From positions 1 through 41,573 of the forward strand of contig CAMVGD010000001.1 of assembly GCA_947166925.1 (NCBI GenBank): a DNA stretch of 41,573 bases. The letters run 5' to 3'. The position numbers were made by a program, and so were the translations under genes. The notes below the pieces were generated by a model. It was given only the letters and a program-made list of their open reading frames with translations. It did no database searches and was not told where the DNA came from. This document shows positions 1 to 41,573 of this stretch, piece after piece. The DNA comes from an uncultured Clostridia bacterium (lineage in GTDB: Bacteria; Bacillota; Clostridia; Christensenellales; CAG-138). Within the stretch, counting starts at the first letter, position 1. Each line of letters opens with the position of its first letter.

Positions 1-153
1 CGAAGCGCGGCCAACCTTGCGATTGTTGTCGCCGTACAGCCCGTGCAGGGAGCCGAATCTACGCACCCGATACCCGTAAAAATCCATTGAAAAATGATCA
101 TTTCTTCGGTTGCCCGGAGAAAGCAACGAGATGTGTTTCTTTCGATTTTTCAC
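1..153 (-). CDS. possible small protein, runs off window start
   Basis: An open minus-strand frame of 51 codons begins at a GTG at 151-153 and is still open at the window edge. An AAGGAAG-like ribosome site lies just upstream, and the GTG overlaps the TGA of the preceding small frame, an arrangement typical of coupled genes. The predicted product starts with a Lys/Arg-rich stretch and I do not recognise it. Other frames here are also open, including plus frame 1 up to the stop near base 90, so coding is uncertain. Confidence 0.25.
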   Translation of the reverse strand, partial: MKNRKKHISLLSPGNRRNDHFSMDFYGYRVRRFGSLHGLYGDNNRKVGRAS

Positions 154-251
154 TTCCTTTCAATCGTTCTGCTCCGTTCCCACAGCCGGAAAATGGTATT
201 TGAACCCTCTTTCCGCCGCGGTGCGATACGATCTTTTACGCTTGTTATCAC
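150..251 (-). CDS. possible 33-aa leader-like peptide
   Basis: A short minus-strand frame starts at a GTG at 249-251 and ends at 150-152, overlapping the start of the next frame by two bases. The product would be basic (several Arg/Lys) and 33 residues long. A GGAGG lies directly against the GTG, which is closer than usual, so either the start or the reading is doubtful. It follows the hairpin at 266-291, which would suit a leader peptide or attenuator, but that is inference. Confidence 0.2.
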   Translation of the reverse strand: MITSVKDRIAPRRKEGSNTIFRLWERSRTIERK

Positions 252-265
252 CTCCAAAAAGGAAA

Positions 266-291
266 AGAAGCCGACGCGCAGATCGGCTTCT
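266..291 (-). terminator. hairpin with T-rich tail on the minus strand
   Basis: AGAAGCCGA at 266-274 pairs perfectly with TCGGCTTCT at 283-291 around an 8-nt loop. Read on the minus strand it is followed by a T-rich run (complement of 256-266). This fits a factor-independent terminator or attenuator for transcription moving left out of the palindrome array. Confidence 0.45.
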
Positions 292-312
292 CTCATCATA
301 ATTTTGCTGTTC

Positions 313-1454
313 AAAAATTCGTGCCATGTTGGCACGAATTTTTACTGCCGGAAATTAGCGCCGAATTGGCGCGCATTTTCAGCCTTGCTTCTATAACTTC
401 GTGCCATGATGGCACGAAGTGTGCTTGTCGGAAATGAGGGACAGCTTGTCCCACATTATGCACACACCCTGTTTGAAATTCCCGACAAGTTGTCGGGAAT
501 TTAGGCAATCAAGAAGCCGATCTGCTCCATCGCAGAAATGTGAGCTAACTTGGCTCAAAATAACCACATCTCAAACTTCCTGCCAACTTGGCAGGAAGTC
601 GGCAGCCGTAAAATACAGATTAACTTGTTCTGAATTATGGCTATCAAACGATCTTGTTTCACTTCGGACCAACTTGGTCCGAAGTTGCGTTATTGGGAAC
701 TTCCCGACAAGTTGTCGGGAAGTTTGACGCGAAGAAAAAGCAGCCCGGTTTGACCTGATTTCTATTCTGGTCTTTCATAAATAAGGACAAGTTGTCCTTC
801 ATTATTTCATGCAACTTCGCGCCAACTTGGCACGAAGTTGACGGTTTCAACTTCAGGACAACTTGTCCTGAAGTGCCCGACATTCAACTTCCGGACAACT
901 TGTCCGAAAGTCCCCGGCTTTCAACTTCCGCCCAACATGGGCGGAAGTTACAGCGCGTTTCGAAAGCCGGGTAACTTGTGGCCAACTTGACCACAAGTTC
1001 CGTATCTGACTTCTGCCCAACCTGGGCAGAAGTTACTGTGCAGAGCCGATAGCCGGATCAACTTGTGCTCAATTTGATCATAAGTGGGGGTTTATAGGGT
1101 TAACTTCTGGTCATGATGGCCAGAAGTTCTTTCTGAAAATTGTGTCCAAGGCGGACACAATTTTACTTCGGACCAAGTTGGTCCGAAGTTGTGATATAAA
1201 ATCAACTTGTGACCATGTTGGTCACAAGTTGAAAAGGCGGGCTCAAAAAGTGTCGCCAAGTTGACGATACTTTTCACTTCGTCCCATCATGGGACGAAGT
1301 GCGTGCGTATGCTGTATGCAACTATAACTTCGTCCCAACTTGGGACGAAGTTCCGTCGGGAAGCATTCGGATCGCTTACAAAAAAAGTCTGGACAAGTTG
1401 ACCAGACTTTTAACTCAGGCAACGGCAAAACAGTGACCATGATGGTCACAGTTT
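313..1454. repeat. array of about 27 covarying short palindromes
   Basis: Read by eye, palindromes are centred at 328, 365, 408, 445, 489, 549, 587, 624, 673, 711, 791, 826, 862, 899, 936, 986, 1021, 1073, 1115, 1150, 1177, 1217, 1260, 1288, 1339, 1397 and 1441. Most have arms of 11-14 bases and a 3-base centre. Outer ends are mostly ACTT and AAGT (a few AAAA/TTTT or AAATT/AATTT), and the inner core is CA, three bases, TG. The four to six bases between vary from unit to unit (for example GTGC, CTGC, GGAC, CCGA, CGCC) while the opposite arm changes to match. Units 365, 549, 624 and 1073 are degenerate. Centres are 27 to 60 bases apart, with one 80-base gap. No intact gene with a ribosome site spans the array. 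This is not a CRISPR array, because neither the repeats nor the gaps are constant. Function unknown. Confidence 0.9.
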
Positions 1455-1491
1455 CCCGGTCGGTCGCGCCCCTCTACCATAACAAGACATT

Positions 1492-1518
1492 AAAAAGCCC
1501 AAATTGTTCCTGCTTTTT
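1492..1518 (-). terminator. weak terminator of the sigma-like gene
   Basis: AAAAAGC at 1492-1498 pairs with GCTTTTT at 1512-1518, placing a hairpin with a T-run just beyond the stop of the minus-strand gene at 1527. The stem has few G-C pairs, so the call is tentative. Confidence 0.4.
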
Positions 1519-1526
1519 GAAAAATA

Positions 1527-2441
1527 TCAAATTATTTTTGCTTCCGAAAACCCGTAGTCCTCGCCGGAGAATCGTTCGTATGCTTTGCCGATCTTTCGGA
1601 TGCGTTTCAGAACGGCGCTGTGCGTTTGAAAGCCGAGCGCCTTCGCGATCTCCTCAAGCGGCTTGCCCTTCAGCCGCAGCGACAGGATTTTCCGATCCGT
1701 TTCGGTCAGCGTTTGCAGAAACTGCTCCATGTCGATCTTCGCGGCGATATTATCCTCGAACTCCGAGTGCTCATTGGAATGAAGAAGCCCGGCTTCCGCG
1801 CCGTCCATGATCTCATGAATACGCAGTACCTCGCGTGAGAGCGTCGTCGGGTGCTTCGTCCGCGTGTGATACCATCGCTTTTGAAAATCTGCCTTCTGCC
1901 AGCTGTACCGATGCTCGTCAAAGTCCTCAAAGCACGGGTGCTTCTGCACATAGTTGAGCCACTCCCAATACCCGTCCCGCAGCATGACGCGCGGCACGAC
2001 GATCGAAAGGTATGCGTCCACGAGCGCATACGGTATGAACATATGATACCTATCAGGATACGGCTCTGTTTCCTGCAGCCACTGCTCGAGGGAGGGGAGA
2101 ACACCGCAGTCTGTGAGTTCATCGATCCACAGCGACGGGGCATGGGCGACTTTCCAGCACGGGTTATAGCCGGAATAATCTTCCAGTCGACCCTTCAGTC
2201 CCATGTGCGGCCACGCCATATAGGCGTAGGCGTCGATGACGCACTCTCGGAACAGATTGCTTTCGACCTTCCGGATCGTCCCCGGATCCGCGAACAGCCC
2301 CGCGCGCGTGCGCGGCAGCATAAACAGCTCTCTGCCGCAGCGGATCAGAAGTTCTTTCGGAATCATCAGAAACGCCGGAATAAACTCCGCGTTTTTATAT
2401 TCCGAATAACTGCCGTCCTCGCGCTTGATCTGATATCGCAT
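1527..2441 (-). CDS. sigma-70 region 4-like HTH regulator (unnamed family)
   Basis: The predicted 304-aa protein has an unrecognised N-terminal region (about 1-225) rich in aromatic residues, including the stretch YAYMAWPHMGLKGRLEDYSG. A C-terminal segment from about residue 235 reads like sigma-70 region 4: FLQTLTETDRKILSLRL, then LEEIAKALGF and a basic recognition-type helix. I chose the ATG at 2439-2441 because GGAAGGGGG lies 8 bases upstream; the upstream GTG at 2450 would overlap that site. The gene is divergent from the fic-hsd operon. A truncated paralogue lies in the same position beside the second type I operon (24247-25023), which suggests a controller role for restriction operons. 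That role is inferred. It could instead be a non-regulatory protein with an HTH tail. Confidence 0.8.
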   Translation of the reverse strand: MRYQIKREDGSYSEYKNAEFIPAFLMIPKELLIRCGRELFMLPRTRAGLFADPGTIRKVESNLFRECVIDAYAYMAWPHMGLKGRLEDYSGYNPCWKVAHAPSLWIDELTDCGVLPSLEQWLQETEPYPDRYHMFIPYALVDAYLSIVVPRVMLRDGYWEWLNYVQKHPCFEDFDEHRYSWQKADFQKRWYHTRTKHPTTLSREVLRIHEIMDGAEAGLLHSNEHSEFEDNIAAKIDMEQFLQTLTETDRKILSLRLKGKPLEEIAKALGFQTHSAVLKRIRKIGKAYERFSGEDYGFSEAKII

Positions 2442-2483
2442 GCCGAACACCCCCTTCCGGACGATACTTTTTCTATGCTAACC

Positions 2484-2523
2484 CCAGTATAAATCTTTAT
2501 CTGTCCGATAAAGAGGATGTCGA
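2484..2523. promoter_or_regulatory. 40-bp conserved block with inverted repeat, copy 1
   Basis: This block aligns without gaps to 25067-25106, with 33 or so of 40 bases equal by eye. It contains CTTTATC at 2495-2501 and GATAAAG at 2507-2513 around TGTCC. On the minus strand it includes TATACT (2486-2491), a plausible -10 for the sigma-like gene. The repeat would lie in the -35 region, fitting an operator for autoregulation. Confidence 0.6.
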
Positions 2524-2580
2524 GTCGTTTTTTTCGTCAGAATTGCAAAAATCCATTTAATTTTCATCATGAACGCTTAT

Positions 2581-2613
2581 AATTTAGTCAAATATGTGAA
2601 AAATGACTAAATT
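2581..2613. promoter_or_regulatory. perfect inverted repeat upstream of fic-hsd promoter
   Basis: AATTTAGTCA at 2581-2590 is the exact reverse complement of TGACTAAATT at 2604-2613, with a 13-base spacer. The right arm ends 3 bases before the -35 hexamer of the fic promoter. This is where an activator or repressor dimer would bind. The binding protein is unknown; Fic's C-terminal winged-helix-like region or the divergent sigma-like protein are candidates. Confidence 0.65.
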
Positions 2614-2616
2614 AGA

Positions 2617-2645
2617 TTGACGAATGCAATCAATAAGCGTATAAT
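2617..2645 (+). promoter_or_regulatory. promoter of the fic-hsdMS operon
   Basis: TTGACG at 2617-2622 and TATAAT at 2640-2645 are separated by exactly 17 bases. This is close to the sigma-A consensus and lies 29 bases before the chosen fic start. Confidence 0.8.
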
Positions 2646-2673
2646 AACAGCAAGAATGAACGTGAGGACGAAT

Positions 2674-3729
2674 ATGCGAACATTTGATTTCAAAACCGAA
2701 TATCCGAAACTCCTGCAGCCGGACATTGTTGCCATGCTGACGGCGATCCATGAGCAAAAAGGCGAGCGATCCGTACAGCCGGAAAGCGAAGCCGTCGAGC
2801 AGCTTCTGGAAATCGCAATGATCCAGAGCACCGAGGCGTCCAACCGCATTGAAGGCATCATCACCACGGACGACCGCCTGAAAAAGCTCGTGCAGCAAAA
2901 GACCATGCCGAAAACCCGCAGCGAGCGCGAGATCGCGGGCTATCGTGATGTGCTTACAACAATTCATGAAAAATATAAATACATTCCGCCCCGTCCGTCG
3001 ATGATCCTGCAGCTGCACCGCGATCTGTACAAATTCAGCGGCAAGTCCATCGGCGGCAGCTTCAAGGCGGCGGACAACGTGATTTCGGAGGAACTGCCGG
3101 ACGGCACGTGCCGCGTGCGCTTTGTGCCGCTGCCCGCATGGGAGACGCCGCAGGCGATGGACGATCTCTGCACAGCGTTCGACAGCGCGATCAAAGATCC
3201 GGAGTGCGATCCGCTGCTGCTGATCCCGATGTTCATTTTGGATTTCCTTTGCATCCATCCGTTCGCGGACGGCAACGGTCGCATGAGCCGGCTTCTGACG
3301 CTGCTGTTACTGTACCGCGCAGGCTACACCGTCGGGAAATACATCAGTCTCGAAAAGCTGATCGCGGACAGCAAGGAAACCTATTACGAAGCGCTTGCCG
3401 AAAGCTCGCAGGATTGGCACGAGGGAACGAACAATTACGCTCCGTTCGTGCGGTATTTGTTGGGCATCATCGTTGCGGCGTATCGCGCGTTCGACGATCG
3501 ACTGAAGCTTTTGAAAAACAGCGGCAATTCCAAATCGGCGCGCATCCGCGAGCTGATTCGCGCGCATATCGGTACAATCACCAAGAGCGAGATCATGGCG
3601 CAGTGCCCGGACATCAGTCAGGTGACGGTCCAGCGCGCGCTGGCGGAACTATTGGAACGCGGCGAGATCATCAAGATCGGCGGCGGACGCTACACATCCT
3701 ATACATGGAATCGGGAGGCAGAAAAATGA
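2674..3729 (+). CDS. Fic family protein with C-terminal winged-helix-like region
   Basis: The 351-aa protein carries the Fic motif HPFADGNGR at about 195-203, with the catalytic His and the nucleotide-binding Gly/Asn/Arg. Fic enzymes usually transfer AMP from ATP to a hydroxyl side chain of a target protein. An inhibitory motif of the S-x-x-x-E-G form (SNRIEG, residues 56-61) lies N-terminal, so this is a self-inhibited (class II type) Fic. The last 70 residues contain a helix-turn-helix-like stretch (TKSEIMAQCPDISQVTVQRA) and a small wing, common in Fic/DUF4172-like proteins. The start at 2674 has GTGAGGA upstream; the longer frame would begin inside the promoter. Its stop overlaps the hsdM ATG (ATGA), so the two are coupled. 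It may regulate or tune the restriction operon, which is inference. Confidence 0.9.
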   Translation: MRTFDFKTEYPKLLQPDIVAMLTAIHEQKGERSVQPESEAVEQLLEIAMIQSTEASNRIEGIITTDDRLKKLVQQKTMPKTRSEREIAGYRDVLTTIHEKYKYIPPRPSMILQLHRDLYKFSGKSIGGSFKAADNVISEELPDGTCRVRFVPLPAWETPQAMDDLCTAFDSAIKDPECDPLLLIPMFILDFLCIHPFADGNGRMSRLLTLLLLYRAGYTVGKYISLEKLIADSKETYYEALAESSQDWHEGTNNYAPFVRYLLGIIVAAYRAFDDRLKLLKNSGNSKSARIRELIRAHIGTITKSEIMAQCPDISQVTVQRALAELLERGEIIKIGGGRYTSYTWNREAEK

Positions 3730-5222
3730 TCACGGGAGAACTGAAAAACAAAATCGACGCTCTGTGGAACGTCTTTGCGGCGGGCGGCATCGTAAATCCG
3801 CTGACGGTCGTGGAGCAGATGACCTATCTGATGTTCATCCGCGACATCGACGACGCGGACAACCTCAAGGCAAAGGAAGCCGCCATGCTCGGCCTGCCGT
3901 ATGAGAGCATTTTCGCCGAAGAAGTCGAGATCGGCGGGAACAAGGTCAACGGCACACAGCTCAAGTGGAGCGTCTTCCGCGATTTCCCGGCGGGCAAGAT
4001 GTATTCCGTCGTGCAGGAGTGGGTCTTCCCGTTCATCAAAAATCTGCATTCCGACAAGAACAGTGCGTATGCGAAATACATGGACGACGCGATCTTCATG
4101 ATCCCGACGCCGCTGATGCTCTCGAAGGTCGTGGACAGCATGGACGCGATCTATGAGCTGATCGCAAAGCAGAAGGAGACCGACACGAAGGGCGACGTCT
4201 ACGAATACATCCTCTCGAAGATCTCCGCGTCCGGCAGAATCGGGCAGTTCCGCACGCCGCGCCACATCATCCGCATGATGGTCGAGTTGATGGACCCGCA
4301 GCCCGACGAGACCGTTTGCGACCCCGCCTGCGGCACCGCGGGCTTTCTGGTGGCGACCGCGGAGTATCTGAACGAGCCGGAGCGCCGCGCGTTCCTGTTC
4401 AACCGGCAGAAGAAGGATCATTACATGAACCACATGTTCCACGGCTTCGATATGGACCGCACCATGCTGCGCATCGGCGCCATGAACATGATCGCGCACG
4501 GCATCGAAAACCCCTATATCGAATACCGCGACAGTCTGTCCGATCAGAACCCCGACCGCGAGAAGTATTCGCTGATCCTTGCAAATCCGCCGTTTAAGGG
4601 CTCGCTTGATGCGGACATCGTTTCGACGGATCTTTTGAAGATTACAAAAACCCGCAAGACCGAGCTTTTGTTCCTTGCGCTGTTTTTGAAAATGCTGCGC
4701 ACGGGCGGGCGGTGCGCGTGTATCGTGCCGGACGGCGTGCTGTTCGGCAGCAGTACCGCGCACCAGGCGATCCGCAGGGAGCTGATCGAAGGAAACCGTC
4801 TCGAAGCCGTCATTTCCATGCCCTCCGGCGTGTTCAAACCGTATGCGGGCGTTTCCACCGCGGTGCTGATCTTTACCAAAACCGGGCACGGCGGCACGGA
4901 TAAGGTCTGGTTCTATGATATGCAGGCGGACGGCTTCTCTCTGGACGACAAGCGCACGCCCGTCAAAGAGAATGACATCCACGATATCGTTAAGCGCTTC
5001 CATGCACTCGACGCCGAAGCCGACCGTCCCCGCACGGCTCAGTCCTTCCTCGTACCGAAATCCGAAATCGCGGCAAACGGCTACGATCTTTCGATCAACA
5101 AGTATAAGCAGACGGACTATAAGCCCGTCGAATACCCTCCGACAAGCGAAATCCTTGCGGAGCTGAACGACCTCGAAGCGCAGATCGCCGCCGGGCTGAA
5201 GGAATTGGAGGGGGTGGTGTGA
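3726..5222 (+). CDS. hsdM: type I restriction-modification methyltransferase subunit M
   Basis: This 498-aa protein is an adenine-N6 DNA methyltransferase that works with HsdS to methylate, and with HsdR to restrict, DNA. It has an N-terminal helical HsdM_N-like region (1-150), then the SAM-binding motif I DPACGTAGFL at about 199-208 and the catalytic motif IV NPPF at about 287-290. Length is normal for the family. A longer open frame extends upstream, but it runs through the fic gene in another phase; the start at 3726 overlaps the fic stop and gives a normal HsdM N-terminus. The stop overlaps the hsdS start. The gene is GC-rich, unlike the downstream hsdS and cargo. Confidence 0.95.
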   Translation: MITGELKNKIDALWNVFAAGGIVNPLTVVEQMTYLMFIRDIDDADNLKAKEAAMLGLPYESIFAEEVEIGGNKVNGTQLKWSVFRDFPAGKMYSVVQEWVFPFIKNLHSDKNSAYAKYMDDAIFMIPTPLMLSKVVDSMDAIYELIAKQKETDTKGDVYEYILSKISASGRIGQFRTPRHIIRMMVELMDPQPDETVCDPACGTAGFLVATAEYLNEPERRAFLFNRQKKDHYMNHMFHGFDMDRTMLRIGAMNMIAHGIENPYIEYRDSLSDQNPDREKYSLILANPPFKGSLDADIVSTDLLKITKTRKTELLFLALFLKMLRTGGRCACIVPDGVLFGSSTAHQAIRRELIEGNRLEAVISMPSGVFKPYAGVSTAVLIFTKTGHGGTDKVWFYDMQADGFSLDDKRTPVKENDIHDIVKRFHALDAEADRPRTAQSFLVPKSEIAANGYDLSINKYKQTDYKPVEYPPTSEILAELNDLEAQIAAGLKELEGVV

Positions 5223-6415
5223 TGGCTTGGGAGTATCGCAGAATTGGAGATGTCTGCACGGTGGAACGGGGCGGTTCTCCTCGTCCGATTGACCAGTATA
5301 TTACTGATGAGCAAGATGGAATTAACTGGATTAAAATCGGTGATACAACAGACTCCATGTTTATAACCTCGACTGCACAAAAGATTAAACCGGAAGGCGC
5401 AAAGAAATCCAGATATGTACAGCCCGGCGATTTTCTGCTGACAAACTCGATGAGTTTCGGTCGTCCTTATATACTCAAAATCGACGGCTGCATACACGAC
5501 GGTTGGCTTGTACTGCGTGATGAGAATTATTACTTTGACAAAAGATTCTTGTATTATTACTTGAGTTCACCGGCTGTTTACCGCATGTTTCAAAACATGG
5601 CAGTCGGTGGAGTGGTGAACAACCTAAACAGCGAAATGGTTAGGAAATTGGTCGTGCCTGTCCCTTGCAAAGAAGAACAAGAACAAATAGCAACCGTTCT
5701 TGATAGAATCAACGACTTAATCTCCCTGCGGAAAAAGCAGCTGCAAAAGCTGGATGATCTCGTCAAAGCCCGCTTTGTCGAGATGTTTGGAGATCCTGTT
5801 GATAATGCAAAGCGGTGGCCTACAAAACCACTTCTGGAGATGGGAAATTGCAAGAACGGGATGAATTTCAGTAACAATGAAACAGGGATAAGTATTCATT
5901 GCTTGGGAGTAGGAGACTTTCAAAACAAAACTGTCATCACGGATGTTAATTCTTTACCAATGATTTCACTCAGAGAATCTCCATCTAAAGAGTATCTGCT
6001 TCACGACGGAGATATAGTTTTCGTTCGGTCAAATGGGAATAAGGCATTAGTTGGCAGGTGCGTTGCTGTCTATCCAGGAAATATACCAACCACCTTTAGC
6101 GGTTTCTGTATCCGCTATCGCAAACAGGATAATGCCACTACTATTCCATACCTGCTTCGAGTTCTAAAAACAGATTCGATTCGGACAAAAATGGCGGGAC
6201 GAGGCGCGAACATTCAGAATTTGAATCAACAAATCCTGGGGACGTTATTTATCCCTATCCCTCCAATAGATTTACAGGAACAATACGCCGTTTTCTCCGA
6301 TCGGGTCGACAAATCAAAAGTGACAATACAACAGGGGATTTACATACTTGAACAAATGAAACAGACAATGATGCAAAAATTCTTTGGTGAGATAGATTCA
6401 GGTATTGCGTTATGA
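5222..6415 (+). CDS. hsdS: type I restriction-modification specificity subunit S
   Basis: This 397-aa protein supplies sequence recognition for the type I complex. It shows two target-recognition halves. The first (about 1-140) is followed by a conserved helical spacer around 140-185 containing EEQEQIATVLDRINDLI. The second recognition half and a C-terminal helix rich in Gln/Met follow. The ATG at 5222 overlaps the hsdM stop and is served by GGAGGGGGTGG. It becomes markedly more AT-rich than hsdM, especially in the second half, as expected for a fast-evolving recognition subunit. Its stop overlaps the next gene's ATG. Confidence 0.93.
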   Translation: MAWEYRRIGDVCTVERGGSPRPIDQYITDEQDGINWIKIGDTTDSMFITSTAQKIKPEGAKKSRYVQPGDFLLTNSMSFGRPYILKIDGCIHDGWLVLRDENYYFDKRFLYYYLSSPAVYRMFQNMAVGGVVNNLNSEMVRKLVVPVPCKEEQEQIATVLDRINDLISLRKKQLQKLDDLVKARFVEMFGDPVDNAKRWPTKPLLEMGNCKNGMNFSNNETGISIHCLGVGDFQNKTVITDVNSLPMISLRESPSKEYLLHDGDIVFVRSNGNKALVGRCVAVYPGNIPTTFSGFCIRYRKQDNATTIPYLLRVLKTDSIRTKMAGRGANIQNLNQQILGTLFIPIPPIDLQEQYAVFSDRVDKSKVTIQQGIYILEQMKQTMMQKFFGEIDSGIAL

Positions 6416-6999
6416 ACAAATACGACAAGCACTACTTCGAACGATATGCACGATTGACATTGTATTGCGGCTTTCCTAAATGGAAAGACCATTTTGTGAG
6501 AAGCGAACGACCGGACTTGCAGAATGAAATAGATGGCGTCGGGATCGAAGTTACAAGTTCAACCCCGTCTCATATTAGAGAGGTCGAGGCGTTTGGACAG
6601 AAGATTCTCGGTAAAACAGTATCCGGTGCGGACGAAAAAAGATTTCGGGGAGATTTGTTCCTTACCTCTGAGAGAGTAGCATTTGCTTATTCTCCTATAA
6701 AGGGACTTGAAGATTCAGATAAAAGCCCGGAGATCATTTCCGCAATTTCGCATAAACGCGATATATGGGAAGGATACAAAGAGTTTAATGTGCGGGGAGT
6801 GTACATTTTTACAGGGACCAGCATCATCGATGAAGAAATGCTTGAAAAGGTTGAGAAATCCGAGGCGTTTTCTTACTTTCAGCTAGTTTTTATCAATGCG
6901 ATGGATAAGATGTATTATTATCAAAACGGATGGAAGAAAAAAGAGTTCACCGATGAAGAATTGGTGGAATTCAAGAAAAAAGCTCTTGCAGGGGAGTGA
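6412..6999 (+). CDS. unnamed protein, possible PD-(D/E)XK-like fold
   Basis: A 195-aa protein translationally coupled to hsdS (ATGA overlap). I do not recognise a named family. Around residues 33-50 there is RPDLQNEIDGVGIEVTSS. An acidic residue in a PD, then a hydrophobic strand ending in E-V-T, resembles a restriction-nuclease-like core with D35 and E46, but the usual Lys is a Thr. The C-terminal third contains aromatic-rich helices and a Lys/Glu-rich tail. Because it sits inside an hsd operon it may be a defence effector or an accessory to specificity; this is inference from position and a partial motif. Confidence 0.75.
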   Translation: MNKYDKHYFERYARLTLYCGFPKWKDHFVRSERPDLQNEIDGVGIEVTSSTPSHIREVEAFGQKILGKTVSGADEKRFRGDLFLTSERVAFAYSPIKGLEDSDKSPEIISAISHKRDIWEGYKEFNVRGVYIFTGTSIIDEEMLEKVEKSEAFSYFQLVFINAMDKMYYYQNGWKKKEFTDEELVEFKKKALAGE

Positions 7000-7280
7000 T
7001 GAACCTGGTAATCTTGTTCGAAAAGCTACAAACGAGTTTGATAAGTATCAAACAAGAGTTTCATAAAATAGAGTCCAGATAACACGAATATGTTGCCTGA
7101 TAGCTTAGTACAAAATCACTTTGGGTGAGTAATAAAACTGCGTTTTTGTCGAATAGCAACGGACTTTTTCGTTTAATGTGGTGTTTATACAATTGAGGTT
7201 ATCGACATGACAAGCTGAAACTTAAACAAAATGAGAATTGACATGATAATACTTTGAGTAAACATTGGAGGACAATTTCG
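7000..7280. other. AT-rich gap with a perfect 8-bp inverted repeat
   Basis: No gene is seen between the hsdS-coupled gene and the ApeA-like gene. GTTTGATA at 7036-7043 pairs with TATCAAAC at 7046-7053 across AG. It could be an operator or a weak hairpin. A TTGACA lies near 7237, but a matching -10 is not clear. The gap suggests that the following cargo genes may have their own promoter. Confidence 0.4.
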
Positions 7281-8606
7281 ATGAATCGTTTTGAAAAGCA
7301 GATCACGGGTATTTTTCCATCTACAGTTGGGAATATGTGCTTTCTTGCTGATGGGTTTAGCTTCACGATAATAGATAATCAAATAGAACCTTTAAGACGT
7401 GTTGAGATAGAACCTCAGGATTCGTTTTTGCGCGGAAAGACAAGAGATGGGCACGATATAGGAGTGTATATTGGAAATCATAAAGCAGAGGTTTACGGAG
7501 TATATCGGTGTGAAACAGGAGCTTATGTTGTATCAATAAACAATATGGATAAAACCGATATTAGTGTTTATTATGGGATTGAATTTGTAGGTGGTACACT
7601 TAATAAGCTATATAGACCATATTTTAAAAACTTTGGAGTTGATGAACAGGAAGATGAAAAAATAGAGTTTTCTATAATAGTACACGATATTACTATTCAA
7701 ATTGAAATAGGCTACTCTATCATTTTCGATAGGCAAAAAGAAGAACATACGAATGAGGAAGCTGTTTATTGCAGAATGACATTTCCTAGTGCTCAAAACC
7801 TAGGAAGCTTCTTTCAACATTACAACGCTCTAAAAGATTTAATATCCTTTATGGTGTATCGACAAAATGTGGGCTTTGATGACATTTATCTGTTATCGCA
7901 ACCAAAGAAGATTAACGGCATCGAATACCAAAATCATCTGGCTGCAATGTTTATTTATTATGATAATCCTCTTACAGAGAAGGATAGTTTTACTTGTATT
8001 CATTTTGATGAAATCAAGCCTTCTTTAGCATCCTTTTTAACGTTATTGTATAACAATGAAGAACGGAAACCTATTTATTCTTCGGGTTATATTCCACAAG
8101 ATGATCATGATGCGTTTAGAATGACAAATTCAAAAGTTAGGGAAATCTGTTCTGCAATAGAATGCGAACTATCACACACGAAAGTGGGAGATGATGAAGT
8201 TGATTCTAATCTACAAAATCTGATTAATAGTGTTAAGACTCTGATCAAGAACCATCAAACAGGGCAACAGAAACTACCGGATAAGGTTTACAGTAACATA
8301 TTTGGTAGTATGAATTATTGGGATATACCTGCTAGCGATAGAATTTTTGCTTTGTATCAAAAACATGAGCAAAACGTAGTGAAACTTAGGCCGGTACATT
8401 TTCCAATGACAAAAGAATCGGTAGCAGCTTTCGTAAAGTATAGAAATGATATAACACATGGTAGATACAGGACACTTGAAAAAGAGATTGCATATGTCGG
8501 ATTTGCTCTTATTTGTTTAATATACTGTTGCGTGCTTGAAAGAATCGGATTGGATTCTCAAATGATTAATAAGATCACAAATATACCAGGGTTACTAAAG
8601 CGTTAA
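7281..8606 (+). CDS. ApeA-like HEPN-domain anti-phage protein
   Basis: The 441-aa product has a long beta-rich N-terminal region (about 1-230) and a helical C-terminal region with the HEPN ribonuclease motif R-x4-H, seen as RNDITH at about 388-393 and followed by GRYR. This layout and size match ApeA-type abortive infection proteins, in which a HEPN RNase domain is thought to attack host RNA on infection. The ATG at 7281 is preceded by GGAGGA with about 8 bases spacing; the longer frame starting at a TTG at 7254 lacks a site. The gene is strongly AT-rich compared with hsdM and hsdR, a sign of separate origin. A second protein of the same plan lies at 33246. The assignment rests on architecture, not alignment. 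Confidence 0.72.
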   Translation: MNRFEKQITGIFPSTVGNMCFLADGFSFTIIDNQIEPLRRVEIEPQDSFLRGKTRDGHDIGVYIGNHKAEVYGVYRCETGAYVVSINNMDKTDISVYYGIEFVGGTLNKLYRPYFKNFGVDEQEDEKIEFSIIVHDITIQIEIGYSIIFDRQKEEHTNEEAVYCRMTFPSAQNLGSFFQHYNALKDLISFMVYRQNVGFDDIYLLSQPKKINGIEYQNHLAAMFIYYDNPLTEKDSFTCIHFDEIKPSLASFLTLLYNNEERKPIYSSGYIPQDDHDAFRMTNSKVREICSAIECELSHTKVGDDEVDSNLQNLINSVKTLIKNHQTGQQKLPDKVYSNIFGSMNYWDIPASDRIFALYQKHEQNVVKLRPVHFPMTKESVAAFVKYRNDITHGRYRTLEKEIAYVGFALICLIYCCVLERIGLDSQMINKITNIPGLLKR

Positions 8607-8639
8607 GAGATATGATATAACAAAAATCGGGAGGCATTT

Positions 8640-9455
8640 ATGAACGAAAAAGAAACAGGATTAGAGCTTATAAAAGATGCGGTAAAAGGAGTAGCAGATG
8701 ATGCGTATCAGGATGTTGTTCATCCTGTGGCAAAACCTACGGGGCAACTGGTAGGTCTGGTGCCGCGCACTATAAAAGCAGCGCTCGCACCTTTAGAAAA
8801 GTGGATATTGCATAGGGAATATAGCGTTGAAGAAACAAAAAAACTATTAGAAGAAAAGCTGAAAGATGTTCCGGCGGAACAAATCGTAACACCGGAAGCT
8901 TACGTGGCGGTGCCTGCTATGCAAAACATTAGTTACTGCATGGACAATGATGAACTTAGAAATTTGTATGCAAATTTATTGGCAAAATCAATGACAGAGG
9001 TCAATAAGTCTAACGTTCATCCAAGCTATGTTGACATAATCAAGCAATTAACACCGGATGAAGCAAAGCTTTTGCGCTATATTGCAACGAATTTCTATAG
9101 TGCACCTCTTGCAACGCTTTCGCTTAGAAGGGAAAATAGTCAAGGACATTATATTACGTTATATCAACATTACTCTGACGCGGGAGAAAAGGCAAACTGT
9201 GAAAAACCGTTTAATATACAAGCCATGTTTGATAATCTTGTTAGGCTTGGCTTATTAGAATTCAGTCCAAAAGGAACATACTTAACAAACAAGGAACTAT
9301 ATAACCCTTTGAAAAATCATCCGAACATTGTTATGTTAAAAGCCAGAATCATGGCAAGGATTAAAGACGACTACAACATTATTAAAGATGAAGAAGGATA
9401 TGTAAGCTTGACGGAATTCGGAAAACAGTTTTGTAAAATCTGTGTTTTAGACTGA
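8640..9455 (+). CDS. Abi-alpha (DUF4393) family protein
   Basis: The 271-aa protein has the recognisable DUF4393/Abi-alpha pattern. The N-terminal region contains VHPVAKPTGQLVGLVPRTIK, a hydrophobic amphipathic segment near residues 30-60. The middle contains ELRNLYANLLAKSM and VHPSYVDIIKQLTPDEAKLL. The C-terminal part ends in a likely winged-helix (GYVSLTEFGKQFCKIC). Family members are linked to abortive infection, but their biochemical activity is not settled. The ATG follows GGGAGG. It is AT-rich and sits 33 bases after the ApeA-like gene and 27 bases before hsdR, so it is part of the cargo block between hsdS and hsdR. Confidence 0.85.
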   Translation: MNEKETGLELIKDAVKGVADDAYQDVVHPVAKPTGQLVGLVPRTIKAALAPLEKWILHREYSVEETKKLLEEKLKDVPAEQIVTPEAYVAVPAMQNISYCMDNDELRNLYANLLAKSMTEVNKSNVHPSYVDIIKQLTPDEAKLLRYIATNFYSAPLATLSLRRENSQGHYITLYQHYSDAGEKANCEKPFNIQAMFDNLVRLGLLEFSPKGTYLTNKELYNPLKNHPNIVMLKARIMARIKDDYNIIKDEEGYVSLTEFGKQFCKICVLD

Positions 9456-9482
9456 TTATTTATTTAAATGAAGGAGGTCATC

Positions 9483-12400
9483 ATGACCAACTTTGATTTC
9501 TTACAGAACGATCCGCAGTTTGCGGGATTTGCGGAGACGGCAATCAGCGCGGAGAAGCTGTACGCCGTCGACGCCGTTGCATGCGCGATCGGCTGCCGCC
9601 GGGCGATGGAGTTTGCCGTCAAGTGGATGTATTCGGTGGACGCGGCGCTTAGTGCGCCGTATCAGGACACGCTGAATGCTTTGATGAGCACCGAGGATTT
9701 CCGCAGCGTGGTCGACCGCGATCTTTACACGCGCATGGACTATATCCGGCGCGTCGCGAACACCGCTGCGCATTCGGGCAAAAAGATCACGCGGGAGCAG
9801 GCGGCGCTTGCGCTTGAGAACCTCTTTTGGTTCATGGACTTCGTTGCGTGCTGCTATGCAGAGCATTACGAGCCGCGGGAGTTCGATCCGTCTTTGCTGA
9901 CGCAGGAAGATCCTTCGGCTGCGCCTCAGGATGACACAAAGGAAGCGGAACAGAAGCTTTCGGCGTTGCTTGCGGAAAACGCCGCGCTGAAAGCGGAGCT
10001 GACCGCGCGCAGAGAGGAGCAGCAGCAAAGCTATGTGCCGAAGCCGCTGGAGCTTTCGGAATACAAGACGCGCAAGCTGTATATCGACGCGATGCTCACC
10101 GATGCGGGCTGGAAAGAGGGCAAGGACTGGCAGAACGAGGTCGAGCTTTTCGGCATGCCGAACAAGAGCGAGGTGGGCTATGCGGACTATGTGCTCTACG
10201 GCGACGACGGCAGGCCTTTGGCGGTGATCGAAGCGAAGCGCACCTGTGTGGACGTATCGAAGGGGCGGCAGCAGGCAAAGCTGTACGCCGACATCCTTGA
10301 ACAGAAATACCACCGCCGTCCGGTGATCTTCCTCACAAACGGCTTTGACACGCGCATTCAGGACAATCTGTATCCCGAGCGCAGGTGCGCCGCGATCTGG
10401 TCGAAGCGCGATCTTGAAAAGCTGTTCAATCTGCAGACGATGCGCACGAGCTTAAAGAATGTGCTCGTGAACCGCGACATTGCGGGGCGCTACTATCAGG
10501 AAGGCGCGATCAAGGCGGTATGCGACGCGTTCGGAACGAAGAACCGGCGCAAAGCGCTGCTCGTCATGGCGACCGGTTCCGGCAAGACGCGCACGGTGAT
10601 CGCGCTGTGCGACGTGCTTCTGCAGCACGGTTGGGTGAAGAATATCCTGTTCCTTGCCGACCGCAATTCTCTGGTGACGCAGGCGAAGCGCAATTTTGTG
10701 AACCTGCTGCCCGATCTTTCCGTGACAAACCTGTGCGAAGAGAAGGACAATTATACCGCGCACTGCGCCTTTTCGACCTATCAGACGATGATGAACGTGA
10801 TCGACGCGGTCGAGGATGAGCAGGGCAAGCTGTTTACCTGCGGGCATTTTGATCTGGTCATCTGCGACGAGGCGCACCGTTCGATCTACAACAAGTATCG
10901 CGATATCTTCAACTATTTCGACGCGCCTCTGGTGGGTCTGACCGCGACGCCGAAGGACGAGATTGACAAGAACACATACGAGATCTTCGACCTCGAAAAC
11001 GGCGTCCCGACCTACGGCTACGAGCTTGCGCAGGCGGTCAAAGACGGGTATCTTGTGGATTTCATTTCGGTCGAAACGACGCTGAAATTCATTCAGCAGG
11101 GCATCGTGTACGACGATCTGTCCGACGAGGACAAGGCGGCGTATGAGGACACGTTTGTCGATGAAAACGGCGAGCTGCCGGAGCGGATCGCGTCGTCGGC
11201 GCTGAACGAGTGGATCTTCAACGAGGACACGATCAAAGAGGTGCTGCATGTGCTGATGACCGAGGGGCTGAAGATTGACTACGGCAACAAAATCGGCAAG
11301 ACGATCATCTTTGCCAAGAGCCACGCGCACGCGGAGAAGGTTCTGGAGATCTTCAACCACGAATATCCGCAGCTTTCCGGCTACGCAAAGGTGATCGACA
11401 ACTACATGACCTACGCGCAGAGCGCGATTGACGAGTTTTCCGATCCGAAGAAGCTGCCGCAGATCGCAATTTCGGTGGATATGCTCGACACCGGCATCGA
11501 CGTGCCGGAGGTGCTGAATCTCGTCTTTTTCAAGAAGGTCATGAGCAAGGCGAAGTTCTGGCAGATGATCGGGCGCGGGACGCGGCTTTGTCCGGGGCTT
11601 CTGGACGGCGCGGACAAGCAGAAGTTCTATATATTTGATTTTTGCGGCAACTTTGAGTTCTTCCGCATGAACAAAGGAAGACCGACCGCAAATATGATCG
11701 CGCTGCAGGGAGCGATCTTCCATCTGAAAGCGCAGATTGCTTATAAACTGCAGGATATCGCCTATCAGACGCCGGAGCTGATCGCATTCCGCAAGACGCT
11801 GGTGGACGACATGGTGAAAAAGGTGCGTGAATTGAACCGCGAGAACTTTGCGGTCAAACAGCATCTGAAATATGTGGAACTGTATTCCGATCCGGAAAAC
11901 TATAAAGCGCTGACGTATGAGAACACGCTTGTGATCGGGCAGGAGCTTGCGCCGCTGATCATGCCGGAGGAGGATGACGCGAAGGCGCTGCGCTTCGACG
12001 CGCTGCTGTACGGGATCGAGCTTGCATACCTAGCAGGAAAGAAGTACGGCAAGGCGAGAAGCGATCTAATGAAGAAGGTCAGCGCAATTGCCAACGTCGC
12101 CAATATTCCGGAGATCATGGCGCAGTCGGAGCTGATCAACAAGATCCTGCATACCGATTACGTGGAGAACGCAGGCATCAATGAATTTGAGAATATTCGT
12201 GAAAATCTGCGTGATCTGATCAAGTATATCCCGGTTGCCAAGATTCGATACGATACGAATTTCGACGACGAGATTCTTTCGATCGAATGGAAGGAGTCGG
12301 AGCTCGAGAACGACGATCTGAAGAACTACAAGGCAAAGGCGGAATTCTATGTGCGGCAGCACCGCGATCATGTCGTAATCGCAAAGCTTCGCAGCAATGT

Positions 12401-12779
12401 GCCGCTGACCGCAATCGATGTGCAGGCGCTCGAACAGATCCTTTGGAGCGAAGTCGGAACGAAAGCCGAATATGAGGCGGAGTACGGAAAGAAACCGCTC
12501 GGCGAATTTGTGCGCGAGATCGTCGGTATGGACATGAATGCGGCGAAGGAGGCGTTTGCGGCGTATCTGAACGACGCGAATCTCGACAGTCGACAGATCT
12601 ACTTTGTGAACCAGATCGTGGAATACATCGTCCACAACGGCATCATGAAGGATCTGTCCGTGCTGCAGGAGCCGCCGTTTACGGATCAAGGCAGTATTGT
12701 CGATATCTTTACCGATCTCACGGTCTGGCAGGGCATTCGCAAAGCGATCGAACGGGTGAATTCCAACGCCGTGGCGTGA
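9483..12779 (+). CDS. hsdR: type I restriction enzyme endonuclease/translocase subunit R
   Basis: The 1098-aa subunit R cuts unmethylated DNA after ATP-driven translocation. An N-terminal DUF4145-like helical domain (1-130) contains ANTAAHS, a HEPN-like signature. A Glu/Ala coiled segment (about 155-182) leads to the nuclease core, with D235 and E250-A-K252 (VIEAKR). The SF2 motor follows: Walker A GSGKT at 365-369, DEAH at 462-465, GLTATP, and a motif VI QMIGRGTRL. AAGGAGGT precedes the ATG at 9483. GC content rises sharply again here, matching hsdM and contrasting with the cargo, which supports the view that the cargo was inserted into an older hsd operon. Confidence 0.95.
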   Translation: MTNFDFLQNDPQFAGFAETAISAEKLYAVDAVACAIGCRRAMEFAVKWMYSVDAALSAPYQDTLNALMSTEDFRSVVDRDLYTRMDYIRRVANTAAHSGKKITREQAALALENLFWFMDFVACCYAEHYEPREFDPSLLTQEDPSAAPQDDTKEAEQKLSALLAENAALKAELTARREEQQQSYVPKPLELSEYKTRKLYIDAMLTDAGWKEGKDWQNEVELFGMPNKSEVGYADYVLYGDDGRPLAVIEAKRTCVDVSKGRQQAKLYADILEQKYHRRPVIFLTNGFDTRIQDNLYPERRCAAIWSKRDLEKLFNLQTMRTSLKNVLVNRDIAGRYYQEGAIKAVCDAFGTKNRRKALLVMATGSGKTRTVIALCDVLLQHGWVKNILFLADRNSLVTQAKRNFVNLLPDLSVTNLCEEKDNYTAHCAFSTYQTMMNVIDAVEDEQGKLFTCGHFDLVICDEAHRSIYNKYRDIFNYFDAPLVGLTATPKDEIDKNTYEIFDLENGVPTYGYELAQAVKDGYLVDFISVETTLKFIQQGIVYDDLSDEDKAAYEDTFVDENGELPERIASSALNEWIFNEDTIKEVLHVLMTEGLKIDYGNKIGKTIIFAKSHAHAEKVLEIFNHEYPQLSGYAKVIDNYMTYAQSAIDEFSDPKKLPQIAISVDMLDTGIDVPEVLNLVFFKKVMSKAKFWQMIGRGTRLCPGLLDGADKQKFYIFDFCGNFEFFRMNKGRPTANMIALQGAIFHLKAQIAYKLQDIAYQTPELIAFRKTLVDDMVKKVRELNRENFAVKQHLKYVELYSDPENYKALTYENTLVIGQELAPLIMPEEDDAKALRFDALLYGIELAYLAGKKYGKARSDLMKKVSAIANVANIPEIMAQSELINKILHTDYVENAGINEFENIRENLRDLIKYIPVAKIRYDTNFDDEILSIEWKESELENDDLKNYKAKAEFYVRQHRDHVVIAKLRSNVPLTAIDVQALEQILWSEVGTKAEYEAEYGKKPLGEFVREIVGMDMNAAKEAFAAYLNDANLDSRQIYFVNQIVEYIVHNGIMKDLSVLQEPPFTDQGSIVDIFTDLTVWQGIRKAIERVNSNAVA

Positions 12780-12792
12780 TAAGTACATTACT

Positions 12793-12828
12793 GCAAAGCG
12801 CAGTCCGGAATGACCGGGCTGCGCTTGC
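12793..12828. terminator. bidirectional hairpin between hsdR and YunG-like gene
   Basis: GCAAAGCGCAG and CTGCGCTTGC form a long stem with an extra CCGG/CCGG segment around AATGA. It lies between two converging genes (hsdR stop at 12779 and the minus-strand stop at 12840). The T-run is poor, so termination strength is uncertain. Confidence 0.6.
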
Positions 12829-12839
12829 ATTATATCGGA

Positions 12840-13334
12840 TTATTGGTCTCGGTCGTTTTCGTCATTCGCCAACGTGAGGAAGGCAGGGCGGTATTCTTCA
12901 AGGAGGCGCTTTGCGACGAGGTCGATCTGTTCGTCGTCGGACAGAACGCGCTGCTTCAAAAGCTCGTAGCGCAGGCGCTTTTCCTCTTTCGCAAAGTGTG
13001 TTTCGCGGGATTGTTCGGGGCAGTCGGTATAGTTCAAGGGGATACCTTGAAATTGCTCGCTCGTGAGATCGAATACACAGTCGCCGACCGCGTTGAAGCA
13101 ATGATAATTGCCGTCCGGGAGCGGCACGCCGAGCACCTTCCCGCCGTAAATATCCTGCATCAGAAATGCCGTGATCGAGCATTGCCCGAGCGTCGGGTTC
13201 TTCGGACTCCAATCGGCCCGCATGCGCGGCGCACAGGTCTCCGCCGACCAGATCTTTTTCAGCCGGTCATAGTAATCCCGCGGCGTCAGCCCATTCGCGT
13301 CGCGGATCGTCGCCGTTTCCCAACCGTAAAACAT
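12840..13334 (-). CDS. YunG-like protein
   Basis: The 164-aa protein contains a WSPKNPTLGQCSITAFLMQD-type stretch with a conserved Cys, then GNYHCFNAVGD and FDLTSEQF. This is the pattern of YunG-like small proteins with a likely papain/transglutaminase-like Cys-His-Asp order; enzymatic activity is not established. The start at 13334 is preceded by GGGAGGAAG with good spacing; a longer frame reaches 13406 but skips that site. It converges on hsdR and appears monocistronic. A helical, acidic C-terminus follows the core. Confidence 0.75.
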   Translation of the reverse strand: MFYGWETATIRDANGLTPRDYYDRLKKIWSAETCAPRMRADWSPKNPTLGQCSITAFLMQDIYGGKVLGVPLPDGNYHCFNAVGDCVFDLTSEQFQGIPLNYTDCPEQSRETHFAKEEKRLRYELLKQRVLSDDEQIDLVAKRLLEEYRPAFLTLANDENDRDQ

Positions 13335-13430
13335 TTGCTTCCTCCCATATGAGCTGCATTCATTGTACCACATTCGTTCCGTTTGGGAAATGAAGACTTC
13401 TCGCAATAGCTATTATCTATCCAAAACACC

Positions 13431-13459
13431 GTGACAGCATATGCGTTATGTGCTACAAT
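13431..13459 (+). promoter_or_regulatory. promoter of the WYL regulator
   Basis: GTGACA at 13431-13436 and TACAAT at 13454-13459 are separated by 17 bases, about 68 bases before the WYL gene start. Confidence 0.6.
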
Positions 13460-13526
13460 ACTGTTGAACCCATACCGTATTTGGGAACGGTCAGGAGAAT
13501 ATCGCTGCGCGATTGGAGGGACAGGC

Positions 13527-14513
13527 ATGGAACTTACTAAAATTCGTCTTTTGCGGATGCTTGAGATTTTTCGGGAAACGGATGAAGACCATCCGTATAC
13601 AGCGCACCAGTTGAAGGAAAAGCTGATGCTTTATGGAATAGAAGCCGAGCGAAAAGCAATTTTAAGGGACGTCGCCGCGCTGCAGGAGTGTGGGCATGAG
13701 ATTTTGCTGCACGCGGATAATAAGCGCGGGTATTATCTTGCTGCACGCGAGTTCGAAGACTGGGAGCTGAAAGTGCTGATGGACGCAGCCGTCGGCGCGA
13801 GTTTTCTGACCGAAGAAAACAGCAAAAAGCTTGCAGATAAGCTCTGCGCGTTGTCAAGTAAAGAAGGTCAGAAGACACTGAAAGGCGCAACGCCGATCCT
13901 GTCCGACGTGAAAAACGGAAGCCCGACGACAAAGAATGCGATCGATCTGATCCTGACGGCGATTCGCAGGAAAAGAATGATTTCTTTTCAATATCTGTAT
14001 ACCGATGAGAACATGGAAAAGAAGCTCAGCTACGACGGAATGCGGTATTCGGTCAGTCCATACGCGCTGATCTGGCGGCAGGATAAGTATTACCTGATCG
14101 GCAGCCACAAAAAGTATCAGACGCTGTCCTACTATCGGCTTGACCGAATCAGGAATGCGGACATCACCGAAGAGTCGACTTTGCCCAAAGAAGAGATCCT
14201 CGGCCAAAACGCGGACTGGAAGCTGCGGGATTATATCAACCGAAATCTGTTCAACTATTCCGGCGATGAGACCCGCGTCAAATTAGCCGTTGATCGCAAT
14301 ATGATGTGGGTCATCGAGGATGCATTCGGGGAACAATATGAGCTTCTTTCCCTGAACGAGACGAAGGCAATCGTGAACGTGACCGTAAGCGACGGCTGGG
14401 GTCTGAACAACTGGCTGCTTCAGCATGGAGACAGCATCCAGGTGTTGGAACCGCAGACAGTTCGAAATCAAGTAATCGCTTTGCTGAATCAGATTCAGAA
14501 ACGATACGAGTGA
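13527..14513 (+). CDS. HTH and WYL domain transcriptional regulator
   Basis: The 328-aa protein has an N-terminal DeoR-like winged helix (about 1-75, including YTAHQLKEKL and an ILRDVAALQ recognition-type helix). A WYL domain in the middle and C-terminal half includes KRMISFQYLY and ALIWRQDKYYLIG; here the W-Y-L motif reads D-K-Y-Y-L-I. A WCX-like C-terminal extension follows. WYL proteins sense nucleic acids or nucleotides and often control defence loci. GGAGGG precedes the ATG at 13527. It faces a PD-(D/E)XK nuclease gene across a shared terminator, and it may regulate that gene or the surrounding island. The target is not visible in the sequence. Confidence 0.88.
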   Translation: MELTKIRLLRMLEIFRETDEDHPYTAHQLKEKLMLYGIEAERKAILRDVAALQECGHEILLHADNKRGYYLAAREFEDWELKVLMDAAVGASFLTEENSKKLADKLCALSSKEGQKTLKGATPILSDVKNGSPTTKNAIDLILTAIRRKRMISFQYLYTDENMEKKLSYDGMRYSVSPYALIWRQDKYYLIGSHKKYQTLSYYRLDRIRNADITEESTLPKEEILGQNADWKLRDYINRNLFNYSGDETRVKLAVDRNMMWVIEDAFGEQYELLSLNETKAIVNVTVSDGWGLNNWLLQHGDSIQVLEPQTVRNQVIALLNQIQKRYE

Positions 14514-14520
14514 AATCCAC

Positions 14521-14546
14521 AAAAAACGCCCATTTCGGGCGCTTTT
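14521..14546. terminator. bidirectional terminator
   Basis: CGCCC at 14527-14531 pairs with GGGCG at 14537-14541 and has A6 on the left and T4 on the right. It serves both converging genes; on the minus strand it has a T6 run and is the stronger signal. Confidence 0.75.
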
Positions 14547-14558
14547 AACTCTACAATA

Positions 14559-15515
14559 TTATTTGCCGATCAGCAATTCTCCGCTGCGCATTATCGCTGC
14601 CAAATCGGAAAATAGCTTCACCGCATCAAAACATTTGTTCAAATCAGAAATTTGATCTTCAAAGCTTTTCTGATAACTGATCGGCGGAACTTCTATTCTA
14701 AGGGCAATGGATTCTCCTGTTTCAGCTGTCTGAACATTATGAAATCCATGCTTATTCAACCAATCACTGATGTGTTTTGCTTCCTGATAGTATTTTTTGG
14801 AATTTGGAAATGTGTAATCCACACAGTTGGCGGTCTCATTCATCTTATGATAGATATAGGATTTTCCAAATCTGGTTGCGAAGCGAGGCCAGTATCCATT
14901 GAAGTTCCTGCTCGTTCTTAAATCTAATTCCGGATAGTGTTCGTTCACATAATCGTGATACTTTTCAAAAAAAGCATGAGCTGTTTCATTGATTACTACC
15001 TCTGCTGCCTTTCTTGCCTGCCGGATCGCTTGCTCGATCTGTTGATGGCGAAACCAACTAATACTATCATCTTTACTCGCGAAGTATTCGCTGATGCTTT
15101 CGTATGAAACATAATGTGGATATTTCTGAGCTTCTTGGTTGCTTTCCAAGTATTTTTTGGGACATACGATAAATACTTCAAACGTATCGAATTGCTTTCC
15201 TCCCCGAATGATATATCTGTCATGTTGTTCCTGTTGAGCAGGAGCGTCGATCTTATCTTCAATTAGCAGCCCGATGCGTGTTGTCCCATTCGTGATAGTA
15301 ACAGTAATATCTGATTCTCCGTCCCGATCTTTCTTGGATAATTCCACTTGATCCACTTTGTATTCAGGAAAGGAAAGGCGAGAAACTTTATGGGTTTTAG
15401 CATCTCTTGCGTTATCCAGAAAAAACGTGAGAAACGCAGAATCCGTTGCAAATGCTTCCGCAAACAGAACATCCATGTCTCTTTCAGGTACTACATTGAA
15501 ATCACAGTTTACCAT
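14559..15515 (-). CDS. PD-(D/E)XK nuclease superfamily protein
   Basis: The 318-aa protein has a nuclease core with D69 in GESDITVTI, a following strand, and E86-D-K88 in LLIEDKI. Next comes APAQQEQHDRY, a conserved helix of the PD-(D/E)XK_4 group. The C-terminal half is a mixed alpha/beta region of unknown role. The start at 15515 has GGAGG 6 bases upstream; two earlier in-frame starts lack a site. It is AT-richer than its neighbours. It stands alone on the minus strand between a WYL regulator and a DUF1835-like gene, and a role as a solitary defence nuclease is plausible but inferred. Confidence 0.82.
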   Translation of the reverse strand: MVNCDFNVVPERDMDVLFAEAFATDSAFLTFFLDNARDAKTHKVSRLSFPEYKVDQVELSKKDRDGESDITVTITNGTTRIGLLIEDKIDAPAQQEQHDRYIIRGGKQFDTFEVFIVCPKKYLESNQEAQKYPHYVSYESISEYFASKDDSISWFRHQQIEQAIRQARKAAEVVINETAHAFFEKYHDYVNEHYPELDLRTSRNFNGYWPRFATRFGKSYIYHKMNETANCVDYTFPNSKKYYQEAKHISDWLNKHGFHNVQTAETGESIALRIEVPPISYQKSFEDQISDLNKCFDAVKLFSDLAAIMRSGELLIGK

Positions 15516-15602
15516 AGCAACCTCCAACATTTTCACTTGATAGATACATCATAAACGCAATAGAAACCCGTGTCAATCGCCCATAACGAACCCATCCCAA
15601 AT

Positions 15603-15631
15603 TTGACCATCTGACTGTGGTATATTATAAA
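15603..15631 (+). promoter_or_regulatory. promoter of the DUF1835-like gene
   Basis: TTGACC at 15603-15608, a 17-base spacer, then TATAAA at 15626-15631. The gene's GGAGGA ribosome site follows within 30 bases. Confidence 0.65.
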
Positions 15632-15670
15632 TATCAAGATAAGCTGCAGTTTTCAAAGGAGGAATCACCT

Positions 15671-16486
15671 ATGATCAACGTGACGTTCAGCGATACCAAC
15701 GCCGGTTGTTTGAAAATCATAACGGATCCGGATACCGGCGTTTCTTTCAAAAGCGCGGATATTCTCAGATTCAATTGGATGCTTGACATCGGCACTCTGC
15801 AGGAAGGAATCAACAGCAAATATCGCAAGAGTCTTCCGGGGAAAATGATTATGCGGGAAACGTTCTTTTGTCCCGATGAAGAAGGGATTCCCGGAATCGG
15901 CGCATTGAACACTCGCCATCTGAACCGCCTCAAAAAGCATCTGCAGAATAATGATCCAATCCGCGTTTGGTATGCCGATGATACAGAGTCACTGTGCGGG
16001 CTGTTCTTTCTTTGCACGCTGTTCAAGGAATATGACGCGCCGATCTATGCATTGGAGGCGCCGAGGGTAAGCACGCATTACGGCAAAATGTATTTCAGCA
16101 ACGGCTGGGGCTGCTTTAAACCAGAAGAGATGGAAGAATTGATCCCGCGGCAGCGTCTGATGGGTCGGCAGGAAATCTGTGCTTATGCAGAGCGCTGGGA
16201 AGAGCTTGTCAAAGAAAACGCGCTCTTACGCGTTTCCGTCAATGGTATCCCGATCAGCGTGGATGCGGACTTTTTTGATCGGTTCATAGAACAAAATCTC
16301 CCTGACAAAGCGGTCAAGGAGGCTGTGGTCATCGGCGACACATTGGGTAAGAGCATGATCAGAGCAAACGTATCCTATCTGGTTTGGCGTGTTCAATGCA
16401 TGATCGACGCCGGGAAGATTGTCGTATTAAAAACGCCGGATGATCAGCCGATGCACCGGACAATCAAAAGATGCAAAACCATATAA
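15671..16486 (+). CDS. DUF1835/DUF3658-like protein
   Basis: The 271-aa protein has an N-terminal region starting MINVTFSDTNAG, with FNWMLDIGTLQEGI and a central VWYADDTESLCGLFFLC, the layout of DUF1835. A C-terminal helical region with VWRVQCMIDAGKI resembles DUF3658. The function of these domains is not known to me. The ATG follows GGAGGAATCACCT. The neighbouring minus-strand SLOG gene converges on it with a 24-base gap. It has no visible link to the restriction genes. Confidence 0.75.
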   Translation: MINVTFSDTNAGCLKIITDPDTGVSFKSADILRFNWMLDIGTLQEGINSKYRKSLPGKMIMRETFFCPDEEGIPGIGALNTRHLNRLKKHLQNNDPIRVWYADDTESLCGLFFLCTLFKEYDAPIYALEAPRVSTHYGKMYFSNGWGCFKPEEMEELIPRQRLMGRQEICAYAERWEELVKENALLRVSVNGIPISVDADFFDRFIEQNLPDKAVKEAVVIGDTLGKSMIRANVSYLVWRVQCMIDAGKIVVLKTPDDQPMHRTIKRCKTI

Positions 16487-16510
16487 AGCAGAGACGATGA
16501 AGGCGGATGT

Positions 16511-16942
16511 TCATTCACAACAATCATATCGAACAATCCTCTTGTGTTTTCTCTGCGCATAGCAAAGCGTTTTGTATGCGCCGCCGAAGTTGTGCGTGAC
16601 AAAGGCGATCACGACGTCGGATCGGTCGATCATGTACTCGTTCCGGCGCGATATGGCGTAACGCTTCGGCACGTTTTCCAGCGGCGGATAGACCGTTTCG
16701 TCATAAGCGGAGACGTCGAAAGACCGGTCAAGATACGGCAGCACCAATACAGAGCGGATCTCAAGATACCGCTCTTTTTGTTTGTGCACAACAGCCGCGG
16801 CGAGCGTGTCGAACTGCCCGTACCCGCCGAGATAAAAGCAATCCGCGCCCTCGCGGATCAGCTCCGCGACGGTCTCATTCAGCCACGCGCCGACCGCCTC
16901 CGGATCGAAAACGTCCCTATGCCCGCAAAATGTAACGATCAA
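16511..16942 (-). CDS. SLOG/DUF1273-like protein, copy A
   Basis: The 143-aa protein begins IVTFCGHRDV and contains GGYGQFDTLAA, a nucleotide-binding Gly-rich loop, and RNEYMIDRSDVVIAFV, the SLOG (YpsA-like, Rossmann-type) pattern. SLOG proteins are thought to bind nucleotides or nucleotide-derived signals. The start is a TTG at 16940-16942 with GAGGA 7 bases upstream; no in-frame ATG is nearby. It is divergent from a ribbon-helix-helix gene across a palindromic operator. A nearly identical copy lies at 34880-35308, differing mainly near the C-terminus. Confidence 0.82.
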   Translation of the reverse strand: MIVTFCGHRDVFDPEAVGAWLNETVAELIREGADCFYLGGYGQFDTLAAAVVHKQKERYLEIRSVLVLPYLDRSFDVSAYDETVYPPLENVPKRYAISRRNEYMIDRSDVVIAFVTHNFGGAYKTLCYAQRKHKRIVRYDCCE

Positions 16943-16962
16943 ATGCGTTTCCTCACATTCTT

Positions 16963-16981
16963 TAGATATACAGTATATCTA
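16963..16981. promoter_or_regulatory. 19-bp perfect palindrome between SLOG and RHH genes, copy A
   Basis: TAGATATAC and GTATATCTA flank a single A. It sits just upstream of the TTG-start SLOG gene and 72 bases before the ribbon-helix-helix gene, and is the obvious operator for that regulator. The same sequence occurs at 35329-35347. Confidence 0.75.
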
Positions 16982-17052
16982 TTTCGGATATTATAACACA
17001 TTGTAGACATAAAATAAACACACCATACAGCCATCTGAAAGGAGATTGAACC

Positions 17053-17253
17053 ATGGCCGTTAAGAGTGTGTCGATTCGGATTGAGGAGGAAATGCTGAAA
17101 AAGCTCGCCTATATCGCCGATTATGAAGGCCGTTCGGTGAACAGCCATATCCTCGTGCTCGTCCGCAACGCGATCAAGGAGTTTGAAAACGAGAACGGCA
17201 GCATCGAGGGAGACATCCGTCCCGATAAGAATGTAAAGCCGTCAAGACGGTAA
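17053..17253 (+). CDS. ribbon-helix-helix (Arc-type) DNA-binding protein, copy A
   Basis: The 66-aa protein has a short N-terminal strand, VKSVSIRI, followed by two helices (EEMLKKLAYIADYEG and SVNSHILVLVRNAIKEFE). This is the ribbon-helix-helix fold of Arc/MetJ-type repressors and many antitoxins. AAAGGAGATTGAACC precedes the ATG. It is divergent from the SLOG gene with a palindrome between, so it probably represses both directions. The tail is short, basic and probably disordered. It is identical to copy B except for silent changes. Confidence 0.85.
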   Translation: MAVKSVSIRIEEEMLKKLAYIADYEGRSVNSHILVLVRNAIKEFENENGSIEGDIRPDKNVKPSRR

Positions 17254-17268
17254 AAACAAGGTTTACCG

Positions 17269-17296
17269 AAAGCCCGAGGCGCGTGCTTCGGGCTTT
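17269..17296. terminator. hairpin after RHH gene, copy A
   Basis: AAAGCCCGA at 17269-17277 pairs with TCGGGCTTT at 17288-17296. The T-run is only three bases, so termination is moderate at best. Copy B has an equivalent at 35635-35663. Confidence 0.6.
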
Positions 17297-17304
17297 GATC
17301 GTAT

Positions 17305-17367
17305 CAATGTCTCGTTTTCTGCCTTCAATGTCTTGTTTTCTCTTACCAATGTCTTGTTTTCTCTCAA
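17305..17367. repeat. 21-bp tandem repeat, three units, copy A
   Basis: Three consecutive 21-base units begin at 17305, 17326 and 17347, each starting CAATGTCTYG followed by a TTTTCT core. The period equals seven codons, and a minus-strand frame across it reads as a heptad-like RKQDI repeat, but no ribosome site supports that frame. Copy B has five units. Confidence 0.85.
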
Positions 17368-17410
17368 AACGCATTCGCTTTCGCTCTGTTGTCTTGTTTA
17401 ATAAAGAAAT

Positions 17411-17514
17411 TATACCTTAACGGGTATAATCATATCAATTTTCCATTAAAATATACCCGATGTGGTATAAAATAAAAGAAAAGCATTGACAATATACCCG
17501 ATGAGGTATAAAAT
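17411..17514 (+). promoter_or_regulatory. hipBST promoter with three phased operators, copy A
   Basis: Three 18-bp inverted repeats of the TATACC-N6-GGTATA type lie at 17411-17428, 17452-17469 and 17493-17510, with starts 41 bases apart, close to four helical turns. The third overlaps the promoter: TTGACA at 17486-17491 and TAAAAT at 17509-17514, spacing 17. HipB-type repressors bind such sites cooperatively. The -10 ends only 6 bases before the hipB ATG, so the transcript may be leaderless. Confidence 0.8.
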
Positions 17515-17520
17515 CGACAT

Positions 17521-17724
17521 ATGAAAAACATCGGAACATTTATTAAAGAAAACAGAAAAGCGGCGGGACTGACGCAGGAAGAATTTGCCATGCGCGCAGG
17601 GCTCGGGCTGCGTTTTGTCCGTGATCTGGAGCAGGGCAAAGAGACGGTACGGATGGACAAGGTCAATCAGGCGCTTGCCATGTTCGGCATGAAAGCGGTG
17701 CCGGGAAAGGCGGATGACGAATGA
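17521..17724 (+). CDS. hipB: HipB-like antitoxin/repressor, copy A
   Basis: The 67-aa protein is a Cro/CI-type helix-turn-helix: GTFIKENRKAAGLTQEEFA, then a recognition helix (LRFVRDLEQGK). It matches the short HipB family and would bind the three upstream palindromes and hold the Hip complex. No Shine-Dalgarno is seen at normal spacing and the promoter -10 is very close, so leaderless translation is likely. Its stop overlaps the hipS start (ATGA), so the three hip genes form one coupled operon. Confidence 0.88.
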   Translation: MKNIGTFIKENRKAAGLTQEEFAMRAGLGLRFVRDLEQGKETVRMDKVNQALAMFGMKAVPGKADDE

Positions 17725-18050
17725 GCGCATATCGAAAGGCATCTGTCTATGTGCGAGACCGTTTTGCCGGGTTCCTTTCGGAAACGGACAGCGGGTATCG
17801 GTTCGCATATGACGCGGCGTATCTGACCTTGCCCGACGCCCAAGCAATTTCTCTGACCCTTCCGCTGCGGGAAGCGCCGTATGAATCGAACGTCCTGTTT
17901 CCATTCTTCGACGGGCTGATTCCGGAGGGGTGGCTTTTGCATATCGTGAGCAAAAACTGGAAGCTGGATCAGAACGATCGCTTCGGGCTGCTGCTGGTTG
18001 CCTGCAAGGACTGCATCGGCGCGGTGCGGATCGAGGAGGCGGAACAATGA
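17721..18050 (+). CDS. hipS: HipS-like small subunit (HipA N-terminal subdomain), copy A
   Basis: The 109-aa protein matches the N-terminal subdomain 1 of HipA kinases, with LSETDSGYRFAYDAAYL, FPFFDGLIPEG and RFGLLLVACKDCIGAVRI. In tripartite HipBST systems this separate small protein is the antitoxin for the HipT kinase. It overlaps hipB and hipT by ATGA junctions. The split from the kinase is also present in copy B, so it is a true gene boundary and not a frameshift. The assignment to HipBST is from gene order and domain split. Confidence 0.85.
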   Translation: MSAYRKASVYVRDRFAGFLSETDSGYRFAYDAAYLTLPDAQAISLTLPLREAPYESNVLFPFFDGLIPEGWLLHIVSKNWKLDQNDRFGLLLVACKDCIGAVRIEEAEQ

Positions 18051-19003
18051 ACTGTTTATGCTGCGGAAAACCGATCCTGCCGGAAGAAAGCAACAGCGGC
18101 TGGCATACGCGCTGCATCCGCAAATTCTTCGGAACGGATACGCTGCCCGCATTGGATTTAAGCGAAGAAGCGCTTGCCTCGTATGTGACGGAATCGGTGT
18201 TTAAGGGCCTGACCGTGCCCGGCGTACAGCGGAAGATGTCGCTGCATCTGGAGCAGAAGGAAGCGCCGCGCCTGACGCTGGTTAATTATCCGACCGGATA
18301 CATTTTGAAACCGCAGACGCCGGAGTACCGCAATCTGCCGGAAGCCGAAGACCTTGCCATGCGAATGGCCGAAAAGGCGGGCGTCAAAACCGTGCCGCAC
18401 GCGCTGCTTCGGATGAATGGACAGTTTGCGTACATCACAAAGCGCATTGATCGGAAGATCACCGGCAGGAAGAGACTGCGTGTGCAAAAATACGCGATGG
18501 AGGACTTCTGTCAGCTCGATGAGCGGTTGACTATGGATAAATATCGGGGCTCCTATGAGCGCTGTGCAAAGATCGTTTCCCGATATTCCGTGCGGACGGG
18601 TCTGGATCTAAGTGAGCTGTTCCTACGGCTGGTCGTTTCGTTTGTCACGGGCAATTCGGATATGCATCTCAAGAACTTCTCGTTGATCGAAACCGAACCG
18701 GGCAGCGGCACTTTTGTACTGTCCTCAGCGTACGATCTGCTTCCGGTCAATCTGGTGCTGCCGGAGGATCGGGAGGAGCTTGCGCTGACGATGAATGGAA
18801 AGAAAGCGAATCTTCACCGAAACGACTTTCTGCATTTTGCAGAGCAGTGCGGCGTCGGAAAAGCGGCAGCGGAAAAGATCATCAAAAAGGTACTCGCCGC
18901 CGAAGACGACTTCCTTTCCCTGTGCGACGATTCCTACCTGCCGCAGGATATGAAAGACGCGCTGAAAGAGCTGATCCGCTCACGCTGTGAGCGGCTGAGA
19001 TAG
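18047..19003 (+). CDS. hipT: HipT-like serine/threonine kinase toxin, copy A
   Basis: The 318-aa kinase begins with a Cys-rich knuckle (CLCCGKPI at 3-10, with H20 and C23), suggesting a bound metal. Kinase features follow: a Gly-loop region TVPGVQRKMSL (56-66), KRIDRKI, the catalytic loop GNSDMHLKN at 202-210 with D205 and N210, and the metal-binding AYDLLPV with D230. HipT in characterised HipBST phosphorylates tryptophanyl-tRNA synthetase; that target is known for the E. coli system and not shown here. The whole catalytic set is intact. The ATG overlaps the hipS stop. A diverged second copy, also 318 aa, lies at 36447. Confidence 0.88.
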   Translation: MNCLCCGKPILPEESNSGWHTRCIRKFFGTDTLPALDLSEEALASYVTESVFKGLTVPGVQRKMSLHLEQKEAPRLTLVNYPTGYILKPQTPEYRNLPEAEDLAMRMAEKAGVKTVPHALLRMNGQFAYITKRIDRKITGRKRLRVQKYAMEDFCQLDERLTMDKYRGSYERCAKIVSRYSVRTGLDLSELFLRLVVSFVTGNSDMHLKNFSLIETEPGSGTFVLSSAYDLLPVNLVLPEDREELALTMNGKKANLHRNDFLHFAEQCGVGKAAAEKIIKKVLAAEDDFLSLCDDSYLPQDMKDALKELIRSRCERLR

Positions 19004-19051
19004 ATGATTGCCATTATTGCAGATTGATTTATTATTTCGTAAAGAGGAAAT

Positions 19052-20218
19052 ATGGACATTCGAGAGATTCTTTCAGCAGTCTCGCAAGTAGGACCGAAGA
19101 TCGTTGCTTCGTTTTGCATTATAAACGGAGAGTTAATGCCGCTTGAAGAAGTGCAAAACATGGGCTATGAGGAGTTTTGTAAACGTGCAAAACAGTACAT
19201 GCCCCAAAAGCTGTACAAATACTTTCCGAATACTGTAAAAAGAGATGAAAACGGTAACATAGTTAAAGACAAAAACGGAAATCCGATCAATTACTCGCTT
19301 GACAGTCTAAAGAATAATACGGTATTTATGCAAACACCAAGCGAGTTTGATGATGTTTACGATTCGGATATTCATATTGAATATGAAGACTATGTAAAGC
19401 TGCGTCTTCAGGAGTATTGTAAACGTTGCAAAATAAAGATATCAGAAGATTGGACAATGCAGGAGTTGGGAAACGCTTTGCTGCGACGCCTTATAGATCA
19501 ATATAAAGTCGAGAACAGCTTTCTGGGTGCATTTTCAAAAAGCGACAGTACAGAAATGGAGCGACTCTCTAATGAAATTCTCTGCAATCGAACGGAAATA
19601 AACATCATTAAAGGATTAGAACCTGGGATAGCTCTAGGTGAAGCAATCAGAGAAGAATATGGTTTATTCTGTAATCAGCTGAAAACAACGTTCAGGACAA
19701 CGTGTTTCACAACAACGCCTTATTCCCAACTTATGTGGGGCGGTGCTTATGCAAATAATCATAAGGGTTTTTGCATTGAGTATACTGTTCTTCCAAACGA
19801 AAAAGCTTATGAAGAAGTGTTCGCGAATTTGTTTCCGGTTGTATATTGCAAAGTCCGCCCAGACATGACAAAGCGTCTTGTCAATTATAAAGACAAGGAG
19901 CCGACGGTAGAAAACCTATGGGATATTTATCTTCACGGGGCATTGCGAAAGAGTATTGACTGGGCATATCAAAACGAATGGAGATTACTATTGCCGTTAG
20001 GACGAAAGAAGGAGACGGATTATAATACTGCTTTCTTCCCAATCACAAAGGTTTATCTCGGCAACAGAATGGATGCAGAGGATCGGCGCACGATCATCAG
20101 CATTTGCAAAGAGAAAGGTATTCCGTATGTTGGTGTAAAGCGAAGTCAGGAATTCTTCGAAATGCAGGACTGTGAACAATTGTGCGAAAATTGCCCAAAT
20201 GTGACTAGCACAAAGTAA
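19052..20218 (+). CDS. DUF2971 family protein
   Basis: The 388-aa protein shows the DUF2971 pattern: LYKYFPNTV, a long insertion, TPSEFDDVYDSD, then CFTTTPYSQLMWGGAYANNHKGFCIEYT, and later WAYQNEWRLLLP. The molecular role of the family is not established; members are common in defence islands. AAAGAGGA precedes the ATG. The C-terminus has a Cys cluster (C-E-Q-L-C-E-N-C). It is AT-rich and stands 48 bases downstream of hipT. Confidence 0.82.
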   Translation: MDIREILSAVSQVGPKIVASFCIINGELMPLEEVQNMGYEEFCKRAKQYMPQKLYKYFPNTVKRDENGNIVKDKNGNPINYSLDSLKNNTVFMQTPSEFDDVYDSDIHIEYEDYVKLRLQEYCKRCKIKISEDWTMQELGNALLRRLIDQYKVENSFLGAFSKSDSTEMERLSNEILCNRTEINIIKGLEPGIALGEAIREEYGLFCNQLKTTFRTTCFTTTPYSQLMWGGAYANNHKGFCIEYTVLPNEKAYEEVFANLFPVVYCKVRPDMTKRLVNYKDKEPTVENLWDIYLHGALRKSIDWAYQNEWRLLLPLGRKKETDYNTAFFPITKVYLGNRMDAEDRRTIISICKEKGIPYVGVKRSQEFFEMQDCEQLCENCPNVTSTK

Positions 20219-20320
20219 ATAGTAAATAAGGTAGTACAAAATAAAAAGTCAAAAGGTTCCTTGTGCGTTGCAAGGGACAGGATCCATTGACAGAGTAATT
20301 GACGGTTTTAAATAATGGCC

Positions 20321-20354
20321 AAAGCCCGAAGTGCGTGGGTGCGCTTCAGGCTTT
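20321..20354 (-). terminator. hairpin after tnpV
   Basis: AAAGCC at 20321-20326 pairs with GGCTTT at 20349-20354, with inner GAAG/CTTC pairing. It lies 17 bases beyond the tnpV stop on the minus strand. The T content after it is modest. The rest of 20219-20371 shows nothing else. Confidence 0.6.
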
Positions 20355-20371
20355 GTGCTGTCTTTCTGCGG

Positions 20372-20725
20372 TTATTCGCCGTAGACGATCTCGCGGAGGG
20401 CGAGTTCTTCTGCGCGGGCGCGGAGGTTGTTCATGCGGCGGAGCCATTCCATCTGGTTCTCGGCTTTCAGGCGCTCGGTGACGCCCTCAAGCGACGCCAT
20501 TTTGGAAACCGTGGCTTCGATCTGCTCCCTTGCCGTGCGGTCGATCTTCAGAAGATGCTCGGTCAGCTTGCCGGAGAGGACGAGGGCGGTCAGGGTGCCG
20601 TCGTTCCGTTGCTCCAGGAAACGCTTCCGCATCCTGCCGTACTTGCCGATGGGGGCGTCGGGCGCGGGATCGAGGATCAGATTCGGGATCTGGATGCTGC
20701 CGACCGTGGTATATGTGACGTTCAT
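20372..20725 (-). CDS. tnpV: TnpV-family transposon protein
   Basis: The 117-aa protein matches TnpV-type proteins from clostridial transposons: a start like MNVTYTTVGS, then PIGKYGRMRKRFLE, LVLSGKLTEHL, and MEWLRRMNNLRARAEELAL near the end. The start at 20725 has GGAGGTATCAAA upstream; the longer frame continues through the terminator region and is rejected. No transposase or integrase is visible next to it, so it is a remnant or a stand-alone member. It marks a former mobile element border near the BcgI-like module. Confidence 0.85.
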   Translation of the reverse strand: MNVTYTTVGSIQIPNLILDPAPDAPIGKYGRMRKRFLEQRNDGTLTALVLSGKLTEHLLKIDRTAREQIEATVSKMASLEGVTERLKAENQMEWLRRMNNLRARAEELALREIVYGE

Positions 20726-20853
20726 TTTGATACCTCCTTCAATGAATCCGATGGACTTCGCGCGGGGGCTGCTTTCGCCGGACGGAAGTATGCGTTCCGA
20801 GCAGGATCGGAAGGTGAATCTTTGCATACTCCAGCACATCCCTCGCCGCTACC

Positions 20854-20890
20854 ATAAAAAACAGACCCCAATTCGGGGTCTGTTTTTTAT
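20854..20890. terminator. strong bidirectional terminator
   Basis: A 16-base arm at 20854-20869 pairs with 20875-20890. The stem includes ACAGACCCC / GGGGTCTGT with A6 and T6 tails. It isolates tnpV from the repeats and the BcgI-like operon. Confidence 0.85.
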
Positions 20891-20972
20891 TGCGTCGCTC
20901 CTCCCTTCGAACGGGCGCAACGCGCTCCGTTCGGTAACGCGCCCGCGCCTTGGCGCGGATCAGCGCGTTCGC

Positions 20973-21094
20973 GGAGAAATCTCCTTGAAGAAAGGCGCGA
21001 AGCGCCTGCAATCAGATTTCTCCGTAACGGATCGCCGCAACGTCACCTTTGCGCGAAGCGCCTGCAATCAGATTTCTCCGTATCGGATCGCCGC
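20973..21094. repeat. 44-bp direct repeat pair with nested hairpins
   Basis: A 44-base unit at 20995-21038 is repeated at 21051-21094 with a single visible difference (AACGG against ATCGG), offset 56. A third partial copy of its end occurs at 21221-21234. GGAGAAATCT at 20973-20982 pairs with AGATTTCTCC at 21014-21023 around a GGCGCGAAGCGCC hairpin. Between 20891 and 21240 I see no gene, only such GC-rich stem-loops. Confidence 0.8.
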
Positions 21095-21117
21095 CCCCTT
21101 CATGGGGGCTGTTTTTT
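21093..21117 (+). terminator. terminator-like hairpin with T6
   Basis: GCCCCC at 21093-21098 pairs with GGGGGC at 21104-21109 around TTCAT, followed by TG and T6. It overlaps the end of the second 44-bp repeat. Confidence 0.75.
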
Positions 21118-21274
21118 GTCGCGTCGGGGCAGCGAGAACGGGCGCAAAGCGTCTGTTCGCATACGGAGCGAAGCGGAGTGCTCGGCGTTTTCTCCTATGT
21201 CCATACAATGAAGAAAACGCCGTATCGGATCGCCACTATTATCCAAATTATTTTTTGCTGTCCCATGAATGACC

Positions 21275-21320
21275 TTGTGAAAACAGTCGGAAAATGATAT
21301 AATAAATCAATTTATTATAT
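21275..21320 (+). promoter_or_regulatory. promoter and overlapping palindrome for the BcgI-like operon
   Basis: TTGTGA at 21275-21280, a 17-base spacer and TATAAT at 21298-21303 form a promoter. A perfect inverted repeat, ATATAATAAA at 21297-21306 and TTTATTATAT at 21311-21320, overlaps the -10 and the likely start site. A dimeric repressor site would be expected to act here. No dedicated controller gene is adjacent. Confidence 0.75.
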
Positions 21321-21364
21321 ATGTGAAACTGGCGTGCTTAAATTCGGCTTTTAAGGGGGAGAAC

Positions 21365-23182
21365 ATGATTAGAGCAGATATCGTTTCTACTGTCGGGAGA
21401 GAATACCTTACCAGTAATATTGAGAATGACGAATTCAGTTATCCCAAAGCATTTGCAGCTGCATCTTTACCGTTCGTACCAATTTGCAATAGCGCGGGGC
21501 GCAAATTTGAAAAGCTGGATATCCGGTTTCAAAAAGATAATGTATCCGTGCTTATAGAAACAAAAACGAGTTTCGTTGATGCAGACGAAGCACAGTTATC
21601 CGCGTATGTTGAATACGAAAAAGCACTTACTGGTAATAAAATTGTCGCTATTCTTGCCAACACCACAAATGATAATGTCAAAGTGTGGCGAGGCGTTGTT
21701 TCCGATGGTGACTTAATGCCAAAAGAAACAGCTCTTCGCACAATGGATGAGTACGTTGATTTCTACACATCCAAGATCAACGATAAAGAAAGGGTGATGC
21801 AAAACACTTATAAACTCAATGAACTGTTGCATCGCCATAGCATCCCTGAGAAGCTCCGCAGTCAGTTTGTCGGCACCTGTTTGCTTGCTTTGAAGAATGG
21901 TCTTGACTATTCTACCCCTTCATTGACTGCAGCACAGATTAGAACCCGAATAAAAGAGGTTTTAGAAGACCTGCTTAATTCAGATATAAACAAAGCCGAA
22001 AAGCTGGCATTGCTTAACCGAAATGTTCTCGGTAATCAGTATGTCAGACAACTTACAATTTCTGCTTTCAGAGAAATACTCAAATTTATCGAAGATAACA
22101 TTCTGCCGTTCATCAATGACAAGAGTACTTCAGGTCAAGATTTATTGAACCTATTTTTCATTACCTTCAATAAGTATGTTGGCAAGTCTGATAAGAATCA
22201 GGCTTTTACTCCCGACCATATAACGGATTTTATGGCAAAAGTTACGGGAGTAAACAAGCATTCGGTCGTCCTTGATCCTTGCTGTGGTAGCGGCTCGTTC
22301 TTAGTTCGGGCAATGACCCAGGCTTTGGATGACTGCGCTACTGCCGCCGAGCAGGAAGAAGTGAAAAAACATCAAATATTCGGCATTGAGTTTGATGAAA
22401 ATGTGTACGGGCTTGCTACAACAAATATGCTTATTCACTCTGATGGCAATTCAAACATTCGTCAAGGAAGCTGCTTTGCAATGGCTGATTGGATCAAAGA
22501 AGCTAAACCTAATGTAGTTTTGATGAATCCCCCATACAACGGACAGCGTATTCATTTGCCTGCAAGTTATGTTAGTACTTGGGGGCGGGATAAAAAAGAA
22601 GATCCATCAAAAGGATTGTTCTTTGTAAAATATATTGCTGATACGCTTAATTCGATCAACCATCAAGCAAAACTGGCGGTGCTACTTCCGGTTTCTTGTG
22701 CTATTGGTACCAGCGGTGAGATTGCCCGGCTGAAGAGAGAAATCCTTGAAGAAAATACGCTTGATGCAGTGTTCACATTGCCAATTGATATTTTCCACCC
22801 GGGAGCAAGCGCTTCAGCTTGCTGCATGTTGTTTAAGATCGGGACGAAGCATAATGATATTTCAAATCCAGATACCTTCTTTGGCTATTGTCGTGATGAT
22901 GGCTTTAAAAAGAAAAAGAATCTTGGACGAGTTGAACAAGTTGATTCATTCACGGGAAAGAGTCGTTGGGTTGATATTGAAAATGAATGGATTGAATTGT
23001 ATAGAAATCGTCGTTCTATTGATGGTCAATCGGCTACTCATAAAGTCACTGGCGACGACGAGTGGTTATGCGAAGCTTATATGAAGACCGATTATACAAA
23101 GATGTCGGAGCATGATTTTCAACAGACAATCAATGAGTTTCTTGCATATCTCGTCAAGGAGGGACGTATATATGAAACTTGA
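21365..23182 (+). CDS. BcgI-like type IIB restriction-modification subunit (nuclease plus N6-adenine methylase)
   Basis: The 605-aa protein joins a PD-(D/E)XK nuclease region to an adenine methyltransferase. The nuclease core shows D52 in KLDIRF and E65-T-K67 in VLIETKT. A helical connector spans about 140-290, then SAM motif I DPCCGSG at 304-310 and motif IV NPPY at 388-391. The size and the partner S protein match BcgI subunit A, which cuts on both sides of its site and needs a separate specificity subunit. AAGGGGGAG precedes the ATG at 21365. Its end overlaps the start of the S gene by 11 bases. A type I-like methylase with an N-terminal nuclease is the alternative reading. Confidence 0.82.
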   Translation: MIRADIVSTVGREYLTSNIENDEFSYPKAFAAASLPFVPICNSAGRKFEKLDIRFQKDNVSVLIETKTSFVDADEAQLSAYVEYEKALTGNKIVAILANTTNDNVKVWRGVVSDGDLMPKETALRTMDEYVDFYTSKINDKERVMQNTYKLNELLHRHSIPEKLRSQFVGTCLLALKNGLDYSTPSLTAAQIRTRIKEVLEDLLNSDINKAEKLALLNRNVLGNQYVRQLTISAFREILKFIEDNILPFINDKSTSGQDLLNLFFITFNKYVGKSDKNQAFTPDHITDFMAKVTGVNKHSVVLDPCCGSGSFLVRAMTQALDDCATAAEQEEVKKHQIFGIEFDENVYGLATTNMLIHSDGNSNIRQGSCFAMADWIKEAKPNVVLMNPPYNGQRIHLPASYVSTWGRDKKEDPSKGLFFVKYIADTLNSINHQAKLAVLLPVSCAIGTSGEIARLKREILEENTLDAVFTLPIDIFHPGASASACCMLFKIGTKHNDISNPDTFFGYCRDDGFKKKKNLGRVEQVDSFTGKSRWVDIENEWIELYRNRRSIDGQSATHKVTGDDEWLCEAYMKTDYTKMSEHDFQQTINEFLAYLVKEGRIYET

Positions 23183-24182
23183 CGTAGATAAGTGGGGTAA
23201 TTTCAAAATCGCTGATATTTTTCCCGTATTGCAAAACGGGAAAGCTAATCAAGGCTTGCTGAGCGAAGGAAATGATTGTTTCTATGTTGGCGCAAAAAAA
23301 GATGACAATGGTGTCATGCTTCATTGCGCCTATGATTCTGATTTAATTCAAAAAGGTAATTGCATCATATTCATTTGCAATGGGCAGGGTTCTGTCGGTT
23401 ATGCCAATTATATGGATGTTGATTTTATTGGCACAACAGATATAGTGGCGGGATATAACGATAATCTAAACAGATATAATGGACTATTTATTGCAACTGT
23501 TTTGTGTCAAGAACGCCCCAAATATTCTTTTGGTCGGAAATGGAAAACTCATTTGAAAGAAACTGTCATAAAACTGCCCCAAACATCAGAAGGTAATATG
23601 GATTGGGAGTATATGGAACAATATGTAAAATCTCTCAACTATAAACCTTTATCAACTACAAATAGGCTGGGCACCAGGCATAAACTTTTTATTGACAAAT
23701 GGAAAGATTTTTATCTTTCTGATTCGGGCCATCATCCCGGGCTATTCAAGATAGAAAGCTGCAAGTGCGGTTGCGCAGGTGATTTAGAAGATGGTGACGA
23801 AATAAACTATATAGGTGCTAAGAAAAGCGACAATGGAGTTATGCGTCGTGTGATGCGTGTGGATGATTTGGTTTCAAAAGGTAATGGGATTTTGTTTATC
23901 TGCGACGGCGAAGGTTCTGTAGGCTATGCGAATTACATGGATCAAGATTTTATTGGCTCAACGACAACGTCCATTGGGTACAATCCGAAACTTAATAAGT
24001 ATAATGCATTGTTCATCGTTACAATTATTGATCAAGAAAAATACAGGTTTTCGTATGGGAGAAAATACCGTGCACATATTGAAGAAGCGATGGTAAAACT
24101 CCCTGTTGACGCATACGGAAATCCAGATTGGAATTATATGGAAAACTATATCAAATCTCTACCATATGGGGATAGAATCTGA
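23172..24182 (+). CDS. BcgI-like specificity subunit
   Basis: The 336-aa protein consists of two similar halves, each with a W-x-x-F-x-x-x-x start, a YVGAKKDDNGVM or YIGAKKSDNGVM element, GSVGYANYMD, DFIG(T/S)T, a Y-N-x-L-N-x-Y-N element and FSYGRK or YSFGRK, ending in DW-x-YME-x-Y-(V/I)KSL. This internal duplication is that of BcgI-type S subunits, one recognition domain per half-site. The ATG at 23172 has GGAGGG 7 bases upstream and overlaps the methylase stop. A strong terminator follows at 24219. Confidence 0.85.
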   Translation: MKLDVDKWGNFKIADIFPVLQNGKANQGLLSEGNDCFYVGAKKDDNGVMLHCAYDSDLIQKGNCIIFICNGQGSVGYANYMDVDFIGTTDIVAGYNDNLNRYNGLFIATVLCQERPKYSFGRKWKTHLKETVIKLPQTSEGNMDWEYMEQYVKSLNYKPLSTTNRLGTRHKLFIDKWKDFYLSDSGHHPGLFKIESCKCGCAGDLEDGDEINYIGAKKSDNGVMRRVMRVDDLVSKGNGILFICDGEGSVGYANYMDQDFIGSTTTSIGYNPKLNKYNALFIVTIIDQEKYRFSYGRKYRAHIEEAMVKLPVDAYGNPDWNYMENYIKSLPYGDRI

Positions 24183-24218
24183 GGTGAAATAAAAGGAGTA
24201 TTTCATTTGTGCTTCCCC

Positions 24219-24245
24219 GCACCCGCCCCCGCGGGTGCATTTTTC
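24219..24245 (+). terminator. terminator of the BcgI-like operon
   Basis: GCACCCGC at 24219-24226 pairs with GCGGGTGC at 24231-24238 around CCCC, followed by ATTTTT. Its end touches the point where similarity to the sigma-like gene starts (24247). Confidence 0.85.
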
Positions 24246-24246
24246 T

Positions 24247-25023
24247 GCCCTTCAGCCGCAGCGACAGGATTTTCCGATCCGTTTCTGTCAGCGTTTGTAG
24301 AAACTGTTCTATGTCAATCTTCGCGGCGATATTGTCCTCGAACTCCGAATGCTCGTTGGCATGGAGCAACCCGGCTTCCGCGCCGTCTACGGTCTCGTGT
24401 ATGCGCAGCACCTCGCGCGAAAGCGTCGTCGGGTGCTTCGTCCGCGTGTGATACCATTTCTTGATAAAATCTGCCTTTTGCCAGCTGTACCGCCGTTCAT
24501 CGAAGTCTTCAAAGCACGGGTGCTTCTGTACATAGTTGAGCCAAGCCGCATATCCATCCCTCTGCATGACGCTCGGAACGGCGATCGACAGGAACTGATC
24601 GACAGTCTCATACGGCACAAATCCGAACGGCGTTGTCGGGAACCGTTCCGTTGCCTCGAGCCATTGCGGAAAGGTGTAAAGAAGTCCGAGATCGTTCAGC
24701 TTACCAATCCACAGCGGTGCTGCATGGGCGACTTTCCAGCACGGATTATAGCCGGAATAATCCTCCAGCCGACCTTTCAGCCCCATGTGCGGCCACGCCA
24801 TATAGGCGTAGGCGTCGACGATGCATTCCAGAAAGAGGTCGCTTTCGACCTGCCGAATGACCGACCGGTCACCGAGCAGCGCGGCGCGTGTCCGCGGCAG
24901 CTCATACAGCTCTTTTCCGCAGCGCTTCAGCAGCTCCTCCGGGATCATCAGAAACGCCGGAATGTACTCTGCATTTTTATATGGTGTGCTGCTCCCGCCC
25001 GCTCGTTTGACCAAAATCGGCAT
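24247..25023 (-). pseudogene. truncated sigma-region-4-like regulator (second copy)
   Basis: Translated from the ATG at 25021-25023 (GGAGGAGGTGG upstream), this follows the 1527-2441 protein closely. Shared stretches include YKNAEYIPAFLMIP, the YAYMAWPHMGLKGRLEDYSG block and the first sigma-like helix TETDRKILSLRLKG. Homology stops at 24247, exactly at the terminator of the BcgI-like operon. About 45 C-terminal residues with the recognition helix are missing, and the frame runs on into unrelated sequence to 24151. It is therefore probably unable to bind DNA through that domain, though the N-terminal part may still be made. A BcgI-module insertion with deletion would explain the junction. Confidence 0.85.
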
Positions 25024-25066
25024 TCAACCACCTCCTCCTCCCGGACAATAATTTTTTATCTTATCA

Positions 25067-25106
25067 CCAGTATAAACTGTTTTCTGTACGAAAAAGAGGA
25101 TGTCGA
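25067..25106. promoter_or_regulatory. 40-bp conserved block with inverted repeat, copy 2
   Basis: The same block as 2484-2523, at equal length. Here the repeat reads TTTTC at 25080-25084 and GAAAA at 25090-25094 around TGTAC, so the A-T pair of copy 1 has become T-A on both arms. TATACT for the minus-strand gene is kept. Confidence 0.6.
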
Positions 25107-25172
25107 TGGATTTTTTTGTAATTTGCGGTGTTATATTTATTATAGAAAAATCTCGCTGTCCTATAAAAGGCA

Positions 25173-25201
25173 TTGTGAAAATGCACGAAAAATGGTATAA
25201 T
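25173..25201 (+). promoter_or_regulatory. promoter of the second hsd operon
   Basis: TTGTGA at 25173-25178 and TATAAT at 25196-25201 have a 17-base spacer. The -35 and the sequence around it resemble the BcgI-like promoter at 21275. Confidence 0.75.
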
Positions 25202-25231
25202 AATATGAATAAATATAGGCAGGAGCGACGT

Positions 25232-26968
25232 ATGACCGATAAAGAACTGAAAAATCTGAAAGAACGGCTGTGGCACGCCGCTGACATTCTGCGCGCGGGC
25301 GCGCATCTCGCCGCGAACAAATACGGTCAGCCGATCCTCGGTCTGATCTTCCTGAGATATGCCGACATCCTCTTTAAGCAGCACAAGGCGGAGATCGAGG
25401 CGGAATACAACGCGCTTCTCGGCACGCGCATGGAAAAGACGATGAAGGAGCTTTGCATCAAGAAGTGCGGCTTCTATCTGCCCGAATGCGCGTATTACGA
25501 TTTTATCAACGACGCGCCGGACACCGCGGAAAAGGCGACGCTCGTGAAAAACGCCATGCTCGCCATCGAAGCGGAGAATCCGAAGATGGAAAACGTCCTT
25601 CCGAAGGAGGTTTACGCGCAGCTCGTTCCGGAGGAGGAACCGGAGCTTCTGTCCAAGATCGTCCGCATCTTCAAGGATATTCCCGAAAACTGCACCGTCG
25701 ATATCTTCGGCGAGATCTATGAATACTTCCTCGGAAACTTCGCGCTCTCCGAGGGCAAGGACGGCGGCACGTTCTATACGCCTGCAAGCGTCGTTCGTTA
25801 TATGGTCGAGGTGCTGAACCCGCAGCCGGGCGATAAGAAATTCCTCGATCCCGCCTGCGGTTCCGGCGGTATGTTCGTGCAGGCGGCGCGGTATATGCAC
25901 CGGCACAACGCGAGCGAAACACAGCAGATGCAGTTCCGCTGCTACGGCGTGGAAAAGGAACCGGACACGGTCAAGCTCGCCAAAATGAACCTGCTTCTGA
26001 ACAACGTGCGCGGCGAGATCACCGAAGCGAACTCCTTCTATTCCGATCCGTATAACGCCTTCGGACAGTTCGATTACGTCATGGCGAATCCGCCGTTCAA
26101 CGTGGATGAAGTCGTTGTGGAAAAGGTGCTTTCCGACGCACGCTTCAATACCTACGGCGTGCCGAGAAACAGCACCAAATCGAATAAAAAGGAATCCGAC
26201 AAAAAGGAAACCGTGCCGAATGCGAATTACCTTTGGATCGGCTATTTCGCGACGGCGCTGAACGCAACCGGCAAGGCGGCGCTCGTTATGGCGAACTCCG
26301 CTTCCGACGCGGGCAAGAGCGAGTACGCCATCCGCAAAAAGATGATCGAGGAGGGCGTCATCAGCCAGATGGTCACGCTGCCGCCCAATATGTTCACCTC
26401 CGTCACCCTGCCCGCCACGCTGTGGTTTTTCGATAAGCACAAGCCCGAAACCGAAAAGAAGGACGAGATCCTGTTCGTCGACGCGCGCAACGTGTTCACA
26501 CAGGTGGATCGCGCGCACCGCAAGTTTACGGACGAGCAGATCAAAAACCTCGGGATCATCACCCGCCTGTATAACGGGGATACCGCGGCGTTCACCGCCC
26601 TGCTTGACGAATACAAGGCGGCAAAAGCGGACGCGCCCGAAACCGCGGAGGATAAGGAAACCAGAACAAAGGCGTATTGGCAAAGCCAGATCGACTGGCT
26701 GACCGAACGCTTCCCGGACGGCGTCTATCGGGACGTGATCGGGCTTTGCAAAGCGGCGAAGCTGGAGGGTGAGGACGGCATCATCGATCAGGACTATTCG
26801 CTGAACGCCGGACGCTACGTCGGCGTGGTGATCGAGGACGACGGCATGACCGAAGCGGAGTTCAAAGAAACGATGCTCAATTTGAACGCGGAGTTTGAAT
26901 CGCTGAACGCGGAGGCAAAGACGCTCGAAGCGCAGATTGCGGAGAATATGCAGGAGTTGTTTCAATGA
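25232..26968 (+). CDS. hsdM: type I restriction-modification methyltransferase subunit M, second system
   Basis: The 578-aa N6-adenine methyltransferase starts MTDKELKNLKERLWHAADIL, a normal HsdM N-terminus. The SAM motif DPACGSGGMF lies at about 206-215 and NPPF at about 286-289. The C-terminal part (from about 490) contains coiled Glu/Ala-rich helices that contact HsdS in the family. AGGAGCGACGT precedes the ATG at 25232; the longer frame starts upstream of the promoter. It is a different subfamily from the first HsdM, judged by length and motif I. The stop overlaps hsdS by ATGA. Confidence 0.95.
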   Translation: MTDKELKNLKERLWHAADILRAGAHLAANKYGQPILGLIFLRYADILFKQHKAEIEAEYNALLGTRMEKTMKELCIKKCGFYLPECAYYDFINDAPDTAEKATLVKNAMLAIEAENPKMENVLPKEVYAQLVPEEEPELLSKIVRIFKDIPENCTVDIFGEIYEYFLGNFALSEGKDGGTFYTPASVVRYMVEVLNPQPGDKKFLDPACGSGGMFVQAARYMHRHNASETQQMQFRCYGVEKEPDTVKLAKMNLLLNNVRGEITEANSFYSDPYNAFGQFDYVMANPPFNVDEVVVEKVLSDARFNTYGVPRNSTKSNKKESDKKETVPNANYLWIGYFATALNATGKAALVMANSASDAGKSEYAIRKKMIEEGVISQMVTLPPNMFTSVTLPATLWFFDKHKPETEKKDEILFVDARNVFTQVDRAHRKFTDEQIKNLGIITRLYNGDTAAFTALLDEYKAAKADAPETAEDKETRTKAYWQSQIDWLTERFPDGVYRDVIGLCKAAKLEGEDGIIDQDYSLNAGRYVGVVIEDDGMTEAEFKETMLNLNAEFESLNAEAKTLEAQIAENMQELFQ

Positions 26969-28170
26969 GCTTGGAATTAAAAAAGTTCAGCCAGATAGTA
27001 ACCATTAAAAAAGGCGAACCCATAACTAAAGCAGTAGCAAATGAAGGTCCATATCCCGTTATTCTCGGGGGAAAAGAGCCTGCTTATTATATCGATCGCT
27101 TCAATCATGAGGGAAAAGCCATCGTTGTATCAAGAAGCGGGGCATCCGCTGGTTATGTTTCACTATGGAATGAGCCTATATTCATAACAGATGGCTTTTT
27201 GGTGGAACCAATCAATGGTAATCATTTTGAATATGTATATTATCTGTTGAAACACTATGGGAAAATTCTACGCGATTTACAGAACGGGGCAGCTATTCCG
27301 CACGTTACGCCTAAAACCATATATGGAATGAGGGCGTATGTACCATCATTTAGTACGCAGCAAAGAATAGCTACCATCCTTTCCACCTATGACAACCTGA
27401 TTGAAGTCAACAATAAGCGGATCAGGGTGCTGGAGCAGATGGCGGAGAATCTGTATAAGGAGTGGTTTGTCCGTTTTCGCTTCCCCGGTCACGAAACAGC
27501 TGAGTTCTATGAGTCGCGGATCGGAAAGCTTCCGTGCGCATTTCAAGTAATGAAGAACAAAGACGTTTATGAATACTACATTGGCGGCGGTTGGGGAAAC
27601 GATGATGAAGATAAGGAGTACTCAGTACCCGCCTATGTTATTCGTGGAACGGATTTCCCACGTGTCAAAAGAGGCGACATTTCCTCTTGCCCGCTTAGAT
27701 ATCATAAAGCAAGCAATTTTTCTGCTCGCAAGCTGAAAGCGAATGATATTATAATTGAAGTATCCGGAGGTACGGCAGAACAGCCTGTAGGAAGGGCGCT
27801 TATCGTAACACAGGATGTGATAGATCGGTTAATGGGTCGCGTGATTTGTGCAAGCTTTTGCAAACAGGTTCGCGTTAACTCGGCTGCTGTATCCCCGCTA
27901 TATTACTACTATTGGATGAAGTTCCTTTACGATACAAGGATTATCGATAGGTTCCAACTGCAATCCACCGGCATTATCAATTTCCAGTTTGAGTTTTTCA
28001 TCAATAATGGAGAGGTTATGCTCCCACCGATAGAGCTGATGCAGCAGTTTGATTCATTGGTATTGCCAATAATGGATCAGATTTCAATAATTGCAAAACA
28101 AAACGAAAACCTCATCAAACAGCGCGATCTGCTTCTGCCGCGCCTGATGAGCGGAAAACTGGAGGTGTAA
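26965..28170 (+). CDS. hsdS: type I specificity subunit S, second system
   Basis: This 401-aa protein has two target-recognition halves. The first is followed by a helical spacer (about 130-180: QQRIATILSTYDNLIEVNNK), and the second ends with LLPRLMSGKLEV, a typical HsdS C-terminus. The N-terminal half includes KKGEPITK and GYVSLWNEP, standard recognition-domain elements. It overlaps hsdM by ATGA and is AT-rich relative to it. GGAGGTGTAA at its end provides the ribosome site for the next gene. Confidence 0.93.
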   Translation: MSLELKKFSQIVTIKKGEPITKAVANEGPYPVILGGKEPAYYIDRFNHEGKAIVVSRSGASAGYVSLWNEPIFITDGFLVEPINGNHFEYVYYLLKHYGKILRDLQNGAAIPHVTPKTIYGMRAYVPSFSTQQRIATILSTYDNLIEVNNKRIRVLEQMAENLYKEWFVRFRFPGHETAEFYESRIGKLPCAFQVMKNKDVYEYYIGGGWGNDDEDKEYSVPAYVIRGTDFPRVKRGDISSCPLRYHKASNFSARKLKANDIIIEVSGGTAEQPVGRALIVTQDVIDRLMGRVICASFCKQVRVNSAAVSPLYYYYWMKFLYDTRIIDRFQLQSTGIINFQFEFFINNGEVMLPPIELMQQFDSLVLPIMDQISIIAKQNENLIKQRDLLLPRLMSGKLEV

Positions 28171-28172
28171 GT

Positions 28173-28844
28173 ATGCCTATAGAGATTATAAATGGTCACA
28201 AATTTTATTCAGACGGAGATGATAAGCCGTATGAAGCAGAAGCAGCTTATTATTTGAATTTCCAAATTACGAGCGCGTTGTCTTCACTGGATCATTTGAC
28301 TACTCTCTGTAACGACGGATTTGTTTGGGAAAACAAGTATGAATACTACCATTATTATTCGGACCATTTGATGTTTTCGATAGGGCAAATCGCAAATCGC
28401 TTTGTCCCTTCGGGAAAAGACAATCAGGAGAAAAAAGAACGCAAGAAAAGAAACAGGAACAGCTTTCAATTCACACAGGAACAATTCCCGATTCTATCAG
28501 ACAAGCGAGCACGAAATGTGATTGAGCATATCGATGAAAGGGATACGCTTGTAATTCAAAAGCATAACGGAGTCGGCGGCTTTAATATAATCGACGATGA
28601 TGTGGAAAAAGAACTTGCAGACTTTCTGTTGAACAATAAAGAAACACACATATATACGTTGGATTTGGCAGCGGGAGATCTTTTTATACGGGATAAAGAT
28701 GAGGATTTGGTCATCAGCTTTGAGAAGCTGCGAATAGAACTGTTATCGTTGCAAGAGAATGTTATCTGGCTTAGGGATATGATCCACAAAGCGAATGAAT
28801 TTTTGAATTCAAAGCCGCTGCCTGAAGGTGTGACTATTCGATAG
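28173..28844 (+). CDS. HEPN-like small protein in hsd operon
   Basis: The 223-aa protein belongs to no family I can name. It has an N-terminal helical region (20-80) rich in Tyr, a basic stretch (84-97), and RARNVIEHIDER at about 112-123. The latter contains R114-x4-H119, the catalytic motif of HEPN ribonucleases; HEPN members often carry R-N-x3-H followed by an acidic stretch. A long C-terminal helix ends the protein. GGAGGTGTAAGT precedes the ATG. It sits directly after hsdS and before a RelA/SpoT-domain gene, so it may be a toxin, or a HEPN/antitoxin partner of that gene. AT-rich cargo. Confidence 0.68.
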   Translation: MPIEIINGHKFYSDGDDKPYEAEAAYYLNFQITSALSSLDHLTTLCNDGFVWENKYEYYHYYSDHLMFSIGQIANRFVPSGKDNQEKKERKKRNRNSFQFTQEQFPILSDKRARNVIEHIDERDTLVIQKHNGVGGFNIIDDDVEKELADFLLNNKETHIYTLDLAAGDLFIRDKDEDLVISFEKLRIELLSLQENVIWLRDMIHKANEFLNSKPLPEGVTIR

Positions 28845-28869
28845 ATGATTGAAATGTTGGAGGTTAAAA

Positions 28870-29889
28870 ATGGCTCATAATTTTGAGGAAGTGAAATATG
28901 CACGAAATCAGATCAAGAAAGCAGGCAAGACTTTTGTTTCGCGCAATTCAAGTGCAAAAGAAAAAGAAGAAGCCCTTGTCTTAATCAATAACTGGCGCGC
29001 GGCGCATTCGTTTCCGATGCAGGTCATTTACATGCATGTTAAGCGGATAGCTGGATCGCAAGCAGTTGTTGCGCAACGCTTAAAACGTTTATACTCTATT
29101 ACGCAAAAGCTATACAGATTCCCCAACATGAGTTTAACAGCTATGCAGGATATTGGGGGATGCAGAGTTATTGTTGATTCGATCTCTGATGTATACAGTT
29201 TGGTTACAAGCTTGAAAAAATCAAGCATGCGACACAAACTAAAAGAAGAATATGATTATATTCGGAACCCAAAGGAAGATGGATATCGGAGCTATCATAT
29301 AGTGTATTCATATTATAGTGACAGAAACCCAAAGTATAACGGATTATTTATTGAAATACAGATAAGGACACATATTCAACACTTATGGGCAACCGCTGTT
29401 GAAACAATGGATACTTTCACCGGCGATCCCCTAAAAATAGGGCAAGGAGATCCGGAAAACAGACAATTCTTTGTATTGATTTCAAAACTGTTGGAGATAT
29501 ATGAAACATCGAACCAAGACATTGCTGCGGTGAAGAAATCTCAGACATTACAAGCATTCATAGAATACGAGAATAAGCACAGAGTTCTGAGAAAACTAAA
29601 AAGCATAAATGTGGCCGTTGGATTTGTTCAGAGCGTAGATTCTCGTGATCAAGGCTATTACGTCTTGAAATTGGATAGAAAGAGGAATCAATTATACATT
29701 AACCAATATGCAAAGAACCAATTAGAGCAGGCAACTTCATTCTACGATCTTGCTGAAAAAAACAGAGAGAAGGATGCGGATATAGTTCTTGTATCAACGG
29801 CATCATTTAATATGTTAAAGAAAGCATATCCTAATTATTTTACTGATATCAACGAATTTATTAAACTTGTAGATACTTTTATTGAATGA
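28870..29889 (+). CDS. RelA/SpoT-domain (p)ppGpp synthetase-like protein
   Basis: The 339-aa protein has a RelA/SpoT synthetase-type domain in its N-terminal half: QRLKRLYSITQKL, then DIGGCRVIV, DYIRNPKEDGYRSYHIVY with the substrate-stacking Tyr, and FIEIQIRTHIQHLWA with the catalytic Glu of the E-x-Q-I-R-T motif. The core appears intact, so transfer of pyrophosphate to a nucleotide or tRNA is plausible. The C-terminal 150 residues are of unknown type. The ATG at 28870 follows GGAGGTTAAAA. Defence-associated synthetases act as toxins (toxSAS, CapRel); this role is inferred from its place between hsdS and hsdR. It lies 25 bases after the HEPN-like gene. Confidence 0.85.
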   Translation: MAHNFEEVKYARNQIKKAGKTFVSRNSSAKEKEEALVLINNWRAAHSFPMQVIYMHVKRIAGSQAVVAQRLKRLYSITQKLYRFPNMSLTAMQDIGGCRVIVDSISDVYSLVTSLKKSSMRHKLKEEYDYIRNPKEDGYRSYHIVYSYYSDRNPKYNGLFIEIQIRTHIQHLWATAVETMDTFTGDPLKIGQGDPENRQFFVLISKLLEIYETSNQDIAAVKKSQTLQAFIEYENKHRVLRKLKSINVAVGFVQSVDSRDQGYYVLKLDRKRNQLYINQYAKNQLEQATSFYDLAEKNREKDADIVLVSTASFNMLKKAYPNYFTDINEFIKLVDTFIE

Positions 29890-29909
29890 CGTAATAGGAG
29901 AGCATTAAC

Positions 29910-32900
29910 ATGCCTAACTTCATCACCGAAGACAATATCGAACAAGCCATACTGCAAAAGCTCGAAGCGGAGCCGTTCTGCTATTCCATCGTGCGCTGCG
30001 ATCCTTCGCCGGGCATGGCGGAGGCGCTGCCGGACGGGACCGGGCGCAGCGACAAGAAGAAGTGCGTGCTGCCGGACGTGCTGCACGCCGCGCTCGTGCG
30101 GCTGAACCCGACGATTCCGCAGGAAAAGCTAATCGGCATCGAAAAGGATCTGAACCGCGATTTTGCAGGCACAGACCTCGTTGCGGTCAACTATAAGTAT
30201 TACAATCAGATCCGGAACGGCGTCAAGGTCTCGCTTCGCAGAAACGGCAAGGAGGACTTTGATTTCGTGCGGCTCGTCGATTTCGAGCATCCCGAAAACA
30301 ACACGTTCACGGCGGTTTCGCAGATGTGGATCCGCGGAAAGCAGTACTGGCACCGCCCGGACGTGCTCGTGTTCATCAACGGGCTGCCGATGGTCTTCAT
30401 CGAGCTCAAGAACAGCATCGTCAAAGTGGAGGAGGCATACAACGGCAATCTCAAGCGGTATCTTGCGGACATTCCGAACCTGTTTGCGCTGAATCAGGTC
30501 TGCGTGCTTTCGAACGGGCTTGAGACGCGGCTCGGCGCGTTTAACGCGACGTATAATCACTTTTTTGAGTGGTTGAAGGTAGATTCCGAAAAGGAGCGTC
30601 CGAACCGCACGGCGATCCGCGCCGCGAACACGGTCGGCGAAAGCTCCGTGCGCTATTTTGTCGACGGCTTCCTCAAAAAGGCGCATCTGGTCGATTATAT
30701 CGAGAATTTCATTATGTTCCGCAATCAGCGGGACAAGATCATCGCAAAGAACCACCAGTTCTTCGGCGTCAACAACCTGATGGAATCGGTGAAGAACCGT
30801 GAGGAGCTGAACGGCAAGCTCGGCGTATTCTGGCACACGCAGGGCTCCGGCAAGTCGTTCTCGATGGTGTTCTTCACGCGCAAGGTCAAGCGCAAGATCC
30901 CCGGCAATTTCACGTTCCTCGTCATCACCGACCGCGAGGATCTGGACGAACAGATCCATAAGAATTTCGTGAAAACCGAGGTCATCGGACCGAAGGACGA
31001 ATGTCAGCCGAAGAACGGACAGCAGCTTCGGGAATTTCTGAAGACGAACAAGCCGTTCGTGTTTACGCTGATCCACAAGTTCCGCTACGACAAGGGCAAG
31101 AAATTCCCCGTGCTTTCCACGCGCGACGATATCATCGTGCTGGTGGATGAGGCGCACCGCACGCAGTATAAGGACCTTGCGGAAAATATGCGCACGGCGC
31201 TGCCGAATGCAAACTATATCGCGTTTACCGGAACGCCGCTGCTCGGCAGCAAGCGCTTGACGAATCAGTGGTTCGGCAATTACGTTTCCGAGTACAACTT
31301 CGCGCAGTCAGTAGAGGACGGCTCGACCGTGCCGCTGTTCTATTCGCGCCGCGTGCCGGAGGTGGGCCTTCAAAACGACTTCCTGGACGACGACGTGCTG
31401 GACATCATCGAGGATGAAAATCTGAACGAGGATGAAACGCGGCTTCTGGAGAACGCTTCGTCACGCATCCTGGAGGTCATCAAGCGCGAAGACCGTCTGG
31501 ACAAGATCGCGCAGGACATCGCGCATCATTTCCCTCGCCGCGGATTCCTGGGCAAAGGCATGGTTGTTTCGGTCGACAAGTTCACGGTGGTCAAGATGTA
31601 CGACAAGGTACAGCACTACTGGGCGATCGAAAAGCAGAAGGTCATGCAGGAACGCAACGCCGCGGACACGCAGGAAAAGCGCAACGAGCTGACGCACATT
31701 CTGAACTACATGAACCGCGTCGAGATGGCGGTGATCGTGTCCGAGGAAGCCGACGAGAACGAGAAGTTCCAGGCGCAGGGGCTGGATATCGCCACGCACC
31801 GGCAGAAGATGAATTATATTTCGCCGGAGGGATTGGACATCGAAGACCGGTTCAAGGATCCGAATGATCCGCTGCAGCTGGTATTTGTCTGCGCGATGTG
31901 GCTGACCGGCTTCGACGTGGAGAACCTTTCGACGCTGTATCTGGACAAGCCGATGAAAGGGCATACGCTGATGCAGGCGATCGCCCGCGCCAACCGCACC
32001 TATGAGAACAAGCCGTGCGGGATCATTGTCGATTACGTCAATGTGTTCCGCTATATGCAGCGCGCACTGTCGGAATATGCCTCGGGCGACGACGGCACGG
32101 AGTTCCCGGCGAAGGATATTGACCGGCTGATCGAGTTGATCGATCAGGCGATCGACGAAGCGGATCAGTTCCTGATTGGACTCGGGATCGATCTCGACGC
32201 GATCATTACGGAAAGCTCGACGCTGGATCGGCTGGATGATCTGCGCGACGCATACAACAATATTATTGCGCTCGACGAAAACAAGGACAAATTCAAGGTC
32301 ATTCTGAACACGCTGATGAATCTGTATGAAGCGTCGCGTCCGGAGATCTTTGAGAAAAACTGGAGCAACGCGAAGTTCTCGCCGCTGACTTATCTGTATG
32401 GGCTGTTCTGCCATACGATCAACGATGAGAAGATCGCGCGGGCACGTCTGCGCATGGCGCAGGTGCTCGACACGAGTGTGACGTCGCAGCAGGCGGAAGA
32501 TAACGACGAGGGGTTCGTCATTCATCAGGGAAAGGTCATCGATCTGTCGAAGATCGACGTCGCCGAGCTGAAGAAGGAGATCAAGACGACGAAGTACAAG
32601 GCGATCGAAATCGACGATCTCCGCGCCTTCCTCGAACAGGCGCTGGCGCAGATGCTCGCAAGAAACTGCACGCGGCAGCAGTTTTCGCAGCGGTTCAAGA
32701 ACATCATTGACAGGTACAATGCGGGCGGCTCTGAAAATGAGGATTACTACGAGCAGCTTTTACAGCTCATCGAGGATCTGAAAGCGGAAGATCACCGCGC
32801 GGACGCGGAAGGGCTGACCGAGGAGGAGCTGGAGATCTACGATCTGCTGATTGCCGGGAAGAAGCTGACAAAGGCGGAGGAACAGAAGGTCAAGCTTTCG

Positions 32901-33128
32901 GCGAAGAACCTGTTCAAGAAGCTGACGGAAGAAAAGGGCGAGCTTTTGGTTGTCGACTGGTACAAGGACGAGCAGCCGAAAGCGCGTGTGCAGGCGGCGA
33001 TTGCAAGCTCTCTCGACAAAGACCTTCCAGACAGCTACGACAAAGACTCTTTCCGCAGCAAGACCGATCTGCTGTTGAACCACTTTATCGACATGGCCGT
33101 TCAGGGCTACGGCTGGATCGCAGCATGA
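29910..33128 (+). CDS. hsdR: type I restriction subunit R, second system
   Basis: The 1072-aa subunit R carries an N-terminal PD-(D/E)XK nuclease (PD at 150-151, E165-L-K167 in FIELKNS). The SF2 translocase follows, with Walker A GSGKS at 312-316, DEAH at 413-416, FTGTPL, and QAIARANRTY as motif VI. It lacks the DUF4145-like head of the first HsdR and has a long helical C-terminal domain from about 760. GGAGAGCATTAAC precedes the ATG. It is GC-rich, unlike the two preceding cargo genes. Confidence 0.95.
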   Translation: MPNFITEDNIEQAILQKLEAEPFCYSIVRCDPSPGMAEALPDGTGRSDKKKCVLPDVLHAALVRLNPTIPQEKLIGIEKDLNRDFAGTDLVAVNYKYYNQIRNGVKVSLRRNGKEDFDFVRLVDFEHPENNTFTAVSQMWIRGKQYWHRPDVLVFINGLPMVFIELKNSIVKVEEAYNGNLKRYLADIPNLFALNQVCVLSNGLETRLGAFNATYNHFFEWLKVDSEKERPNRTAIRAANTVGESSVRYFVDGFLKKAHLVDYIENFIMFRNQRDKIIAKNHQFFGVNNLMESVKNREELNGKLGVFWHTQGSGKSFSMVFFTRKVKRKIPGNFTFLVITDREDLDEQIHKNFVKTEVIGPKDECQPKNGQQLREFLKTNKPFVFTLIHKFRYDKGKKFPVLSTRDDIIVLVDEAHRTQYKDLAENMRTALPNANYIAFTGTPLLGSKRLTNQWFGNYVSEYNFAQSVEDGSTVPLFYSRRVPEVGLQNDFLDDDVLDIIEDENLNEDETRLLENASSRILEVIKREDRLDKIAQDIAHHFPRRGFLGKGMVVSVDKFTVVKMYDKVQHYWAIEKQKVMQERNAADTQEKRNELTHILNYMNRVEMAVIVSEEADENEKFQAQGLDIATHRQKMNYISPEGLDIEDRFKDPNDPLQLVFVCAMWLTGFDVENLSTLYLDKPMKGHTLMQAIARANRTYENKPCGIIVDYVNVFRYMQRALSEYASGDDGTEFPAKDIDRLIELIDQAIDEADQFLIGLGIDLDAIITESSTLDRLDDLRDAYNNIIALDENKDKFKVILNTLMNLYEASRPEIFEKNWSNAKFSPLTYLYGLFCHTINDEKIARARLRMAQVLDTSVTSQQAEDNDEGFVIHQGKVIDLSKIDVAELKKEIKTTKYKAIEIDDLRAFLEQALAQMLARNCTRQQFSQRFKNIIDRYNAGGSENEDYYEQLLQLIEDLKAEDHRADAEGLTEEELEIYDLLIAGKKLTKAEEQKVKLSAKNLFKKLTEEKGELLVVDWYKDEQPKARVQAAIASSLDKDLPDSYDKDSFRSKTDLLLNHFIDMAVQGYGWIAA

Positions 33129-33245
33129 AACAGGATTGAACGGCTTAGTCTGACACTGAAGCCCTAGGCCAGATGAAACTATATGGCGAATAACCAGATT
33201 ATTTAGAGAACAAGATTGTTAGGAGAATACTGTAAGGAGTATGAG

Positions 33246-34670
33246 ATGACAGAAGAGCTTAGCATATATACAGGGACGTTATTATATAGAGAAATCAACT
33301 TTACTTTTGCTTTCGATAAAAAGGAATTGCGGCTAATACCTCCTAAAGACAAGGAATACATTGTCGAAGATGAATGGGGAAGAACGCCTTTAGGGAAGGG
33401 TATTTTCGCATGGGCGGATCCCATACCTGTCGGAGCAGATTATTTGATTGGAAAGTGTAATGAAACGCGCCAAAGTATAGTTTTCCTTCCGAAACAAGGA
33501 TCCACTCTGGGATTTCACAATTCAGTGGTGCATATTTCTTTAGCCGCGTATATTCTTTACAAATATCATAGGGAAACAGTAGATCGTATTTCTATTTCTT
33601 GTCCTGAGATCAATTATATCTATCCGGTAAATCAAGCTTTAGAGTTGTCCTTTCCGGATGAAACAAATATAGAGAGTGGAACATATACTGTCAGTACACG
33701 GGATTTTGATGCCACAACAACAGAAAAACAGCATTTTTCGGTTGATGATAAAGAATTAACAGTTTGCTTTGGAATCTCAAGATCCATTAGTACACGTATT
33801 GATGAACCTCCGCTGCGGGTAGATTCATCAATGATGTTTGAATTGGAAGCAACAAATAATTATCGTTTTATATATCGACTGTGGTGGATTGCGCGAGAGT
33901 TCATCAGGTTCTTGTGTTATCGAGATAATGTTTATATTCCCAGAGTGGAGCTTTCTGCACCGTATGAGGGTGGAAAGCATGAACACTTTGCTACGATGTT
34001 CATATTAAACCAGGATGGCGAAACAGAAGCAGATACGCTCAAGAAAGGGAGATATATCAGGCAGTTGTATGTTGTCGGGCATGAAGGCGAAATCCTGTCA
34101 GACATTGCGAAAGACAATATATATCTTAGACATCTTCCTGAGTCATATCGTTCTGGACGGCACATTGATGCGGCACGTTTTGTAATGATAACTGCCGCTT
34201 TTGAATGGGAATTCCGCAGGTTGTATCCTGGAGGGATCAAAAAATCAAAACAGACGATAGAGGCGGAAGTTGCTGTGTCTGAGTGTATCCAAAAACATGT
34301 AGACGAAACGAGTGGTAAACAAAAGAAAATATATAAGTTTCTTAAAAGTATGGTTGAATCTGATTCTTTACAAGCAGAAATTGTACAGATGGGAAAAGAC
34401 TATTCTTGTATTATTGGCAAGTTTGGAGAACGGCTTTATCAACTGAAAAATGAGGAATTGAAATATAACGAAATGGGCAAGCGACTCTCTGATCAGCGCA
34501 ACCACTTTGCTCATGGTGATCTGGATAAAGAATTCATCGGCACATCCCTCTTGGACCTGATTTTCATGGAATACGTTATCTATGCTATGCAGCTTAAGTT
34601 CTATGGGATTGAAGATATCAACATCCAAAAAGCGATAAATGAGCTTTTCCGGCTTAATTTTGCACTATAG
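33246..34670 (+). CDS. second ApeA-like HEPN-domain protein
   Basis: The 474-aa protein has a beta-rich N-terminal part (1-230) and a helical C-terminus with R418-x4-H423 in DQRNHFAHGDLD, the HEPN RNase motif. Plan and size parallel the protein at 7281-8606, but sequence similarity is low by eye. The ATG at 33246 has AAGGAG 6 bases upstream; the longer frame from 33216 lacks a site. It is AT-rich and lies about 118 bases after hsdR, so its transcription may be separate. An anti-phage abortive role is inferred from the ApeA-type plan. Confidence 0.72.
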   Translation: MTEELSIYTGTLLYREINFTFAFDKKELRLIPPKDKEYIVEDEWGRTPLGKGIFAWADPIPVGADYLIGKCNETRQSIVFLPKQGSTLGFHNSVVHISLAAYILYKYHRETVDRISISCPEINYIYPVNQALELSFPDETNIESGTYTVSTRDFDATTTEKQHFSVDDKELTVCFGISRSISTRIDEPPLRVDSSMMFELEATNNYRFIYRLWWIAREFIRFLCYRDNVYIPRVELSAPYEGGKHEHFATMFILNQDGETEADTLKKGRYIRQLYVVGHEGEILSDIAKDNIYLRHLPESYRSGRHIDAARFVMITAAFEWEFRRLYPGGIKKSKQTIEAEVAVSECIQKHVDETSGKQKKIYKFLKSMVESDSLQAEIVQMGKDYSCIIGKFGERLYQLKNEELKYNEMGKRLSDQRNHFAHGDLDKEFIGTSLLDLIFMEYVIYAMQLKFYGIEDINIQKAINELFRLNFAL

Positions 34671-34712
34671 TATTTGAGATCATAAAGAGGAGTATGATGC
34701 TTGAATGCTTGA

Positions 34713-34832
34713 CTATGCCATGCGGTCAAATGCAGAGCGGACGGTGTACAGCTGATGATCGATTACATCAAAGCGCATCCGGAAGCAAAGAGCGACGACA
34801 TCATAGACTGGATGGAAGAATACGGTATGTAG
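34713..34832 (+). pseudogene. remnant of a small coding sequence
   Basis: One frame between stops at 34710 and 34830 reads as a normal protein tail, MIDYIKAHPEAKSDDIIDW followed by MEEYGM, with no start that has a ribosome site. The only ribosome site (AAAGAGGAG near 34686) serves an ATG in another frame with unlikely composition. A frameshifted or truncated gene is the simplest reading. Family unknown. Confidence 0.4.
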
Positions 34833-34879
34833 ATTTGACCAATTCCCTTAACAATCTAGCGAATGAAGCAAAGATCGCA

Positions 34880-35308
34880 TTATAACCGATCGTACCGAAT
34901 GATCCGTTTCTGCTTCCTCTGCGTATAGCAAAGCGACTTGTAAGCACCGCCGAAGCTGTGCGTGACAAAGGCAATCACGACGTCGGATCGGTCGATCATG
35001 TATGCGTTTCGACGTGAAATAGCGTAGCGCTTCGGCACGTTTTCCAGCGGCGGATAGACCGTTTCGTCATAAGCGGAGGCGTCGAAGGACCTGTCAAGAT
35101 ACGGCAGCACCAATACAGAGCGGATCTCAAGATACCGCTCTTTTTGTTTGTGCACAACAGCCGCGGCGAGCGTGTCGAACTGCCCGTACCCGCCGAGATA
35201 AAAGCAATCCGCGCCCTCGCGGATCAGCTCCGCGACGGTCTCATTCAGCCACGCGCCGACCGCCTCCGGATCGAAAACGTCCCTATGCCCGCAAAATGTA
35301 ACGATCAA
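34880..35308 (-). CDS. SLOG/DUF1273-like protein, copy B
   Basis: The 142-aa protein is nearly identical to copy A (16511-16942): same TTG start, GGYGQFDTLAA loop and RNAYMIDRSDVVIAFV element. Differences include V to A in the RSFDASAYDE stretch, E to A in RNAYM, and changes in the last 25 residues. From the middle of the gene to the start and on through the divergent RHH gene, the DNA is identical to copy A by eye. It points away from the RHH gene across the same palindrome. Confidence 0.82.
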   Translation of the reverse strand: MIVTFCGHRDVFDPEAVGAWLNETVAELIREGADCFYLGGYGQFDTLAAAVVHKQKERYLEIRSVLVLPYLDRSFDASAYDETVYPPLENVPKRYAISRRNAYMIDRSDVVIAFVTHSFGGAYKSLCYTQRKQKRIIRYDRL

Positions 35309-35328
35309 ATGCGTTTCCTCACATTCTT

Positions 35329-35347
35329 TAGATATACAGTATATCTA
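35329..35347. promoter_or_regulatory. 19-bp perfect palindrome, copy B
   Basis: Identical to 16963-16981: TAGATATAC, A, GTATATCTA, in the divergent SLOG/RHH promoter region. Confidence 0.75.
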
Positions 35348-35418
35348 TTTCGGATATTATAACACATTGTAGACATAAAATAAACACACCATACAGCCAT
35401 CTGAAAGGAGATTGAACC

Positions 35419-35619
35419 ATGGCCGTTAAGAGTGTGTCGATTCGGATTGAGGAGGAAATGCTGAAAAAGCTCGCCTATATCGCCGATTATGAAGGCCGTT
35501 CAGTGAACAGCCATATCCTCGTGCTCGTTCGCAACGCGATCAAGGAGTTTGAAAACGAGAACGGTAGCATCGAGGGAGACATTCGCCCCGATAAGAATGT
35601 GAAGCCGTCAAGACGGTAA
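35419..35619 (+). CDS. ribbon-helix-helix DNA-binding protein, copy B
   Basis: The 66-aa protein is identical to copy A at the protein level by eye. The nucleotide changes seen are silent (for example near 35502 and 35528). It has the same upstream palindrome and ribosome site, so the two repressors should be interchangeable and could regulate both SLOG copies. Confidence 0.85.
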   Translation: MAVKSVSIRIEEEMLKKLAYIADYEGRSVNSHILVLVRNAIKEFENENGSIEGDIRPDKNVKPSRR

Positions 35620-35634
35620 AAGCAATGTTTATCG

Positions 35635-35663
35635 AAAGCCCGAGGCGCGCTCTTCGGGCTTTT
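35635..35663. terminator. hairpin after RHH gene, copy B
   Basis: AAAGCCCGA at 35635-35643 pairs with TCGGGCTTT at 35654-35662 and is followed by one more T than in copy A. Confidence 0.6.
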
Positions 35664-35670
35664 ATCGTAT

Positions 35671-35775
35671 GAATGTCTTGTTTTCTGCCTTCAATGTCTT
35701 GTTTTCTCGCGCCAAAGTCCCGTTTTCTGCCTTCAATGCCCTGTTTGCTCAGGGCAATGTCTTGTTTCCTCTCAA
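35671..35775. repeat. 21-bp tandem repeat, five units, copy B
   Basis: Units begin at 35671, 35692, 35713, 35734 and 35755. Units 3 and 4 are more diverged than the others. Copy A has three units, so the tract has expanded or contracted by whole units. Confidence 0.85.
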
Positions 35776-35811
35776 GGCGTATTCGCTATGTTTCTTATTT
35801 CATGCGAAAAT

Positions 35812-35914
35812 TATACCTTAACGGGTATAATCATATCAATTTGCCATTAAAATATACCTGATATGGTATAAAACAAAAGAAAAAGTTGACAATATACCCG
35901 ATGAGGTATAAAAT
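35812..35914 (+). promoter_or_regulatory. hipBST promoter with three operators, copy B
   Basis: Inverted repeats at 35812-35829, 35853-35870 and 35893-35910 have starts 41 and 40 bases apart. TTGACA at 35886-35891 and TAAAAT at 35909-35914 give the promoter. The middle operator has changed (TACCTGATATGG), so relative affinity may differ from copy A. Confidence 0.8.
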
Positions 35915-35920
35915 TGGCTC

Positions 35921-36124
35921 ATGAAAAACATCGGAACATTTATTAAAGAAAACAGAAAAGCAGCAGGGCTTACACAGGAAGAATTTGCCGTGCGCGCAGG
36001 GCTCGGGCTGCGTTTTGTCCGTGATCTGGAGCAGGGCAAAGAGACGGTTCGGATGGACAAGGTCAATCAGGCGCTTGCCATGTTCGGCATGAAGGCGGTG
36101 CCGGGAAAGGCGGATGACGAATGA
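35921..36124 (+). CDS. hipB: HipB-like antitoxin/repressor, copy B
   Basis: The 67-aa helix-turn-helix protein differs from copy A by a single visible residue (M to V in EEFAVRAGL). The recognition helix is unchanged, so both repressors should bind both operator sets. It has the same close -10 to ATG spacing, suggesting a leaderless message. Its stop overlaps hipS. Confidence 0.88.
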   Translation: MKNIGTFIKENRKAAGLTQEEFAVRAGLGLRFVRDLEQGKETVRMDKVNQALAMFGMKAVPGKADDE

Positions 36125-36450
36125 GTGCGTATCGAAAAGCGTCTGTGTATGTGCGCGACCGCTTTGCCGGGTTCCTCTCCGAAACGGACAGCGGGTATCG
36201 GTTTACGTATGATGCGGCGTATCTGACCTTACCGGACGCTGCACCGATCTCCTTAACGCTTCCGCCGCGGAAGGAGCCGTATGAATCGAACGTGCTGTTC
36301 CCGTTTTTCGACGGATTGATCCCGGAAGGATGGCTTTTGCACATCGTGAGCAAAAACTGGAAGCTGGATCAAAACGATCGTTTCGGGCTGCTTCTGGTTG
36401 CCTGCAAGGACTGCATCGGCGCGGTGCGGATCGAGGAGGCAGAACAATGA
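36121..36450 (+). CDS. hipS: HipS-like small subunit, copy B
   Basis: The 109-aa protein has the same HipA subdomain-1 pattern as copy A. Changes cluster at DAAPISLTLPPRKEPYESN (copy A: DAQAISLTLPLREAPYESN), plus an A to T at RFTYDAA. Clustered differences in an antitoxin next to a kinase could mark the interaction surface that separates the two systems; that is inference. Confidence 0.85.
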   Translation: MSAYRKASVYVRDRFAGFLSETDSGYRFTYDAAYLTLPDAAPISLTLPPRKEPYESNVLFPFFDGLIPEGWLLHIVSKNWKLDQNDRFGLLLVACKDCIGAVRIEEAEQ

Positions 36451-37403
36451 AGTGTTTATGCTGCGGAAAACCGATCCTGCCGGAAGAAAGCAACTGCGGT
36501 TGGCATACACGCTGCATCCGCAGGTTTTTCGGTACGGACACTTTGCCGGAACTTGATCTGACAGAGGAAGCGCTTACATCGTTCGTCACGGAATCGGTAT
36601 TCAAGGGTCTGACCGTACCGGGCGTGCAGCGGAAGATGTCGCTGCATTTGGATCAACAGAACACGCCGCGACTGACGTTGGTCAATTATCCGACCGGCTA
36701 TATTTTGAAGCCGCAGACGCCGGAGTACCGCAATCTGCCAGAAGCCGAAGATCTTGCCATGCGAATCGCGGAGATCGCAGGCGTAAAGACCGTGCCGCAC
36801 GCGCTGCTTCGGATGAACGGACAGTTTGCGTATATCACAAAGCGCATCGATCGGAAGATCACCGGCAGGCAGAGACTGCGCGTACAAAAATACGCGATGG
36901 AGGACTTTTGTCAGCTCGACGAGCGGTTGACCATGGACAAGTATCGGGGCTCTTATGAGCGCTGTGCAAAGATCATTTCCCGGTATTCCGTGCGGACGGG
37001 TCTGGATCTGTCCGAGCTGTTTTTGCGATTGGTTATTTCGTTCGTTACCGGCAATTCGGATATGCATCTCAAGAATTTTTCGCTGATCGAAACCGAAACG
37101 GGCAGCGGCGCATTCATGCTATCCTCTGCGTACGATCTGCTTCCGGTTAATCTGGTGCTGCCGGAGGATCGGGAAGAGTTTGCGCTGACAATGAACGGGA
37201 AGAAATCGAACCTTCGTCGAAACGACTTTCTGCATTTTGCGGAACAGTGCGGAATCGGAAAAGCGGCAGCAGAGAAGATCATCAAAAAGGTGCTTGCAGC
37301 CGAGGAAGAATATCTGACACTGTGCGACGATTCCTATCTGCCGCAAGATATGAAAGACGCATTGAAAGAGCTGATGCGCTCGCGCTGTGCACGGCTGAAA
37401 TGA
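36447..37403 (+). CDS. hipT: HipT-like serine/threonine kinase toxin, copy B
   Basis: The 318-aa kinase is intact: Cys knuckle (CLCCGKPI, H20, C23), loop TVPGVQRKMSL, catalytic GNSDMHLKN, and AYDLLPV. It differs from copy A by scattered substitutions (for example MRIAEIAG for MRMAEKAG, RRFFGTDTLPEL for RKFFGTDTLPAL) and many silent changes. The duplication is therefore older here than in the SLOG-RHH part. It ends 43 bases before the inverted repeat at 37446. Confidence 0.88.
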   Translation: MKCLCCGKPILPEESNCGWHTRCIRRFFGTDTLPELDLTEEALTSFVTESVFKGLTVPGVQRKMSLHLDQQNTPRLTLVNYPTGYILKPQTPEYRNLPEAEDLAMRIAEIAGVKTVPHALLRMNGQFAYITKRIDRKITGRQRLRVQKYAMEDFCQLDERLTMDKYRGSYERCAKIISRYSVRTGLDLSELFLRLVISFVTGNSDMHLKNFSLIETETGSGAFMLSSAYDLLPVNLVLPEDREEFALTMNGKKSNLRRNDFLHFAEQCGIGKAAAEKIIKKVLAAEEEYLTLCDDSYLPQDMKDALKELMRSRCARLK

Positions 37404-37445
37404 AATTGCCAGGATTTGAGTAAGAGAAAAGAAGTGCAAGTAAGA

Positions 37446-37482
37446 TTTAACCCCTTTTGACTGATTGGCCAAAGGGGTTAAA
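37446..37482. terminator. long inverted repeat after hipT copy B
   Basis: TTTAACCCCTTT at 37446-37457 pairs perfectly with AAAGGGGTTAAA at 37471-37482 around 13 bases. There is no T-run, so it may be a terminator hairpin or a protein site. Confidence 0.55.
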
Positions 37483-37600
37483 TGCTGTTTATAACCGTTA
37501 TACTCAGTTATTCGCCGTTACCGGAAAAACGCCAGAGAAATCAGGCTTTTTTCATCCCTTGCTTATGCTCATTTCTTCAAAATTTGTGCTGATTTCGGGC

Positions 37601-37633
37601 TTTGACAACATTTTGACAACATTTTTACAACGG
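37601..37633. repeat. three 11-bp direct repeats in a gene-free gap
   Basis: TTTGACAACAT occurs at 37601-37611 and 37612-37622, then a degenerate TTTTACAACGG at 37623-37633. Period 11 puts the units on one helical face. The rest of 37404-37767 holds the inverted repeat above and no gene. Arm-type integrase sites have this look, but no integrase is present here. Confidence 0.55.
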
Positions 37634-37767
37634 CCCCGGTTTTCAAAAAATGATGATTCGATGGGTATTCAAAGAAAATAGTCGCTAAAAATTTTATCGG
37701 GTTTTACGTTCCGTTAAGGTTCGTGGGGTAAGCTATGCACACAAACAAGAAAGGCAGGTGCTACACC

Positions 37768-38994
37768 ATGAAGAAGAACCTTATGAAAACGATCGCAATC
37801 CTTGTGGTTGCGGCATGTCTGACACTCACCTTCGGAATCAGTGCGGCTTCCGCAGACTCCGCGGCTCCCGTTTACAGCGCGGATGAACTGTTCACAAGCC
37901 GCGACCTGAAACAGGAAGCGGATCTCTCAGACGCAGTTTACTATAAGCTTGCGAGCGGACAGGATATCCATATCGGTTCCGAGGGCGTTTATGTGCTCTC
38001 CGGTACTGCGGCGAACATGACCGTGTACGTGGAAGCGGGCAAGGAAGATAAGGTGCAGCTTGTGCTGAGCGGCGTAACCGTCACCAATGCGGACTTCCCA
38101 GTGATCTATGTAACCTCCGCCGATAAGGTGTTTGTCACGACCTCTGTGGACAGTTCGCTGTCTGTCACCGGCGCGTTCCGCTCCGACGGTGAAACCAACA
38201 CCGACGGCGTGATCTTCTCCAAGTCCGATCTCGTACTGAACGGCACGGCGGCATTGACGATTTCCTCTTCTGAAAACGGCGTCGTCGGCAAGGACGACCT
38301 GAAGATCACGGGCGGAACCTACAACATCACCGCAGCGAAAAAGGCGATCGACGCGAACGACTCTATCCGGATCGTGGACGGCACGCTGGCACTGACCGCG
38401 GGAACCGACGGTCTGCACGCCGAAAACGATGACGATGATACGAAGGGCTATATCTATATCGGCGGCGGAAACATCACCGTGCAGGCGGGCGACGACGGCA
38501 TTCACGGCACCTCTGTGGTACAGATCGACGGCGGCATTCTCTCGATCAAGGCGGTTGAGGGCATTGAAGGCACTTATATCCGCATCAACGGCGGCACGAT
38601 TGATATTCAGGCAAGCGACGACGGCGTCAATGCGGCGAGAAAGTCTTCGGCATATACGCCCACTGTGGAGATCAACGGCGGCGAGATCACGGTCGTGATG
38701 GGCGCGGGCGACACCGACGGGATCGACTCCAACGGCAATATCATCATCAACGGCGGCACCATCAACGTGACAGGCAACAGCACCTTCGACTATGACGGAT
38801 CGGCGCAGTACAACGGTGGCACGATCATCGTCAACGGACAGCAGGTCAACAGCATTCCGAGCCAGATGATGGGCGGACGCGGCGGTCAGAATTTCGGCTT
38901 CGGAGGACAAAGCGGTTGGGACAGTCAAAACGGCAGCAACAATCAAAGCGGCAGCAACGGTCGCAGCGGCGGCAGAGGCGGCCGCGGAAGATGA
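37768..38994 (+). CDS. exported carbohydrate-binding beta-helix protein (Cthe_2159-like)
   Basis: The 408-aa protein has a signal peptide (MKKNLMKTIAILVVAACLTL, then a cleavage region after SAASADS). A repeated beta-helix follows with units such as ITGGTYNITAAKKAIDAND, IYIGGGNITVQAGDDGIHG and IRINGGTIDIQASDDGVNA, each ending in an Asp-rich turn that could bind calcium. This is the Cthe_2159/DUF4353 type, known as calcium-dependent pectin or cellulose binders. The last 50 residues are Gly/Ser/Asn/Arg-rich (G-G-R-G-G type) and disordered. The ATG at 37768 has an AGGTG-like site upstream. First of three tandem exported relatives. Confidence 0.85.
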   Translation: MKKNLMKTIAILVVAACLTLTFGISAASADSAAPVYSADELFTSRDLKQEADLSDAVYYKLASGQDIHIGSEGVYVLSGTAANMTVYVEAGKEDKVQLVLSGVTVTNADFPVIYVTSADKVFVTTSVDSSLSVTGAFRSDGETNTDGVIFSKSDLVLNGTAALTISSSENGVVGKDDLKITGGTYNITAAKKAIDANDSIRIVDGTLALTAGTDGLHAENDDDDTKGYIYIGGGNITVQAGDDGIHGTSVVQIDGGILSIKAVEGIEGTYIRINGGTIDIQASDDGVNAARKSSAYTPTVEINGGEITVVMGAGDTDGIDSNGNIIINGGTINVTGNSTFDYDGSAQYNGGTIIVNGQQVNSIPSQMMGGRGGQNFGFGGQSGWDSQNGSNNQSGSNGRSGGRGGRGR

Positions 38995-39032
38995 GACACA
39001 ACGTATAACACGACAGAAACGGAGGTAACCAT

Positions 39033-40589
39033 ATGAATGAACGTATGCGAAAAGCAACCCTTGCCATCCTGTGCATCGGACTTTTGACGGTACCGGTGAT
39101 CGGATGCGCGGGAAATGAAACGGCATCGGAAGAGATCACGCAGACAGAAATATCCGTACAGGCAGAAGATTCCGCATCCGCAGAAGCGCCCGCATCGACG
39201 GAAGTGCCGGAACTGACCGTCGGCGACTCGTCGAACGGCACCAAGAAAAAAGACGCGTCGGATCAAAAACCGGGTGGAAAGCCGGAAGGCAGGAAACATT
39301 CCGATTCGTCGGACAGCGCAGCGTCCGGCAAGGGAAAGCACTCCGGTGACAGCAGCACCGGCGGCAAGAACAAGGGTTCGGACAACAGCGCGCAGTCGGG
39401 CAAACAGGGCGGATCCTCTCACGGCAGCAAAAAGAGCGGCAGCGGTTCGTCCCAGGCGACGGGAACCGCAGCCAAAGCGCTGACGGACGGAGAGGCATTG
39501 AGCGGCGGTACCTATACGGCGACCGGGGACGACGAAAGCGCGCTTTCCGCGTCCGGCACGGTCAGGGCAAGCGTGACCGGCGCCGAGATCATCAAATCCG
39601 CGGGCAGCGCGTCAAGCGCGGACGGCGCGAGCTTTACCGGCGTCAATGCGGCGGTTCGCGTGTACGACAGCGCCGAGCTGACTTTATCGGACTGCACGGT
39701 GGAGGCGTCGGCTTCCAACGCGACCGGCGTGTTCGCGTATGACAAAGGCGTCGTAACGCTTGAAAACTGCACGGTCAACGTCACCGGCGGCGGCGCGGGC
39801 GGCGTGCAGGTCGCGGGCGGCGGTACGCTGTACGGAACCAATCTGACGGTCACCAGCGCGTCGAAGGCGGCGATCCGCTCCGACCGCGGCGGCGGGACCA
39901 TGGTGCTGGACGGCGGCACCTATACCTCCACCGGTTCAAACGGCTGTCCCGCGATCTATTCGACCGCCGATATTACGGTGAAAAACGCAGACTGCGTTTC
40001 GACCGACTCGCGTGCGGTCATCATCGAGGGCAAGAACAGCGTGACGCTTGAAAACTGCACGCTCTCGGGCAACGACCAATCCACCAAGGAGGGCAGCGTC
40101 AAGGCGAACGTGCTGTTGTACCAGAGCGCGTCCGGCGACGCAAGCGTCGGCACGAGCGTGTTCACGATGACCGGCGGCAGCATGAAATCGAACAGCGGCG
40201 CGATGTTCTATTGCACGAACACCGCAAGCGTGATCAACCTTGGAAACGCCGAGCTGATCCTCTCAGAGGACGGCACGCTGCTGATTGTTTCGGCGGGACG
40301 CTGGGGCAAGGACGGCAAGAACGGCGGCGACTGCACGCTGAACGCAAAGGATCAGACGCTTTCGGGCAGCATCCTTGTGGATGCGATTTCCTCGCTGACC
40401 CTGAATCTGAATAACAGTTCCTATACCGGCGCGATCACCGGCGAAGGCAAAATTGCCGTAACGATGGATGCGGGCAGCACGTGGACGCTGACCGGAGACA
40501 GCTATGTTACTTCCCTTGACGGCGATCTTTCGGGACTGAATCTGAACGGCTTTACTCTGTATGTCAACGGCGTCGCCTACGCAGGATAA
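39033..40589 (+). CDS. beta-helix surface lipoprotein with Ser/Gly/Lys linker
   Basis: The 518-aa protein has a lipoprotein signal with a lipobox at V-I-G-C near residue 25. A Ser/Gly/Lys-rich low-complexity linker spans about 60-145 (GGKNKGSDNSAQSGKQGG-like), and a parallel beta-helix follows with repeats such as VTLENCTVNVTGGGAGG and SVTLENCTLSGNDQS. It should be anchored to the outer face of the membrane and extend through the wall. GGAGGTAACC precedes the ATG, 38 bases after the previous gene, so the two are probably co-transcribed. Ligand unknown; homologous in plan to the next gene. Confidence 0.8.
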   Translation: MNERMRKATLAILCIGLLTVPVIGCAGNETASEEITQTEISVQAEDSASAEAPASTEVPELTVGDSSNGTKKKDASDQKPGGKPEGRKHSDSSDSAASGKGKHSGDSSTGGKNKGSDNSAQSGKQGGSSHGSKKSGSGSSQATGTAAKALTDGEALSGGTYTATGDDESALSASGTVRASVTGAEIIKSAGSASSADGASFTGVNAAVRVYDSAELTLSDCTVEASASNATGVFAYDKGVVTLENCTVNVTGGGAGGVQVAGGGTLYGTNLTVTSASKAAIRSDRGGGTMVLDGGTYTSTGSNGCPAIYSTADITVKNADCVSTDSRAVIIEGKNSVTLENCTLSGNDQSTKEGSVKANVLLYQSASGDASVGTSVFTMTGGSMKSNSGAMFYCTNTASVINLGNAELILSEDGTLLIVSAGRWGKDGKNGGDCTLNAKDQTLSGSILVDAISSLTLNLNNSSYTGAITGEGKIAVTMDAGSTWTLTGDSYVTSLDGDLSGLNLNGFTLYVNGVAYAG

Positions 40590-40606
40590 GCGCATCGAAA
40601 ATGCGA

Positions 40607-40636
40607 TTGTAAACCGGAGCTTCTTTATGTTATGAT
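40607..40636 (+). promoter_or_regulatory. promoter of the third beta-helix gene
   Basis: TTGTAA at 40607-40612 and TATGAT at 40631-40636 are 18 bases apart, just upstream of AGAGGAGGAG. Confidence 0.55.
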
Positions 40637-40658
40637 AGTCCAAGAGGAGGAGATTGAT

Positions 40659-41573
40659 ATGAAACACAAATCCGTATTCTGTATGCTTGCCCTGCTGCTT
40701 GCAGCGCTCCTGATGGTTGCCTGCGCAACGGGCAGCACGAACAATACGACCGATACGACGTCGGAGGGGAATACTTCTTCCGGCGGTCCGGGTGAACCGC
40801 CTTCCGACGGCGGCGGCTTCGGCGGCAATACGGCGCCGGGCGGCAGCACCTCGTCGTTTGAATACGCCGCTGCGACGGAAATCACGTCCGGGACCACGCA
40901 GGAGAATCAGACGTACACGAGTACGACCGCGGATGAAAGCGCCCTGATCATCAGCACGACCGACGCGGTTACGATCGGAAGCCCCTCCGTCACCAAAACC
41001 GGCGATTCGAACGGCGGCGACAACTGCAACTTCTACGGTCTGAACGCGGCAGTTCTTGCAAAGGACGGCGCAAGCGTCACGATCACCGACGGCACGGTCA
41101 CTTCCTCGGCGTCCGGCGCAAACGGTGTCTTCTGCTACGGCGGCAACGGCGGGCAGAACGGCGCGGCGGGCGACGGCACGACCGTTACGATCACCGACAC
41201 GGTGATCACCACGACGGGCAGCGGCTCCGGCGGCGTCATGACCACCGGTGGCGGCGTGACCTATGCGAACAATCTGACGGTCACCACGTCCGGCGGCTCC
41301 TCCGCGCCGATCCGCACCGATCGCGGCGGCGGGTGGGTCTATGTCGACGGCGGCACCTATACGTCCAACGGGCTCGGTTCGCCTGCGATCTACTCGACCG
41401 CGGAGATCCATGTTGCGAACGCGACGCTCGTTTCGAACCTCTCCGAGGGCGTATGCATCGAGGGCAAGAACAGCATCGAGCTGACGAACTGCGATCTGAC
41501 CGCGAACAATACCCAGTGCAACGGCAACGCCACGTTCTTCGATTCGATCATGATCTATCAGTCGATGTCGGGC
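40659..41573 (+). CDS. beta-helix surface lipoprotein, cut by window end
   Basis: The first 305 residues are visible. A lipoprotein signal (MLALLLAALLMVAC, lipobox M-V-A-C) is followed by a Ser/Thr/Gly-rich linker (to about 70). A beta-helix then closely follows the previous protein, with GLNAAVLAKDGASVTITDGT, TTGGGVTYANNLTVT, IRTDRGGGWVYVDGGTYTS and IEGKNSIELTNCDL. It is a recent-type paralogue of 39033-40589. AGAGGAGGAG precedes the ATG. The 3' end is outside the window. Confidence 0.82.
   Translation, partial: MKHKSVFCMLALLLAALLMVACATGSTNNTTDTTSEGNTSSGGPGEPPSDGGGFGGNTAPGGSTSSFEYAAATEITSGTTQENQTYTSTTADESALIISTTDAVTIGSPSVTKTGDSNGGDNCNFYGLNAAVLAKDGASVTITDGTVTSSASGANGVFCYGGNGGQNGAAGDGTTVTITDTVITTTGSGSGGVMTTGGGVTYANNLTVTTSGGSSAPIRTDRGGGWVYVDGGTYTSNGLGSPAIYSTAEIHVANATLVSNLSEGVCIEGKNSIELTNCDLTANNTQCNGNATFFDSIMIYQSMSG

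Follow-up and report, generated by a model that had tools for sequence, protein, structure and literature searches.

At the start of the 41,573-nt stretch of clostridial DNA analysed here (the window) lies an array of palindromes that we interpret, with a probability of a little under 0.8, as a multi-specific set of mimics of parS-like ParB-binding sites by which an integrative mobilizable element (IME) would attract the ParB proteins of many alternative helper elements. Palindromes of the same type are located inside parB genes, their stem bases covary with residues of the encoded ParB, the stems of array and parB sites overlap, and IME genes accompany the array. ParB proteins would bind to the array, the elements bearing the parB genes would be the helpers, and the IME would gain a benefit.

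Array of palindromes in the window

Between positions 316 and 1453, 27 odd-centred palindromes of 25 bp were counted when up to three of the 12 base pairs were allowed to mismatch (Table 1), in agreement with the approximately 27 reported in the first-pass annotation. Nine units are perfect, while 19, 24 and 27 show at most one, two and three mismatches, compared with means of 0 (perfect), 0, 0.06 and 0.6 (maximum 4) in dinucleotide shuffles of the array region (100 per mismatch tolerance). In the alignment of the 27 units, 93.2% of the cells are paired (67.4% when shuffled) and 70 cells carry two-sided changes (20.5 when shuffled), which occur at nine of the 12 pairs (7.1 on average when shuffled, with nine or more in 18 of 500 shuffles). 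The covariation score of 0.605 versus 0.143 in shuffled units was reached by none of 500 shuffles and collapsed once the partners were slid by one to three columns. The stems described at first pass do covary, and the array bears out the accompanying proposal of selection on dyad symmetry instead of one fixed sequence.

Other details of that annotation had to be revised. The unit consists of two 12-nt arms around a single base (12-1-12) and not of 11–13-nt arms around three bases. Complete ACTT/AAGT ends are present in just 16 of the 27 units and the CA-N3-TG core in 23, and therefore neither can be called constant; AATT, AATG, AAGT and AACA also occur as unit ends. Dismissing CRISPR and REP elements was justified. 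A CRISPR array was rejected as the stems differ between units, the mean column identity is 72% and no near-identical repeats exist. No single conserved sequence is dispersed over the genome: a looser motif allowing AATT ends gave 21 matches in the same genome, 18 of them in the array, and the other three at C24:7992-8016, at C141:8-32 and in C15. The C24 and C141 sites lie within parB-like genes, in the part directly preceding the helix-turn-helix, and the AT-rich match in C15 is probably due to chance; a REP family was rejected on this basis.

The strong two-sided covariation would also be expected of a structured non-coding RNA with many covarying hairpins, and folding as RNA or single strand had been suggested. 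However, the 182 distinct array units contain 49 G-T and 46 A-C mismatches and hence display no strand-specific wobble tolerance, no Rfam match was obtained at gathering scores, and the stems of the palindromes in parB genes vary together with residues of ParB (see below). A structured RNA family was rejected, as there is neither a known family nor G-U-tolerant covariation, and we consider an RNA function of the array highly improbable.

Table 1. Array units and adjoining features of the window; sequences in the remarks are stem bases unless marked as ends.
Feature	Position	Strand	Remarks
Mobilization-region side of array	1..312		bases 1-55 identical to the end of contig C114 (55 bases)
Array of 27 palindromic parS-like units	316..1453		25 bp each, start-to-start spacing 27-80 bp
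Unit 1	316..340		AATT ends, stem CGTGC; nearly identical to palindrome in parB of contig C24, same genome
Unit 2	353..377		3 mismatches
Unit 3	396..420		CGTGC
Unit 4	433..457		AGGGA/TGGGA
Unit 5	477..501		CCCGA
Unit 6	537..561		TGAGC, 3 mismatches; no parB match in set
Unit 7	575..599		CCTGC; no parB match in set
Unit 8	612..636		3 mismatches; no parB match in set
Unit 9	661..685		CGGAC
Unit 10	699..723		CCCGA
Unit 11	779..803		AAGGA; no parB match in set
Unit 12	814..838		CGCGC/CGTGC
Unit 13	850..874		CAGGA
Unit 14	887..911		CCGGA/TCGGA; no parB match in set
Unit 15	924..948		CCGCC
Unit 16	974..998		GTGGC/GTGGT
Unit 17	1009..1033		CTGCC
Unit 18	1061..1085		GTGCT/ATGAT
Unit 19	1103..1127		CTGGT/CTGGC
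Unit 20	1138..1162		GTGTC; no parB match in set
Unit 21	1165..1189		CGGAC, equals unit 9 in opposite orientation
Unit 22	1205..1229		GTGAC
Unit 23	1248..1272		AAGT/ACTT ends
Unit 24	1276..1300		CGTCC
Unit 25	1327..1351		CGTCC
Unit 26	1385..1409		AAGT/ACTT ends, CTGGA/CTGGT
Unit 27	1429..1453		GTGAC
307-aa protein, sigma-70 region 4-like helix-turn-helix (below Pfam cut-off)	1527..2450	-	relatives in 7/13 array loci including the window

Palindromes within parB genes

A collection of 298 ParB-like reading frames was reduced to 216 distinct ParBs of mobile elements by removing 24 frames without a helix-turn-helix motif and 58 duplicates. These proteins have the sequence and fold of CTPase-type ParBs. 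An in-frame palindrome with at most two of 12 pairs mismatched is present in 191 of the 216 genes, whereas 25 lack a good one; 76 of the 191 are perfect, and these comprise 37 distinct stems. The palindrome is located in the linker just N-terminal of the helix-turn-helix, in an identical codon phase in 191 of 191 genes and with its centre 22–26 residues before the RYIRL-type motif in 173. When these nine codons were recoded at random with synonymous ones, a palindrome (up to two mismatches) arose in 132 of 38,200 trials; elsewhere in the frames, 15 of 189,624 positions had one. This rarity points to selection on the DNA and not on the peptide alone. In the AlphaFold model of one ParB (L102; mean pLDDT 81.4), residues 155–161 within the palindrome-encoded stretch are predicted as a low-confidence loop that connects a long helix with the helix-turn-helix.

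No second copy of the site (up to three mismatches over 19 nt) was found in 187 of 191 parB loci within the stretch available. Three named plasmids carry the in-parB site, with one mismatch in one and three in the other two; two are typed as non-mobilizable and one as conjugative. In the plasmid with one mismatch, NZ_CP051681.1 (complete, 174.5 kb), the inner 13 bp occur nowhere except in parB. A parA gene adjoins parB in L102, L022 and L098, the gene order in L102 being RepA_N, ParA, ParB, and on two plasmids parB is near replication-initiator genes; in L138, the parB neighbours that were tested did not include a ParA. A ParB branch formed by L494 and L499 (with L490 and L498) has sites of the form CGCGGGACA... 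without ACTT ends, and L499 possesses three extra site copies within 2 kb.

Covariation of stem bases and ParB residues

For 191 sequences (effective number 122.8), each of 285 protein columns was compared with the five stem bases by mutual information, leaving out the residues encoded by the palindrome and the 25 of 216 ParBs without a good palindrome. Thirteen of the 14 top-scoring columns fall between 14 residues before and five residues after a conserved Ser of the recognition helix. The summed excess was highest at residues +2 (1.93) and +1 (1.27) relative to this Ser and at residues -12 (1.51) and -10 (1.27), followed by the gap-rich positions -13 (0.79) and -14 (0.72) and by residue +5 (0.74), compared with a column background with a median of 0.05 and a 95th percentile of 0.27. 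Residues -12 and -10 track the outer stem bases v1–v3, and residues +1 and +2 track v3–v5.

Pairwise tests, restricted to perfect stems, gave the same picture. Among ParB pairs less than 40% identical, the inner triplet agrees in 22 of 33 that have the same residues at +1/+2 and in 81 of 1,219 with different residues; at 40–50% identity, the respective values are 137 of 213 and 134 of 3,276, and 168 random pairs of distant columns, used as control for the triplet at this identity, gave a mean of 0.082 and a maximum of 0.274. Where the residues at -12/-10 agree, v1v2 is also identical in 54 of 76 pairs, versus 189 of 814. According to position and to the alignment with solved ParBs, residues -10 and +1 correspond to Q162 and R173 of Caulobacter ParB, both of which are named as contacting parS in PMC7383237.

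Because of its location inside the gene and the covariation of its stem bases with DNA-reading residues, the parB palindrome is very probably a parS-like binding site of the ParB encoded by the same gene, and the five variable stem bases appear to set its specificity class. It thus combines two properties of parS-type sites, namely the position at the parAB locus (in frame inside parB in 191 of 216) and a sequence that corresponds to the residues with which the cognate ParB reads DNA. One ParB-domain protein (L486, 585-aa frame) lacks an internal palindrome and carries residues of the GGA class; its contig stretch contains two GGA-class palindromes (2543 and 4718), the class predicted by these residues, which we take as an out-of-sample sign of the stem-residue code. 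Part of the L486 motif is shared by L205, L220 and L228, which likewise have no internal palindrome.

Relation between array units and parB sites

Array units were counted at nine loci (L081–L084 left out), requiring a CA/TG-like core and at least three of five stem pairs. An identical 12-nt half-site is common to some parB in 90 of the 225 units, which are not independent as orthologous arrays are counted separately, compared with a mean of 17.9 and a maximum of 29 in 500 runs of a permuted control. In the window, this holds for 11 of 27 units, 13 of 27 differ from an entire parB site by no more than 2 nt, and half-stems recur in the parB set in 21 units and in none of the other six. At the level of distinct perfect array stems, 20 of 31 occur in the parB set and 11 match no parB there; the uniform expectation for this overlap is 2.45, and position shuffling gave a mean of 10.8, with the observed value reached in 1 of 5,000 shuffles. 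The window alone is weakly enriched (8 of 12 stems versus 4.74 position-shuffled, reached by 203 of 5,000; with the smaller first parB set, 6 of 12 stems, a value equalled in 843 of 5,000 shuffles).

Among ParBs from the family of the window, 61 of 81 have at least one and 45 of 81 both half-stems in the arrays; for ParBs of other sources, the numbers are 79 and 66 of 110. Given these similar rates, there is no clear sign that the arrays follow the local parB set. In both arrays and parB genes, symmetry is lost at the same arm position, 13, where A is preferred (162 of 225 array units, 143 of 191 parB). The idea of a diversifying recognition array tied to the neighbouring restriction island came close in its first half, while the tie for which there is evidence leads to parB genes of other mobile elements and not to restriction.

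Since units are found both between and within genes, a selfish family of palindromes (REP or Rickettsia-palindrome-like) might be considered, or an origin from decayed parB genes. Against this, the in-gene copies lie in frame in the parB linker in the one codon phase mentioned above, and the commonest base at arm position 14 is A in arrays but T in parB. Furthermore, the centres CAACTTG and CAAGTTG are about equally frequent in arrays (76 and 65) but biased in parB (23 and 116), as expected for a coding sequence. An origin of this kind has, in our judgement, hardly any probability.

Distribution and conservation of the arrays

A second genome of the genus contains an orthologous array (L078), which is 92% identical over window positions 1–1353 and has 35 units by the same count, so that about eight are missing from the window copy near 1354–1382; the absent block corresponds to L078 6429–6852. 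Long arrays were found in G074 (L078), G064 (L079), G066 (L080), G039 (L058, L064), G042 (L059), G046 (L060) and G045 (L061), and smaller palindrome groups at L081–L084. The nine arrays counted have 11–39 units, some being cut by contig ends. Units are better conserved than spacers in nine of nine comparisons of orthologous arrays, which share sequences among them, and by at least 0.10 in six (for example, 0.893 versus 0.708; smallest gap 0.973 versus 0.968). Unpaired drift of the arms in relatives had been named as evidence against selection on pairing. Orthologous arrays do keep their pairing, but one-sided changes outnumber two-sided ones in their pairwise comparisons, with 19 one-sided and no two-sided differences between the window and L078.

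ACTT-type matches are present in 43 of 103 genomes of the family, and the backward control pattern in four. Of the 26 single-match loci that were inspected, 23 have it in frame in a parB gene, the exceptions being L073, L087 and L096. A two-unit pattern was detected in 22 of 396 genomes of an order sample and 20 of 398 of a phylum sample, mostly with one or two matches each. In these two samples, at least five matches were restricted to G000, G039, G045 and G046, all of the window's family, and G398 of another family of the order. The whole array gave no match when compared with phages and plasmids, and G060, which has a small array group, yielded no ParB at E <= 1e-60.

Two further loci, L062 (G030 C74, 3717–10145) and L063 (G016 C23, 3239–7660), contain palindromes of mostly the CGGGA class at distances of 0.06–3 kb, in L062 on an element with a serine recombinase, a relaxase and a CD1107-like protein; this layout resembles dispersed parS sites and not an array. 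A second core class, CCANTGG, is present in L081–L084 and several parB loci, where the parB linker has Pro and not Gln.

The carrier element

Contig C114 of the same genome, the end of which recurs at the start of the window (Table 1), encodes a relaxase and a large serine recombinase. Its alignment with L078 covers 3,692 bases at 94.9% identity, the relaxases are 93% identical, and in L078 MobC lies between relaxase and array. Across 13 array loci, relaxase-family proteins were found in eight, MobA/MobL-type proteins in three more and a recombinase in seven, in terms of blastp clusters of which some members were checked against Pfam; contig ends truncate many of these loci, and genes beneath longer antisense frames can be missed with the simple gene picking used. 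ParB had no match in the array loci, which are partial. Judged by this gene content, the carrier of the array is an IME. Like SGI1, it combines recombinase and mobilization genes (C114, L078) with sites matching ParB sites of other elements (90 of 225 units) and, in the partial loci, no ParB of its own.

The sigma-like protein encoded at 1527–2450 is a probable regulator of the element. Its gene and that for MobC adjoin the array, and the units might accordingly be operators for one of these proteins. A single protein, however, is not expected to select so many different arm-matched stems, nor would half-site sharing with parB genes elsewhere be expected, and we regard such an operator array as very unlikely.

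Further downstream, the window is rich in defence genes (2617–34670), including those for a Fic protein and ApeA-like, Abi_alpha and HipA-like proteins, with three full or partial type I restriction gene sets around 3108–12779, 21323–24182 and 25100–33128. The restriction genes look like cargo.

Proposed function of the array

An IME depends on the conjugation machinery of another element. In the most likely explanation, plasmids and mobile elements of this bacterial group often encode a ParB with its own 25-bp site in parB, in the codons of a flexible linker, and the IME strings together mimics of many specificity classes. Whichever helper is present, its ParB would load on the array unit of the matching class, and the excised IME could use ParA and ParB of the helper for its own positioning and segregation. 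By competing for ParB, the array may at the same time disturb or destabilize the helper. Having one or two units for each class is consistent with elements that seemingly possess a single site, in parB.

The array could instead serve helper sensing, in that an incoming ParB spreads from it over the nearby mobilization promoter and oriT region and switches excision or transfer of the IME on or off. Its position between the mobC/relaxase side and the sigma-like regulator gene would suit this function, and several IMEs are triggered by regulators of their helper (PMC5704250), but about 27 sites seem too many for a switch. Sensing is a rather unlikely main function. Less probable still is a defensive decoy that mainly titrates ParB and thereby expels or excludes incoming elements, the IME's own partition being irrelevant. 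Extra parS copies in SGI1 do destabilize the helper (PMC10954446), and genes of restriction and abortive-infection type abound in the window. On the other hand, one or two units per class should form a weak titrant unless the IME replicates, and the IME requires its helper for movement. Pay-offs in sensing and defence would use the same sites as partition.

Returning to the use of helper partition systems by the IME, the idea can be extended, with about even chances of being correct, to a parasitic element that keeps an evolving "address book" of helper centromeres, which are self-referential since the site lies inside the gene of its reader. The site is mostly 22–26 codons away from the reading helix; site and reader would therefore evolve and move together as a single cassette, which would allow incompatibility classes to emerge quickly. 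If the reading as parS mimics holds, parasitism of partition systems by IMEs extends from one helper family to many, and an odd repeat array is explained without RNA or CRISPR. The 191 natural ParB-site pairs offer a source for reading a protein-DNA recognition code, and the sequence tag might allow helper and parasite elements to be paired from genome data alone.

Comparison with known systems

CRISPR arrays, CsrA/RsmA sponge RNAs and REP elements are arrays of short repeats or hairpins with constant loops. The array described here differs from CRISPR by the absence of a constant repeat with variable spacers, from CsrA/RsmA sponge RNAs by the absence of an RNA wobble signature and from REP elements by the absence of a single conserved sequence. 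In the open-licence literature (preprints excluded), no report of a multi-specific parS array or of an in-gene parS class with a recognition code was found, and SGI1 was the sole close precedent for an IME with parS arrays or for a parS located within parB of such elements.

The principle of partition hijacking is already known from SGI1, and parS families with constant ends and variable arms from repABC plasmids. DR1 and DR2 of SGI1 are parS-like sites that bind ParB of the IncC helper, stabilize the IME and destabilize the helper, as documented by EMSA and stability data (PMC10954446). In both cases, an IME carries copies of a foreign element's parS or, in the window, of a putative parS-like site. 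SGI1 has two copies of one specificity, directed at one plasmid family in Gammaproteobacteria, whereas the window-type arrays comprise 11–39 units of many specificities in a clostridial group. The parS family GTTNNNNGCNNNNAAC of repABC plasmids likewise consists of centromere-like palindromes in which ends and core are constant while the arms vary; such sites exert incompatibility (PMC9040568). Those sites are described there as 16 bp long and even-centred, in contrast to the odd-centred 25-bp palindromes here, which lie inside the parB coding sequence. Chromosomal ParB-parS and Noc-NBS share with the present system the ParB fold and specificity residues at matching helix-turn-helix positions (PMC7383237); they represent two nearly fixed sites, compared with the 37 distinct perfect stems in 191 parB genes reported here.
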